NCBI GenBank assembly: GCA_037833965.1 | Contig: AP031356.1 | Span: forward strand, 15,336,501-15,400,500 | Direction: 5' to 3' | From: Marchantia polymorpha subsp. ruderalis | Taxonomy: Eukaryota > Streptophyta > Marchantiopsida > Marchantiales > Marchantiaceae | Length of the DNA: 64,000 nucleotides | Shown here: positions 1 through 64,000 of the stretch, piece after piece | Layout of the letters: each line of letters begins with the position of its first letter | Numbering within the stretch: the stretch's first letter is position 1 | Notes under the pieces: model-generated | The model's database searches: none | What the model saw: only the letters and a program-made list of their open reading frames with translations | Told to the model about the DNA's origin: nothing | Program-made: the position numbers and the translations under genes

Positions 1-1348
1 TCTGTACCGAGTAGGCGGTGTCCTCAACCTGCTCAGCATAGTACATAGGCGGCTCAGCATAATACATGGGGTTCTCCCATTGTGGTGCCCATTCGACCGC
101 ATTCACTGGGTAAGATGGCCTCGCGGACATGCACTCCGTGTTGGCATGTCCCACCTGTCCGCACGTAGTACACCAGAGATTCGCTCGTTGTCTCGCAGGT
201 GATTTACGTCGGTCTTGGCCTCCCACTACATGAACTTTCAGGTCCGCAAAATTCTTCACCAGGTTGTCTACCTTGGCTGCGATGTCCCCTTGAGTCTTCA
301 CTGGGATTCCCTTACCTCGATCCTTCTTCTTGATCGCACTGCGTTTCTTCTTCCGTCTTTCTTCTTCTGAAGATGACGAGTCCTCTTCCTCTTCCGAGGA
401 AGAACTTGATTCGGAGGAGCTTGATTCTTCTGTCGAGGAAGGCGAGTTCCTTCTCTTCCGACGTCCGCCTTGCGACTTCTTCTTCGTCGACCGTCGGTCG
501 CGTCTTCGAGTGTCAAGGGTTGACGTCTCAAAGGTCTCCGCGGAAGCTATCACATCTTGGATTGTGTCAGTCTTGCCTCTCCTACAGAAGGTCTCCATTT
601 CTCTTGAGAGCCCTGTCACATACCAATCCACTGCCTGTTGTACCGAATACGGTTCTCCCGGGCCTGTCTTCGGAATTCGATCTAGGAGGTCTTGGAATCT
701 CTCAGTGTAGTCTCGAAGATTCTCCTTCCGCTCGCGTCGAAGATTTCGAAGCCGGGTCAGAACTCGACTGTCATATCCGAGTTCGCGGAACCGCCTCAGA
801 AACTTTTCCTTGAGCTGAGCCCAGGTCCGGATGCCAGTGGGGTCGGTGCTCTCATGGTTGTACCAGCTACGCGCTCGTCTGCGTAGCAGGCTAGGAAAGA
901 TTCGTAGTCTGTCTTCATCACTGGTCTCACGATTGGCGATGGAGACAGACTCGAAGAGCTTTATGTATGAATCTGCATCATCGTCGTCGCCCGTTCCCGT
1001 GTATCTTGGATACGAATGTTTGGTGGTAGGTTGGGAAAACGCCTGGCGGAGATTGGCTTGATGTTCTGCCATCGGTGATCCTGTCGACGGACTGATCCTA
1101 GGTTGGCCAAACTCAGGAAGAGTTCCTGTCGGAGGGATGTCCAATAGAACTGTTAGCTCAATGCTCTCGGTAGGTGAACTGGAACGCCTTTGTCTTCCAG
1201 TAGTCGGTGATGGCGATCTTTCTGCAGAGTCCTCACCGGGAGTCTTCTTTTTAGTTCGCCGTTTTGTTTCCACGGCTTTTTCTGAATCTCGACGGAGTTT
1301 CCGTGTGGCTCTCGCACTCAGGTTTCCCACACTATCGCTCGTCGACAT
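1..1348 (-). CDS. gag of element E1-A (partial, cut by window edge)
   Basis: Retrotransposon capsid/nucleocapsid polyprotein. The start codon at 1348 (MSTSDS) is the first after the primer-binding site. Visible parts: a basic, serine-rich N terminus; a Retrotrans_gag-type helical domain with the W-x-x-L-x-x-x-F-x-x-RF pattern; an acidic serine/glutamate tract; a lysine-rich stretch; a CCHC zinc knuckle (WCTTCGQVGHANTEC); and copies of a YYAEPPM heptad near the left edge. It is nearly identical to the gag at 15119-16604. Family knowledge: such proteins form the virus-like particle and bind the element RNA. It continues beyond base 1. Confidence 0.85.
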   Translation of the reverse strand, partial: MSTSDSVGNLSARATRKLRRDSEKAVETKRRTKKKTPGEDSAERSPSPTTGRQRRSSSPTESIELTVLLDIPPTGTLPEFGQPRISPSTGSPMAEHQANLRQAFSQPTTKHSYPRYTGTGDDDDADSYIKLFESVSIANRETSDEDRLRIFPSLLRRRARSWYNHESTDPTGIRTWAQLKEKFLRRFRELGYDSRVLTRLRNLRRERKENLRDYTERFQDLLDRIPKTGPGEPYSVQQAVDWYVTGLSREMETFCRRGKTDTIQDVIASAETFETSTLDTRRRDRRSTKKKSQGGRRKRRNSPSSTEESSSSESSSSSEEEEDSSSSEEERRKKKRSAIKKKDRGKGIPVKTQGDIAAKVDNLVKNFADLKVHVVGGQDRRKSPARQRANLWCTTCGQVGHANTECMSARPSYPVNAVEWAPQWENPMYYAEPPMYYAEQVEDTAYSVQ

Positions 1349-1391
1349 TCACCGAGCATTGCTGCTCAAGGTTTCTGGTGTTGACGCACTG

Positions 1392-1409
1392 TCCCCGGCA
1401 GCGGCGCCA
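1392..1409 (-). other. Primer-binding site of element E1-A (tRNA-Asp type)
   Basis: On the minus strand this reads TGGCGCCGCTGCCGGGGA. It complements the 3' end of plant tRNA-Asp as I remember it (TCCCCGGCAACGGCGCCA) except at one position. Athila/Tat-side plant elements commonly use this primer. The site lies 22 nt inside the LTR end instead of directly against it. Confidence 0.75.
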
Positions 1410-2347
1410 AAAAGAAGTTGTCGGCTCCTTATGTAATAACCCACCAAAGGCTAAAACTGCAGTATGGTGGTAAAAAGATCGAACCCACAGGGACAGAGGC
1501 AACACACAGAGTAAAAGTGTCACATTTAACAGACTTTTGGTAGAGTTTGAATTCTAGGCGACTGTCACTCCCAGAAATACTGCAGTGCTCGACTCGGAGG
1601 CTCGACTCGGAGGAGGATCTCAACTCGGAGGATGCTCGGAGGATGCACGGTACAGCTTGGTCACTCAACACACACACACACACCTGAAACTGGCAAAAAG
1701 CACAACTCGGAGGTCGGTCAAGACCTCCGCTTCGGATTTCAGGAGGAAAGTGTCTCGCAAGTTCACTCAGAGGTTCTGCAGGAAGTGCCTCCCACTCCGG
1801 CTTTTACTGCCCTTCCGCCAGGAACTAGCGGGGGTACCCGGACTGGACTTCTCACTTCGGAACGAAGCCTCTACGTACGCCGTGGACGTCACCCTCGACT
1901 ATCACACAAAACGCAGGGAGTGCAGACCCGACTGAGAACTTACTGAAAACACGATCCAGTAACACACACACAACCTGAATTACAAACCAAGGTTTACACG
2001 AAGTAATGAAACTTCACATTGGCATTCAGGGGAAACTTCCCGTAGGAGTACAATCAGGATATGTCACTCGAAGGAGTAAGGGGGAACTGTTCAAGTATCT
2101 AACTCGCAGCCGGCTCTGAGCATCAGAAATCACCCGCAGGTGCAGATCCGCACTACTCAAGTCTCTAACCGGGTGCTAGCTCTGAACATTCAGCCGAAGG
2201 CCTTCAACTACAACATACGGTAACTTCGCTATGCTGCAGCTTCTCTACGTGGTGCCAGGACCAAAATGCACAAACACGCCAAGAAAGTGAGTTCCTGATC
2301 TGCACTTCCGAAACTGGAAGAGTCCCAAGGCAAAACGCCTTGATCTA

Positions 2348-2354
2348 CTTTATA
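2348..2354 (-). promoter_or_regulatory. TATA box of LTR-A copy 1
   Basis: TATAAAG on the minus strand, about 140 bp downstream of the stop of the LTR frame and just upstream of a small hairpin (2326-2342, CAAGGC-AAAAC-GCCTTG in the plus reading). The equivalent in copy 2 is at 17607-17613. It marks the likely U3/R boundary, which places the frame in U3. Confidence 0.6.
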
Positions 2355-2495
2355 CTCTCAAAAGATCCTAACTAGCACTACGCTATCCTATCTACCACTC
2401 GCAGCATCTGCGCGAAACCAAACTACTCTACTGCACTCAGCAGATCCGGTGCTGCGCCTCCTGCGCGCCGGACTGCTCCGCTTACTGTCTCTACC

Positions 2496-4961
2496 TTACC
2501 AGTCTTCCGACCGGCTGCGTAACCCCAGGCGTCGGAGCGCTGCAGTGACTTCCGACTGCAAGTGCGCCATAGTGTCGCACGCATCCGACAAGAAAGTTTC
2601 TAATTTTCTTGCCACTCGCCGCCGACTCCGACTGTCACCTTCCGTCAAGGCCGCCGCCCGAAGCTCGAACTCCCGGAGGGTAACCCTCTCTTGAGCTGCC
2701 ACCTCCCAATGGGTGTATCCGTTTAGACAACGAGTCACCCGTGCCGCCAACTCTCCTCGTGCCCTGCAGCTGCTCTCCACCTCTGCCAGCTGCATTTCTA
2801 AATCCGCACGTTGTGCCCTCAAATCCGAGCACTCGGATTGCAAGTTGCACAACAACTCCTCATCCTCCTTGCGGGCTCTTTGACTTTCTTCTAAGGCGCG
2901 CGTCTGGCGCGCAAGCTCGGCTGCTAGGACTTTGTTCTGTCTCCGCTCCTCCTGCAGTTCCGACTCGATCTTTGCCCGTATTAGTTCGGCCTCCGCCTGA
3001 CTCTTCGTCGCCGCATCCTCCTTCTGCTGCTGCAAGGCTTGGTACAGCTTCTGGGTGACCGCCAGGTGTTGTCGGAGGGCGGTGTTCCTTTCCACATATA
3101 CTTGGCAACTAGAGGCCCACTTTGCCACCTTGATCCTCGTCCTTCGCCTGATAGTCTCCACATAAGACTGCGGTTTTAAGGCACTTCCGTATTTGGATGT
3201 CTTGCGATCCAGATATCGCAGGAGTGGAACTATCTGTTCGCACAGCACCCCTGTTGGCGTTTTCTGCACCGAATCCTCTTCTTGCTCTTCCGAGCTCGTC
3301 TCATCCTCAGTCTCGAGGATCTCAGTCGCCACCGAATCCCTTGGCGACTCCCTGGAACTGTGGCGCGCAGCAGCTTCCGCTGCGACTGCTGCTCCACTGC
3401 CTGCTAAAATATCCAGGGCAGTGGGAGATCCCACTGCTTGAGCCCCTGTTCCGGCTCGATCTTCGGTTTGTGAAGGGGTCGACGCCGCAGTGACTTTTGT
3501 CACTCTTGCACCGCCCGCTTCTGCTGCCTGTCCTTCCGGCACAATCTGCGCGGAAGGTGTCCTTGCTGAGGGTGCGTCCGCCGAAGGCGTCCGCACACTG
3601 GTCGTTGGCCCCATCCGTCTCGCAGTCGGCGAATCCGGCTGACTCTCTGTTGTCCGACTCGCATTCGGCCGACCAGCAGTTGTCCGACTGGGAGTCGGAT
3701 ACACCCTGCGCGTCTTGACTCCACTTGGCCTGCTTGTTGGGGGCGTTCTTCCAGAAGTGCCTTCCGCCGAAGACGACCCTTTGAGGATTGTTGGCTCGTC
3801 AGCCAAACTCTCTTCTGCTTCCGGCCTGCTGTCCGGTTCAACGCGCCGTTCTGTTGGCCTTCCTTCCGCTTGTCGACCTTCAGTCATCCGACTCGCAGTC
3901 GGCCGGCTGTCAGTCCGTCCATCTCCTCCCGAAGGCCGTGGTGCCTTCTGTGCAGAGGTTTCTGCCGTCTTCCCTAGGACCTGAGCAATTATCTCTTCCT
4001 GTGTGAGATTCCGCCGGGTCGGAGTTCGCCTGGTCTCCTCAGTAACAGTTGGCATTCTGCGTGCCCTCTGTTTTGGTCGACTATGAGGCTCGGGGGTGGG
4101 CCGACCACGAGTCGGCGCAGCTGGTACTTCCGGCTGCCTGTCCTCAGGTCTCTCATCCCACTTCCGCTTGCGCGGAATGCGCTCACTTCGACGTTCTTCT
4201 GCTGCTCTGGCTGGAGCCGGAGCCGGAGGCGTACTGGCAGGTTCCTCGTCCGGATCCGTGTCTACTTCGGCCTCCCTCGAATATCTACCTGGATAAGACC
4301 GGCTCAGCTGCGGAAACCGAGTTTTCTCAGCATTCGTCAAACATCCCATCGCCCGGTAAAACACGATTAAGTAAGGCGATAGATGATTGAGCGTTCCTCC
4401 CCTCTCTTCTTGCGCATGTTGGCGCGTCACCTTCCACAGGAGCCGTGCCCAATGCACCGGAGCTCCTGACAACACTAGCTCCACGAACTCTACCTGCCAA
4501 CCATGCATGTAAGCGGTCTTGGTCGGCTGCAATATCTGCAGCAATGCTGTCGCGACATTTCTCCGCAATCGATCCTTGTAATCCCGAGTCCGGAAACCGT
4601 TCTTGGGATGTCTAGCCACCTTGAAGAGCTCATTGTAAGAGACTTCTTCCTCCTGGGACACTTTCACGCTGTCGGCCTCGAAGAGGAGATCCCCTTCCTC
4701 GCCGGCACACCTGCCCAACACCTGCGCCCAATTGCAAATTTCCCATCTCTCTGGGTGTGGGCGAAATCCGCGAGAAGGCTTGTGTCTCTCTTGCAGATAC
4801 TCGCGCACCATCTCCGGACACGTCCAATTCCACCCCCAGAGGAGAAAATCGAGCTTCAGCCTCGTCAGCACATCTTGAAATGCGCGTAGACCGATCTGCG
4901 GCACCCTGAGTGGAGACACTCGCAGTTGGGGAACCTTCGACATTGCGTTGCCTGCACACAC
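2496..4961 (-). CDS. LTR-internal ORF of LTR-A (unknown protein with coiled-coil C terminus)
   Basis: An 821-codon frame inside the U3 of the LTR, same strand as gag. Function is not recognised. Residues ~10-230 form a conserved domain shared with the LTR-B frame, with motifs LRAFQD, DFLLWGWN, WAQVLGRCAG, TRDYKDRLRR and GGTLNHLSPYLI-FYR. Residues ~240-520 are low complexity, rich in P, T, S, R and E with repeats of the GRPTxSRxTE kind. An acidic patch (ETEDETSSEEQEEDS) follows, then ~230 residues with heptad-like E/L/R/Q periodicity predicted to be coiled coil. The Met at residue 7 (MSKVPQLRVSP) aligns with an internal Met of LTR-B (MTRPSRLRMVP) and may be the real start. I see no signal peptide, membrane segment or enzymatic motif. 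This copy looks whole. Confidence 0.7.
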   Translation of the reverse strand: MCAGNAMSKVPQLRVSPLRVPQIGLRAFQDVLTRLKLDFLLWGWNWTCPEMVREYLQERHKPSRGFRPHPERWEICNWAQVLGRCAGEEGDLLFEADSVKVSQEEEVSYNELFKVARHPKNGFRTRDYKDRLRRNVATALLQILQPTKTAYMHGWQVEFVELVLSGAPVHWARLLWKVTRQHAQEERGGTLNHLSPYLIVFYRAMGCLTNAEKTRFPQLSRSYPGRYSREAEVDTDPDEEPASTPPAPAPARAAEERRSERIPRKRKWDERPEDRQPEVPAAPTRGRPTPEPHSRPKQRARRMPTVTEETRRTPTRRNLTQEEIIAQVLGKTAETSAQKAPRPSGGDGRTDSRPTASRMTEGRQAEGRPTERRVEPDSRPEAEESLADEPTILKGSSSAEGTSGRTPPTSRPSGVKTRRVYPTPSRTTAGRPNASRTTESQPDSPTARRMGPTTSVRTPSADAPSARTPSAQIVPEGQAAEAGGARVTKVTAASTPSQTEDRAGTGAQAVGSPTALDILAGSGAAVAAEAAARHSSRESPRDSVATEILETEDETSSEEQEEDSVQKTPTGVLCEQIVPLLRYLDRKTSKYGSALKPQSYVETIRRRTRIKVAKWASSCQVYVERNTALRQHLAVTQKLYQALQQQKEDAATKSQAEAELIRAKIESELQEERRQNKVLAAELARQTRALEESQRARKEDEELLCNLQSECSDLRAQRADLEMQLAEVESSCRARGELAARVTRCLNGYTHWEVAAQERVTLREFELRAAALTEGDSRSRRRVARKLETFLSDACDTMAHLQSEVTAALRRLGLRSRSEDW

Positions 4962-5850
4962 AAACGTTCTCCCTTTCGCTCACTCTCTCACAATCGCCAC
5001 TGCGCGTCGGCCACTCAAGCACTGACTGCTCACTCTCTCTGCGCTCGTTCAAGATCGCTACTCCCAATTCTTTCAAGGTCCGCCAAGATCCTTGTGCAAC
5101 TCGTCTCCGCACTCTCTACTCTCACTGCAGGTCGCTCCGCCCTTGCGCGTAATCTTGGAACTGGAAATTGCAAAGTCAAGAATGAGAGAATGAGACTGGA
5201 GCGCAGTCTTTTCTTCTCCGATTTCAAGAACGTCCAACGTTCTTACTGGTTGCAACGTACGCAGCCGGCTATACGGCTTAACGGTTCGCCCTTTGCATGC
5301 GCGAATTCACGTCCCCGCATTGCGCGCATTCGCATGCTTAAACGTTGAATTCTCCCGCCGCCGCCACCTTCCGGACTCGAGTCCGCTGCAGGGTATACGT
5401 CGGCCCTGTTGTCTTTTCCTAACCCGCCCTTCTCCGGAGGCGTGTCGCCGCTGGTGCGTTCATTATCCGTCGGCGCCTTGCTGGAGGCGCACATCCAGCC
5501 GGAGCGAATTACGCCGGCGCGCAGTCGTACCGCCTATTTTGTCCTTTATGCCTCGTCCGTTGCTGCCAGCGCATATCCGTCAGCGCAACTCATGCCAGCG
5601 CATCCGGCCGTCAGCGCCACGTCGGAGGCGTACATCCGACCGGCGCTTTCCTTCCATGAACAGCCGCCAAGGGCGCTTCCGACTCTGAGTTGGTTTCCTC
5701 CTGTGAGCGCGTGATTCCGCCGAAGGCGCATCGCCGAGGGCGTACGGGAATCCTTTCCGGCTGTGAACCCTAGCGCGAACGGCGCATGTCCGGCTACGAG
5801 TTTTCCGACGCTCATAACTTCTCCATTCCTGATCCATCTCCGGCGCTCTT

Positions 5851-5893
5851 GGACTCGTTAGAACGAGCGTCCCGAGCTCTTTCTAATGCAACT
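5851..5893 (-). promoter_or_regulatory. Shared inverted-repeat U3 module, LTR-A form
   Basis: The plus reading contains GGACTCGTTAGAACGAGCG, then GAGCTCTTTCTAATG. GTTAGAA pairs with TTCTAAT, the A-T version of GTTGGAA/TTCCAAC seen in the other families. The same module is at 21111-21150 and 21901-21940. Its function is unknown. Its place in U3 suggests a regulatory or structural role, which is inference. Confidence 0.45.
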
Positions 5894-6298
5894 TCAACCA
5901 ACTGGATCTACCGTGTATCCCGATTGTTATGAAGGTTTTCCCTTTCCGCGCTAGCGGCGCTTCGCCGAAGGCGCACTCATGGTCGGATGCCTTTAGAGGT
6001 CCGGGCCCTTCTCCTGACGTCTTTAGCAAAACCTCCTCCTAAGGTGTCTGCGCCGGAAGCGTAGCTTCCTTATACGCTAGAGGCGCGTGAGTAGAGACAC
6101 CTCAAAAAGGAGCTTTTGCCGAAGGCGCCGAAGACGTTGGCGTTGGTACATCCGACTACGTGATTCTTTGTGCCCTCGTGACGATCTCATCAATCCACTC
6201 TATTTAGCGTACCCTTCTCTAGCTACAAACACTGCTTTGGTACTAGTTTTCTAAAATTGTTTAAATTCTGCAAAAAAAACAAAAAGTGTGTTACCACA

Positions 6299-6830
6299 TG
6301 TACGCAGAGTGCCAATCGACTCTGGATCAGGAGTCAACATAATGACGGAGGACACAGCGAGAGCCTTGGGGTACAGTCAATACGAACCCTCGAAGCGTGT
6401 GTTGAGATTAGCGGATCAGACGCGGAGAATGCCTGCAGGTATGCTGCGCAATGTCAAGACAACCATCGGGGGTGCGGACTTTCGGTTGACGTATATCATC
6501 CTTCAGCCGATGATGAAGCAGGGCTATGACGTTCTGCTCGGGCGACCATGGCTATATGGTGCACAAGTCAGATGTGATTGGCGAAGACATCGCCTTAAGT
6601 TTCCGCACCCTTCGGAACCGACCAAAACCATTACGGTACCCTGGAATAGGGTCAGGCACGAAGGAGAGACCCCATCGACAAGTGCAGGTTACACATCGGG
6701 CGAGGACAGTGAGTCGACCGCGCGATCGGATTCCAGTGGTACCGAATCCGATTACTTCGTGGGATTCGTTGCCTGCTGTTGGGTGGAAGAAGAAGAAGAG
6801 ACGGAAGCTATTCAGCCGGAAGACGAATAG
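6299..6830 (+). pseudogene. pol of E2: protease part
   Basis: Aspartic protease region of the retrotransposon pol. The active-site motif IDSGSGVNIM is at about 6315-6344, followed by a hydrophobic segment ending in YDVLLGRPWL, the conserved strand-turn of plant retropepsins. An acidic, serine-rich linker follows. The fragment begins exactly where the minus-strand LTR of E1-A ends. By family knowledge this protease would process the gag-pol polyprotein within the particle. Confidence 0.75.
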
Positions 6831-6839
6831 CAATTAACT

Positions 6840-9671
6840 GTGGGACTGGGAAGGAGTGAGACGAGTCACACCGAGGGCATTGTCGACCCTAGTGACTGTC
6901 ACGAAGTACAACTCAGTCCCGGCAAGTGCTTGAAGGTATCAAGCGCAGTGAGAGGAGACGAGCTAAGGAAAGTACAGGCGTTCCTTAGCCACTATGTCGA
7001 CGTCTTCGCCTGGAAGATCGAGGACATGAAGGGGATACCCGCACGGTATGGGGAACACCGTATCGATTTACTGGACGACTCAGTACCCATACGACAGCGC
7101 CAGTATCGCCTCAACCCAAAATACTCCTTGCTAGTGAAAGAGGAGATAGATAAGTACTTGAGCGCTGGTATTATTTACCCTGTGCTCAGCAGCGAGTGGG
7201 TGTCGCCGATTGTTATCGTACCCAAGAAGTTGACGGGTAAGATACGAGTGTGTCAGGATTTCCGGAAGTTGAATGCAGCAACACGCAAGGATCATCACCC
7301 GTTACCATTCACGGATGCCATTCTAGACCATGTCGCAGGACATGAATGTTATAGCTTCCTGGATGGGTTCTCAGGTTACAATCAGGTGTCTATCCGTGAA
7401 CAGGACAAGGATAAAACTACGTTCACAACCGACTGGGGAACTTACGCATACCACAAGATGCCCTTCGGTCTGTGCAACGCGCCTGCCACCTTTCAACGGA
7501 TGATGACCAATATCTTTCAGGAACAACTGAGGAAGTTCCTGGAAATATTCATAGATGACTTCTGTGTCTTCGGGAAGCGGTCTGAACACCTAAGTCACTT
7601 GAAGCAGACCTTCGATAAATGTAGAGAGAGCAGTTTATCACTGCATCCCGAGAAGTGCTTTTTCTTTATGACTAGTGGGATCTTGTTGGGTCATCGGGTC
7701 TCGGCAGAAGGCATTGCGGTGGACATCGAGAAGGTCAAGGTTATACTCGAGCTTGAACCACCCACGAATCTAAGAGAGCTGCGAGCATTCCTGGGTCATG
7801 TGGGCTACTACCGAAGATTCATACACATGTATGCAATACTGGCGGCGGACCTGACCAAGTTGTTGAAGAAGGACGAGCCTTATGCTTGGGGTGCGAACCA
7901 GCAGACAGCATTTGAAGCTCTGAAAGCGAAACTCACGACTGCTCCCGTACTAAGGAGTCCAGACTGGAATCGACCATTCCATGTTTACGTTGACACTTCG
8001 GCATTCGCCATCGGTGTAGTACTGAGTCAAAAGGATGACAACAAAAAGGACTACCCGATCTACTTCGCGAGCCGACAGCTGTCTCTAGCGGAGCGGAAGT
8101 ACACCACGACGGAGAGAGAAGCGTTGGGGATGGTGTACTCCTGTAAAAAGTTCCGTCACTACCTAATCTGTTACGAGTTTGTGTTCCATGTGGACCACTA
8201 CGCATTGCAACACCTAGTCAAGAAAGCCGACCTATCCGGTCGGATCGCCAGGTGGGTGTTGTTACTACAAGAGTTCACCTACACAGTCCAGACCAGGAAA
8301 GGGGTGCACCATGAAAATGCGGATTACTTGTCCCGATTATGGACCCAGCCGACAGAGGAGGAATTGGTGGACGATTTTCCAGATGAAGAGTTATTTCAGT
8401 TGTCTGCAGGACATGAGTCCCGCTATGCCGACCTGTATCGATATCTGCTAACCCTCCAGTGCCCCGAGGGCATGGATTTGGAACAGCGAACTGTCTTTAT
8501 TCATAAGGCAGGCCCGTACCAACTCCAGCAGGGGGTTTTGTTCAAGAAGATGGCGGATGAGCGCTTATGCAGATGCCTGGAGGAATCAGAAGTACCAAGA
8601 ATAGTGAGTGCGATGCACATAGAGGAGGCGGGCGGACACTATGCCACCAGGAACAAGGTCACAAAGATCCTAAATGCGGGATATTGGTGGCCGACCATGT
8701 TTAAGGATGTTCTCGATTACATCCGCAAGTGCGATAGTTGCCAGAGGACGGGGAGACCGACGCCTACAACACGCTGGCCCCTGACTCCCATCATGCCTCT
8801 GGCACCTTTCGAAAAGTGGGGTATTGACTTTGTAGGGCCGATACAACCAGTGACTAGAAGTACACGAAGGCGCTACATTCTGGTAGCAACGGACTACGCC
8901 ACCAAAATGGTAGAGGCCAGAGCCACCAGAAAGGATGATGCTGCCACAGTGGCAGCATTCTTGTTTGAGTCGATCATCACACGCTACGGATGTCCCTTAG
9001 AGCTAGTCAGCGACCGGGGCACGCATTTTCTGAATCAGATCATCGAAGATCTGACACGGTATTTCCACATCAAGCACCGGAAGACTACTCCATACAATCC
9101 CAAGGCAAATGGACTGACGGAGAAGTCCAATGGTCTGCTGTGTAAAATACTACTCAAGGTCACGGTGAATCACGCTCACGACTGGGATACGAAGCTAGCA
9201 GCCGCTCTATGGGCGTACCGCACAGCTGAGAAGATCACGACCAAACAGACACCATACTTTCTGGTGTATGGGCAACACCCGATCCTCCCGATCGAATTTG
9301 AAGTACCCACCCAACGAACGTTGGATTTGCAGAGGATGGGCGCAGAGGAGAGTCAGCTCTACAGGTTACAGGAAGTCACGCTGCTGGATGAGCGGAGAAG
9401 AGACGCCGAAGATCGCACCAGGAAAATCCAGCTCCGCCGAAAAGAGAGATACGATAGAAAGATCAAACCGGTACTCCTGCAGGCAGGTGATTTGGCATTG
9501 CTCTACGACAGCAGGCATGCCAGATTCCCAGGCAAACTGCACCTAAGGTGGATGGGACCTTACAGGGTTGTCGAAGTCTTCCCGAATGGATCCATCCAAC
9601 TTGCGGACCTGGCCGGCGATTTGTTAGGCACCCGAGTCAACGGGTGGCGGTTGAAGAAATACCACATGTGA
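6840..9671 (+). CDS. pol of E2: reverse transcriptase, RNase H, integrase
   Basis: A 943-codon open region. The reverse transcriptase carries RVCQDFRKLNAAT, MPFGLCNAPATFQR and the catalytic FIDDF (about 7547-7561). RNase H starts near VYVDTSAFAIG (about 7985) and holds TTEREALGMV. The integrase has an HHCC zinc region (H-x-HYATRNK to CDSCQRTG, about 8616-8745) and the D-D-E triad in GIDFVGP (about 8821), LVSDRGTHF (about 9005) and GLTEKSNG (about 9112). The C terminus ends GTRVNGWRLKKYHM with no chromodomain. These enzymes copy the RNA into DNA and insert it. The polypurine tract and 3' LTR follow within 40 bp. Confidence 0.9.
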   Translation: MGLGRSETSHTEGIVDPSDCHEVQLSPGKCLKVSSAVRGDELRKVQAFLSHYVDVFAWKIEDMKGIPARYGEHRIDLLDDSVPIRQRQYRLNPKYSLLVKEEIDKYLSAGIIYPVLSSEWVSPIVIVPKKLTGKIRVCQDFRKLNAATRKDHHPLPFTDAILDHVAGHECYSFLDGFSGYNQVSIREQDKDKTTFTTDWGTYAYHKMPFGLCNAPATFQRMMTNIFQEQLRKFLEIFIDDFCVFGKRSEHLSHLKQTFDKCRESSLSLHPEKCFFFMTSGILLGHRVSAEGIAVDIEKVKVILELEPPTNLRELRAFLGHVGYYRRFIHMYAILAADLTKLLKKDEPYAWGANQQTAFEALKAKLTTAPVLRSPDWNRPFHVYVDTSAFAIGVVLSQKDDNKKDYPIYFASRQLSLAERKYTTTEREALGMVYSCKKFRHYLICYEFVFHVDHYALQHLVKKADLSGRIARWVLLLQEFTYTVQTRKGVHHENADYLSRLWTQPTEEELVDDFPDEELFQLSAGHESRYADLYRYLLTLQCPEGMDLEQRTVFIHKAGPYQLQQGVLFKKMADERLCRCLEESEVPRIVSAMHIEEAGGHYATRNKVTKILNAGYWWPTMFKDVLDYIRKCDSCQRTGRPTPTTRWPLTPIMPLAPFEKWGIDFVGPIQPVTRSTRRRYILVATDYATKMVEARATRKDDAATVAAFLFESIITRYGCPLELVSDRGTHFLNQIIEDLTRYFHIKHRKTTPYNPKANGLTEKSNGLLCKILLKVTVNHAHDWDTKLAAALWAYRTAEKITTKQTPYFLVYGQHPILPIEFEVPTQRTLDLQRMGAEESQLYRLQEVTLLDERRRDAEDRTRKIQLRRKERYDRKIKPVLLQAGDLALLYDSRHARFPGKLHLRWMGPYRVVEVFPNGSIQLADLAGDLLGTRVNGWRLKKYHM

Positions 9672-9695
9672 GTGTTCGCGTGGGCGCTCACAATT

Positions 9696-9708
9696 GAGGA
9701 GGGGGGCA
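9696..9708 (+). other. Polypurine tract of E2
   Basis: GAGGAGGGGGGCA directly before the LTR start TGTGGTACC at 9709. It is the expected plus-strand primer site, and it shows that the 5.4-kb unit that follows is the 3' LTR. Confidence 0.85.
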
Positions 9709-10019
9709 TGTGGTACCCCACTTTTGGCAATTTTGAGGAAATTAAAACATTTTTGGAAAACTGTACCCTGGCAGCATTGTAAATAGCCTTCGGTACATCA
9801 AAACAGAGTGAATCCGGAAGATCGCGGGGATTCTCGAGGGATCTTGTAGAATCTGGGATTTCGAGTGCCGCAGCAAGCACAGGCACCACCCCCCCTGCGA
9901 GCTCCGCAGTTAGGATCTCTACGGCGCAAGGCGCAAAACCCGCCTTCGGAGGTTGCGTCCGCGGCTGTAGGGAAACCCCCGTAATTAGGTCAACCCTCGG
10001 GCGCTTTGACCAAGTTAGG

Positions 10020-10063
10020 GTCCCGTTGGAAAGAGCTCGACGCGCTGATTCTAACGAGCCCAA
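10020..10063 (+). promoter_or_regulatory. Shared inverted-repeat U3 module, LTR-B form
   Basis: Contains CCCGTTGGAAAGAGCTCGA and, after a short spacer, GATTCTAACGAGCCCAAGAA. The arms are inverted copies of a CTCGTTRGAA element. Equivalent sites lie at 28281-28326, 44928-44975, 51206-51255, 53698-53748, 55201-55245 and 56104-56147. Similarity to the LTRs of the Tat-like element extends to roughly 110 bp around it. Confidence 0.5.
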
Positions 10064-10215
10064 GAACACTTGGAACGGACGAGGACTTAGGGAGTTACCG
10101 CTACTGGCAGAAAGGAAGGCGGTCGCCTACGGCGGAAGGATTTCGCCACCGGCGCGAATTCCGCCTACGCAGAAGGGGGATTCAAGTTTTGTCCTATGCG
10201 CGGACGAAGGCATTC

Positions 10216-10291
10216 GCCTGTGCACAGGCGAAGTAGGGTTAGGGAAGGCGCGAAGTCCGCCTACGCACAGGCGTTCGCCTGTGCACAGGCA
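10216..10291. repeat. Cluster of GCCT-N6-AGGC palindromes in U3
   Basis: Two perfect GCCTGTGCACAGGC palindromes (10216-10229 and 10277-10290), with a variant between them. Others occur at 10578-10591 (near-perfect, GCCTGCGCACAGGC), 42575-42588, 53519-53532 and 55356-55369 (GCCTACGCGTAGGC), 55412-55425 (near-perfect, GCCTACTCGTAGGC), 55771-55784 and many more. The arms GCCT/AGGC are constant while the core varies and often stays self-complementary. Confidence 0.7.
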
Positions 10292-10954
10292 CTTCGGCGT
10301 CGGCGGAAAATCCGCCTTGGGCCCTAGAAATGCGCCTTGTGAGGTAGAAAGTGTACGGCGCCTTCCGCGCCAGCGCAGCGCAGCGTACGTCGGAAGAGCC
10401 ACCAGAGTAATCCAATAGGTACGGACCGTGCGGACGGCACGGGTGGAGGCGCTCTTGGACGGACGGAGTTGCGGCGGCGGAAGCGCCGACGGAGAGACAA
10501 GGAACGGACAGACTGGACGGAGACGGCTGACCACGGTCAACGCCTTCCGCGCCAGCGCAGCGCCGCGGACGGAATTCGCCTGCGCACAGGCGAACGCCTG
10601 TGCACAGGAGGATGTTCAAGTTCCGCGCCGGCGGAGAATCCGCCGAGGCTCCTGCCTGCGCACAGGCAGGAGTTGAATTTTTGTCCGACATGCGGACACA
10701 CGCGTCAAGGCAGAAGGAGATTGGCCGAGGGGCGGTACGAACAAGTGTACCGCGCAAGGCGGAAAACTCGCCTTCGGCGCTACGCCCCCATGTCCGGAGG
10801 GTGACACGCTCGCGGAGTTCAAATCCGCCAATTCGAGCGTGAGAGTTTAATCGACGACGGCGGAGCGTGAAGCCGCGCGTGAGAGCGAAGACCGTTCCAG
10901 CGTACAGCCGGCGCGGCCATCAAGTGAGACGTTCTTCACGACCAAGAGACGACC

Positions 10955-13900
10955 ATGACCTTCGACCGGGCGGCGGAGAGCGTCCCATTCTTGAATTCGC
11001 GATTCCAATCTCTTGTGCGCGCTGCGCGCATCCATCTGCTGGCTGCGGACCATTCCCGACGTCGTCACACAGGAGATTTCTTGTTGATTGAGGGAGAAGT
11101 GAGTGCGCGTGATTTGGAATTGAGAGCGATTAGAGTTTGCCGAGAGAGAAAGAAACGCGGACAGTGCGGAAGTAGAATGAGCGGGCGAGCGAACCCCAGG
11201 AACGCAATGACGAGACCGAGCAGATTGCGGATGGTGCCACTTCGCCTGCCGCAGAACGGGCTGCGCGCTTTCGAAGAGCGCTTAATAGCAAGAAAGCTCG
11301 ATTTCTTGCTATGGGGATGGAATTACATCTGCGCGAATATGGTGCGCGAGTGGCTAGAGCCACAGGGACCACCCTCGCGCGGATTGCGTCCGCATGTTGA
11401 CCGGTGGACAGTCCAAGATTGGGCGCAGGCGTTGGGAAGATGTGCTGGCATGCCAGGGCATCTCCTTTTCGACAGTGAGAGCATCAAGGTGACCAAGCAA
11501 GAAGAGGCGCAATTTGTGGAGCTGTTCAAGACCGGGAGGTCTACCAAGAATGGGTACAGGACCCGTGATTACAAAGATCGATTTCGCCGGACTCTGTCCG
11601 CGGCGCTGATGCAATTACTGCAACCGCACCGCGCCTGCTACATCACATTGTGGCAGGTCTCTTTTGTGGAGTGCGTCATCGAGGGAACTCCAATTCACTG
11701 GGCGAGCATCCTGCACAGGGTGATGCGACAGCACGCGTTTGAGGAGAAGGGGGGAACTCTAAACCATCTTTCTCCTTTCCTCATCAATTTTTATCGACAG
11801 CGGAATTGTTTGACAGCGGCGGAGCTTGAACATTTTCCGCCATTGTCCATCGACCATCCCGGGAAGTATGTGCGGGAGAACGAGGTCGACACTGATGCGG
11901 AGGAGTCACCGACTTCTACCCCATCAAGACGGAGGGAGGAAGGGAGACACACTCCTGCAGCGCGAGTGCCGCGGAAGCGGCGATGGAGGGAAGAGTCCGA
12001 AGAGGAGCAGCATCAAGAACCCTCTGCTCCCATTCGACCGCGGCCGCTGTGCGAGCCATACAGCCGGCCGAAGCAGAAGGCACGCAGACTGGTGTTACCA
12101 GCTGACAGTGCAGACACGGCGACGATTGCGACGGAGATAGGAAGTGCGTCGCCAGAGAGGCGAGAGGAAGCGCGGACGACCGCACGAGAGACGGGCCACG
12201 CTGCAACCTCGTCGGGAGAGAGGCCGCCTACGGGCCAAGGGCCTCCGGAGTTACCACGTGCGATGCGGACAGATGTTCCGTTTGCGCACAGGCGAACCTC
12301 CGCGGACGGACGAGTCTCCGCGGACCGGCGAACACAAGTGGACGTGGATCTACGCTTACGCGTGGGAAGGAGCAGTCCGCCTGTGCACAGGCGCTCACCT
12401 GTGCACAGGTCGCCTATGCACAGGTCACCTGTGCACAGAACACCTCCGCACGTGCCGCCTGTGCACAGGCAAGAATCACCCCCGTTCCAACGTAGGAAGG
12501 GGAAGGAGCCGGCGGAAGAACCGCCTACGAGACACCGGCCCTCGGGGCCAGACCCTCCGGCGCACCACGCGCCGCAATTCGCGCCTTCGGCGCCAGGGCC
12601 TTCGAGCCGAGGGGACACGAGCAGAGAGCGTGCGGAGGCCGCACCATCGGCGGGAAGTCCGCCGATAGATGCGCCTTCGGCGGTAGGGCCTATAGGCCAA
12701 GGAACATCGGGCGTGCGGCCCCCGGCCATGTCGCCTTCGGCGATAGATGTCCGCGGCGCTACGCCTGCGACGGACAAGGCGCCGGCAAACGCGCCTGCGC
12801 ACGGGCCGGGCACGGCCCCCACGGACCGATCGAGGGAGCAGCAGACGATGGAGCGGAGTGACTGTCCGCGGGACGACATCTCGATGCGCGATGCGCAATC
12901 CAACCCCGCGCAGCCACCCTCCGCTCAATCGCCTTCGGCGACGGACGACGGCGACAGAGAGAATGCGGTAGGCAAGCAACCAGCGAGCGACGGGGATGCC
13001 GCTCGGGTACACTCGCCTTCCGCCTTAGACATTTTGGCGACGAGCAGCGAGGCTGCAGCCGTGCCTTCGCAGGCAGCACACGTCGAGGACGTGCAGCCCC
13101 ACTCGGGGCAGTCGCCAACGCAATCAATGGCGACTGAAATTCTCCACTCGGATGATGACGACGGGGGCTCCACGGAAGAAATGTCAGGAGCAGAAGACAC
13201 CGAGGAGGAGGAGGAGGAAATTGTTGGAGCGCCGGCGGCGGCGCTCTCTGAGCAGGTGATTCCGTTGCTGCGGTACTTGGATCGCAAGGTCGATAAATAC
13301 GCCGACCCACTCCAGCCGGGATCTTACATCGAGTTAGTGCGCAGGAGGACTCGCACTAAAGTCCACACCAGCAAGCTATTAGCTAGAGTGGACCAGGAGT
13401 TGAGAGACTTGAGGGAGAAGCATGAGTGCTTGTGGGGACAGTACAAGCTTAATCAGAAGTTCTACAAGCACTCCGAGAAGATGAAGGATGAGAAACTGGG
13501 TGAGCTCACCAAGGAGCAGGTGAAGGTCAAGGAAGCACTCGATTCTGAGCAGGCCCAGAATCGGATTTTGTCAGAGGAGCTCGTGCGGCAGACGCGGTTG
13601 TTGGAACAATGTCAGCTCGCACGGCAGGCGGATGAAGAATTAATCCGCAGTTTGCAGTCAGAGTGTGGCGAATTGAGAGCGCAACGTGCTGAAGCCGAAT
13701 CGCAATTAGTGACGATTGAAGAGGATCGCAGGAAGGAGGCGGATCGCACGAAGGTGGAGACGGCGAGGCGAGTCGCCCACTGTCTCAAGGGCTACGCCCA
13801 CTGGGAAGTGAAGGCGCAGGAGAAACTCACACTGCGTGAGTTTGAATTGCGCGCAGCCGGGTTGTTGTCAGGCGACAGTAGGAGTCGGCGGAAGGTAGCG

Positions 13901-14107
13901 AAGAAGCTCGAGGCCTTCCTGTCGAAGGCACAGGATACCATGTCCGCCCTCGAAGGGGAGGTGTCCGCGGCGTTGCAGCGGTTGGGACTGCGCAGTCGAG
14001 CGGAAGAGTGGCAGGGTAGAGAGTTAGTGCGCGGCAGTCGGCCGCGCAGGAGACGTAGTACAGGTTCCGCGGAGTGTAGTGTAGCGTGGTTCCGTGCAGG
14101 CGTGTAG
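10955..14107 (+). CDS. LTR-internal ORF of LTR-B (unknown protein, 1,050 aa)
   Basis: Long frame within U3 of the 3' LTR, same strand as pol. Function not recognised. Residues 1-84 are an extension (MTFDRAAES...) that I do not see in LTR-A; a second possible start is MTRPSRLRMVP at ~84. Residues ~85-315 are the domain shared with LTR-A: LRAFEER, DFLLWGWN, WAQALGRCAG, TRDYKDRFRR, GGTLNHLSPFLINFYR. Residues ~320-730 are low complexity (P, S, A, R) and include a PVHRRSP-type repeat at ~473-505 encoded by the GCCTGTGCACAGGC palindromes. An acidic patch (HSDDDDGGSTEE to EEEEEE, ~730-755) precedes a ~260-residue predicted coiled coil ending LGLRSRAEEW. The frame looks whole. Expression could come from the 3' end of genomic RNA or an unseen U3 promoter. 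Confidence 0.72.
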   Translation: MTFDRAAESVPFLNSRFQSLVRAARIHLLAADHSRRRHTGDFLLIEGEVSARDLELRAIRVCRERKKRGQCGSRMSGRANPRNAMTRPSRLRMVPLRLPQNGLRAFEERLIARKLDFLLWGWNYICANMVREWLEPQGPPSRGLRPHVDRWTVQDWAQALGRCAGMPGHLLFDSESIKVTKQEEAQFVELFKTGRSTKNGYRTRDYKDRFRRTLSAALMQLLQPHRACYITLWQVSFVECVIEGTPIHWASILHRVMRQHAFEEKGGTLNHLSPFLINFYRQRNCLTAAELEHFPPLSIDHPGKYVRENEVDTDAEESPTSTPSRRREEGRHTPAARVPRKRRWREESEEEQHQEPSAPIRPRPLCEPYSRPKQKARRLVLPADSADTATIATEIGSASPERREEARTTARETGHAATSSGERPPTGQGPPELPRAMRTDVPFAHRRTSADGRVSADRRTQVDVDLRLRVGRSSPPVHRRSPVHRSPMHRSPVHRTPPHVPPVHRQESPPFQRRKGKEPAEEPPTRHRPSGPDPPAHHAPQFAPSAPGPSSRGDTSRERAEAAPSAGSPPIDAPSAVGPIGQGTSGVRPPAMSPSAIDVRGATPATDKAPANAPAHGPGTAPTDRSREQQTMERSDCPRDDISMRDAQSNPAQPPSAQSPSATDDGDRENAVGKQPASDGDAARVHSPSALDILATSSEAAAVPSQAAHVEDVQPHSGQSPTQSMATEILHSDDDDGGSTEEMSGAEDTEEEEEEIVGAPAAALSEQVIPLLRYLDRKVDKYADPLQPGSYIELVRRRTRTKVHTSKLLARVDQELRDLREKHECLWGQYKLNQKFYKHSEKMKDEKLGELTKEQVKVKEALDSEQAQNRILSEELVRQTRLLEQCQLARQADEELIRSLQSECGELRAQRAEAESQLVTIEEDRRKEADRTKVETARRVAHCLKGYAHWEVKAQEKLTLREFELRAAGLLSGDSRSRRKVAKKLEAFLSKAQDTMSALEGEVSAALQRLGLRSRAEEWQGRELVRGSRPRRRRSTGSAECSVAWFRAGV

Positions 14108-14143
14108 CGTAGTGCAGTGTAGTGTTAGGTAGGACTTAGAAGG

Positions 14144-14150
14144 TATAAAA
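14144..14150 (+). promoter_or_regulatory. TATA box of LTR-B (E2 3' LTR)
   Basis: TATAAAA, 37 bp after the stop of the LTR frame. It is conserved in position in every LTR-B copy (for example 40892-40898 and 26392-26398 on the minus strand, and near 60213). It is the likely promoter of the full-length RNA and places R near 14175. Confidence 0.65.
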
Positions 14151-14155
14151 TAGTT

Positions 14156-14172
14156 CCAGGCGTTTTGCCTGG
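14156..14172 (+). other. Hairpin between TATA box and R
   Basis: CCAGGC-GTTTT-GCCTGG. The same form is at 60225-60241 and 40870-40886. Other copies carry CAAGGC...GCCTTG (26370-26386, 28863-28879, 47184-47200, and LTR-A at 2326-2342 and 17585-17601). The second pair changes from C-G to A-T on both arms together, so pairing is kept. Confidence 0.55.
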
Positions 14173-15118
14173 GGTTCTTTCCCATCAGAAGTGCAGATCA
14201 GGAACCCATTTCCTTTGCGTGTTTGTGTCCTTGAGTTCTGTCACCACGCACGAGGAGTTACAACTTAGCGTTCCGCATTTTGTAGCTGAAGGCCTTCGGC
14301 CGAATGTTCAGAGCTAGTACATTGGTTAGAGACTTGAGTAGTTCGGATCTGCACCTGCGGGTGACTGCCGATGCTCAGAGCCAGTGACTAGTTAGATACT
14401 TGAACAGTTTCGCCCCTACACCTTCGAGTGTTTCTTTCTGATTGTACTCCTTGGGATTTTTCCCCTGAATGCCAAAGTGAAGTTTTGCTACTTCGTGTAA
14501 GCCTTGGTTGTAAATTCAGGTTACGCTGCAGCAGGTGCCTTGAGGGTAACCCCTGTAGTATTTCTGGAAATGACAAGTGCCTGAGAATTCAAACTCTTCA
14601 ATAGACTGTTGTTGTGTTACTGGAATGTTTCACAGTGAGTCCTTCAGTGCGGACCTGTGTTCTCTGCGCGTTTTGTGAGTTGAGAGTGTTGTTCACCGCG
14701 TAGGAGTGACTTCGATCCGAAGTAGGCAGTCCAAACCGGGTTTCCTACACTAGCAGCAAGCTGGTGGAAGTGTTGTAAAAGCCGGAGTTGGAAGTCACTG
14801 CCCGCAGCTTTGCCGAGTGTGCTCGTGAGAGACTTTCCCCCTGAAATCTTGAAGTAGAGGTCCTAACGGATCTCTGGGTTGTGTTTCTGTAGTTTCAGGT
14901 GTGTGTGTGTGTGTGTGTGTTACGCTGCACTGTGCGACCTCCGAGTGCGCTCCGAGTGGACACTTGCAGTATTTCTGGGAGTGACAGTTGCCTGAGAATT
15001 CAAACTCCTCAATAGTCTGTTGAAACGTGACACTTTGTACCCTGTGTGTTCCTCTGTCCCTGTGGGTTCGACCTTTCTACCACTATATTGCAGTTTTAGC
15101 CTTTAGTGGGTTATTACA

Positions 15119-16604
15119 GAGGTTGGTTGTGATTGCCTGGAGGTGCCATGCGTCTTGGTGGGAGTGTACCCGCCATTTCCCTCGGAACAAAGCGCGGTAT
15201 ATGCACCGGTGGGTTCGGAGTTGTAGCTGGAGCTGTCTGTACCGAGTAGGCGGTGTCCTCAACCTGCTCAGCATAATACATAGGTGGCTCAGCATAATAC
15301 ATAGGTGGCTCAGCATAATACCTGGGGTTCTCCCACTGTGGTGCCCATTCGACCGCATTCACTGGGTAAGATGGCCGCGCGGACATGCACTCCGTGTTGG
15401 CATGTCCCACCTGTCCGCACGTAGTACACCAGAGATTCGCTCGTTGTCTCGCAGGTGATTTACGTCGGTCTTGGCCTCCCACTACATGAACTTTCAGGTC
15501 CGCAAAATTCTTCACCAGGTTGTCTACCTTGGCTGCGATGTCCCCTTGAGTCTTCACTGGGATTCCCTTACCTCGATCCTTCTTCTTGATCGCACTGCGT
15601 TTCTTCTTCCGTCTTTCTTCTTCTGAAGATGACGAGTCCTCTTCCTCTTCCGAGGAAGAACTTGATTCGGAGGAGCTTGATTCTTCTGTCGAGGAAGGTG
15701 AGTTCCTTCTCTTCCGACGTCCGCCTTGCGACTTCTTCTTCGTCGACCGTCGGTCGCGTCTTCGAGTGTCAAGGGTTGACGTCTCAAAGGTCTCCGCGGA
15801 AGCTATCACATCTTGGATTGTGTCAGTCTTGCCTCTCCTACAGAAGGTCTCCATTTCTCTTGAGAGCCCTGTCACATACCAATCCACTGCCTGTTGTACC
15901 GAATACGGTTCTCCCGGGCCTGTCTTCGGAATTCGATCTAGGAGGTCTTGGAATCTCTCAGTGTAGTCTCGAAGATTCTCCTTCCGCTCGCGTCGAAGAT
16001 TTCGAAGTCGGGTCAGAACTCGACTGTCATATCCGAGTTCGCGGAACCGCCTCAGAAACTTTTCCTTGAGCTGAGCCCAGGTCCGGATGCCAGTGGGGTC
16101 GGTGCTCTCATGGTTATACCAGCTACGCGCTCGTCTGCGTAGCAGGCTAGGGAAGATTCGTAGTCTGTCTTCATCACTGGTCTCACGATTGGCGATGGAG
16201 ACAGACTCGAAGAGCTTTATGTATGAATCTGCATCATCGTCGTCGCCCGTTCCCGTGTATCTTGGATACGAATGTTTGGTGGTAGGTTGGGAAAACACCT
16301 GGCGGAGATTGGCTTGATGTTCTGCCATCGGTGATCCTGTCGACGGACTGATCCTAGGTTGGCCAAACTCAGGAAGAGTTCCTGTCGGAGGGATGTCCAA
16401 CAGAACTGTTAGCTCAATGCTCTCAGTAGGTGAACTGGAACGCCTTTGTCTTCCAGTAGTCGGTGATGGCGATCTTTCTGCAGAGTCCTCACCGGGGGTC
16501 TTCTTTTTAGTTCGCCGTTTTGTTTCCACGGCTTTTTCTGAATCTCGACGGAGTTTCCGTGTGGCTCTCGCACTCAGGTTTCCCACACTATCGCTCGTCG
16601 ACAT
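15119..16604 (-). CDS. gag of element E1-B (cut by insertion of E2)
   Basis: Gag polyprotein of about 495 residues as far as visible, starting MSTSDSVGNLS. It has a basic N-terminal region; a Retrotrans_gag domain around residues 110-270 (YPRYTGTGDDDDADSYIKLFE, RARSWYNHE, LKEKFLRRFRELG); an acidic SSSSEEEE tract at ~310-340; a CCHC zinc knuckle (WCTTCGQVGHANTEC, ~395-410); and tandem YYAEPPM units at ~440-460. The zinc knuckle binds element RNA in this family. It differs from the copy at 1-1348 in only a few bases and in the number of YYAEPPM units. The frame is ended by the LTR of E2. Confidence 0.87.
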
Positions 16605-16647
16605 TCACCGAGCATTGCTGCTCAAGTATTCTGGTGTTGACGCACTG

Positions 16648-16665
16648 TCCCCGGCAGCGGCGCCA
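16648..16665 (-). other. Primer-binding site of element E1-B
   Basis: The same 18-nt tRNA-Asp-like site as at 1392-1409, again 22 nt from the LTR end. Confidence 0.75.
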
Positions 16666-16687
16666 AAAAGAAGTTGTCGGCTCCTTA

Positions 16688-19600
16688 TGTAATAACCCAC
16701 CAAAGGCTAAAACTTGCAGAATGGTGGTAAAAAGATCGAACCCACAGGGACAGAGGCAACACACAGAGTAAAAGTGTCACGTTTAACAGACTTTTGTAGA
16801 GTTTGAATTCTAGGCGACTGTCACTCCCAGAAATACTGCAGTGCTCGACTCGGAGGCTCGACTCGGAGGAGGATCTCAACTCGGAGGATGCTCGGAGGAT
16901 GCACGGTACAGCGTGGTCACTCAACACACACACACACACCTGAAACTGGCAAAAAGCACAACTCGGAGGTCGGTCAGGACCTCCGCTTCGGATTTCAGGA
17001 GGAAAGTGTCTCGCAAGTTCACTCAGAGGTTCTGCAGGAAGTGCCTCCCACTCCGGCTTTTACTGCCCTTCCGCCAGGAACTAGCGGGGGTACCCGGACT
17101 GGACTTCTCACTTCGGAACGAAGCCTCTACGTACGCCGCCGTGGACGTCACCCTCGACTATCACACAAAACGCAGGGAGTGCAGATCCGACTGAGAACTT
17201 ACTGAAAACACGATCCAGTAACACACACACAACCTGAATTACAAACCAAGGTTTACACGAAGTAATGAAACTTCACATTGGCATTCAGGGGAAACTTCCC
17301 GTAGGAGTACAATCAGGATATGTCACTCGAAGGAGTAAGGGGGAACTGTTCAAGTCTCTAACTCGCAGCCGGCTCTGAGCATCAGAAATCACCCGCAGGT
17401 GCAGATCCGCACTACTCAAGTCTCTAACCGGGTACTAGCTCTGAACATTCAGCCGAAGGCCTTCAACTACAACATACGGTAACTTCGCTATGCTGCAGCT
17501 TCTCTACGTGGTGCCAGGTCCAAAATGCACAAACACGTCAAGAAAGTGAGTTCCTGATCTGCACTTCCGAAACTGGAAGAGTCCCAAGGCAAAACGCCTT
17601 GATCTACTTTATACTCTCAAAAGATCCTAACTAGCACTACGCTATCCTATCTACCACTCGCAGCATCTGCGCGAAACCAAACTACTCTACTGCACTCAGC
17701 AGATCCGGTGCTACGCCTCCTGCGCGCCGGACTGCTCCGCTTACTGTCTCTACCTTGCCAGTCTTCCGACCGGCTGCGTAACCCCAGGCGTCGGAGCGCT
17801 GCAGTGACTTCCGACTGCAAGTGCGCCATAGTGTCGCGCGCACCCGACAAGAAAGTTTCTAATTTTCTCGCCACTCGCCGCCGACTCCGACTGTCACCTT
17901 CCGTCAAGGCCGCCGCCCGAAGCTCGAACTCCCGGAGTGTGACCCTCTCTTGAGCTGCCACCTCCCAATGGGTGTATCCGTTTAGACAACGAGTCACCCG
18001 TGCCGCCAACTCTCCTCGTGCCCTGCAGCTGCTCTCCACCTCTGCCAGCTGCATTTCTAATTCCGCACGTTGTGCCCTCAAATCCGAGCACTCGGTTTGC
18101 AAGTTGCGCAACAACTCCTCATCCTCCTTGCGGCTCTTTGACTTTCTTCTAAGGCGCGCGTCTGGCGCGCAAGCTCGGCTGCTAGGACTTTGTTCTGTCT
18201 CCGCTCCTCCTGCAAGTCCGACTCGATCTTTGCCCGTATTAGCTCGGCCTCCGCCTGACTCTTCGTCGCCGCATCCTCCTTCTGCTGCTGCAAGGCTTGG
18301 TATAGCTTCTGGGTGACCGCCAGGTGTTGTCGGAGGGCGGTGTTCCTATCCACATATACTCCGCACCTAGAGGCCCACCTTGCCACCTTGCTCCTCGTCC
18401 TTCGCCTGATTGTCTCCACATAAGACTGCGGTTTTAAGGCACTTGCGTATTTGGATGTCTTGCGATCTAGATATCGCAGGAGTGGAACTATCTGTTCGCA
18501 CAGCACCCCTGTTGGTGTTTTCTGCACCGAATCCTCTTCTTGCTCTTCCGAGCTCGTCTCATCCTCAGTCTCGAGGATCTCAGTCGCCACCGAATCCCTT
18601 GGCGACTCCCTGGAACTGTGGCGCGCAGCAGCTTCCGCTGCGACTGCTGCTCCACTGCCTGCCAAAATATCCAGGGCAGTGGGAGATCCCACTGCTTGAG
18701 CCCCTGTTCCGGCTTGATCTTCGGTTTGTGAAGGGGTCGACGCCGCAGTGACTTTTGTCACTCTTGATCCGCCCGCTTCTGCTGCCTGTCCTTCCGGCGC
18801 AATCTGCGCGGAAGGGGTCCTTGCTGAAGGTGCGTCCGCCGAAGGCGTCCGCACACTCGTCGTTGGCCCCATCCGTCTCGCAGTCGGCGAATCCGGCTGA
18901 CTCTCTGTTGTCCGACTCGCAGTCGGCCGACCAGCAGTTGTCCGACTGGGAGTCGGATACACCCTGCGCGTCTTGACTCCACTTGGCCTGCTTGCTGGTG
19001 GCGTTCTTCCAGAAGTGCCTTCCGCCGAAGACGACCCTCTGAGGATTGTTGGCTCGTCAGCCAAACTCTCTTCTGCTTCCGGCCTGCTGTCCGGTTCAAC
19101 GCACCGTTCAGTTGGCCTTCCTTCCGCTTGTCGACCTTCAGTCATCCGACTCGCAGTCGGCCGGTCGTCAGTCCGTCCATCTCCTCCCGAAGGCCGTGGT
19201 GCCTTCTGTGCAGAGGTTTCTGCCGTCTTCCCTAGGATCTGAGCGATTATCTCTTCCTGTGTGAGATTCCGCCGGGTCGGAGTTCGCCTGGTCTCCTCAG
19301 TAACAGTTGGCATTTTGCGTGCCCTCTGTTTTGGTCGACTGTGAGGCTCGGGGGTGGGCCGACCACGAGTCGGCGCAGCTGGTACTTCCGGCTGCCTGTC
19401 CTCAGGTCTCTCATCCCACTTCCGCTTTCGCGGAATGCGCTCACTTCGACGTTCTTCTGCTGCTCTTGCTGGAGCCGGAGCCGGAGGCGTACTGGCAGGT
19501 TCCTCGTCCGGATCCGTGTCTACTTCGGCCTCCCTCGAATATCTACCTGGATAAGTCCGGGTCAGCTGCGGAAACCGAGTTTTCTCAGCATTCGTCAAAC

Positions 19601-21559
19601 ATCCCATCGCCCGGTAAAACACGATTAAGTAAGGCGATAGATGATTGAGCGTTCCTCCCCTCTCTTCTTGCGCATGTTGGCGCGTCACCTTCCACAGGAG
19701 CCGTGCCCAATGCACCGGAGCTCCTGACAACACTAGCTCCACGAACTCTACCTGCCAACCATGCATGTAAGCGGTCTTGGTCGGCTGCAATATCTGCAGC
19801 AATGCCGTCGCGACATTTCTCCGCAATCGATCCTTGTAATCCCGTGTCCGGAAACCGTTCTTGGGATGTCTAGCCACCTTGAAGAGCTCATTGTAAGAGA
19901 CTTCTTCCTCCTGGGACACTTTCACGCTGTCGGCCTCGAAGAGGAGATCCCCTTCCTCGCCGGCACACCTGCCCAACACCTGCGCCCAATTGCAAATGTC
20001 CCATCTCTCTGGGTGTGGGCGAAATCCGCGAGAAGGCTTGTGTCTCTCTTGCAGATACTCGCGCACCATCTCCGGACATGTCCAATTCCACCCCCAGAGG
20101 AGAAAATTGAGCTTCAGCCTCAACAGCACATCTTGAAATGCGCGTAGACCGATCTGCGGCACCCTGAGTGGAGACACTCGCAGCTGGGGAACCTTCGACA
20201 TTGCGTTGCCTGCACACACACAAACGTTCTCCCTTTCGCTCGCTCTCTCACAATCGCCACTGCGCGTCGGCCTCTCAAGCACTGACTGCTCACTCTCTCT
20301 GCGCTCGTTCAAGATCGCTACTCCCAATTCTTTCAAGGTCCGCCAAGATCCTTGCGCAACTCGTCTCCGCACTCTCTACTCTCACTGCAGGTCGCTCCGC
20401 CCTTGCGCGTAATCTTGGAACTGGAAATTGCAAAGTCAAGAATGAGAGAATGAGACTGGAGCGCAGTCTTTTCTTCTCCGATTTCAAGAACGTCCAACGT
20501 TCTTACTGGTTGCAACGTACACAGCCGGCTATACGGCTTAACGGTTCGCCCTTTGCATGCGCGAATTCACGTCTCCGCATTGCGCGCATTCGCATGCTTA
20601 AACGTTGAATTCTCCCGCCGCCGCCACCTTCCGGACTCGAGTCCGCTGCAGGGTATACGTCGGCCCTGTTGTCTTTTCCTAACCCGCCCTTCTCCGGAGG
20701 CGTGTCGCCGCTGGTGCGTTCATTATCCGTCGGCGCCTTGCTGGAGGCGCACATCCAGTCGGATCGAATTACGCCGGCGCGCAGTCGTACCGCTTATTTT
20801 GTCCTTTATGCCTCGTCCGTTGCTGCCGGCGCATATCCGCCAGCGCAACTCATGCCAGCGCATCCGGCCGTCAGCGCCACGTCGGAGGCGTACATCCGAC
20901 CGGCGCTTTCCTTCCATGAACAGCCACCAAAGGCGCTTCCGACTCTGAGTGGGTTTCCTCCTATGAGCGCGTGATTCCACCGAGGGCGCATCGCCGAGGG
21001 CGTACGGGAATCCTTTCCGGCTGTGAACCCTAGCGCGAACGGCGCATGTCCGGCTACGAGTTTTCCGACGCTCATAACTTCTCCATTCCTGATCCATCTC
21101 TGACGCTCTTGGACTCGTTAGAACGAGCATCCCGAGCTCTTTCTAATGCAACTTCAACCAACTGGATCTACCGTGTATCTCGATTGTTATGAAGGTTTTC
21201 CCTTTCCGCGCTAGCGGCGCTTCGCCGAAGGCGCACTCATGGTCGGATGCCTTTTAGAGGTCCGGGCCCTTCTCCTGACGTCTTTAGCAAAACCTCCTCC
21301 TGAGGTGTCTGCGCCGGAAGCGTAGCTTCCTTATACGCTAGAGGCGCGTGAGTAGAGACACCTCAAAAAGGAGCTTTTGCCGAAGGCGCCGAAGACGTTG
21401 GCGTTGGTACATCCGACTACGTGATTCTTTGTGCCCTTGTGACGATCTCATCAATCCACTCTATTTAGCGTACCCTTCTCTAGCTACAAACACTGCTTTG
21501 GTACTAGTTTTGTAAAATTGTTTAAATTCTGCAAAAAAAACAAAAAGTGTGTTACCACA
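16688..21559 (-). mobile_element. LTR-A copy 2 (5' LTR of E1-B), 4,872 bp
   Basis: Full-length LTR-A with the same ends as copy 1 and very high similarity throughout. It holds the LTR frame (20372-17647), TATA (17613-17607), hairpin (17601-17585), the inverted-repeat module (21111-21150) and a CA microsatellite near 16925-16940. Confidence 0.9.
17647..20372 (-). pseudogene. LTR-internal ORF of LTR-A copy 2, broken
   Basis: Counterpart of the frame at 2496-4961, with the same N-terminal domain (DVLLRLKLNFLLWGWN, WAQVLGRCAG), low-complexity middle, acidic patch and coiled coil. It looks broken at about one place. The open stretch also extends upstream of the MSKVPQ start with a basic leader (MRRRVAQGSWRTLKEL), so the N-terminal limit in LTR-A is unsettled. 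Confidence 0.7.
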
Positions 21560-22347
21560 GTACCGCTTATTTTGTCCTTTATGCCTCGTCCATTGCTGAC
21601 GACGCATATCCCGCCGGCGCAAATCATACCAGCGCAAATCATGCCAGCGCATCCGGCCATCAGCGCCACGTCGGAGGCGTACATCCGACCGGCGCGTTTC
21701 TTCCGTTGCTCAGCCGCCAAAGGCGCTTCCGACTTCGAGTTGATTTCCTCCCATGAGCGCGTGATTCCGCCGAAGGCGCATCGCCGAGGGCGTACGGGAG
21801 TCCTTTCCGGCTGTGAACCCTAGCGCGAACGGCGCATGTCCGGCCACAAGTTTTCCGACGCTCATAACTTCTTCGTCCCTGATCCATCTCTGACGCTCTT
21901 GGGCTCGTTGGAACGAGCGTCCCGAGCTCTTTCTAATGCGACTTTAACCAACAAGATCTACCGTGTATTCCGATCGTTAGGAAGGTTTCCCTTTCCGCGC
22001 TAGCGGCGCATCGCCGAAGGCGCACTCATGGTCGGAAGCCTTCAGAGGTCCGGGCCCTTCTTCTGACGTCTTTAGCAAAATCTCCTCCTGAGGTGTCTGC
22101 GCCGGAAGCGTAGCTTCCTTAACCGCTGGAAGCGCGTGAGTAGAGACGCCTCAGAAAAGGAGCTTTTGCCGAAGGCGCCGAAGACATTGGCGTTGGTACC
22201 TCCGACTACGCGATTCTTCGTGACCTCGTGACGATCTCCTCAATCCACTCTATTTAACGTACCCTTTTCTAACTACAAACACTGCTTCGGTACTAGTTTT
22301 CTAAAATTGTTTAAATTCTGCACAAAAAAAAAGGGTGTGTTACCACA
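21560..22347 (-). mobile_element. LTR-A fragment (5' end of U3 only), 788 bp
   Basis: Matches the upstream ~770 bp of LTR-A and ends with the LTR terminus GTGTGTTACCACA at 22347. It carries the inverted-repeat module at 21901-21940 in the TTGGAACGAGC form. It is more diverged from copies 1 and 2 than they are from each other, so it is older. It is the likely target into which E1-B inserted. The rest would lie left of the window. Confidence 0.75.
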
Positions 22348-25300
22348 AAGAAACGAGAAAGAAAAGAACAAATGCAGAAGAGGCCGTTACAAGAGGGAGC
22401 ACCACCTATGGACCCCAACAACATGTAGGTCACTTTTACTTTTTCTTTGCTACATGAGACGACCCTTCTCAACTATTCAGCAATTTTGTGCATAGTAGTT
22501 GCACCTAGTTGTAATTTAATTGGTCCTCTAAACTCCATGTCAAGACTGGCCTGATGGCAAGCCACTGCAAGCTGCACCAGGAGGAACTGTATGGACTACT
22601 CGAGGACTTGCTAACCTCTAGTTTAGAAGCAAATTTGTTAACTTCTGAGAATATGCTCCTTATTCCATAAAGTTGTTATGATTTGACTTCTATTTCTGTA
22701 CTCATTTTCAACATATAATATTATGATATATGTTATAATATTACTACATTCTTGCGGGATGAAACGATGCAAATCAATCAGTTGTGCAGTCCCCAGCGTC
22801 GCTTATGAGATAGTGGATGTTCATAAAAATAAATGACTGTTAGGAAGTTAATCAAGTGTTGTATTCGCGCAGGGACACGACTAATCACGGAGTGAAAAGA
22901 AGACATAGTGAACCGGAAGGTTGACATTGTAGTTCTCTTTATGTTTATATGGAACTAGGACCTTCAGGCAATCAGATCGAAGAGAATGTGAAGAGCAATA
23001 TAAATCTGCCTGTCTATTATCCAAGATTATTCACGGTCATAATCATGGTTCTTAACACTTCAGTCTAGCAATTAGTCAACCTCATATCATACAGACGTAT
23101 GTGGCAATCCTGAAGTCGCATTTTTTGTTTCTGCTCAGTAAGAATTAGACATCTCAATTCAGGAGAGGTACGTTTGATTTTTATTTAATGAGATAGATAA
23201 GAAAGATTGAATGCCCCTTCGAGCATTACATCAGTTGGATTCAGAAACTGTATGGTATCATACTTTGGGTTTCTTGTTGCAGAGCAAACCTTTGTTGGGA
23301 AATCTCGATGGGCTACAAGGGTCGCAAGCCTAGCAAGCCGAAGTCTCCCCCTACTCAATCTCCCGATTGTAACCCACCTGCAGCTAAATCTTCCCCTCCT
23401 ACTGTTGTCGTGAAATCTCCCCCTCCCCCTTCCCCTTTCTACTCACCTCAGACGCCACCACCTCCGGCTAAATTGCCACCTCTTCCCGTGGTTGTGAAGT
23501 CCCCTCCTCCACCTGCGAAATCACCTGCTCCTCCCGTTGTGGCTAAATCACCACCACCTCCGGCAAAATCTCCTCCTCCTCCAGTGGTGGTCAATTCCCC
23601 TCCACCCCCCATGAAGTCTCCCACACCGCCATATACGTATTAGATCGGACTTGCTTTCGCGGGCTGTAAGCTGTTATCAAGACAACAGTTGTTGATGCTC
23701 CCAATGCCTCTTGAGGTTGCCAACATTAAGGAGAATATCATACCAGGACTTATTTTATCAGCATATATACGAGCTCTGCTGTGCGTTTGCAGAATGTAGG
23801 GAAGTATTAAATTCACTTTGCTTCGAGCGTGACTACGTTCCTGGCGAAGTCCAATTTTCGATGCTGTTATGCAAAATTGTTGAGCTCCTCACAGGATTGT
23901 AGAGGCGTTATCATAGGCAGATTCGTCGTTTAGTCTGCATATGATTCCGAAGAGTGAATGAGAACGTAAATTGTGCTCACGTTTTCATTATCTAACCAAG
24001 TTCTGTATACAAACTCTAATATGTTTTAATTTTCAAATATTCTTACCAGCTTCTTAAAACCGAAGTAAACGGCGTGCTTTTACACTAAATGTCATCTGAT
24101 TCAGCAGATACGCACATTCGAGTCTGCAATTTTATGTTGTCTTTCATCATCGTGGAGAATCAGTCTATCCTAGCCCAATTTAAAATAACATAAAGTTCTC
24201 TCGTCAAGAGCAAGGAATCAATCTGCAGCCCATCATGTTACAGTATGTGTTTGTTTAGCAACATATATTCCCAAGTTACAGTCAAATCTACCGACATGTT
24301 TTCTCTAATATCTGTTTTTTTCACTTTTTCCCTGCTTCTAAATGTATCTCCTAAAGCTTCATACTGCAAATCTTATTCCTACCTATTAGAACACACTTAT
24401 AGATGAAAATATAAAAGACACGCTAGTGATATTGAGATAATGATAGACATTTTTTATTCAAGTATTAATACTTGAGTACAAGAAAATACTAAATATCAAG
24501 TTATTTAACTTCTAAATGGTGTTTTTATGTCAATGAGGAAATTTTTTAAATTTCTTTTCAGTTAATTATAATCCAATTGGAATTTAAACAATACGTTTTA
24601 TCATTACAATGTTGATCAAAACGCATCAATAGACAAAATCATACATTTACAATACATTTTGAATATCACTTGAATTTTCAAACAAGTTGAGTAAAAAAAT
24701 ATTTGTCATGTACATATATGTAGTGATTAGTTAGTATTGGATTAGAGTTAACTCTAGTTAGTTAAGATAACCTTAGATTAGTGTTCAATTAGAGAGCATA
24801 GCCGTGTGATGACTTGAGTAACTTTCATTTCTTAGAGTTTAGACTTCAGTCGTTGGGAGTAAATCTGCTATTGTGTCCCCTTAAAATCTACTTGGATTTT
24901 ACTAGAGTGTGCTCGGTTCGACTTTATGTAAGATTTGTGCTTTATGCTACTGAGGATTGCACAAAGCTTTCCATCCATTGTGATATATCCATGTATGTGT
25001 ATACTTTTGTTCCATGTATATGTGTTACTGTGAGTAACGCATGTCAACAGTGCACATCATATAACAGTATATATTCTAAAAAAAAATTTCCAAAATTTTC
25101 AAAATGAAATGAATTATATAAGAATTAATGAATTGAATTTTTTTCAGCACTCAGTTTTAAACTTTCTTCTTTTGATGAATGTGTTATGTTGAATTTTTTC
25201 CGAAATTTGTAAAATAATCTGCTTTTTCTTTTTAATCGAGAATAATAGTTTTCGGAATATTTTTTTTCTGAATTTGCTCTAAGATATGTGTAACAATGAG

Positions 25301-25409
25301 ACAAGCATAAAATATGATTATATCACATTTGATGTTTTGAATTACAATAAATTTTCCATTCATTTTACTTAGAACATACGTCAAAAGATACAAAAGTTGA
25401 TTCCTTTGT
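22348..25409. other. AT-rich host DNA between retroelements
   Basis: Low-GC, non-repetitive-looking sequence with no LTR similarity, in sharp contrast to the GC-rich elements on both sides. It contains the proline-rich frame at 23308-23643. Near 22360-22430 and 22530-22680 there are short open segments that could be exons, but I recognise no protein. From about 23950 to 25400 it is strongly AT-rich with poly-A/T runs, and nothing convincing was found. Confidence 0.6.
23308..23643 (+). CDS. Extensin-like proline-rich protein (possible exon or fragment)
   Basis: A 111-codon frame beginning MGYKGRKPSKPKSPP. It contains five SPPPP motifs with spacers such as VVVKSPPPPAKSP and YSPQTPPPPAK, and ends PTPPYTY. 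SPPPP blocks are the O-glycosylated (hydroxyproline) repeats of plant extensins, and a terminal YxY is the type of motif used in tyrosine cross-linking of cell-wall proteins. No signal peptide precedes the repeats. A pyrimidine-rich stretch ending TTGCAG at 23277-23282, with the frame open from there, suggests that the visible part may be a second exon whose first exon would encode the leader. Otherwise it is a gene fragment. Its compositional repetitiveness makes a chance frame possible but unlikely. Confidence 0.5.
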   Translation: MGYKGRKPSKPKSPPTQSPDCNPPAAKSSPPTVVVKSPPPPSPFYSPQTPPPPAKLPPLPVVVKSPPPPAKSPAPPVVAKSPPPPAKSPPPPVVVNSPPPPMKSPTPPYTY

Positions 25410-25414
25410 ATAAT
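25410..25414. repeat. Target-site duplication ATAAT, left copy
   Basis: ATAAT precedes the LTR-B start at 25415. The same five bases follow the LTR-B end at 54056-54060. It defines the outermost insertion of the middle nest. Confidence 0.75.
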
Positions 25415-25608
25415 TGTAATAACCCACTAAAGGCTAAAACTGCAATACAGTGGTAGAAAGGTTGAACCCACAGGGATAGAGGAACACACAGGGTACAAAG
25501 TGTCACGTTTAACAGACTATTGAGGAGTTTGAATTCTCAGGCGACTGTCACTCCCAGAAATACTGCAAGTGTCCACTCGGAGCGCACTCGGAGGTCGCAC
25601 AGTGCAGC

Positions 25609-25639
<31 letters not shown>

Positions 25640-28617
25640 CTGAAACTACAGAAACACAACCCAGAGATCCGTTAGGACCTCTACTCAAGATTTCAGGGGG
25701 GAAGTCTCTCGCGAGCGCACTCAGCGGAGCTGCGGGTAGTGACTTCCAACTCCGGCTTTTACAACACTTCCACTAGCTTGCTGCTAGCGTAGGAAACCCG
25801 GTTTGGACTGCCTACTTCGGATCGAAGTCTCTCATACGCGGTGAACCACACTCTCAACTCACAAAACGCGCAGAGAACACAGGTCCGCACTGAAGGACTC
25901 ACTGAGGATCATTCCAATAACACACCATAACAGTCTATTGAAGAGTTTGAATTCTCAGGCACTTATCATTCCCAGAAATACTACAGGGGTTGCCCCAAAG
26001 GCACCTGCTGCAGCTTAACCTGAATTTACAACCAAGGCTTACACGAAGTAGCAAAACTTCACTTTGGCATTCAGGGGAAAAATCCCGAAGGAGTTCAATC
26101 AGGAACAAACACTCGAAGGTGTAGGGGCGAAACTATTCAAGTATCTAACTAGTCACTGGCTCTGAGCATCGGCAATCACCCGCAGGTGAAATTCCGAACT
26201 ACTCAAGTCTCTAACCAATGTACGAGCTCTGAACATTCGGCCGAGGGCCTTCAGCTACACAATGCGGATCGCTAAGGTGTAGCTCCTCTTGCGTGGTGAC
26301 AAAACTAAGGGCACAAACACGCCGAGAAAATGAGTTCTTGATCTGCACTTCTGATGTTGGGAAAGATCCCAAGGCATAACGCCTTGAACTACTTTATACC
26401 TTCTAAGTCCTAACTAACACTACACTGCACTACACTATGCGCCGGCACGGAACCACGCTACACTTCACTCCGCGGAACCTGTGCTTCGCCTCCTGCGCGA
26501 CGGACTTCCGCGCACTAACTCCCTACCCTGCCAGTCTTCCGCTCGACTGCGCAGTCCCAAACGCTGCAACGCCGCGGACACCTCCACCTCGAGGGTGGAC
26601 ATGGTATCCTGCGCCTTCGACAGAAAAGAGTCTAACTTCTTCGCCACCTTCCGCCGACTCCTACTGTCACCTGTCAACAACCCGGCTACACGGAGCTCTA
26701 ACTCACGCAGTGTGAGTTTTTCCTGCGCCGCCACTTCCCAGTGGGCGTAGCCCTTGAGACAGTGGGCGACCCGCTTCGCCATCTCCTCCTTCGTGCGATC
26801 TGCGTCTCGCCTGCGATCATCTTCAATTACCATCAACTGCGATTCAGCCTCCGCACGCTGCGCTCTCAATTCCCCGCACTCCGACTGTAGCCGGCGGATT
26901 AAATCCTCATCCGCCTGTCGTGCGAGCTGACACTCCGCCAACAACCGCGTCTGTCGCACGAGCTCCTCTGACAGAATCTGATTTTGAGTTTTCTCAGAAA
27001 TCAATTCTTCCGTGATCTTCACCACATCCCTGGTGAGCTCTTCCAGTCTCTCCTTCTTCATCTTGTCGAGGGTGTGCGATTTCCGCACAAGGTTGTACTG
27101 ACCCCATAAACAGTCATGCTTCTCCCTCAATTCCTTCAGCTCCTGGTCCACCCTAGCTAGTAGCTTGCTGGTGTGGACTTTAGTGCGAGTCCGCCTGCGC
27201 ACTAATTCGATGTAGGATCCCGGCTGGAGTGGATCGGCGTATTTATCAAATTTGCGATCCAAGTACTTCAGCAACGGTATTACCTGCTCAGAGAGCGCCG
27301 CCGCTGGCGCTCCAACAATTTCCTCCTCCTCCTCCTCGGTATCTCCTGACCCCGACATTGCTTCTGTGGAGCCTCCGTCGTCATCATCAGAGGGAAGGAT
27401 TTCAGTCGCCATTGATTGCGTTGGTGACTGACCCGAGTGGGGCTGCACGTCGTCTACGGGTGCTGTCTCCGAAGGCACTCCTGCAGCTTCGCTGCTCCCC
27501 GCTAAAATGTCCAAGGCGGTGGGTGAATGTAGCCGTGCTACATCCCCATCGCCCGCCTGTCGATCGTCGACTGTGTCCTCTTCGCCGCCGACGTCCGCCG
27601 CCGAAGGCGATTGAGCGGAGTGTGTCTGCGCGGGGTGTAATTGCGCATCGCGCACCCGAGTTTCGTCCCGCGGACAGACAATCCGCTCCTCTGTTAGGTC
27701 CTGCTCCCGCGATCGGTCCTGCGCGAGGGCTGTGTCTGGCCTGTGCACAGGCAAATTCCGTCCGCGTTGCTGCGCTGTCGCGGAAGGCGTTGACCGCGGT
27801 CAACAGGCTCCGTCCCGTTCTCGTCTCTCCGTCGGCGCTCTCACCGCCGCAACTCCGTCCGACCGAAGGCGCATCCATTTGTTCCGTCCGTACAGTCCGT
27901 ACGGTCCGTACGGATTTTACTACTCCGGCGGTTCCTCGCCCGTCCGCGCTGTTGCGCTGGCGCGGCAGGCGCCGTACAATTTCTACCTCCGAAGGCGCAT
28001 TTCTAGGGCCGAAGGCGGATTTCCCGCCGACGCCTTAGCGCCTGTGCGCAGGCGACGGCCTGTGCGTAGGCAAACTTCGCTCGTCCGCCTGGGCAGAGGT
28101 TTCCTCGCCTGTGCGTAGGCGACATTCGCGCCTACGTCAAACCCTATTTTGCCTATGCGTAGGCGAACTGCCTTCGTTTGCGCATAGGACAAAACTTTCC
28201 TCGCCTGTGCGCAGGCGGAAAGCTGAGTATCTTGCGACCTTCATAACTCCCGGGATCCTCATCCATTTGGGGCGTTCTTGGGCTCATTGGAATTAGCGCG
28301 TTGAGCTCTTTCCAACAAAACCCTAACCAAGTCAAGGCGTTTGGAGATTGACCCAATTCTGAAGGATTCCTCTAGCGCCGAAGGCGAATTTTGCGCCTTG
28401 CGCCGAAGGGGTCATACCTTCAGAGCTCGCAGGGAGGGTGGTGTCCGTCCCTGACGTTGCGCCCTACTCCTAGATTCTACGAGTTCCCTCGAGAATCTCT
28501 GCGATCTTCCGAATTCACTCTGTTTTGATGCACCGAAGGCTATTTACACTACTGCCGCGGTACAGTTTTCCAAAAATGTTTTAATTTCCTCAAAAATACC
28601 AAAAGTGGGGTACCACA
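25415..28617 (-). mobile_element. LTR-B copy, internally shortened (I1, merged with left end of O1)
   Basis: Has both LTR-B termini (TGTAATAACCC at 25415 and GGGGTACCACA at 28617) but is only 3.2 kb. R/U5 with a long CA run (25612-25639), TATA (26392-26398) and hairpin (26370-26386) are present. The sequence after 28617 resumes inside an LTR-B at GGGCGAAAC, matching a point about 0.7 kb into this copy. The outer duplication ATAAT sits at its left edge, so its left end and that of the outer LTR appear to have been fused by recombination. Confidence 0.7.
26465..27754 (-). pseudogene. LTR-internal ORF of copy I1, C-terminal part only
   Basis: A 429-codon open part encoding the acidic patch (LPSDDDDGGSTEAMSG), the conserved ALSEQVIPLLKYLDRKFDKYADPL segment and the coiled coil ending LGLRSRAEDW. 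The conserved N-terminal domain of the family is absent from this shortened copy. Confidence 0.65.
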
Positions 28618-29777
28618 GGGCGAAACTATTCAAGTATCTAACTAGTCACTGGCTCTAAGCATCGGCAATCACCCGTAGGTGTAGATCCGAACTACTCAAG
28701 TCTCTAACCAATGTACTAGCTTTGAACATTCGGCCGAAGGCCTTCAGCTACACAATGCGGATCGCTAAGGTGTAGCTCCTCGTGCGTGGTGACAGAACTA
28801 AGGACACAAACATGCAGAAAAAACGAGTTGCTGATCTGCACTTCCGAAATTGGGAAAGAACACAAGGCAAGACGCCTTGAACTACTTTATACCTTCTAAA
28901 TCCTAACCAGCACTACACTGCACTACGCTACACGCCGGCACGGAACCACGCTACACTACACTCCGCGGAACCTGTGCTTCGCCTCCTACGCGACGGACTT
29001 CCGCGCACTAACTCCCTACCCTGCCAGTCTTCAGCTCGACTGCGCAGTCCCAACCGCTGCAACGCCGCGGACACCTCCGCCTCGAGGGTGGACATTGTAT
29101 CCCGCGCCTTCGACAGAAAAGAGTCTAACTTCTTCGCCACCTTCCGCCGACTCCTACTGTCACCTGACAACAACCGTGCTGCACAAAGCTCCAACTCACG
29201 CAGTGTGAGTTTCTCCTGCGCCGCCACTTCCCAGTGGGCGTAGCCCTTGAGACAGTGGGCGACTCGCCTCGCCATCTCCTCCTTCGTGCGATCTGCGTCT
29301 CGCCTGCGATCATCTTCAATTACTACCAACTGCGATTCGGCCTCCGCACGCTGAGCTCTCAATTCCCTGCACTCCGACTGCATCCTGGGGATCAAATCCT
29401 CATCCGCCTGTTGTGCGAGCTGACACTCCGCTAACAACCGCGTCTGTCGCACGAGCTCCTCTAACAGAACCTGATTCTGAGTTTTCTCACAAATCAGTTC
29501 TTCCGTGGTCTTCACCACATCCCTGGTGAGTTCTTCCAGTCTCGCCTGCTTCAATGCGTCGTAGTGGGTGTGCGACTTCCGCACGAGATTATACAGTCCC
29601 CACAAACACGCATGCTTCTCCCGTAAATCCTTCAGCTCCCGGTCCACCCTAGCTAGTAGCTTGCTGGTGTGGACTTTAGTGCGAGTCCGCCTGTGCACTA
29701 ACTCGATGTAGGACCCCGGCTGGAGTGGATCGGCGTATTTATCAAATTTGCGATCCAAGTACTTTAGCAGAGGTATT
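28618..29777 (-). mobile_element. Piece of outer LTR-B O1 (R part and 3' half of the LTR frame)
   Basis: Continues O1 from within R through hairpin (28863-28879), TATA and the C-terminal part of the LTR frame (28928 upward) to the insertion point of the Tat-like element. The final five bases before that element (29778-29782, ACCTG) are its target duplication. Confidence 0.75.
28928..29777 (-). pseudogene. LTR-internal ORF of O1, C-terminal part
   Basis: Encodes the coiled-coil region (VIPLLKYLDRKFDKYADPL to LGLRSRAEDWQG) of the outer LTR-B. It is cut at 29777 by insertion of the Tat-like element. The remainder of the frame lies in the pieces at 39875-39925, 45293-46238 and 51566-52819. Confidence 0.65.
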
Positions 29778-29782
29778 ACCTG

Positions 29783-31719
29783 TGTGAGCCAAACCTTCCC
29801 ACCCTTCAGCGGTTGTAGTCCAGGTGGGGGTTCGAGCTCCCATAATCTAACTTCGCTGAACTCAAGCCATGTACTCAAAGTGTATTCATGACAATGAGAT
29901 CATAAACACTTGCTCCTTCACAGACAAATTATCCAGAACTGAAAATAATAACCTTGCTGTCTACTATTTTCGCAAGAGCATCAGACAAGCTCTTTGTTAC
30001 ATAAAGATCTAACCCAACTCTGGGTGACTTCCTCAATACTACAGCCGCTGTGGGCTTTCCTAGATACCAGTCCCACTCCCAATTCCTACTCAGAGTTCAA
30101 TGTCGACTTCTCAGCTCCCACCTTCAGACCCCACCAGATTTCTCTCTCGGATTCAACTCTCACTTTTCAAGTTCAAATTCAGATCCCGACTGTCAGATTT
30201 CAGTCTCAGATTTCACTTCACTCACATCTCCCACTCTCAGGTCTTCCACTCAGATCTCAGCTCCCACTCACAGATTACACTTCAATCTCAGATCCCACTC
30301 TCAGGTCTTCCACTCTGATCTCAGCTCCCAGGCCGAGCACACCACTTCCGTCTCCACACACGCACACCACCAGCTCTCGCACACTGGTACACTACAAGCT
30401 CTCGCACACTAGGCCGAACACACCACCAGGTCTCAGCTCCCACGCCGAACTCTCCACTTCGAAGTCCAAGGCCGAGACACCCACAGCCCGGCTGAAATGC
30501 AACACTCGCAATGATGGATAGCTGCCTGCTCCCCCTGCGCGACTACACGCCGCCGCCACCGCCACACCTGTACATTCTACATCCTGACCACCCGATATCC
30601 GCCGGAGGGGATCTTCTTTCGCGCACCGCCGAAGGCATCCACCCGCAGAAGACGCACGACCACACCTTTGCTTATCCATAACAGTCACTCCCGACACCCA
30701 TAACTCACAGACCCTAGCTCTGTTTCACAAGTTCGTGGGCTCGTCGGAACGAGCAGGTCGAGCTCTTTCCAACGAGACCCTAACTGAGTCAAACCGTTAC
30801 GAATTGCGAAAGTTATGCTGGTTTTACCCTTCGCCAAAGGCACACCGCCGAAGGCATGTTACCTGTTATCGCCGAAGGCGCCGGCACGAAGTTCGCGGAC
30901 CGCGAGTGCTCCGACCGCGAGTTCGCCGACCGCGATGTCTTCCAGTTCGATGTCTTCCGGTTCGATGTTGTTCTACCCTATCCGCCGCTTTCGACGCTCA
31001 TAACTCAGTGACGCCTTATCCGTTTGAAGAGTTCTTGGTCTCGTTGGAACGAGCGTCGCGAGCTCTTTCCAACAAGACCCTAATCAAATCAAACCGTTAA
31101 CAAATGAAAAAGATATGCCGAGTTTACTGTTTCGCCGATGGCCCTTGCACGATGTTCACCGGCTCGGAGTTCGCCGACCCCGAGTTCGCCGAAGGCCTGC
31201 TCGCAGTTGTCGCGAAGTCGTCCGAAGCCGGAGATGTTCGCAGCCGGAGACGTCCGGAGCCGAAGACGTTCGCAGCCGGAGACGTTCGCAGCCGGAGACG
31301 TCCGGAGCCGAAGACGTTCGCAGCCGGACTTGCCTCAACCCTTCCCATCAGTAACTTCCGACACTCACAACTCAGTGATTCCTCATCCGTTTGAAGAGTT
31401 CTTGGTCTCGTTGGAACGAGCGTTGCGAGCTCTTTCCAAGGAGACACTAACTGAGTCAAGGAGTCACACATTGAAAACGTTATGAGGGTTTCACTGTTTC
31501 GCCGAAGGCCTTTCCCCGAAGGAACTTCACCGAAGGCTCTTCGCCGGAGACCCTGCCCTGAAAGCCCCGTTCCGGACCTTTGCCTACTAGCTATTACACC
31601 AACTCCTAATCTTACCAAAACTTCCAGAAAACTCCGAGCATAATTTTGCAAGAGCTTAAATCTAAAACTTTAACTCTCACAAGGTTAAAAAGACATGTGA
31701 GCACAATTTTGTGCTCACA
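29783..31719 (-). mobile_element. 3' LTR of the Tat-like element
   Basis: 1,937 bp. At 31696-31719 it ends (plus reading) in a near-perfect palindrome with arms TGTGAGCACAA and TTGTGCTCACA. It contains three diverged copies of the shared inverted-repeat module (30736-30780, 31037-31080, 31401-31445) and a 16-bp tandem repeat (31221-31329). Confidence 0.92.
31221..31329. repeat. 16-bp tandem repeat in Tat-like LTR
   Basis: Nearly seven units of two alternating forms, TTCGCAGCCGGAGACG and TCCGGAGCCGAAGACG, each with several CpGs. The same array is at 39371-39479 in the other LTR. Confidence 0.8.
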
Positions 31720-31776
31720 TCATTGGCGACCATCAGGGGAAGATTCCAGAATCCTAGCTCTGCAGGCTAGACAGCT

Positions 31777-34700
31777 TCAAATCCGGTACTGCTTGCATCT
31801 ACTTCCCGCAGTGCGTGTGGGGAAAACTTCTCCATTCAACGTTTCCAACTGCACTGAGTTGTTTGGAAATACCTCACGAATCAGATAAGGCCCTAACCAT
31901 ACTGCATCAAACTTTCCTGGGAACTCAAGCTTCCTACCATCCTGGAGCATCACCATCATACCTGGCCTCAGCGTCCTTTTCTTATGCTTCTTGTCAAAGG
32001 TGATTTTTCTCCTCCGTTGAATGGCCTCAATATGTTGAGCACTCATTCTCCTCCTCTCATCAAGCTCTTCTAATGTCGTCAGCCTATTCCTTAATGACTG
32101 ACTGTTTGTAAGCCGTGACTGCACTGCAACTCGGAGTGATTCCACCTCGAATTCGATGGGGAGAGTGGCCTCCAATCCATACACTAACGAAAACGGCGTT
32201 GCCTGGGTTGTCACCTTGAAAGTTGTCCGATAAGCCCACAATGCTGCTGTCAGCTTGGTGTCCCAATCCCTTTTTGAGTCAACCACCGTTTTGCGAAGAA
32301 TACTCACCAGAGTCCCATTGACTCGCTCTGTCTGACCATTGGTTTGTGGATGATATGGAGTAGTTTTTCTGTGATCTATCTCAAACCTATCTGTTAATTC
32401 TTGAAACATCTCATTCAAGAAGTGCCTGCCCCTATCGCTAACCAGAATCTTGGGACATCCAAACCTTGAAATGATGTTTTCGTACATGAATGTGGCAGCA
32501 TGAGCAGCCGTATTTGTCTTCACTGCCTTCGCTTCCGCCCACTTTGTCAAGTATTCTGTCGTAACTATGATGTAAGCCATGCCTTTTGACGAATGAGGAT
32601 GAATCTCACCGATATAATCAATTCCCCATTTTTCAAAAGGTACAAGTGGCAATGAAACGTGTAGAGGCATGTCCATTCGAAGGTCATTCCTAGCATACCT
32701 CTGACAGGCATCACAGCGCTTCACATATTCATGAGAGTCCCTAAACAACCTAGGCCAGAAGTATCCCGCTCTAAGTATTTTCTGACCTGTAAGTTGGCCA
32801 GAGAAATGTCCTCCACAAGCACTGTCGTGGCAAGCCTCTAAAATTGCGGGAACCTCCACTTCTGACACACATCTTCTCAGAACACCATCAGCTCCCCTTC
32901 TAAATAATCTGTGGCCAATCACTGCAAAATGTCTACTGTTGACTCTCACCTTCCTCCTTTCCTCCTTAGTCCAATCACCTGACAACTGCTGAGTTGTCAA
33001 AAACTCTACTATTCCAGCGTACCATTGTGGCTGAGCTGTGACTACAAAAAGACTATCATCTATCAACCTGTCATCTAATGGACTGGTCCCTACATCCTCC
33101 GACAACCTAGATAGATGGTCGGCCTGCAAGTGCATGCGACCAGGTTTATACTCTACAGTGTAGTCAAATTCCTCCAGCAATAAAACCCACCTGGCCAATC
33201 TTCCACTAAGCTCCGCCTTGTTCACCAGATATTTGATTGCCATGTGATCAACGAAGAAAACCACTGGATTGCAGATCAGATAATGTCTAAACTTCTTGAC
33301 TGAAAAAACCATGGCCAAGCACTCCCTCTCAGTAGTAGAATAGTTCCTCTCTGCTGGATTCAACTGCCTACTGGCATAAGCGATTGGCAGGTCCTTCCCC
33401 TTCTCCCCTGTAGACTGACATAACGCACTACCCACTGCTACACTACTTGCATCACAGAAAACGTGAAAAGGCATGCTCCAGTCAGGAGGCCTCAACACCG
33501 GATAAGTACTCAACCTGGACTTCAACTCTTCAAAAGCTTCTTGACAAGCATCTGTCCACTCAAACCTGTTCTCCTTCCTCAACAGTTGAGTAATAGGCAC
33601 TACAATCTTGGCAAAGTCAGGAATCAACTCTCTATACCACCCTACATGTCCCAATAACTTGGCTACACCCTTAGCATTCGTGGGAGTTGCCAATCCTTCA
33701 ATGACTGCAATCTTATCAGGATCCGGTTCTCTTCCCTTCTCACTCACGACATAACCCAAAAGAACTCCTCTCTGAACACCTAGGAATGTCTTCTCAGGAT
33801 TCAGAGCTAGCTGCATTCTTCTACATCTAATGAGAGCTTCTCTAACACACTGCAGATGCTCACCAGCACTTGACTGAGTGCTAAAATCGTCCACAAAAAC
33901 TGTCATAGACTTGTATAACAGATCTGTGAAAATATACATCACTAACCTTTGGAATGTGGCAGGTGCATTGCACAATCCGAAAGGCATAACAACCCATACA
34001 AAAGTTCCCCACGGAGTTGTGAAGGCTGTCTTATGAACATCCTGTACAGCTATGGAAATCTGATTGTAGCCAGCATATCCATCCATGAATGTGTACCTCG
34101 CATGACCCCCAACTTCCTCCAAAAGCAGCGTGATAAAAGGTAAAGGAAAGTGATCCTTCTCAGTACAGGCATTCAGCTTCCTATAATCCACACACACTCT
34201 AAGTTTCCCATTCTTCTTCTTGACCAAAACCATAGGAGAAACCCAATCCGTGATCTCTACAGGCTTGATGAATCCAGCTTTGAGTAATCTCTCCAATTCT
34301 GCTCGAACTAACAACTGTAACTGTGGGTTCATCCTTCTCTCCTTCTGTCTAATAGGCTTAGCTCCAGGGACCAGCGAAATCCGATGCTCCACCATTTCAC
34401 GAGGTACTCCCTTCAACTCATCATACGACCAAGCAAAGGTATCACTGAATTCGTCCACCAACTCACCATACTTCTGTATCTCATCCTCTCCTAGCTTGGA
34501 ACCCATCTTCATTTGCTTCAGTTCTCCTCCTCTGATGGACACCTCCACATATTTCCAGTCTTCTTCTGCCACATGAGTTTGTTCCTCCGAGCTTTGATAC
34601 CAATCTGGAGGGACCTGAGGATAATCCCTGACGTCTTGGCCCACCACAATTCCGGTTGATGTAGTCCTGAAATGCAAGGGTTCCTCCAACTTCGCATTTT

Positions 34701-37700
34701 TCACAGTAGTCTCCTCCTCTTGAGTTCCATCAACATGCACCGAATCCACCTCAGTAATATCCAACTCGTCCAACCATGGAGTGAGACCTCCATGTATCCA
34801 CTCTTCCTCCATAAGAACCTCACATGGTTCTAGCAACAGATACTCTTCTCGCTGTGAACTGATCACCTCCTTCTCGAAAATTTTGTGATGAGAAATCATC
34901 ATGGCGTCACAACCTGACTCAGGATAATCTCTCAACCACTGAGCAAACTCTCCATCATCGCTTCTGCTGTAAAAACTAGGGCCCAAGCTACCTGATCCTA
35001 CATCTAATCTATTTTTTCTGTCATTCAAATGAACCACTCCCACTAAAGTGTCATCACACTTGGCCTCGTTTTTCTCTTCTTCCTTCCCTGAAGATAACTC
35101 AGGATTCTCTCTCATCCTTCCACCTAATGACCCTATTGACACCTTGACTCTGTTATCATGAGGACCATATGTGATTGATGGCTTCAGTCCTCCCCAATCC
35201 ACAATTGCATTAGCCATTCTCAACCAAGGTCTGCCCAATAGAATGGGAAAGGTGTCCCTGTTCGAATGCATCTTAATCACATGAAATGTGACAATGTACT
35301 CCTCACCACCAGTGGACAACCTGCAATCTTTAATCATCCCCACTGGTACAGCTGAAGTCTGATTGGCCATATTGATAATGAAAGGTGAGGGGCCTGTCAG
35401 ATTCAAACCTAACTTTCTCATGGTGTGTTCAGGTAGGATGTTCAAACCACTACCCCCATCAACTAATACATTGGGAATCACCTTGTCTACCACTACCACC
35501 TCTATCTCCACAGGTTTGACATCCTGACTTCCTTTTTGCAAATGAACTCTAGCAGCGACTCTAGTCTTCGTCTTTCTACTCCTTCTATGCACTGGAATGC
35601 CCTCCTTCAAAGTCTTACGAGCAATGGGAGATATTTCCAGCAGCTGACCAAAAGTAATGTCTGCCTTCAGCGAACTCAGATCTGACCACAAATTGTACTT
35701 CTCCGACTCTCTCCTTCTCTGACCTCTCATGTTCTCCCACTCTGTCACAGGAATCCCAGGTCCTTCCCACTCTCGTGATTGATTGCTTTCTGAATCTTGC
35801 GTGACAGGTGGCACCTCTGCATCATGTAGAACCTCATCTCTTTTCTCCTCTGCCCTTGTAATCCTCCTTGCTCTCCTCGCCACTCTCTCAAGATCAGAGA
35901 GATGAGGAGGCTCCTCAGATGAAGTCTCCCCTTGCTCATCTTCATTTTTCTTAGTTTGCATCTTGCGATGCACAGCTCTGGTGGTGACAGCAAGGGCCGG
36001 AGCTTCATGCATAATCACATCATCCGAATTTTTCAACTTATAAGTAATCAGGTTAGTATGTGGAGGCCACTGATTCTGCCCTTGTTCGACTATCCCCTTA
36101 CCAAGATCAGAACTACTACGTTGGACATCTCCATCATCGTTTGCAAACCTAGCATCTTGAGAGTTTGAAGAACATGGATCTGCAAAAGAAACCTGTTTTC
36201 TGTTGTCACTACGAGGTTCATCTCGTGGTTCACTCTGGATGGGAATATATCTGTTCACTGTCTGCAGTCCAACAGGTGGATTGAATGTCTGTTTGCCGTT
36301 CTCATGATCATAATACAAGTTAGAAGGTCTAAGATTGTTAGAATGCTCATTCTGCGGTCTTGCACCCCTCATATTTTCTCTCGCCTGGTAAGGACTAACA
36401 GTAGGCTGAGGCATCCTAATAACTTTATCTGGCTGCCGACATTGGTCAGAGGGATGACTACCTCCACAATTACTACACCCATTAACCCCAACCTCAGACC
36501 AACACTGACCTGGATAGTGCCACCTACCACAAAATGCATGTAATTCTTTTCTCTCCATGTTCTGACCATCCTGACCCCTAGGAGGTCCTCTGTATCCGTT
36601 TTGACCTTGGTAATTTGGTCCTTGGCCCCTTTGGTGTTGCACAGGTGGGGCACCGCTCATTCTGTTGTCACGGTTTGGCACCACCCTACAAAATTGCCTG
36701 GTATGTCCAGATTGACCACACTGGACACACCACATGCTTGATGAATGTCTACCTGACTCGACTGGAGGAGGAGGCCCTGGCTGTTGACTCCTGATCATCA
36801 AGGCCATCTGATCTGTAATATTTTGCATTTGCTTCATCATGGTCTCTTGAAAGCCCACTTGGCTAGCATTTAATCTTTTCTCTACATCTGCAAGGTTAGG
36901 ATCTACAGTAGGGGCTGGCAATGCTAAAACAGGTGCTGGCTCTCTGGTCTGCGAAATTGACTCAATGAGAGAATAGGGAGCTTGACCCCTATGCCTACCT
37001 GAGTCTCCTTCTATTGCTCTTGGACGAATTGGGATGAACTGAGGAATGGATTCATCCTCCTTCCTCCACAATCTATCATAGTCCTTGTCAATATTCTCTA
37101 TCTCCCTGGCAGCCATCTTGGCCTCAGCAAGAGTTTGAGGGCTTCTCTCCAGCACCCCTCGGATGGTCCCCGATTTGAAAAAGCCTTGGATAAAAAATTG
37201 TCTTAGCGTATCGTCATTGAGCATTGTACCCACAAAACGCGCACAAACCAGATCAAATCTTCTAATGTAAGCTGAGATTTCCTCTTCCCTTCCCTGTTTT
37301 AACGATGCCAAAGCTCTCAATGCAGAACCTTGCCCCACCTCAGGCCTAAACTCATTCAAGAACTCCCTTTGCATCTGATCCCATCCCCCAAAATGACCTT
37401 CAGAATGATCCCTATACCACTCATACGCCTCACCTTCCAGGGTAGTAGGAAACCAGACCAAAAAATACCCTGGATCTGTAATCAGAGAGCTGGCTAGCCT
37501 CTCAACATATCTTTCCATGTGCCTTGAAGGATCCTCATCCTTCGTCCCATAGAACTTAGGCAGATTGGGTGGTATGACCACAGCTGCCAAGTTCTGTGGA
37601 ACCTGAATAGGCAGGCCCCTTGGCCTCACGAGTGGGTCGATGGGAGGACTAGGAGGAGGTCCTGCTCTCCCTCCATCGTCAGCCATGCTCGCAGATTCCT

Positions 37701-37896
37701 CAACCGACTTCTCACTATCAGGTTCTACAATCTCTAAACCTTCTAACAAAGACTCACCAACAGGGTCTACGTTCAGAAATATCTCAAGTTTAATTTCTTC
37801 CTCGATTTCCTTATTCTCAGGTTTCTTCCTACTACGAACAGGTTTCTCCAGTCCTGGCTCCAGGTTTGGTTTGTGCGATCTAGTCCTATTCTGCAT
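31777..37896 (-). CDS. gag-pol polyprotein of the Tat-like element (2,039 aa)
   Basis: Single uninterrupted frame. The gag domain at ~95-290 has PKFYGTKDEDP, WFPTTLEGEAYEWY and LKQGREEEISAYIRRF. Zinc knuckles are at ~390 (CVQCGQSGHTRQFC) and ~460-480 (CSNCGGSHPSDQC). The protease active site is VLVDGGSGLNIL at ~812. The reverse transcriptase runs ~1190-1400 with catalytic FVDDF near 1334. RNase H is ~1479-1600 (FHVFCDASSVAVG). The integrase has an HHCC region at ~1680-1720 and catalytic D, D, E in GIDYIGE (~1759), LVSDRGRHF (~1820) and GQTERVNG (~1858). It ends CKQYRI with no chromodomain. Gag and pol in one frame is common on the Tat side. The start codon lies 37 nt inside the LTR, close to the primer-binding site. 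Confidence 0.95.
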   Translation of the reverse strand: MQNRTRSHKPNLEPGLEKPVRSRKKPENKEIEEEIKLEIFLNVDPVGESLLEGLEIVEPDSEKSVEESASMADDGGRAGPPPSPPIDPLVRPRGLPIQVPQNLAAVVIPPNLPKFYGTKDEDPSRHMERYVERLASSLITDPGYFLVWFPTTLEGEAYEWYRDHSEGHFGGWDQMQREFLNEFRPEVGQGSALRALASLKQGREEEISAYIRRFDLVCARFVGTMLNDDTLRQFFIQGFFKSGTIRGVLERSPQTLAEAKMAAREIENIDKDYDRLWRKEDESIPQFIPIRPRAIEGDSGRHRGQAPYSLIESISQTREPAPVLALPAPTVDPNLADVEKRLNASQVGFQETMMKQMQNITDQMALMIRSQQPGPPPPVESGRHSSSMWCVQCGQSGHTRQFCRVVPNRDNRMSGAPPVQHQRGQGPNYQGQNGYRGPPRGQDGQNMERKELHAFCGRWHYPGQCWSEVGVNGCSNCGGSHPSDQCRQPDKVIRMPQPTVSPYQARENMRGARPQNEHSNNLRPSNLYYDHENGKQTFNPPVGLQTVNRYIPIQSEPRDEPRSDNRKQVSFADPCSSNSQDARFANDDGDVQRSSSDLGKGIVEQGQNQWPPHTNLITYKLKNSDDVIMHEAPALAVTTRAVHRKMQTKKNEDEQGETSSEEPPHLSDLERVARRARRITRAEEKRDEVLHDAEVPPVTQDSESNQSREWEGPGIPVTEWENMRGQRRRESEKYNLWSDLSSLKADITFGQLLEISPIARKTLKEGIPVHRRSRKTKTRVAARVHLQKGSQDVKPVEIEVVVVDKVIPNVLVDGGSGLNILPEHTMRKLGLNLTGPSPFIINMANQTSAVPVGMIKDCRLSTGGEEYIVTFHVIKMHSNRDTFPILLGRPWLRMANAIVDWGGLKPSITYGPHDNRVKVSIGSLGGRMRENPELSSGKEEEKNEAKCDDTLVGVVHLNDRKNRLDVGSGSLGPSFYSRSDDGEFAQWLRDYPESGCDAMMISHHKIFEKEVISSQREEYLLLEPCEVLMEEEWIHGGLTPWLDELDITEVDSVHVDGTQEEETTVKNAKLEEPLHFRTTSTGIVVGQDVRDYPQVPPDWYQSSEEQTHVAEEDWKYVEVSIRGGELKQMKMGSKLGEDEIQKYGELVDEFSDTFAWSYDELKGVPREMVEHRISLVPGAKPIRQKERRMNPQLQLLVRAELERLLKAGFIKPVEITDWVSPMVLVKKKNGKLRVCVDYRKLNACTEKDHFPLPFITLLLEEVGGHARYTFMDGYAGYNQISIAVQDVHKTAFTTPWGTFVWVVMPFGLCNAPATFQRLVMYIFTDLLYKSMTVFVDDFSTQSSAGEHLQCVREALIRCRRMQLALNPEKTFLGVQRGVLLGYVVSEKGREPDPDKIAVIEGLATPTNAKGVAKLLGHVGWYRELIPDFAKIVVPITQLLRKENRFEWTDACQEAFEELKSRLSTYPVLRPPDWSMPFHVFCDASSVAVGSALCQSTGEKGKDLPIAYASRQLNPAERNYSTTERECLAMVFSVKKFRHYLICNPVVFFVDHMAIKYLVNKAELSGRLARWVLLLEEFDYTVEYKPGRMHLQADHLSRLSEDVGTSPLDDRLIDDSLFVVTAQPQWYAGIVEFLTTQQLSGDWTKEERRKVRVNSRHFAVIGHRLFRRGADGVLRRCVSEVEVPAILEACHDSACGGHFSGQLTGQKILRAGYFWPRLFRDSHEYVKRCDACQRYARNDLRMDMPLHVSLPLVPFEKWGIDYIGEIHPHSSKGMAYIIVTTEYLTKWAEAKAVKTNTAAHAATFMYENIISRFGCPKILVSDRGRHFLNEMFQELTDRFEIDHRKTTPYHPQTNGQTERVNGTLVSILRKTVVDSKRDWDTKLTAALWAYRTTFKVTTQATPFSLVYGLEATLPIEFEVESLRVAVQSRLTNSQSLRNRLTTLEELDERRRMSAQHIEAIQRRRKITFDKKHKKRTLRPGMMVMLQDGRKLEFPGKFDAVWLGPYLIREVFPNNSVQLETLNGEVFPTRTAGSRCKQYRI

Positions 37897-37911
37897 TTAC
37901 AAGATCAGGCT

Positions 37912-37930
37912 CCCGGCAGACGCACCATTT
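37912..37930 (-). other. Putative primer-binding site of the Tat-like element
   Basis: On the minus strand this reads ATGGTGCGTCTGCCGGGAG, starting three bases after the LTR end. It has the TGG start and CCGGGA core expected of a tRNA 3' complement. I cannot assign the tRNA with confidence. Confidence 0.5.
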
Positions 37931-37932
37931 TA

Positions 37933-39869
37933 TGTGAGCCAAACCTTCCCACCCTTCAGCGGTTGTAGTCCAGGTGGGGGTTCGAGCTCCCATAATCTAA
38001 CTTCGCTGAACTCAAGCCATGTACTCAAAGTGTATTCATGACAATGAGATCATAAACACTTGCTCCTTCACAGACAAATTATCCAGAACTGAAAATAATA
38101 ACCTTGCTGTCTACTATTTTCGCAAGAGCATCAGACAAGCTCTTTGTTACATAAAGATCTAACCCAACTCTGGGTGACTTCCTCAATACTACAGCCGCTG
38201 TGGGCTTTCCTAGATACCAGTCCCACTCCCAATTCCTACTCAGAGTTCAATGTCGACTTCTCAGCTCCCACCTTCAGACCCCACCAGATTTCTCTCTCGG
38301 ATTCAACTCTCACTTTTCAAGTTCAAATTCAGATCCCGACTGTCAGATTTCAGTCTCAGATTTCACTTCACTCACATCTCCCACTCTCAGGTCTTCCACT
38401 CAGATCTCAGCTCCCACTCACAGATTACACTTCAATCTCAGATCCCACTCTCAGGTCTTCCACTCTGATCTCAGCTCCCAGGCCGAGCACACCACTTCCG
38501 TCTCCACACACGCACACCACCAGCTCTCGCACACTGGTACACTACAAGCTCTCGCACACTAGGCCGAACACACCACCAGGTCTCAGCTCCCACGCCGAAC
38601 TCTCCACTTCGAAGTCCAAGGCCGAGACACCCACAGCCCGGCTGAAATGCAACACTCGCAATGATGGATAGCTGCCTGCTCCCCCTGCGCGACAACACGC
38701 CGCCGCCACCGCCACACCTGTACATTCTACATCCTGACCACCCGATATCCGCCGGAGGGGATCTTCTTTCGCGCACCGCCGAAGGCATCCACCCGCAGAA
38801 GACGCACGACCACACCTTTGCTTATCCATAACAGTCACTCCCGACACCCATAACTCACAGACCCTAGCTCTGTTTCACAAGTTCGTGGGCTCGTCGGAAC
38901 GAGCAGGTCGAGCTCTTTCCAACGAGACCCTAACTGAGTCAAACCGTTACGAATTGCGAAAGTTATGCTGGTTTTACCCTTCGCCAAAGGCACACCGCCG
39001 AAGGCATGTTACCTGTTATCGCCGAAGGCGCCGGCACGAAGTTCGCGGACCGCGAGTGCTCCGACCGCGAGTTCGCCGACCGCGATGTCTTCCAGTTCGA
39101 TGTCTTCCGGTTCGATGTTGTTCTACCCTATCCGCCGCTTTCGACGCTCATAACTCAGTGACGCCTTATCCGTTTGAAGAGTTCTTGGTCTCGTTGGAAC
39201 GAGCGTCGCGAGCTCTTTCCAACAAGACCCTAATCAAATCAAACCGTTAACAAATGAAAAAGATATGCCGAGTTTACTGTTTCGCCGATGGCCCTTGCAC
39301 GATGTTCACCGGCTCGGAGTTCGCCGACCCCGAGTTCGCCGAAGGCCTGCTCGCAGTTGTCGCGAAGTCGTCCGAAGCCGGAGATGTTCGCAGCCGGAGA
39401 CGTCCGGAGCCGAAGACGTTCGCAGCCGGAGACGTTCGCAGCCGGAGACGTCCGGAGCCGAAGACGTTCGCAGCCGGACTTGCCTCAACCCTTCCCATCA
39501 GTAACTTCCGACACTCACAACTCAGTGATTCCTCATCCGTTTGAAGAGTTCTTGGTCTCGTTGGAACGAGCGTTGCGAGCTCTTTCCAAGGAGACACTAA
39601 CTGAGTCAAGGAGTCACACATTGAAAACGTTATGAGGGTTTCACTGTTTCGCCGAAGGCCTTTCCCCGAAGGAACTTCACCGAAGGCTCTTCGCCGGAGA
39701 CCCTGCCCTGAAAGCCCCGTTCCGGACCTTTGCCTACTAGCTATTACACCAACTCCTAATCTTACCAAAACTTCCAGAAAACTCCGAGCATAATTTTGCA
39801 AGAGCTTAAATCTAAAACTTTAACTCTCACAAGGTTAAAAAGACATGTGAGCACAATTTTGTGCTCACA
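37933..39869 (-). mobile_element. 5' LTR of the Tat-like element
   Basis: Same length and, apart from one base seen, the same sequence as the LTR at 29783-31719. The modules are at the same offsets (plus 8,150). Duplication ACCTG follows at 39870-39874. Confidence 0.92.
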
Positions 39870-39874
39870 ACCTG

Positions 39875-39920
39875 CTCATCAGAGCGCCGCCGCCGACGCT
39901 CCAACAATTTCCTCCTCCTC
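39875..39920 (-). mobile_element. Short piece of outer LTR-B O1 between two insertions
   Basis: Matches the acidic-patch part of the LTR frame (CGCTCCAACAATTTCCTCC, poly-glutamate codons on the minus strand). Bases 39921-39925 (CTCCT) are the target duplication of the next solo LTR. Two independent insertions lie about 50 bp apart here. Confidence 0.75.
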
Positions 39921-39925
39921 CTCCT

Positions 39926-42900
39926 TGTAATAACCCACTAAAGGCTAAAACTGCAATATAGTGGTAGAAAGGTCGAACCCACAGGGACAGAGGAACACAC
40001 AGGGTACAAAGTGTCACGTTTTAACAGACTATTGAGGAGTTTGAATTCTCAGGCAACTGTCACTCCCAGAAATACTGCAAGTGTCCACTCGGAGCGCACT
40101 CGGAGGTCGCACAGTGCAGCGTAACACACACACACACACACACCTGAAACTACAGAAACACAACCCAGAGATCCGTTAGGACCTCTACTTCAAGATTTCA
40201 GGGGGAAAGTCTCTCAAGAGTACACTCGGCAAAGCTGCGGGCAGTGACTTCCAACTCCGGCTTTTACAACACTTCCACTAGCTTGCTGCTAGTGTAGGAA
40301 ACCCGGTTTGGACTGCCTACTTCGGATCGAAGTCACTCCTACGCGGTGAACAACACTCTCAACTCACAAAACGCGGAGAGAACACAGGTCCGCACTGAAG
40401 GACTCAGTGTGAAACATTCCAGTAACACAACAACAGTCTATTGAAGAGTTTGAATTCTTAGGCACTTGTCATTCCCAGAAATACTACAGGGGTTACCCTC
40501 AAGGCACCTGCTGCAGCGTAACCTGAATTTACAACCAAGGCTTACACGAAGTAGCAAAACTTCACTTTGGCATTCAGGGGAAAAATCCCAAGGAGTACAA
40601 TCAGAAAGAAACACTCGAGGGTGTAGGGGCGAAACTGTTCAAGTATCTAACTAGTCATTGGCTCTGAGCATCGGCAGTCACCCGTAGGTGCAGATCCGAA
40701 CTACTCAAGTCTCTAACCAATGTACTAGCTCTGAACATTCGGCCGAAGGCCTTCAGCTACAAAATGCGGAACGCTAAGTTGTAACTCCTCGTGCGTGGTG
40801 ACAGAACTCAAGGACACAAACACGCAAAGGAAATGGGTTCCTGATCTGCACTTCTGATGGGAAAGAACCCCAGGCAAAACGCCTGGAACTATTTTATACC
40901 TTCTAAGTCCTACCTAACACTACACGGCACTATGCTACACGCCTGCACGGGACCACGCTACACTACACTCCGCGGAACCTGTGCTACGTCTCCTGCGCGG
41001 CGGACTGCCACGCACTAACTCCCTACCCTGCCAGTCGTCCGCTCGACTGCGCAGTCCCAATCGCTGCAACGCCGCGGACACCTCCACTTCGAGGGCGGAC
41101 ATGGTATCCTGCGCCTTCGACAGAAAAGCATCGAGCTTCTTTGCTACTTTCCGCCGACTCCTACTGTCGCCTGACAACAACCCGGCTGCGCGAAGTTCAA
41201 ACTCACGCAGTGTGAGTTTCTCCTGCGCCTTCACTTCCCAGTGGGCGTAGCCCTTGAGACAGTGGGCGACACGCCTCGCCGTCTCCACCTTTGTGCGATC
41301 TGCCTCCTTCCTGCGATCCTCTTCAACTATCACTAATTGCGATTCGGCCTCAGCACGTTGCGCTCTCAATTCGCCACACTCTGACTGTAGCCTGCGGATT
41401 ACCTCCTCATCCGCCTGCCGTGCGAGCTGACATTGTTCCAACAACCGCGTCTGTCGCACGAGCTCCTCTGACAAAATCCGATTCTGGGCCTGCTCAGAAA
41501 TTAGTGCTTCTGTGACCTTCACCTGCTCCTTGGTGAGCTCTTCCAGTTTCCCATCCCTCACCTTCTCGGAGTACTTGTAGAATTTCTGATTAAGTTTATA
41601 CTGACCCCACAAGCATTCATGCTTCTCCTTCAATTCCCTCAACTCCTGGTCCACTCTAGCTAATAGCTTGCTGGTGTGGACTTTAGTGCGAGTCCGCCTG
41701 CGCACTAACTCGATGTAAGATCCCGGCTGAAGTGGGTCGGCGTATTTATCGACTTTGCGATCCAAGTACCTCAGCAACGGAATCACCTGCTCAGAGAGCG
41801 CCGCCGCCGGCGCTCCAACAATTCCCTCCTCCTCCTCCTCGGTGTCCTCTGCTCCTGACATTTCTTCGGTGGAGCCTCCGTCGTCATCATCCGAGTGGAG
41901 AATTTCAGTCGCCATTGATTGCGTCGGCGACTGACCCGAGTGGGGCTGCACGTCGTCGACGTGTGATGCCTGCGAAGGCACGGCTGCAGCCGCGCTGCTC
42001 TTCGCCAAAATGTCTAAGGCGGTGGGCGAATGTGCCCGTGCGGCATCCCCGCCGCTCGCTTGTTGGTCGTCTACCGTGTCCTCTCTGCCGCCGACGCCCG
42101 CCGCCGAAGGCGATCGAGCGGAGGGTGGCTGCGCGGGGTTTGATTGCGCATCGCGCATCGAAATTTCATCCCGCGGACAGTCACTCCGCTCCTCCGTCTG
42201 TTGCTGCTCTCTTGATCGGTCCGCGGGGGCTGTGCTTGGCCTGTGCGCAGGCGCAAATGCCGGCGCCTTGTCCGCCGCAGGCGTAGCGCCGCGGACGTCC
42301 ATCGCCAAAGGCGACATGGCCGGGGGCCGCTCGCCCAATGTCCCTTGGCCCTGAGGCCCTACCGCCGAAGGCGCATCTACCGGCGGATTACCCGCCGATA
42401 GTGTGGCCTCCGCACACTCCCTGCTCGTATCTCCTCGGCTCGAAGGCCCTGGCGCCGAAGGCGCAAATTGTGGCGCGTGGTGCGCCGGAGGGTCTGGCCC
42501 CGAGGGCCGGTGTCTCGTAGGCGGCTCTTCCGCCGGCTCCTTCCCCTTCCTACGTTGGAACGGGGGTGATTCCTGCCTGTGCACAGGCGGCACGTGTGGA
42601 GGCGACCTGTGCACAGGCGGACTGCTCCTTCCCACGCGTAAGCGTAGATCTACGTCCACTTGTGATCGTCTGTCCGCGGAGGCTCGTCCGTCCGCGGAGT
42701 CTCGTCTGTGCGCAAACGGAACACCTGTCCGCAACGCACGTGGTAACTCCGGAGGCCCTTGGCCCGTAGGCGGCCTCACGCCCGTCGAGGCTGCAGCGTG
42801 GTCCGTTGCTCCTGCGGTCGTCCGCGCTTCCTCATGCTTCTCTGGCGACGCACTTCCTTTCTCCGTCGCAATCGTCGCCGTGTCCGCACTGTTGGCTGGT

Positions 42901-45287
42901 AACACCAGTCTGCGTGCCTTCTGCTTCGGCCGGCTGTATGACTCGTACAACGGCCGCGGTCGAATGGGAGCAGAGGGTTCTTGATGCTGCTCCTCTTCGG
43001 ACTCTTCTCTCCATCGCCGCTTCCGCGGCACTCGTGCTGCAGGAGTGTTTCTCCCTTCGTCCCTCCGCCTTGATGGGGTAGAAGTCGGTGACTCCTCTGC
43101 ATCAGTGTCGACCTCATTCTCCCGCACATACTTCCCGGGATGGTCGACGGACAACGGCGGAAAATGCTCAAGCTCCGCCGCTGTCAAACAATTCCGCTGT
43201 CGATAAAAATTGATGAGGAAAGGAGAGAGATGGTTTAGAGTCCCCCCCTTCTCCTCAAAAGCGTGCTGTCGCATCACCCTGTGCAGGATGCTCGCCCAGT
43301 GAATTGGAGTTCCCTCGATGACGCACTCCACAAAAGAGACCTGCCACAATGTGATGTAGCAGGCGCGGTGTGGCTGCAGTAATTGCATCAGCGCCGCGGA
43401 CAAAGTCCGGCGAAATCGATCCTTGTAATCACGGGTTCTGTACCCATTCTTGGTAGACCTCCCGGTCTTGAACAGCTCCACAAATTGCGCCTCTTCCTGC
43501 TTGGTCACCTTGATGCTCTCACTGTCGAAGAGGAGATGCCCTGGCATGCCGGCACATCTTCCCAATGCCTGCGCCCAATCTTGGACTGTCCACCGATCAA
43601 CATGCGGACGCAATCCGCGCGAGGGTGGTCCTTGTGGCTCTAGCCACTCGCGCACCATGTTCGCACAGATGTAGTTCCATCCCCATAGCAAGAAATCGAG
43701 CTTTCTTGCTATTAAGCGCTCCTCGAAAGCGCGCAGCCCATTCTGTGGTAGGCGAAGCGGCACCATCCGCAATCTGCCCGGTCTCGTCATTGCGTTCCTG
43801 GAGTTCGCTCGCCCGCTCATTCTACTTCCGCACCGCTCGAGCTCCTTTCTCTCTCGGCAAACTCTAATCGCCCTAAATTCCAAATCACGCGCACTCACTT
43901 CTCCCTCAATCACCAAGAAATCCCCCGTGCGGCGACGTCGAGAATGTTTAGCAGCCAGCAGATGGACGCGCGCAGCGCGCACAAGAGATTGGAATCGCGA
44001 ATTCAAGAATGGAACGCTCTCCGCCGCCCGGTCGAAGGTCATGGTCGGCTCTTGCTCGTGGAGGACGTCTCACTTGATGGCCGCGCCGGCTCTACGCTGG
44101 AACGGTCTCCGCTCTCACGCGCGGCTTCACGCTCCGCCGTCGCCGATTAAACTCTCACGCTCGAATTGGCGGATTTGAACTCCGCGAGCGTATTACCCCG
44201 CGGATATGGGAGCGCAGCGCCGAAGGCGAGTTTTCCGCCTTGCGCGGTACACTTGTTCGTACCGCCCCTCGGCCAATCCCCTTCTGCCTCGACGCGTGTG
44301 TCCGCATGTCGGACAAAAGTTCAACTCCTGCCTGTGCGCAGGCAGACTCCTCGGCGGATTCTCCGCCGGCGCGGAACTTCATCCTCCTGTGCACAGGCGC
44401 TCGCCTATGCGCAGGCGAGTTCCGTCCGCGGCGTCGCGCAGGCGCGGAAGGCGTTGACCGTGGTCAGCCGTCTCCGTCCAGACTGTCCGTTCCTTGTCTC
44501 TTCGTCGGCGCTTCCGCCGCCGCAACTCCGTCCGTCCAAGAGCGCATCCACCCGTCCCGTCCGCATGGTCCGTACGGATTTGATTACTCTGGCGGCTCCT
44601 TGCTCGTCCGCGGCGTCGCGCTGGCGCGGAAGGCGTCGTACACTTTCTACCTCACAAGGCGCATTTCTAGGGCCCAAGGCGGATTTTCCGCCGACGCCGA
44701 AGCGCCTGTGCACAGGCGAACGCCTGTGCGTAGGCGGACTTCGCGCCTCGCCAAACCCTACTTCGCCTGTGCACAGGCGAATTCCTTCGTCCGCGCATAC
44801 GACAAAACTTGATCCCCCTTCCGCGTAGGCGGAATTCCCGCCGGTGGCGAACTCCTTCCGCCGAAGGCGAACGTCTACGTATCTTCCAATAGTGATAACT
44901 CCCTAAGTCCTCATCCGTTCCAAGCGTTCTTGGGCTCGTTGGAATCAGTGCGTTGAGCTCTTTCCAACGAGACCCTAACTCGGTCAAGGCGCTCGAGGGT
45001 TGACCTAATTATGAAGGATTTCCCTACCGCCGCGGACGCAACCTCCGAAGGCGGGTTTTGCGCCTTGCGCCGCAGGGATCCTAACTGCAGAGCTCGCAGG
45101 GAGGGTGGTGCCCATCCTTACTGCTGCACCCCAAATCCTAGATTCTACAAGATCCCTCGAGAATCCCCGCGATCTTCCGGATTTACTCTGTTTTGATGTA
45201 CCGAAGGCTATTTACAATGCTGCCAGGGTACAGTTTTTTCCAAAAATGTTTTAATTTCCTCAAAATTACCAAAAGTGGGGTACCACA
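39926..45287 (-). mobile_element. Solo LTR-B (S1), 5,362 bp, duplication CTCCT
   Basis: Complete LTR-B flanked by CTCCT at 39921-39925 and 45288-45292. With no internal region, this is a solo LTR left by LTR-LTR recombination. It carries a whole LTR frame, TATA (40892-40898), hairpin (40870-40886) and the inverted-repeat module (44928-44975). Confidence 0.92.
40935..44042 (-). CDS. LTR-internal ORF in solo LTR S1 (1,035 aa, looks whole)
   Basis: Same architecture as the frame at 10955-14107: N-terminal extension, conserved domain (LRAFEERLIARKLDFLLWGWN), low-complexity middle, acidic patch, coiled coil. Compared with that copy it differs by many substitutions and by length changes that keep the frame, mainly in the number of PVHRR-type units. 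As the element's internal genes are gone, expression would need a promoter in the solo LTR upstream of the frame or in neighbouring DNA. Confidence 0.7.
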   Translation of the reverse strand: MTFDRAAESVPFLNSRFQSLVRAARVHLLAAKHSRRRRTGDFLVIEGEVSARDLEFRAIRVCRERKELERCGSRMSGRANSRNAMTRPGRLRMVPLRLPQNGLRAFEERLIARKLDFLLWGWNYICANMVREWLEPQGPPSRGLRPHVDRWTVQDWAQALGRCAGMPGHLLFDSESIKVTKQEEAQFVELFKTGRSTKNGYRTRDYKDRFRRTLSAALMQLLQPHRACYITLWQVSFVECVIEGTPIHWASILHRVMRQHAFEEKGGTLNHLSPFLINFYRQRNCLTAAELEHFPPLSVDHPGKYVRENEVDTDAEESPTSTPSRRRDEGRNTPAARVPRKRRWREESEEEQHQEPSAPIRPRPLYESYSRPKQKARRLVLPANSADTATIATEKGSASPEKHEEARTTAGATDHAAASTGVRPPTGQGPPELPRALRTGVPFAHRRDSADGRASADRRSQVDVDLRLRVGRSSPPVHRSPPHVPPVHRQESPPFQRRKGKEPAEEPPTRHRPSGPDPPAHHAPQFAPSAPGPSSRGDTSRECAEATLSAGNPPVDAPSAVGPQGQGTLGERPPAMSPLAMDVRGATPAADKAPAFAPAHRPSTAPADRSREQQQTEERSDCPRDEISMRDAQSNPAQPPSARSPSAAGVGGREDTVDDQQASGGDAARAHSPTALDILAKSSAAAAVPSQASHVDDVQPHSGQSPTQSMATEILHSDDDDGGSTEEMSGAEDTEEEEEGIVGAPAAALSEQVIPLLRYLDRKVDKYADPLQPGSYIELVRRRTRTKVHTSKLLARVDQELRELKEKHECLWGQYKLNQKFYKYSEKVRDGKLEELTKEQVKVTEALISEQAQNRILSEELVRQTRLLEQCQLARQADEEVIRRLQSECGELRAQRAEAESQLVIVEEDRRKEADRTKVETARRVAHCLKGYAHWEVKAQEKLTLREFELRAAGLLSGDSRSRRKVAKKLDAFLSKAQDTMSALEVEVSAALQRLGLRSRADDWQGRELVRGSPPRRRRSTGSAECSVAWSRAGV

Positions 45288-45292
45288 CTCCT

Positions 45293-46233
45293 CGATGTCT
45301 CCCGATCCCGACATTGCTTCTGTGGAGCCTCCTTCGTCATCATCCGAGGGAAGGATTTCGGTCGCCATTGATTGCGTTGGCGACTGATCCGAGTGGGGTT
45401 GCGAGTTGTCTACGGGTGCTGCCGCCGAAGGCACTCCTGCAGCTTCGCTGCTCCCCGCTAAAATGTCCAAGGCGGTGGGTGAATGTGGTCGTGCTACATC
45501 CCCATCACCCGCCTGTCGCTCGTCGACTGTGTCCTCTTCGCCGCCGACGTCCGCCGCCGAAGGCGATCTGCGGAATGTGTCTGCGCGGGGTGTAATTGCG
45601 CATTGCGCACTCGAATTTTGTCCCGCGGACAGACAATCCGTTCCTCCGTTAGGCCCTGCTTCCTCGATCGGTCCTGCGCGAGGGCTGCGTCTGGCCTGTG
45701 CGTAGGCGCAAGTACCGGCGCCTTGTCCGCCGCAGGCGCAGCGCCGCAGGCGCAGCGCCGAAGGCGTCTATCGCCGAAGGCGACAGAGCCGAAGGCCGCT
45801 CACCCGATGTACCTGGCCCCGAAGGCCCTACCGCCGAAGGCGCATCTGCCGGCGGATTACCCGCCGAAGGTGCGGTCTCCGCACGCTCCCTGCTCAAAAC
45901 TCGTTGACCCGAAGGCCCTGGCGCCGAAGGCGCAAATCGCGGCGCGTTATACGCCGGAGGGTCTGGTCCCGAAGGCCCTTGATCCGAAGGCGGATCTTCC
46001 GCCAGCTCCTTCCCCTTCCTACGTTGTATCGGGGGTGAATCCTGCCTACTCATAGGCGGCCGCCTGTGCGTAGGCGAACTTTCTCTGCCTACGCGTAGGC
46101 GGAGGTCCACGTCCGCTTGAGGTCGCCTTTCCGCTGAAACTCGCTTGTGCGTAGGCAGAACACTCGTCCGCATCGCACGTGGTAACTCCGGAGGCCCTTG
46201 GCCCGAAGGCCGTCTCTCGTCCGTCGGAGGCGT
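45293..46233 (-). mobile_element. Piece of outer LTR-B O1 (middle of the LTR frame)
   Basis: Resumes the LTR frame (acidic patch, then the low-complexity P/S/A region) between two solo LTRs. 46234-46238 (AGCGT) is the target duplication of the next one. The coding potential is broken by insertions and at a few other places. Confidence 0.7.
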
Positions 46234-46238
46234 AGCGT

Positions 46239-49200
46239 TGTAATAACCCACTAAAGGCTAAAACTGCAATATAGTTGTAGAAAGGTCGAACCCACAGGGA
46301 CAGAGGAACACACAGGGTACAAAGTGTCACGTTTAACAGACTATTGAGGAGTTTGAATTCTCAGGCGACTGTCACTCCCAGAAATACTGCAAGTGTCCAC
46401 TCGGAGCGCACTCGGAGGTCGCACAGTGCAGCGTAACACACACACACACACACACCTGAAACTACAGAAACACAACCCAGAGATCCGTTAGGACCTCTAC
46501 TCAAGATTTCAGGGGGAAGTCTCTCAAGAGTACACTCAGCGAAGCTGCGGGTAGTGACTCCCAACTTCGGCTTTTACAACACTTCCACTAGCTTGCTGCT
46601 AGCGTAGGAAACTCGGTTTGGACTGCCTACTTCGGATCGAAATCACTCATACGCGGTGAACCACACTCTCAACTCACAAAACGCGCAGAGAACACAGGTC
46701 CGCACTGAAGGACTCACTGAGAAACATTCCAGTAACACAATAACAGTCTATTGAAGAGTTTGAATTCTCAGGCACTTGTCATTCCCAGAAATACTACAGG
46801 GGTTACCTTGAAGGCACCTGCTACAGCGTAACCTGAATTTACAACCAAGGCTTACACGAGGTAACAAAACTTCACTTTGGCATTCAGGGGAAAAATCCCG
46901 AAGGAGTACAATCAGAAACAAACACTCGAAGGTGTAGGGGCGAAACTGTTCAAGTATCTAACTAGTCACTGGCTCTGAGCATCGGCAGTCACCCGCAGGT
47001 GCAGATCCAAACTACTCAAGTCTCTAACCAATGTACTAGCTATGAACATTCGGCCGAAGGCCTTCAGCTACAAAATGCGGAACGCTAAGTTGTAACTCCT
47101 CTTGCGTGGTGACAGAACTTAAGGACACAAACACGCAGAGGAAATGGGTTCCTGATCTGCACTTCCGATATTGGGAAAGAACCCAAGGCAAAACGCCTTG
47201 AACTATTTTATACCTTCTAAGTCCTAACTAGCACTACACTGTACTACGCTACACGCCTGCACGGAACCACGCTACACTACACTCCGCGGAACCGGTGCTA
47301 CGTCTCGTGCGCGACGGATTGCCGCGCACCAACTTCCTACCCTGCCAGTCTTCCGCTCGACTGCGCAGTCCCAACGCCGCGGACACCTCCACCTCGAGGG
47401 TGGACATGGTATCCCGCGCCTTCGACAGAAAAGCGTCGAGCTTCTTCGCTACCTTCCGCCGACTCCTGCTGTCGCCTGTCAACAACCCGGCTGCGCGAAG
47501 TTCAAACTCACGTAGTGTGAGTTTCTCTTGCGCCGCCACTTCCCAGTGGGCGTAGCCCTTGAGACAGTGGGCGACACGCCTCGCCGGCTCCTCCTTCGTG
47601 CGATCTGCCTCTCGCCTGCGATCCTCTTCAATTACCACTAATTGCGATTCGGCCTCAGCAGGCTGCACTCTCAATTCGCCACACTCTGACTGTAGCCTGC
47701 GGATTAAATCCTCATCCGCCTGCCGTGCGAGCTGACACTCCGCCAACAAACGCGTCTGTCGCACGAGCTCTTCTGACAGAATCTGATTCTGAGTTTTCTC
47801 AAACATCAAATCCTGCGTGGTCTGCACCACATCCTTGGTGAGCTCTTCCAGTCTATCATTCAGCATCCTGTCGAGGGCGTGCGATTTCCTCTCAAGGTTG
47901 TATTGCCCCCATAAACAGGCATGCCTCTCCTTCAATTCCTTCAACTCCTGGTCCACCCTAGCTAGTAGCTTGCTAGTGTGGACTTTAGTGCGAGTCCGCC
48001 TGCGCACTAATTTGATGTAAGATCCCGGCTGAAGTGGATCGGCGTATTTATCGATTTTGCGATCCAAGTACCTCAGCAACGGAATCACCTGCTGAGAGAG
48101 CGTCGCCGCCGGCGCTCCAAGAATTTCCTCCTCCTCCTCCTCGGTATCCCCTGCTCCCGACATTGCTTCGGTGGAGCCTCCGTCGTCATCATCCGAGTGG
48201 AGGATTTCAGTCGCCATTGATTGCGTTGGCGACTGTCCCGAGTGGGGCTGCACGTCGTCGACGTGTGCTGCCTGCGAAGGCACCGCTGCAGCCTCGCTGC
48301 TCTTTGCCAAAATGTCTAAGGCGGTGGGCGAATGTGGCCGTGCTACATCCCCGTCGCCCGCTTGTCGGTCTTTAATCGTGTCCTCTCTGCCGCCGACGTC
48401 CGCCGTAGAAGGCGATCGAGCGGAGGGTGTCTGCGCGGGGTTTGATTGCGCATCGCGCACCGAAATTTCGTCCCACGGACAGTCAATCCGCTCCTCCGTC
48501 AGGTGCTTCTCCCTCGATCGGTCCTGCGCGGGGGCTGTGTCCGGCCTGTGCGTAGGCGCAGCGCCGCGGACGTCTATCGCCAAAGGCGACATAGCCGGGG
48601 ACCGCTCGCCCAATGTCCCTTGGCCCTGAGGCCCTATCGCCGAAGGCGCATCTACCGGCGGATTACCCGCCGATGGTGCGGCCTCCGCACGCTCCCTACT
48701 CGCATCTCCTCGGCGCGAAGGCCCTGCCGCCGAAGGCGCAAATCGCGGCGCGTTGTGCGCCGGAGGGTCTGGCCCCGAAGGCCTGTGTTCCGTAGGCGGA
48801 TCTTCCGCTGGCTCCTTCCCCTTCCTACGTTGGAACGGGGGTGATTCCTGCCTGTGCACCGGCGGCACGTGTGGAGGTGACCTGACGGGACGGGACGCTC
48901 GCCTGTGCACAGGCGACCTGTGCACAGGCAGACTGCTTCTTCCCACGCGTAGGCGTAGGTCCACGTCCGCTTGTGGTCGCCGATCCGTCGAGGCTCGCCT
49001 GTGCGCAGGCGGAACACCTGTCCGCAACGCACGTGGTAACTCCGGAGGCCCTTGGCCTGTAGGCGGCCTCTCGTCCGTCGAGGCTGCAACGGGGTCCGTT
49101 GCTCCTACGGACGTCCGCGCTCCCTCGTTCTTCTCTGGCGACGCACTTCCTTTCTCTGTCGCAATCGTCGCCGTGTCCGCACTGCTGGCTGGTAACACAA

Positions 49201-51560
49201 GCCTGCGCGCCTTCTGCTTCGGCCGGCTGTACGATTTGTACAACGGCCGCGGTCGAATGGGAGCAGTGGGTTCTTGATGCTGCTCCTCTTCGGACTCTTC
49301 TCTCCATCGCCGCTTCCGCGGCACTCTTGCTGCAGGAGTATTTCTCCCTTCGTCCCTCCGCCTTGACGGAGTAGAAGTCGGCGACTCCTCTACATCAGTG
49401 TCGACCTCATTCTCCCGCACATACCTCCCGGGATGGTCGACGGACAACGGCGGAAAACGAGCAAGCTCCGCCGCGGTCAAACAATTTCGCTGTCGATAAA
49501 AATTGATGAGGAAAGGAGAGAGATGATTTAGAGTTCCCCCTTTCTCCTCAAAAGCGTGCTGTCGCATCACCCTGTGCAGGATGCTCGCCCAGTGAATTGG
49601 AGTTCCCTCGATGATGCACTCCACAAAAGAGATCTGCCACAATGTGATGTAGCAGGCGCGGTGTGGCTGCAGTAATTGCAGCAGCGCCGTAGCCAAAGTT
49701 CGGCGGAATCGATCCTTGTAATCGCGGGTCTTGTACCCACTTGTACCCATTCTTGGTAGACTTCCCCTTCTTGAACAGCTCCACAAATTGCGCCTCTTCC
49801 TGCTTGGTCACCTTGACGCTCTCACTATCGAAGAGGAGGTGCCCTGGCATGCCGGCACATCTCCCCAATGCCTGCGCCCAATCTTGGACTATCCACCGAT
49901 CAACATGCGGCCGCAATCCGCGCGAAGGTGGACCCTGTGGCTCTAGCCACTCGTGCACCATATCCACACAGATGTAGTTCCATCCCCATAGCAAGAAATC
50001 GAGCTTTCTTGCTATCAGGCGCTCCTCGAAAGCGCGCATCCCGTTCTGTGATAATCGGAGCGGCAGCATCCGCAATCGGCCCAGTCTCGTCATTGCGTTC
50101 TTGGAATTTGCCCGCTCGCTAATTCTCCTTCCGCTCCGCTCGAGCTCCTTTCTTCCTCGGCAAACTCTAATCGCCCTCAATTCCAAATCACGCGCACTCA
50201 CTTCTCCCTCAATCACCAAGAAATCCTCTGCGCGGCGATGTCGAGAATGCTTAGCAGCCAGCAGGTGGACGCGCGCAGCTCGCACTAGAGAATGGAATCG
50301 CGAATTCAAGAATGGGGCGCTCTCCGTCTCCCGGTCGAAGGTCATGGTCGGCTCTTGCTCGTGAAGGACGACTCAATTGATGGCCGCGCCGGCTCTACGC
50401 TGAAACGGTCTCCGCTCTCACGCGCGGCTTCACGCTCCGCCGACGCCGATTTAACTCTCACGCTCGAATTGGCGAATTTGAACTCCGCGAGCGTACTACG
50501 CCGCGGACATGGGTGCGCAGCGCCGAAGGCGGATTTTCCGCCTTGCGCGGTACACTCGTTCGTACCGCTCCTCAGCCAATCCTCCTCTGCCTCGGCGCGT
50601 GTGTCCGCATGTCGGACAAAAGTTCAACTCCCGCCTGCGCTCGCAAGCGGACTCCTCGGCGGATTCTCCGCAGGCGCGGAACTTCATCCTCCTGTGCACA
50701 GGCGAGCGCATGTGCGCAGGCGAGGTCCGTCCGCGTCGACGCGCTGGCGCGGAAGGCGTTGACCGCGGTCAACCGACTCCGTCCAGACTGTCCGTTCCTT
50801 GTCTCTCCGTCGGCGCTCTCGCCGCCGCAACTCCGTCCGTCCAAGAGCGCATCCATCCGTCCCGTCCGTACAGTCCGTACGGTCCGTACAGATTTTACTA
50901 TTCTGGCGGCTCCTTGCTCGTCCGCGGCGTTGCGCTGGCGCAGAAGGCGCCGTACAGTTTCTACCTCACAAGGCGCGTTTCTAGGGCCCAAGGCGGATTT
51001 CCCGCCGACGCCGAAGCGCCTGTGCACAGGCGCACGCCTGTGCGTAGGCGAACTTCGCGCCTACATCAAAAACCCTATTTCGCCTGTGCGCAGGCGAACT
51101 TCCTTCGTCCGCGCATAGGACAAAACTTCTCCGCCTGTGCGCAGGCGAAGAGCTGAGTATCTTACAACCTTCATAACTCCCGGAGTCCTTATCCGTTGTT
51201 GGCGTTCTTGGGCTCGTAGAAATCAGCGCGTCGAGCTCTTTCCAACGAGACCCTAACTAAGTCAAGGTGTTTGGGGGTTGACCTAAATATGAAGGATTTC
51301 CCTACCGCCGCGGACGCAGCGCCAAAGGCGGATTTTGCGCCTTGCGCCGTAGGGATCCTAACTGCAGAGCTCGCAGGGAGGGTGGTGCCCTTCCTTACCG
51401 CTGCACCCAACTCCTAGATTCTACGAGGTTCCTCGAGAATCTCTGCGATCTTCCGAATTCACTCTGTTTTGATGCACCGAAGGCTATTTACATTGCTGCC
51501 TTGGTACAGTTTTCCAAAAATGTTTTAATTTCCTCAAAATACCAAAAGTGGGGTACCACA
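46239..51560 (-). mobile_element. Solo LTR-B (S2), 5,322 bp, duplication AGCGT
   Basis: Complete LTR-B flanked by AGCGT at 46234-46238 and 51561-51565. No internal region. It has the hairpin at 47184-47200 in the A-T form and the module at 51206-51255. It is more diverged than S1 and S3, so probably older. Confidence 0.92.
47249..50345 (-). pseudogene. LTR-internal ORF in solo LTR S2, broken
   Basis: Recognisable over the whole family length, with conserved N-terminal domain, low-complexity region with PVHR units, acidic patch and coiled coil. It looks broken at about one place, while the long remainder stays open. Confidence 0.65.
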
Positions 51561-51565
51561 AGCGT

Positions 51566-54055
51566 GGTCCTACGCTCCTGCGGACGTCCGCGCTCTCTCG
51601 CTCCTCTCCGGCGACGCACTTCCCTTCTTCGTGGCGATCGTCGCCGTGTCCGCGCTGTTGGCTAGTAACACAAGCCTGCGCGCCTTCTGCTTCGGCCGGC
51701 TGCACACTTCGTGTAGTGGCCGCGTCGTATGGGAGCAGTGGGTTCTTGATGCTGCTCCTCCTCGGACTCCTCTCTCCATCGACGCTTCCGCGGCACTCTT
51801 GCTGCGGGTGTGCTTCTTCCCTCGTCCCTCCGTGTTGGCGGAGTAGAAGCTGGTGAGTCCTCTGCATCGGTGTCGACCTCGTTATCCCTCACATACTTCT
51901 CGGGATGGTCGACGGACAATGGCGGGAAGCGAGCGAGCTCCGCCGCGGTCAAACAATTCCTCTGCCGATAGAAATTGATCAAGAAAGGGGAGAGGTGATT
52001 GAGAGTTCCCCCCTTCTCCTCGAATGCGTGCTGTCGCATCACTCTGTGCAGGATGCTCGCCCAGTGAACTGAAGCTCCCTCCAAGATGAGCTCCACAAAA
52101 GAAACCTGCCACAAGGTGATGTAGGAGGTGCGGTGTGGCTGCAGCAATTGCAGCAGCAATTGCAGCAGCACTGCGGCTAAAGTTCGGCGGAAGCGATCTT
52201 TGTAGTCGCGGGTCTTGTACCCATTCTTGGTAGACCTCTCCCATTTGAACAATTCTACAAATTGCGCCTCGTCTTGCTTCGACACCTTGACGCTCTCACT
52301 ATCAAAGAGAAGGTACCCGTCGATGCCGGCACACCTCCCCAATGCCTGCGCCCAATCTTGGACGGTCCACCGATCTACATGCGGACGCAATCCGTGCGTA
52401 GGTGGTCGCTGTGGCTCCAGCCATTCGCGCACCATATCCACACAAATGTAATTCCATCCCCACAGCAAGAAATCGAGCTTTCTTGCAATCAGCCGCTCCT
52501 CGTAGGCACGCAACCCGTTCTGTGGAAGCCGGAGCGGCAGCATCCGCAATCTGTTCAGCTTCGACATTGCGTTCTTGAAATTAGCTTGCTCGCTAACCCT
52601 CTCTCTGCTCCGCTCGAGTTCCTTGCTCCCTCTGCAAACTCTAATCTCACTCAATTCCAAATCGCGCGCACTCAATTCTCTCTCAATCAACAAGTAATCC
52701 TCCGCGCGGCGATGTCTGGAATGTTTAACAGCTAGCAGGTGGACGCGCGCAGCTCGCACTAGAAAATGAAATCGCGAATTCAAGAATGGGGCGCCCTCCG
52801 TCTCCTGGTCGAAGGTCATGGTCGGCTCTCGGTCGTGAGGGTCGAATCACTTGATGGCCGCGCCGGCTCCGCGCTAAAACGGTCTCCTCTCTCACGCGCG
52901 GCTTCACGCTCCGCCGACTCCGATTTAACTCACACGCTCGAATTGGCAAATTTGAACTCCGCTAGCGTACTACGCAGCGGACATGGGTGCGCAGCGCCGA
53001 AGGCGGATTTCTCGCCTTGCGCGCTATACTCGTTCATACCACTCCTCGGCCAATCCCCCTGCGCCAAAAGCGTTCGTCCGCGCATCGGACAAAAGTTGAA
53101 CTCCCTTCTGCGTAGGCGGAATCCCCGGCGGAATCTCCGCCGGCGCGGAACTTCATCTGCCTGTGCGTAGGCGCTCGCCTACGCATAGGCGAATTCCGTC
53201 CGCGCTGCTGCGCTGGCGCCGAAGGCGTTGACCGCAGTCAACAGGCTCCGTCCAGTCTGTCCATTTCTTGTCTCTCCGTCGGCGCTCTCGCCGCCGTAAC
53301 TCCGTCCAACCGAAGGCGCATCCATCCGTTCCGTCCGTACGGTCCGTACGGATTTTACTACTCCGGTGGTTCCTTGCCCGTCTGCGCTGGCGCGGAAGGC
53401 GCCGTACAATTTCTATCCTCGAAGGCGCATTTCTAGGGCCGAAGGCGGATTTCTCGCCGACGCCGAAGCGCATGTGCGTAGGCGGACTTCGCTCGTCCGC
53501 CTGGGCAGAGGTTTCCTTGCCTACGCGTAGGCGACATTCGCGGCAGACATCGCGCCTACGTCAAAACCCTATTTCGCCTACGCGTAGGCGAACTGCCTTC
53601 GTCCGCGCATAGGACAAACTTTCCTCGCCTACTCGTAGGCGAGAAGCTGAGTATCTTGCGACCTTCATAACTCCCGGAGTCCTCATCCGTTTGCGGCGTT
53701 CTTGGGCTCGTTAGAACTGGCGCATCGAGCTCTTTCCAACGAGACCCTAACCAAGTCAAGGCGTTTGGGAATTGACCAAATTCTGAAGGATTCCTCTAGC
53801 GTCAAAGGCGCAGCGCCGAAGGCGGATTTTGCGCCTTGCGCCGAAGGGGTTATACCTTCAGAGCCCACATGTAGGGTGGTGTCCGTCCCCGACGTTGCAC
53901 CCAACTCCTGGATTCTACGAGTTCTCTCGAGAATCTCTGCGATCCTCCAATTTCACTCTGTTTTGATGCACCGAAGTCTATTTACACTGCTGCCGCGGTA
54001 TAGTTTTCCAAAAATGTTTTAATTCCCTCAAAAATACCAAAAGTGGGGTACCACA
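51566..54055 (-). mobile_element. Right-hand piece of outer LTR-B O1 (5' end of U3)
   Basis: Contains the N-terminal part of the LTR frame (to 52819), the palindrome-rich U3, the inverted-repeat module (53698-53748) and the LTR terminus GGGGTACCACA at 54055, followed by the duplication ATAAT (54056-54060). Its palindromes are mostly of the GCCTACGCGTAGGC type. Confidence 0.8.
51662..52819 (-). pseudogene. LTR-internal ORF of O1, N-terminal part
   Basis: Encodes MTFDQETEGAPFLNSRF..., then the conserved domain (LRAYEERLIARKLDFLLWGWN, WAQALGRCAG, TRDYKDRFRR, GGTLNHLSPFLINFYR). The rest of the frame is scattered by later insertions. This copy is among the most diverged LTR-B frames here, yet the domain motifs are conserved. 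Confidence 0.65.
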
Positions 54056-54060
54056 ATAAT

Positions 54061-54903
54061 ACATCATTCTTTTATGTTGAGAGACGACATGCAAAATATA
54101 TTGCAAGTCATTGATGTGAAATCTATATTCTCATGTCACCCAAACTTTGTTATTTCCTTTATTTATAGACTTTAACAACAGTATTATCTGAAGAATTATC
54201 AAATCGTTTTATACATGGTTTAAGCCAATAAAATTTAATATGACAAAACGATAAAATTTCTATCATATTGATATTTATAATGATTTTATTATCAATTTTT
54301 AGAATCTTTTCAAAGTATGTATTGAAATATGAAAATGAAAATTTTCAGGTTCTTATTTTTTATTAGATTTAGATTTATATAAATATCATTTAATTTTTGA
54401 TTATCAACTACAAGAAAATTGTCATTTTTATTAGAAAAAAAATTCAATAAATACAGTCTTAGCTTTCTAATCATTATCAAAAAGAAAAACTTAGTGATTA
54501 GTTTTGCCAATATTATGGTTTTAATTTTCGTATTTAATAGTATTGTAAATATGGACATGTTTTCCATAAGGAACTTGAAATTTTTATAAATTTGCACTAA
54601 AACAATAAATAACTAAAAATTTATAAATTAAAACAAAGAGAGAAGAAGGAGTACATACCGAACTACATCCGTGACCAAGAAATCCTGAAAGGACGAAATG
54701 TATAAATGACAATCTATACCCTAATTATGAGTATATGTGGTATTTATGACATCATCATCATCTAACGCTTTGGTGAGTATTGGTCCAATAACATATCCTC
54801 CCCACTTCAAAAGTTCAATAGAGAGACCATATAAATTCTCTGATTTACCATTTGCTAATTTTTTGACTTTAGTCATCACCTCTGATTAAGAAAATAAGCC
54901 TGA
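54061..54903. other. AT-rich host DNA, no gene recognised
   Basis: Strongly AT-rich with no similarity to the elements. It is the continuation of the host locus left of 25410 before the O1 insertion. It lies between two LTR-Bs in opposite orientation. I see no convincing coding or RNA gene. Confidence 0.65.
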
Positions 54904-55787
54904 TGTGGTACCCCACTTTTGGTATTTTTGAGGAAATTAAAACATTTTTGGAAAACTGTACCGCGGCAGCAGTGTTAATAGCCTTCGGTGCATCAATACA
55001 GAGTGAAATCGGAAGATCGCAGAGATTCTCGTGAGAACTCATAGAATCCAGGAGTTGGGTGCAACGTTGGGGACGGACACCACCCTACATGCGGGCTCTG
55101 AAGGAATAACTCTTTCGGCGCAAGGCGCGAAATCCGCCTTCGGCGCTAGAGGAATCCTTCAGAACTTGGTCAATTCCCAAACGCCTTGACTTGGTTAGGA
55201 TCTTGTTGGAAAGAGCTCAACGCGCTGATTCTAACGAGCCCAAGAACGCCACAAACGGATGAGGACTCCGGGAGTTATGAAGGTCGCAAGATACTCAGCT
55301 TCTCGCCTACGAGTATGCGAGGAAAGTTTGTCCTATGCGCGGACGAAGGCAGTTCGCCTACGCGTAGGCGAAATAGGGTTTGACGTCGGCGCAATGTCCG
55401 CCATGAATGTCGCCTACTCGTAGGCGAGGAAACCTTTGCCTAGGCGGACGAGCGAAGTCCGCCTACGCACAGGCGCTTCGGCGTCGGCGGGAAATCCGCC
55501 TTCGGCCCTAGAAATGCGCCTTCGGAGTTAGAAATTGTACGGCGCCTTCCGCGCCAACGCAGCAGCGCGGACGGGCGAGTACCCACCGGAGTAGCAAAAT
55601 CCGTACGGACCGTACGGACTGTACGGACGGAACGGATGAGTGCGCCTTCGGTCGGACGGAGTTACGGCGACAAGAGCGCCGACGGAGAGGCGAGAAATGG
55701 ACAGAATGGACGGAGCCTGTTGACCGCGGTCAACGCCTTCGGCGCCAGCGCAGCAGCGCGGACGGAATTCGCCTACGCGTAGGCGAG
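54904..55787 (+). mobile_element. LTR-B (S4), left piece
   Basis: Plus-strand LTR-B starting TGTGGTACCCCAC, with the inverted-repeat module (55201-55245) and GCCTACGCGTAGGC palindromes (55356-55369, 55771-55784). It is split by the solo LTR S3 and continues at 61191. Bases 55788-55792 (CACCT) are S3's target duplication. Confidence 0.8.
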
Positions 55788-55792
55788 CACCT

Positions 55793-58700
55793 TGTGGTAC
55801 CCCACTTTTGGCAATTTTGAGGAAATTAAAACATTTTTGGAAAATTGTACCCTGGCAGCATTGTAAATAGCCTTCGGTACATCAAAACAGAGTGAATCCG
55901 GAAGATCGCGGGGATTCTCGAGGGATCTTGTAGAATCTGGGATTTGGGGTGCTGCAGAAAGGACAGGCACCACCCTCCCTGCGAGCTCCGCAGTTAGGAT
56001 CTCTACGGCGCAAGGCGCAAAACCCGCCTTCGGAGGTTGCGTCCGCGGCTGTAGGGAAGCCCCCGTAATTAGGTCAACCCTTGGGCGCCTTGACCAAGTT
56101 AGGGTCCCGTTGGAAAGAGCTCGACGCGCTGATTCTAACGAGCCCAAGAACGCTTGGAACGGACGAGGACTTAGGGAGTTATCGCTACTGGAAGAAACGG
56201 AGGCGGTCGCCTACAGCGGAAGGAGTTCGCCACCGGCGCGGATTCCGCCTACGCGGAAGGGGGATTCAAGTTTTGTCCTATGCACGGACGAAGGCGTTCG
56301 CCTGTGCACAGGCGAAGTAGGGTTAGGGAAGGCGCGAAGTCCGCCTACGCACAGGCGTACGCCTGTGCACAGGCACTTCGGCGTTGGCGGAAAATCCGCC
56401 TTGGGCCCTAGAAATGCGCCTTGTGAGGTAGAAAGTGTACGGCGCCTTCCGCGCCAGCGCGGCGCCGCGTACGTCGGAAGAGCCGCCAGAGTAATCCAAT
56501 CGGTACGGACCATGCGGACGGCCCGGGTGGATGCGCTCTTGGACGGACGGAGTTGCGGCGGCGGAAGCGCCGACGGAGAGACAAGGAACGGACAGACTGG
56601 ACGGAGACGGCTGACCACGGTCAACGCCTTCCGCGCCAGCGCAGCGCCGCGGACGGAATTCGCCTGCGCACAGGCGAACGCCTGTGCACAGGAGGATGTT
56701 CAAGTTCCGCACCGGCGGAGGATCCGCCGAGGCTCCTGCCTGCGCACAGGCAGGAGTTGAATTTTTGTCCGACATGCGGACACACGCGTCAAGGCAGAAG
56801 GAGATTGGCCGAGGGACGGTACGAACAAGTGTACCGCGCAAGGCGGAAAACTCGCCTTCGGCGCCACGCCCCCATGTCCGGAGGGTGACACGCTCGCGGA
56901 GTTCAAATCCGCCAATTCGAGCGTGAGAGTTTAATCGACGACGGCGGAGCGTGAAGCCGCGCGTGAGAGGGAAGACCGTTCCAGCGTACAGCCGGCGCGG
57001 CCATCAAGTGAGACGTTCTTCACGACCAAGAGCCGACCATGACCTTCGACCGGGCGGCGGAGAACGTCCCATTCTTGAATTCGCGATTCCAATCTCTTGT
57101 GCGCGCTGCGCGCATCCATCTGCTGGCTGCGGAACATTCTCGACGTCGTCACACAGGAGATTTCTTGTTGATTGAGGGAGAAGTGAGTGCGCGTGATTTG
57201 GAATTGAGAGCGATTAGAGTTTGCCGAGAGAGAAAGAAGCGCGGGCAGTGCGGAAGTAGAATGAGCGGGCGAGCGAACCCCAGGAACGCAATGACGAGAC
57301 CGAGCAGATTGCGGATGGTGCCACTTCGCCTACCGCAGAACGGGCTGCGCGCTTTCGAAGAGCGCTTAATAGCAAGAAAGCTCGATTTCTTGCTATGGGG
57401 ATGGAATTACATCTGTGCGAATATGGTGCGCGAGTGGCTAGAGCCACAGGGACCACCCTCGCGCGGATTGCGTCCGCATGTTGATCGGTGGACAGTCCAA
57501 GATTGGGCGCAGGCGTTGGGAAGATGTGCTGGCATGCCAGGGCATCTCCTTTTCGACAGTGAGAGCATCAAGGTGACCAAGCAAGAAGAGGCGCAATTTG
57601 TGGAGCTGTTCAAGACCGGGAGGTCTACCAAGAATGGGTACAGGACCCGTGATTACAAGGATCGATTTCGCCGGACTCTGTCCGCGGCGCTGATGCAATT
57701 ACTGCAGCCGCACCGCGCCTGCTACATCACATTGTGGCAGGTCTCTTTTGTGGAGTGCGTCATCGAGGGAACTCCAATTCACTGGGCGAGCATCTTGCAC
57801 AGGGTGATGCGACAACACGCGTTTGAGGAGAAAGGGGGAACACTAAACCATCTTTCTCCTTTCCTCATCAATTTTTATCGACAGCGGAATTGTTTGACAG
57901 CGGCAGAGCTTGAACATTTTCCGCCATTGTCCATCGACCATCCCGGGAAGTATGTGCGGGAGAACGAGGTCGACACTGATGCAGAGGAGTCCCCGACTTC
58001 TACCCCATCAAGACGGAGAGACGAAGGGAGACACACTCCTGCAGCGCGAGTGCCGCGGAAGCGGCGATGGAGGGAAGAGTCCGAAGAGGAGCAGCATCAA
58101 GAACCCTCTGCTCCCATTCGACCGCGGCCGCTGTGCGAGCCATACAGCCGGCCGAAGCAGAAGGCACGCAGACTGGTGTTACCAGCTGACAGTGCGGACA
58201 CGGCGACGATTGCGACGGAGATAGGAAGTGCGTCGCCAGAGAGGCGAGAGGAAGCGCGGACGACCGCAGGAGCAACGGGCCACGCTGCAACCTCGTCGGG
58301 AGAGAGGCCGCCTACGGGCCAAGGGCCTCCGGAGTTACCACGTGCGATGCGGACAGATGTTCCGTTTGCGCACAGGCGAACCTCCGCGGACGGACGAGCC
58401 TCCGCGGACCGGCGAACACAAGTGGACGTGGATCTACGCTTACGCGTGGGAAGGAGCAGTCCGCCTGTGCACAGGCGCTCGCCTGTGCACAAGTCGCATG
58501 TGCACAGGACACCTCCGCACGTGCCGCCTGTGCACAGGCAAGAATCACCCTCGTTCCAACGCAGGAAGGGGAAGGAGCCGGCGGAAGAACCGCCTACGAG
58601 ACACCGGCCCTCGGGGCCAGACCCTCCGGCGCACCACGCGCCGCAATTTGCGCCTTCGGCGCCAGGGCCTTCGAGCCGAGGAGATACGAGCAGAGAGCGT

Positions 58701-61185
58701 GCGGAGGCCGCACCATCGGCGGGAAGTCCGCCGATAGATGCGCCTTCGGCGGTAGGGCCTATAGGCCAAGGAACATCGGGCGTGCGGCCCCCGGCCATGT
58801 CGCCTTCGGCGATAGATGTCCGCGGCGCTACGCCTGCGACGGACAAGGCGCCGGCAAATGCGCCTGCGCACGGGCCGGGCACAGTCCCCACGGACCGATC
58901 AAGGGAGCAGCAGACGGAGGAGCGGAGTGACTGTCCGCGGGATGAAATCTCGATGCGCGATGCGCAATCCAACCCCGCGCAGCCACCCTCCGCTCAATCG
59001 CCTTCGGCGACGGACGACGGCGACAGAGAGAATGCGGTAGGCAATCAACAAGCGAGCGACGGGGATGCCGCTCGGATACATTCGCCTTCCGCCTTAGACA
59101 TTTTGGCGACGAGCAGCGAGGCTGCAGCCGTGCCTTCGCAGGCAGCACACGTCGAGGACGTGCAGCCTCACTCGGGGCAGTCGCCGACACAATCAATGGC
59201 GACTGAAATTCTCCACTCGGATGATGACGACGGAGGCTCCACGGAAGAAATGTCAGGAGCAGAAGACACCGAGGAGGAGGAGGAGGAAATTGTTGGAGCG
59301 CCGGCGGCGGCGCTCTCTGAGCAGGTGATTCCGTTGCTGCGGTACTTGGATCGCAAGGTCGATAAATACGCCGACCCACTCCAGCCGGGATCTTACATCG
59401 AGTTAGTGCGCAGGCGGACTCGCACTAAAGTCCACACCAGCAAGCTATTAGCTAGAGTGGACCAGGAGTTGAGGGACTTGAAGGAGAAGCATGAGTGCTT
59501 GTGGGGACAGTACAAGCTTAATCAGAAATTCTACAAGCACTCCGAGAAGATGAAGGATGAGAAACTGGGCGAGCTCACCAAGGAGCAGGTGAAGGTCAAG
59601 GAAGCACTCGATTCTGAGCAGGCCCAGAATCGGATTTTGTCAGAGGAGCTCGTGCGACAGACGCGGTTGTTGGAACAATGTCAGCTCGCACGGCAGGCGG
59701 ATGAAGAATTAATCCGCAGGTTACAGTCAGAGTGTGGCGAATTGAGGGCGCAACGTGCTGAAGCCGAATCGCAATTAGTGATAATTGAAGAGGATCGCAG
59801 GAAGGAGGCGGATCGCACGAAGGTGGAGACGGCGAGGCGAGTCGCCCACTGTCTCAAGGGCTACGCCCACTGGGAAGTGAAGGCGCAGGAGAAACTCACA
59901 CTGCGTGAGTTTGAATTGCGCGCAGCCGGGTTGTTGTCAGGCGACAGTAGGAGTCGGCGGAAGGTAGCGAAGAAGCTCGAGGCCTTTCTGTCGAAGGCAC
60001 AGGATACCATGTCCGCCCTCGAGGGGGAGGTGTCCGCGGCGTTGCAGCGGTTGGGACTGCGTAGTCGAGCGGAAGAGTGGCAGGGTAGGGAGTTAGTGCG
60101 CGGCAGTCGGCCGCGTAGGAGACGTAGTACAGGTTCCGCGGAGTGTAGTGTAGCGTGGTTCCGTGCAGGCGTGTAGCGTAGTGCAGTGTAGTGCTAGGTA
60201 GGACTTAGAAGGTATAAAATAGTTCCAGGCGTTTTGCCTGGGGTTCTTTCCCATCAGAAGTGCAGATCAGGAACCCATTTCCTTTGCGTGTTTGTGTCCT
60301 TGAGTTCTGTCACCACGCACGAGGAGTTACAACTTAGCGTTCCGCATTTTGTAACTGAAGGCCTTCGGCCGAATGTTCAGAGCTAGTACAGTGGTTAGAG
60401 ACTTGAGTAGTTCGGAACTGCACCTGCGGGTGACTGCCGATGCTCAGAGCCAGTGACTAGTTAGATACTTGAACAGTTTCGCCCCTACACCTTCGAGTGT
60501 TTCTTTCTGATTGTACTCCTTGGGATTTTTCCCCTGAATGCCAAAGTGAAGTTTTGCTACTTCGTGTAAGCCTTGGTTGTAAATTCAGGTTACGCTGCAG
60601 CAGGTGCCTTGAGGGTAACCCCTGTAGTATTTCTGGGAATGACAAGTGCCTGAGAATTCAAACTCTTCAATAGACTGTTGTTGTGTTACTGGAATGTTTC
60701 ACAGTGAGTCCTTCAGTGCGGACCTGTGTTCTCTGCGCGTTTTGTGAGTTGAGAGTGTTGTTCACCGCGTAGGAGTGACTTCGATCCGAAGTAGGTAGTC
60801 CAAACCGGGTTTCCTACGCTAGCAGCAAGCTAGTGGAAGCCTTGTAAAAGCCGGAGTTGGAAGTCACTGCCCGCAGCTTTGCCGAGTGTGCTCGCGAGAG
60901 ACTTTCCCCCCTGAAATCTTGAGTAGAGGTCCTAACGGATCTCTGGGTTGTGTTTCTGTAGTTTCAGGTGTGTGTGTGTGTGTGTGTTACGCTGCACTGT
61001 GCGACCTCTGAGTGCGCTCCGAGTGGACACTTGCAGTATTTCTGGGAGTGACAGTCGCCTGAGAATTCAAACTCCTCAATAGTCTGTTAAAACGTGACAC
61101 TTTGTACCCTGTGTGTTCCTCTGTCCCTGTGGGTTCGACCTTTCTACCACTATATTGCAGTTTTAGCCTTTAGTGGGTTATTACA
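55793..61185 (+). mobile_element. Solo LTR-B (S3), 5,393 bp, duplication CACCT
   Basis: Complete LTR-B between CACCT at 55788-55792 and 61186-61190. Very similar to the 3' LTR of E2 (9709-15118). It contains the module (56104-56147), a whole LTR frame (57039-60176), TATA near 60213, hairpin (60225-60241), GT microsatellite near 60968-60987 and the repeated ~55-bp R/U5 segment. Confidence 0.92.
57039..60176 (+). CDS. LTR-internal ORF in solo LTR S3 (1,045 aa, looks whole)
   Basis: Third whole-looking copy of the LTR-B frame, closest to 10955-14107. It has the same domain order and the same possible second start at MTRPSRLRMVP. Differences from that copy include in-frame length changes in the PVHRR repeat and scattered substitutions. 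TATA follows the stop by about 37 bp, as in the other copies. Confidence 0.7.
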   Translation: MTFDRAAENVPFLNSRFQSLVRAARIHLLAAEHSRRRHTGDFLLIEGEVSARDLELRAIRVCRERKKRGQCGSRMSGRANPRNAMTRPSRLRMVPLRLPQNGLRAFEERLIARKLDFLLWGWNYICANMVREWLEPQGPPSRGLRPHVDRWTVQDWAQALGRCAGMPGHLLFDSESIKVTKQEEAQFVELFKTGRSTKNGYRTRDYKDRFRRTLSAALMQLLQPHRACYITLWQVSFVECVIEGTPIHWASILHRVMRQHAFEEKGGTLNHLSPFLINFYRQRNCLTAAELEHFPPLSIDHPGKYVRENEVDTDAEESPTSTPSRRRDEGRHTPAARVPRKRRWREESEEEQHQEPSAPIRPRPLCEPYSRPKQKARRLVLPADSADTATIATEIGSASPERREEARTTAGATGHAATSSGERPPTGQGPPELPRAMRTDVPFAHRRTSADGRASADRRTQVDVDLRLRVGRSSPPVHRRSPVHKSHVHRTPPHVPPVHRQESPSFQRRKGKEPAEEPPTRHRPSGPDPPAHHAPQFAPSAPGPSSRGDTSRERAEAAPSAGSPPIDAPSAVGPIGQGTSGVRPPAMSPSAIDVRGATPATDKAPANAPAHGPGTVPTDRSREQQTEERSDCPRDEISMRDAQSNPAQPPSAQSPSATDDGDRENAVGNQQASDGDAARIHSPSALDILATSSEAAAVPSQAAHVEDVQPHSGQSPTQSMATEILHSDDDDGGSTEEMSGAEDTEEEEEEIVGAPAAALSEQVIPLLRYLDRKVDKYADPLQPGSYIELVRRRTRTKVHTSKLLARVDQELRDLKEKHECLWGQYKLNQKFYKHSEKMKDEKLGELTKEQVKVKEALDSEQAQNRILSEELVRQTRLLEQCQLARQADEELIRRLQSECGELRAQRAEAESQLVIIEEDRRKEADRTKVETARRVAHCLKGYAHWEVKAQEKLTLREFELRAAGLLSGDSRSRRKVAKKLEAFLSKAQDTMSALEGEVSAALQRLGLRSRAEEWQGRELVRGSRPRRRRSTGSAECSVAWFRAGV

Positions 61186-61190
61186 CACCT

Positions 61191-61493
61191 ACGCACAGGC
61201 AGATGAAGTTCCGCGCCGGCGGAGATTCTGCCGGGGATTCCGCCTACGCAGAAGGGAGTTCAACTTTTGTCCGATGCGCGGACGATCGCCTTCGGCGGAG
61301 GGGGATTGGCCGAAGAATGTTACGAACGAGTGTAGCGCAAGGCGAGAAATCCGCCTTCGGCGCTGCGCACCCATGTCCGCTGCGTAGTACGCTAGCGGAT
61401 TTCAAATTGCCAATTCAAGCGTGTGAGTTAAGTCGGCATCGGCGGAGCGTGAAGCCGCGCGTGAGAGAGGAGGCCGTTATAGCGCGGAGCCGG
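61191..61493 (+). mobile_element. LTR-B (S4), right piece
   Basis: Continuation of S4 after the CACCT duplication, up to the region just before the LTR frame. At 61494 the sequence jumps to a point further upstream in an LTR-B, so S4 is joined to another copy. Confidence 0.7.
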
Positions 61494-64000
61494 CGAAGTA
61501 GGGTTAGGGAAGGCGCGAAGTCCGCCTACGCACAGGCGAACGCCTGTGCACAGGCACTTCGGCGTCGGCGGGAAATCCGCCTTGGGCCCTAGAAATGCGC
61601 CTTGTGAGGTAGAAAGTGTACGGCGCCTTCCGCGCCAGCGCAGCGCCGCGCACGTCGGAAGAGCCGCCAGAGTAATCCAACAGGTACGGACCGTGCGGAC
61701 GGCACGGGTGGATGCGCCCTTGGACGGACGGAGTTGCGGCGGCGGAAGCGCCGACGGAGAGACAAGGAACGGACAGACTGGACGGAGACGGCTGACCACG
61801 GTCAACGCCTTCCGCGCCAGCGCAGCGCCGCGGACGGAATTCGCCTGCGCACAGGCGAACGCCTGTGCACAGGAGGATGTTCAAGTTCCGCGCCGGCGGA
61901 GAATCCGCCGAAGCCCCTGCCTGCGCACAGGCAGGAGTTGAATTTTTGTCCGACATGCGGACGCACGCGTCAAGGCAGAAGGAGATTGGCCGAAGGGCGG
62001 TACGAACAAATGTACCGCGCAAGGCGGAAAACTCGCCTTCGGCGCTACGCCCCCATGTCCGCAAGGTGACACGCTCGCGGAGTTCAAATCCGTCAATTCG
62101 AGCGTGAGAGTTTAATCGACGACGGCGGAGCGTGAAGCCGCGCGTGAGAGCGAAGACCGTTCCAGCGTACAGCCGGCGCGGCCATCAAGTGAGACGTTCT
62201 TCACGACCAAGAGACGACCATGACCTTCGACCGGGCGGCGGAGAGCGTCCCATTCTTGAATTCGCGATTCCAATCTCTTGTGCGCGCTGCGCGCATCCAT
62301 CTGCTGGCTGCGGACCATTCCCGACGTCGTCACACAGGAGATTTCTTGTTGATTGAGGGAGAAGTGAGTGCGCGTGATTTGGGATTGAGAGCGATTAGAG
62401 TTTGCCGAGAGAGAAATAAACGCGGACAGTGCGGAAGTAGAATGAGCGGGCGAGCGAACCCCAGGAACGCAATGACGAGACCGAGCAGATTGCGGATGGT
62501 GCCACTTCGCCTGCCGCAGAACGGGCTGCGCGCTTTCGAAGAGCGCTTAATAGCAAGAAAGCTCGATTTCTTGCTATGGGGATGGAATTACATCTGCGCG
62601 AATATGGTGCGCGAGTGGCTAGAGCCACAGGGACCACCCTCGCGCGGATTGCGTCCGCATGTGGACCGGTGGACAGTCCAAGATTGGGCGCAGGCGTTGG
62701 GAAGATGTGCTGGCATGCCAGGGCATCTCCTTTTCGACAGCGAGAGCATCAAGGTGACCAAGCAAGAAGAGGCGCAATTTGTGGAGCTGTTCAAGACCGG
62801 GAGGTCTACCAAGAATGGGTACAGGACCCGTGATTACAAAGATCGATTTCGCCGGACTCTGTCCGCGGCGCTGATGCAATTACTGCAGCCGCACCGCGCC
62901 TGCTACATCACATTGTGGCAGGTCTCTTTTGTGGAGTGCGTCATCGAGGGAACTCCAATTCACTGGGCGAGCATCCTGCACAGGGTGATGCGATAGCACG
63001 CGTTTGAGGAGAAGGGGGGAACTCTAAACCATCTTTCTCCTTTCCTCATCAATTTTTATCGACAGCGGAATTGTTTGACAGCGGCAGAGCTTGAACATTT
63101 TCCGCCACTGTCCATCGACCATCCCGGGAAGTATGTGCGGGAGAACGAGGTCGATACTGATGCAGAGGAGTCACCGACTTCTACCCCGTCAAGACGGAGG
63201 GACGAAGGGAGACACACCCCTGCAGCGCGAGTGCCGCGGAAGCGGCGATGGAGGGAAGAGTCCGAAGAGGAGCAGCATCAAGAACCCTCTGCTCCCATTC
63301 GACCGCGGCCGCTGTGCGAGCCATACAGCCGGCCGAAGCAGAAGGCACGCAGACTGGTGTTACCAGCTGACAGTGCAGACACGGCGACAATTGCAACGGA
63401 GATAGGAAGTGCGTCGCCAGAGAGGCGAGAAGAAGCGCGGACGACCGCAGGAGCGACGGGCCACGCTGCAACCTCGTCGGGAGAGAGGCCGCCTACGGGA
63501 CAAGGGCCTCCGGAGTTACCACGTGCGATGCGGACAGATGTTCCGTTTGCGCACAGGCAAACCTCCGCGGACGGACGAGTCTCCGCGGACCGGCGAACAC
63601 AAGTGGACGTGGATCTACGCTTACGCGTGGGAAGGAGCAGTCCGCCTGTGCACAGGTGCTCGCCTGTGCACAGGTCGCCTGTGAACAGGACAGAATCACC
63701 CCCGTTCCAACGCAGGAAGGGGAAGGAGCCGGCGGAAGAACCGCCTACGAGACACCGGCCCTCGGGGCCAGACCCTCCGGCGCACCACGCGCCGCAATTC
63801 GCGCCTTCGGCGCCAGGGCCTTCGAGCCGAGGGGATTCGAGCAGAGAGCGTGCGGAGGCCGCACCATCGGCGGGAAGTCCGCCGATAGATGCGCCTTCGG
63901 CGGTAGGGCCTATAGGCCAAGGAACATCGGGCGTGCGGCCCCCGGCCATGTCGCCTTCGGCGATAGATGTCCGCGGCGCTACGCCTGCGGCGGACAAGGC
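61494..64000 (+). mobile_element. LTR-B piece running off the right edge
   Basis: Starts within U3 (corresponding to about 10230 in the E2 LTR) and continues through most of the low-complexity part of the LTR frame to the window end. It is very similar to S3 and the E2 LTR, so young. The rest lies outside. Confidence 0.8.
62220..64000 (+). pseudogene. LTR-internal ORF, partial at window edge, broken
   Basis: N-terminal extension, conserved domain and part of the low-complexity middle of the LTR-B frame. It looks broken at about one place within the visible part. The coiled-coil half lies beyond the window. Confidence 0.65.

What the first reader, a model, noticed from the sequence alone, without database searches (positions are those of the whole stretch)
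9709..15118. Retrotransposon LTRs that each carry a ~1,000-codon reading frame
The 5.3-5.4-kb LTR-B units and 4.87-kb LTR-A units hold a long frame on the element's coding strand. Sequence evidence that they are LTRs: a polypurine tract immediately before 9709, a tRNA-Asp-type primer site just past the LTR-A ends (1432, 16688), TG...CA ends, and three solo copies with perfect 5-bp duplications. Plant Ty3/gypsy elements are known to carry extra genes between pol and the 3' LTR; MMTV carries sag in its LTR. A long protein gene duplicated in both LTRs of a plant element is, to my knowledge, unusual and is the best candidate here for an undescribed system.
Basis: partly seen in the sequence, partly recalled or inferred. 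Interest (0 to 1): 0.88.

Follow-up and report, generated by a model that had tools for sequence, protein, structure and literature searches.

The report
Liverwort retrotransposon carries gene inside LTR
In a Marchantia-type liverwort genome, two related families of jumping elements carry a long protein gene inside their repeated ends, so a full element holds two copies of it, and the gene shows signs of being kept working as the element spreads.

Summary
Nine B-family LTR pairs were read: eight have a 5.4-kb LTR with the frame at both ends; in the ninth the 5' LTR is truncated but keeps the frame. LTR-A gives fifteen 10.65-10.66-kb spacings. All 13 insertions whose two outer ends I compared have perfect 5-bp duplications. 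The primer site matches host tRNA-Asp(GTC) genes. The host is almost certainly Marchantia polymorpha. The frame is a gene: differences between lineages concentrate at third codon positions (B1/B2 6, 10, 50; dN/dS 0.13), while differences between the two LTRs of one element do not (5, 8, 6). A conserved TATA box follows the frame, so the gene probably lies in U3, as sag does in MMTV (PMC3026287). Most likely it is the element's third gene, made from the 3' end of element RNA; expression was not tested and function is a guess. Named relatives are all M. polymorpha hypothetical proteins. My searches found no described plant gene inside an LTR.

The parts
9709..15118 (+). LTR-B, 5,410 bp, 3' LTR of a 5'-truncated element
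   Evidence: TG...CA ends, PPT upstream, same ends as LTRs of complete elements
10955..14107 (+). LTR gene, 1,050 aa: conserved N-terminal domain (about 95-320), basic motifs, P/S/T/A-rich middle, acidic stretch, C-terminal helical-looking region (about 760-1030)
9696..9708 (+). polypurine tract GAGGAGGGGGGCA, 24 nt after the pol stop
   Evidence: same tract before the 3' LTR of 8 of 9 B intervals, one base different in the ninth, and before 3' LTR-A in 3 of 3 read
14143..14153 (+). TATA box GTATAAAATAG, likely promoter of element RNA; places the gene in U3
   Evidence: GTATAAARTAG in LTR-A and LTR-B subfamilies
14156..14172 (+). short hairpin CCAGGC-GTTTT-GCCTGG next to the TATA box; CAAGGC...GCCTTG in LTR-A, a compensatory change
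   Evidence: two B copies (L005/L027 and L012) depart from it
6831..9671 (+). pol: reverse transcriptase, RNase H, integrase (no chromodomain, no second RNase H found)
   Evidence: same in L012
6828..6830 (+). in-frame TAG in context TAG CAA TTA between gag-pro and pol
   Evidence: same in the window copy and in 9 of 9 fetched B loci in which the junction was found
55793..61185 (+). solo LTR-B with full frame 57039-60176 (1,045 aa), TSD CACCT
39926..45287 (-). solo LTR-B with full frame 40935-44042 (1,035 aa), TSD AGGAG
46239..51560 (-). solo LTR-B subfamily copy with broken frame (845 aa open, 47249-49786), TSD ACGCT
1432..6298 (-). LTR-A, 5' LTR of a complete element whose 3' LTR lies left of the window (G000:C7 about 15327275-15332141); frame 2496-4961; TSD GTACA
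16688..21559 (-). second LTR-A, frame 18078-20372, after which another frame continues
15114..16604 (-). gag frame of the LTR-A element
   Evidence: PF03732; 61% identical over 481 aa to gag of an LTR-B element
16649..16665 (-). primer binding site, exact complement of host tRNA-Asp(GTC) 3' end

Best explanation
Two related families (LTR-A, LTR-B) of Ty3/gypsy retrotransposons in a Marchantia genome carry a third gene inside the LTR, probably in U3. Shown: the layout LTR[gene] - tRNA-Asp PBS - gag-protease - TAG CAA TTA - RT-RNase H-integrase - PPT - LTR[gene] in complete recent B copies (for A: gene, LTR ends, PBS, PPT), and purifying selection on the gene between element lineages. Inferred: element RNA starts at the TATA box downstream of the 5' LTR's gene, so it holds the gene once, at its 3' end after pol; the protein is made from a spliced or otherwise subgenomic RNA of the 3' LTR, and reverse transcription copies that U3 into both LTRs. 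Because second-strand synthesis starts at a PPT directly after pol, a gene that other plant elements keep between pol and the 3' LTR sits inside the repeat. The protein tested has no likely membrane span, keeps basic motifs (PRKRRW, RPKQKARR) and ends in a helical-looking region; my best guess is a multimerising, probably nuclear accessory factor acting on the element's own RNA, chromatin or integration (function about 0.35; layout and coding status above 0.95).
For: Both LTRs, PBS, PPT and TSDs in complete elements. Host tRNA-Asp genes match the PBS. Selection: differences at codon positions 1,2,3: B1/B2 6,10,50; B1/B3 45,43,119; B1/B4 101,83,160; dN/dS 0.13, 0.26, 0.39; residues 151-300 of B1/B3 0.02. 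Ten sampled copies against B1: 95,83,384; LTR pairs of single elements, the neutral control: 5,8,6. LTR-A protein 48% identical with the same N- and C-terminal blocks. TATA box after the frame in both families. A M. polymorpha gene model, P0059, joins integrase directly to the gene's N-terminal domain, as splicing from pol would (a model, not a transcript). Basic motifs in the majority line of the 35-protein alignment; hydropathy maximum 1.14 over 19 residues in P0001.
Against: No transcript, start site, splice site or peptide was seen; the U3 placement rests on a TATA match, 36 nt after the stop in B1 but about 145 nt after the frame in A1. 7 of 12 copies sampled without regard to the frame are broken. 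No informative Pfam domain and a low-confidence fold (pLDDT 58) without PDB match at E<=0.001, so no function is shown. Constraint is uneven: dN/dS reaches 0.55 (B1/B3, residues 301-450) and 0.58 (B1/B4, 601-750), and the middle drifts in length. dN/dS of B1/A1 cannot be given for the whole gene because synonymous sites are saturated. The ten comparisons share B1's own branch, so their pooled p-value overstates independence; the control has only 19 differences. A1/A2 (20,22,35; dN/dS 0.49; p 0.018) is the weakest pair; A2 and B4 are partly decayed.
Confidence: 0.8

Rival explanations
1. The true LTRs are short and the frame lies between pol and a small LTR.
For: Other plant Ty3/gypsy elements keep extra frames there (PMC7264820, part 1 of 3 read).
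Against: A repeat of 5,394-5,414 bp including the frame stands at both ends of eight B intervals, and the five simple ones have TSDs outside it; the A elements agree at their read ends.
Confidence: 0.01
2. The long frame is an accident of G+C-rich sequence and not a gene.
For: LTR is 58% G+C; other long frames, also antisense, occur.
Against: Markov null maximum 464 codons against 1,059 open; third-position excess between lineages but not within LTR pairs; relatives at protein level.
Confidence: 0.02
3. It is the env-like third frame of Athila/Tat-type plant elements, moved into the LTR when the PPT came to lie directly behind pol.
Against: PF20167 gave no candidate in the genome search (where no control rang either) and is not among the families listed for 35 members scanned at E<=10 (25 of 32 shown); no likely transmembrane stretch in the member tested.
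Confidence: 0.35
4. The gene has its own promoter in the 1.25-kb LTR leader, so that every LTR, solo ones included, is a free-standing gene.
For: Solo LTRs with open frames exist.
Against: No TATA[AT]A in the leader of the eight LTR copies examined, which does not exclude a TATA-less promoter; leader poorly conserved between A and B (48% aligned identity).
Confidence: 0.2
5. The frame is a captured or domesticated host gene kept for the host.
For: Many M. polymorpha gene models contain it.
Against: Many near-identical copies, those read lying in LTRs; within-element differences show no constraint; no relative outside Marchantia among named hits.
Confidence: 0.04

Closest known systems
Mouse mammary tumor virus sag in the 3' LTR (PMC3026287, passages read)
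   Same: Accessory protein encoded in an unusually long LTR, after the structural genes, so present in both LTRs of the provirus.
   Different: Sequence relation not tested; here about 1,000 codons in a 5.4-kb LTR of a plant Ty3/gypsy element in which no env was found; MMTV LTR about 1.3 kb; spliced sag RNAs are known there, none was sought here.
Additional frames in plant LTR retrotransposons (Athila, Bagy2, Grande, RIRE2, Retand), PMC7264820 (part 1 of 3 and passages read)
   Same: Extra gene downstream of pol in most copies, function unknown.
   Different: Described there as lying in the internal region, mostly between pol and the 3' LTR; here inside the LTR. The terms 'in the LTR' and 'within the LTR' do not occur in that text.
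[not shown]
   Same: Host genus; RT-RNase H-integrase pol without a second RNase H.

Membership tests
Ty3/gypsy LTR retrotransposon | RT-RNase H before integrase in one pol, gag with CCHC knuckles, protease | tested here: met
   PF03732, PF00098, PF13650, PF00078, PF17917/17919, PF17921, PF00665 in that order; PF13650 is just under its cut-off (23.9 against 24.3 bits)
Ty3/gypsy LTR retrotransposon | Two LTRs with TG...CA, PBS, PPT and 5-bp TSD | tested here: met
Tat lineage without extra RNase H (Tat Z) | No chromodomain and no second RNase H | tested here: met
   none found by Pfam in two B pol frames
Tat lineage without extra RNase H (Tat Z) | RT/INT tree position | not tested
   no reference sequences at hand
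MMTV-sag-like U3 gene (layout only) | Frame inside the LTR, upstream of the start of element RNA | tested here: inconclusive
   inside the LTR: met; RNA start only inferred from a conserved TATA box
MMTV-sag-like U3 gene (layout only) | Made from a spliced RNA with acceptor before the frame | not testable with these tools
   gene model P0059 is a hint only
Env-like third frame of plant elements | Frame in sense, downstream of pol | tested here: met
Env-like third frame of plant elements | Frame between pol and the 3' LTR, outside the repeat | tested here: not met
   frame is inside the repeat
Env-like third frame of plant elements | Transmembrane domain | tested here: not met
   best 19-residue hydropathy 1.14; a simple scan of one member, P0001
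Pfam PF20167 plant transposon domain | HMM match | tested here: inconclusive
   no candidate in the genome search, where no control rang, nor among the families listed for 35 members (25 of 32 shown)

The most novel reading that the evidence does not exclude
An independent, plant counterpart of the retroviral U3 accessory gene: a liverwort retrotransposon lineage moved its third gene into the LTR and uses the protein as a trans-acting regulator of its own LTRs, perhaps binding the palindrome CCTGTGCACAGG that recurs in both the non-coding leader and the coding part of LTR-B (25 in the window, 0.02 expected).
Probability: 0.12. Interest if true: 0.85.

Novelty: new variant of a known kind. Interest (0 to 1): 0.64.

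Why it matters
An LTR is normally treated as regulatory DNA. A selected gene of about 1,000 codons inside it means that a full insertion carries two copies, that a solo LTR still carries the gene, and that the likely promoter of element RNA lies behind it. It gives a plant case of a layout best known (to me) from MMTV, in a model plant, and a question that can be tested there: what a retrotransposon gains from a protein encoded in its own repeat. It also warns that Marchantia gene annotations contain many 'hypothetical proteins' of this family (27 of 29 and 44 of 50 hits bear such M. polymorpha names); whether each lies in an LTR could not be checked.

Tried and rejected
Short-LTR reading: rejected by complete elements. 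Chance frame: rejected. Pfam identity of the protein: none at E<=0.001 for the 4 LTR-gene frames given. At E<=10, listings for 9 window frames (best 0.0027, an adenovirus E3 family, for 28928-29878) and for 35 family members (best Extensin_1, 0.00019, in 2 of 35; CENP-K 0.0018 in 2 of 35) concern few members each; I take them for chance matches of coiled-coil or proline-rich stretches. Structure: AlphaFold2 on residues 91-335 with 20 sequences gave pLDDT 58, and Foldseek against PDB gave 16 matches at E<=10, none at E<=0.001; not used as evidence. PF20167 search of the genome: no candidate, no control rang. tRNA scan of six element and host loci found nothing. Literature: searches were answered; in the passages that I saw of the plant papers opened (of PMC7264820 also part 1 of 3) no gene inside an LTR is described. 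PMC1560396 matched 'gene within the LTR' only through a phrase about the maize Fie2 gene lying within an LTR retrotransposon.

Dropped rows: two of the twelve sampled copies (L035, L037) had no full-length frame alignment and were left out of the codon-position counts; array and rearranged intervals are not counted as TSD tests. Copies fetched were chosen from the best-scoring protein hits, so their intactness is biased; one search was made to avoid that (12 of the 40 scored 5' ends, about every third in rank). The hits include three members of its own query alignment, and those include the query.
Full report
Host. The genome holding the window has 241,466,482 bases in 9 contigs and 45 matches to the chlorophyll a/b-binding family. 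All 5 relatives found by the first protein search are Marchantia polymorpha proteins; one found later, P0021, is 79% identical over 42% of the protein. The MpTak2_v7.1 assembly of M. polymorpha has 9 sequences and 241,484,302 bp (PMC13078153, passages). The host is therefore almost certainly M. polymorpha; the 18-kb difference in size is not explained.

The frame and its LTR. Window 10955-14107 (+) is open for 1,050 codons from its ATG inside the 5,410-bp LTR 9709-15118. In 500 first-order Markov simulations of this LTR the longest open frame in six frames had a median of 210 and a maximum of 464 codons.

Are these the true LTRs? A protein search of the whole genome scored 44 of 13,973 candidates; all 44 match residues 1-1050 at 98-100% identity, 41 of 44 without a stop. 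Seventeen of them form nine intervals of 11.19-11.20 kb. All nine were fetched and read in pieces. In eight, LTRs of 5,394-5,414 bp stand at both ends; in the ninth the 5' LTR is truncated at its start but keeps the frame. LTR-LTR identity is 99.58-99.96%. In three intervals the internal region goes on past an outer LTR, so at least one outer flank is missing. The five simple elements have TSDs GGTCG, TTCCG, GTGTG, AGACC and GCCGG. For LTR-A, 55 of 13,276 candidates were scored, all over the whole query at 98-100%, 51 of 55 without a stop; 29 of them form fifteen intervals of 10.65-10.66 kb. Outer ends of four of the fifteen were read; all four have TSDs (GTACA, CTTGA, AAATG, TGCAC), and the inner ends read show the same PBS (2 of 2) and PPT (3 of 3). 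Window copy 1432-6298 is the 5' LTR of one of these. Over both families 13 of 13 insertions tested (nine complete elements, four solo LTRs) have perfect 5-bp duplications.

Anatomy. After the 5' LTR and a 22-nt spacer comes TGGCGCCGCTGCCGGGG. The pattern search found 29 places in the genome ending CCCCGGCAGCGGCG, and 2 of 2 inspected are tRNA-Asp(GTC) genes; with CCA added this is the exact complement. The internal 5.8 kb encodes gag with zinc knuckles and a protease, then a TAG, then RT-RNase H-integrase in the same frame. The stop is TAG CAA TTA in the window copy and in 9 of 9 fetched B loci in which the junction was found; a different element next to one of them has TAG CAA CTA. CAR YYA after UAG is the context described as essential for TMV readthrough (PMC2754532, passages). 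Readthrough itself was not tested. PPT GAGGAGGGGGGCA lies 24 nt after the pol stop and directly before the 3' LTR. Pol is broken in some copies: the frame ends early in L010 and is split in L024. Element C in the same window, with a pol 47% identical, has 1.94-kb LTRs and no LTR frame over 189 codons.

U3. In the eight LTR copies examined a conserved TATAAA follows the frame, 36 nt after the stop in B1 and about 145 nt after the frame in A1; one copy (B3) has a further TATAAA inside the frame, none has one in the leader. A small hairpin follows, with a compensatory change between families and departures in two B copies. If element RNA starts there, the gene lies wholly in U3. This start site is inferred, not seen.

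Selection. Pairs of window copies: B1/B2 dN/dS 0.13, B1/B3 0.26, B1/B4 0.39, A1/A2 0.49; for B1/A1 synonymous sites are saturated and dN is 0.505. Constraint is uneven, from 0.02 (B1/B3, residues 151-300) to 0.58 (B1/B4, residues 601-750). Counts of differences at codon positions 1, 2, 3: B1/B2 6, 10, 50; B1/B3 45, 43, 119; B1/B4 101, 83, 160; A1/A2 20, 22, 35; ten sampled copies against B1 95, 83, 384. The control is the two LTRs of single elements, identical at insertion: 5, 8, 6 over nine intervals, a small number. So the constraint acts while the element replicates and is not seen after insertion, as expected for an element gene. In 12 copies chosen by their non-coding 5' end (not by the frame), 5 are open for at least 1,044 codons and 7 are not.

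Protein. LTR-A and LTR-B proteins share an N-terminal domain, basic motifs and a C-terminal region; the middle varies. No informative Pfam match was found, no membrane span is likely in the member tested, and the fold model is too weak to use. Protein searches found 5 of 5, 27 of 29 and 44 of 50 hits named as M. polymorpha hypothetical proteins, the rest (0, 2 and 6) without a name. P0059 is a gene model that runs from integrase straight into the N-terminal domain of the LTR gene; this fits splicing from pol but is only a model.

How it works, and what is known. The simplest account is that element RNA runs R-U5-gag-pro-(leaky stop)-pol-PPT-U3[gene]-R, that the gene is the third cistron, and that the position of the PPT before the gene makes it part of the LTR. 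MMTV does this with sag (PMC3026287, passages). The review of extra frames in plant elements places them in the internal region (PMC7264820, part 1 of 3 and passages). Searches listed no plant paper that I could recognise as describing an LTR gene; the library lacks most subscription journals, so this is not proof of novelty. The function is a guess: a multimerising, probably nuclear accessory factor.

Noticed in passing
window 6828-6836; L010 153-161 and 9526-9534: gag-pro and pol are separated by an in-frame TAG CAA TTA (TMV-type leaky stop context), found in the window copy and 9 of 9 fetched B loci with the junction; a neighbouring different element has TAG CAA CTA.
   Followed up: partly
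window, 25 places, e.g. 10217-10228, 12380-12391: Palindrome CCTGTGCACAGG occurs 25 times against 0.02 expected, in the LTR leader and inside the LTR gene, where copies encode PVHR repeats.
   Followed up: partly
window 39926-45287, 46239-51560, 55793-61185; L011/L012, L024/L025, L048/L051, L052/L055: 7 of 13 insertions tested lie inside an older LTR-A or LTR-B copy; the sample is not random, but self-nesting looks frequent.
   Followed up: partly
window 29783-39869 (-): Complete different Ty3/gypsy element: LTRs 1,937 bp at 99.95% identity, TSD CAGGT, 2,039-aa gag-pol in one frame without the TAG.
   Followed up: partly
G000:C7 14.77-15.52 Mb; G000:C9 4.98-5.99 Mb: 7 of 44 best LTR-B hits crowd in mid C7 and 11 of 55 best LTR-A hits in one megabase of C9; cause not examined.
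   Followed up: no
G000:C3 22.62-22.65 Mb; C4 3.41-3.44 Mb: Arrays with three evenly spaced gene copies, at C3 read as LTR-internal-LTR-internal-LTR sharing LTRs, at C4 seen from spacing only.
   Followed up: partly
window 14156-14172 and equivalents: Hairpin beside the TATA box with a compensatory change between LTR-A and LTR-B; two B copies depart from it.
   Followed up: partly
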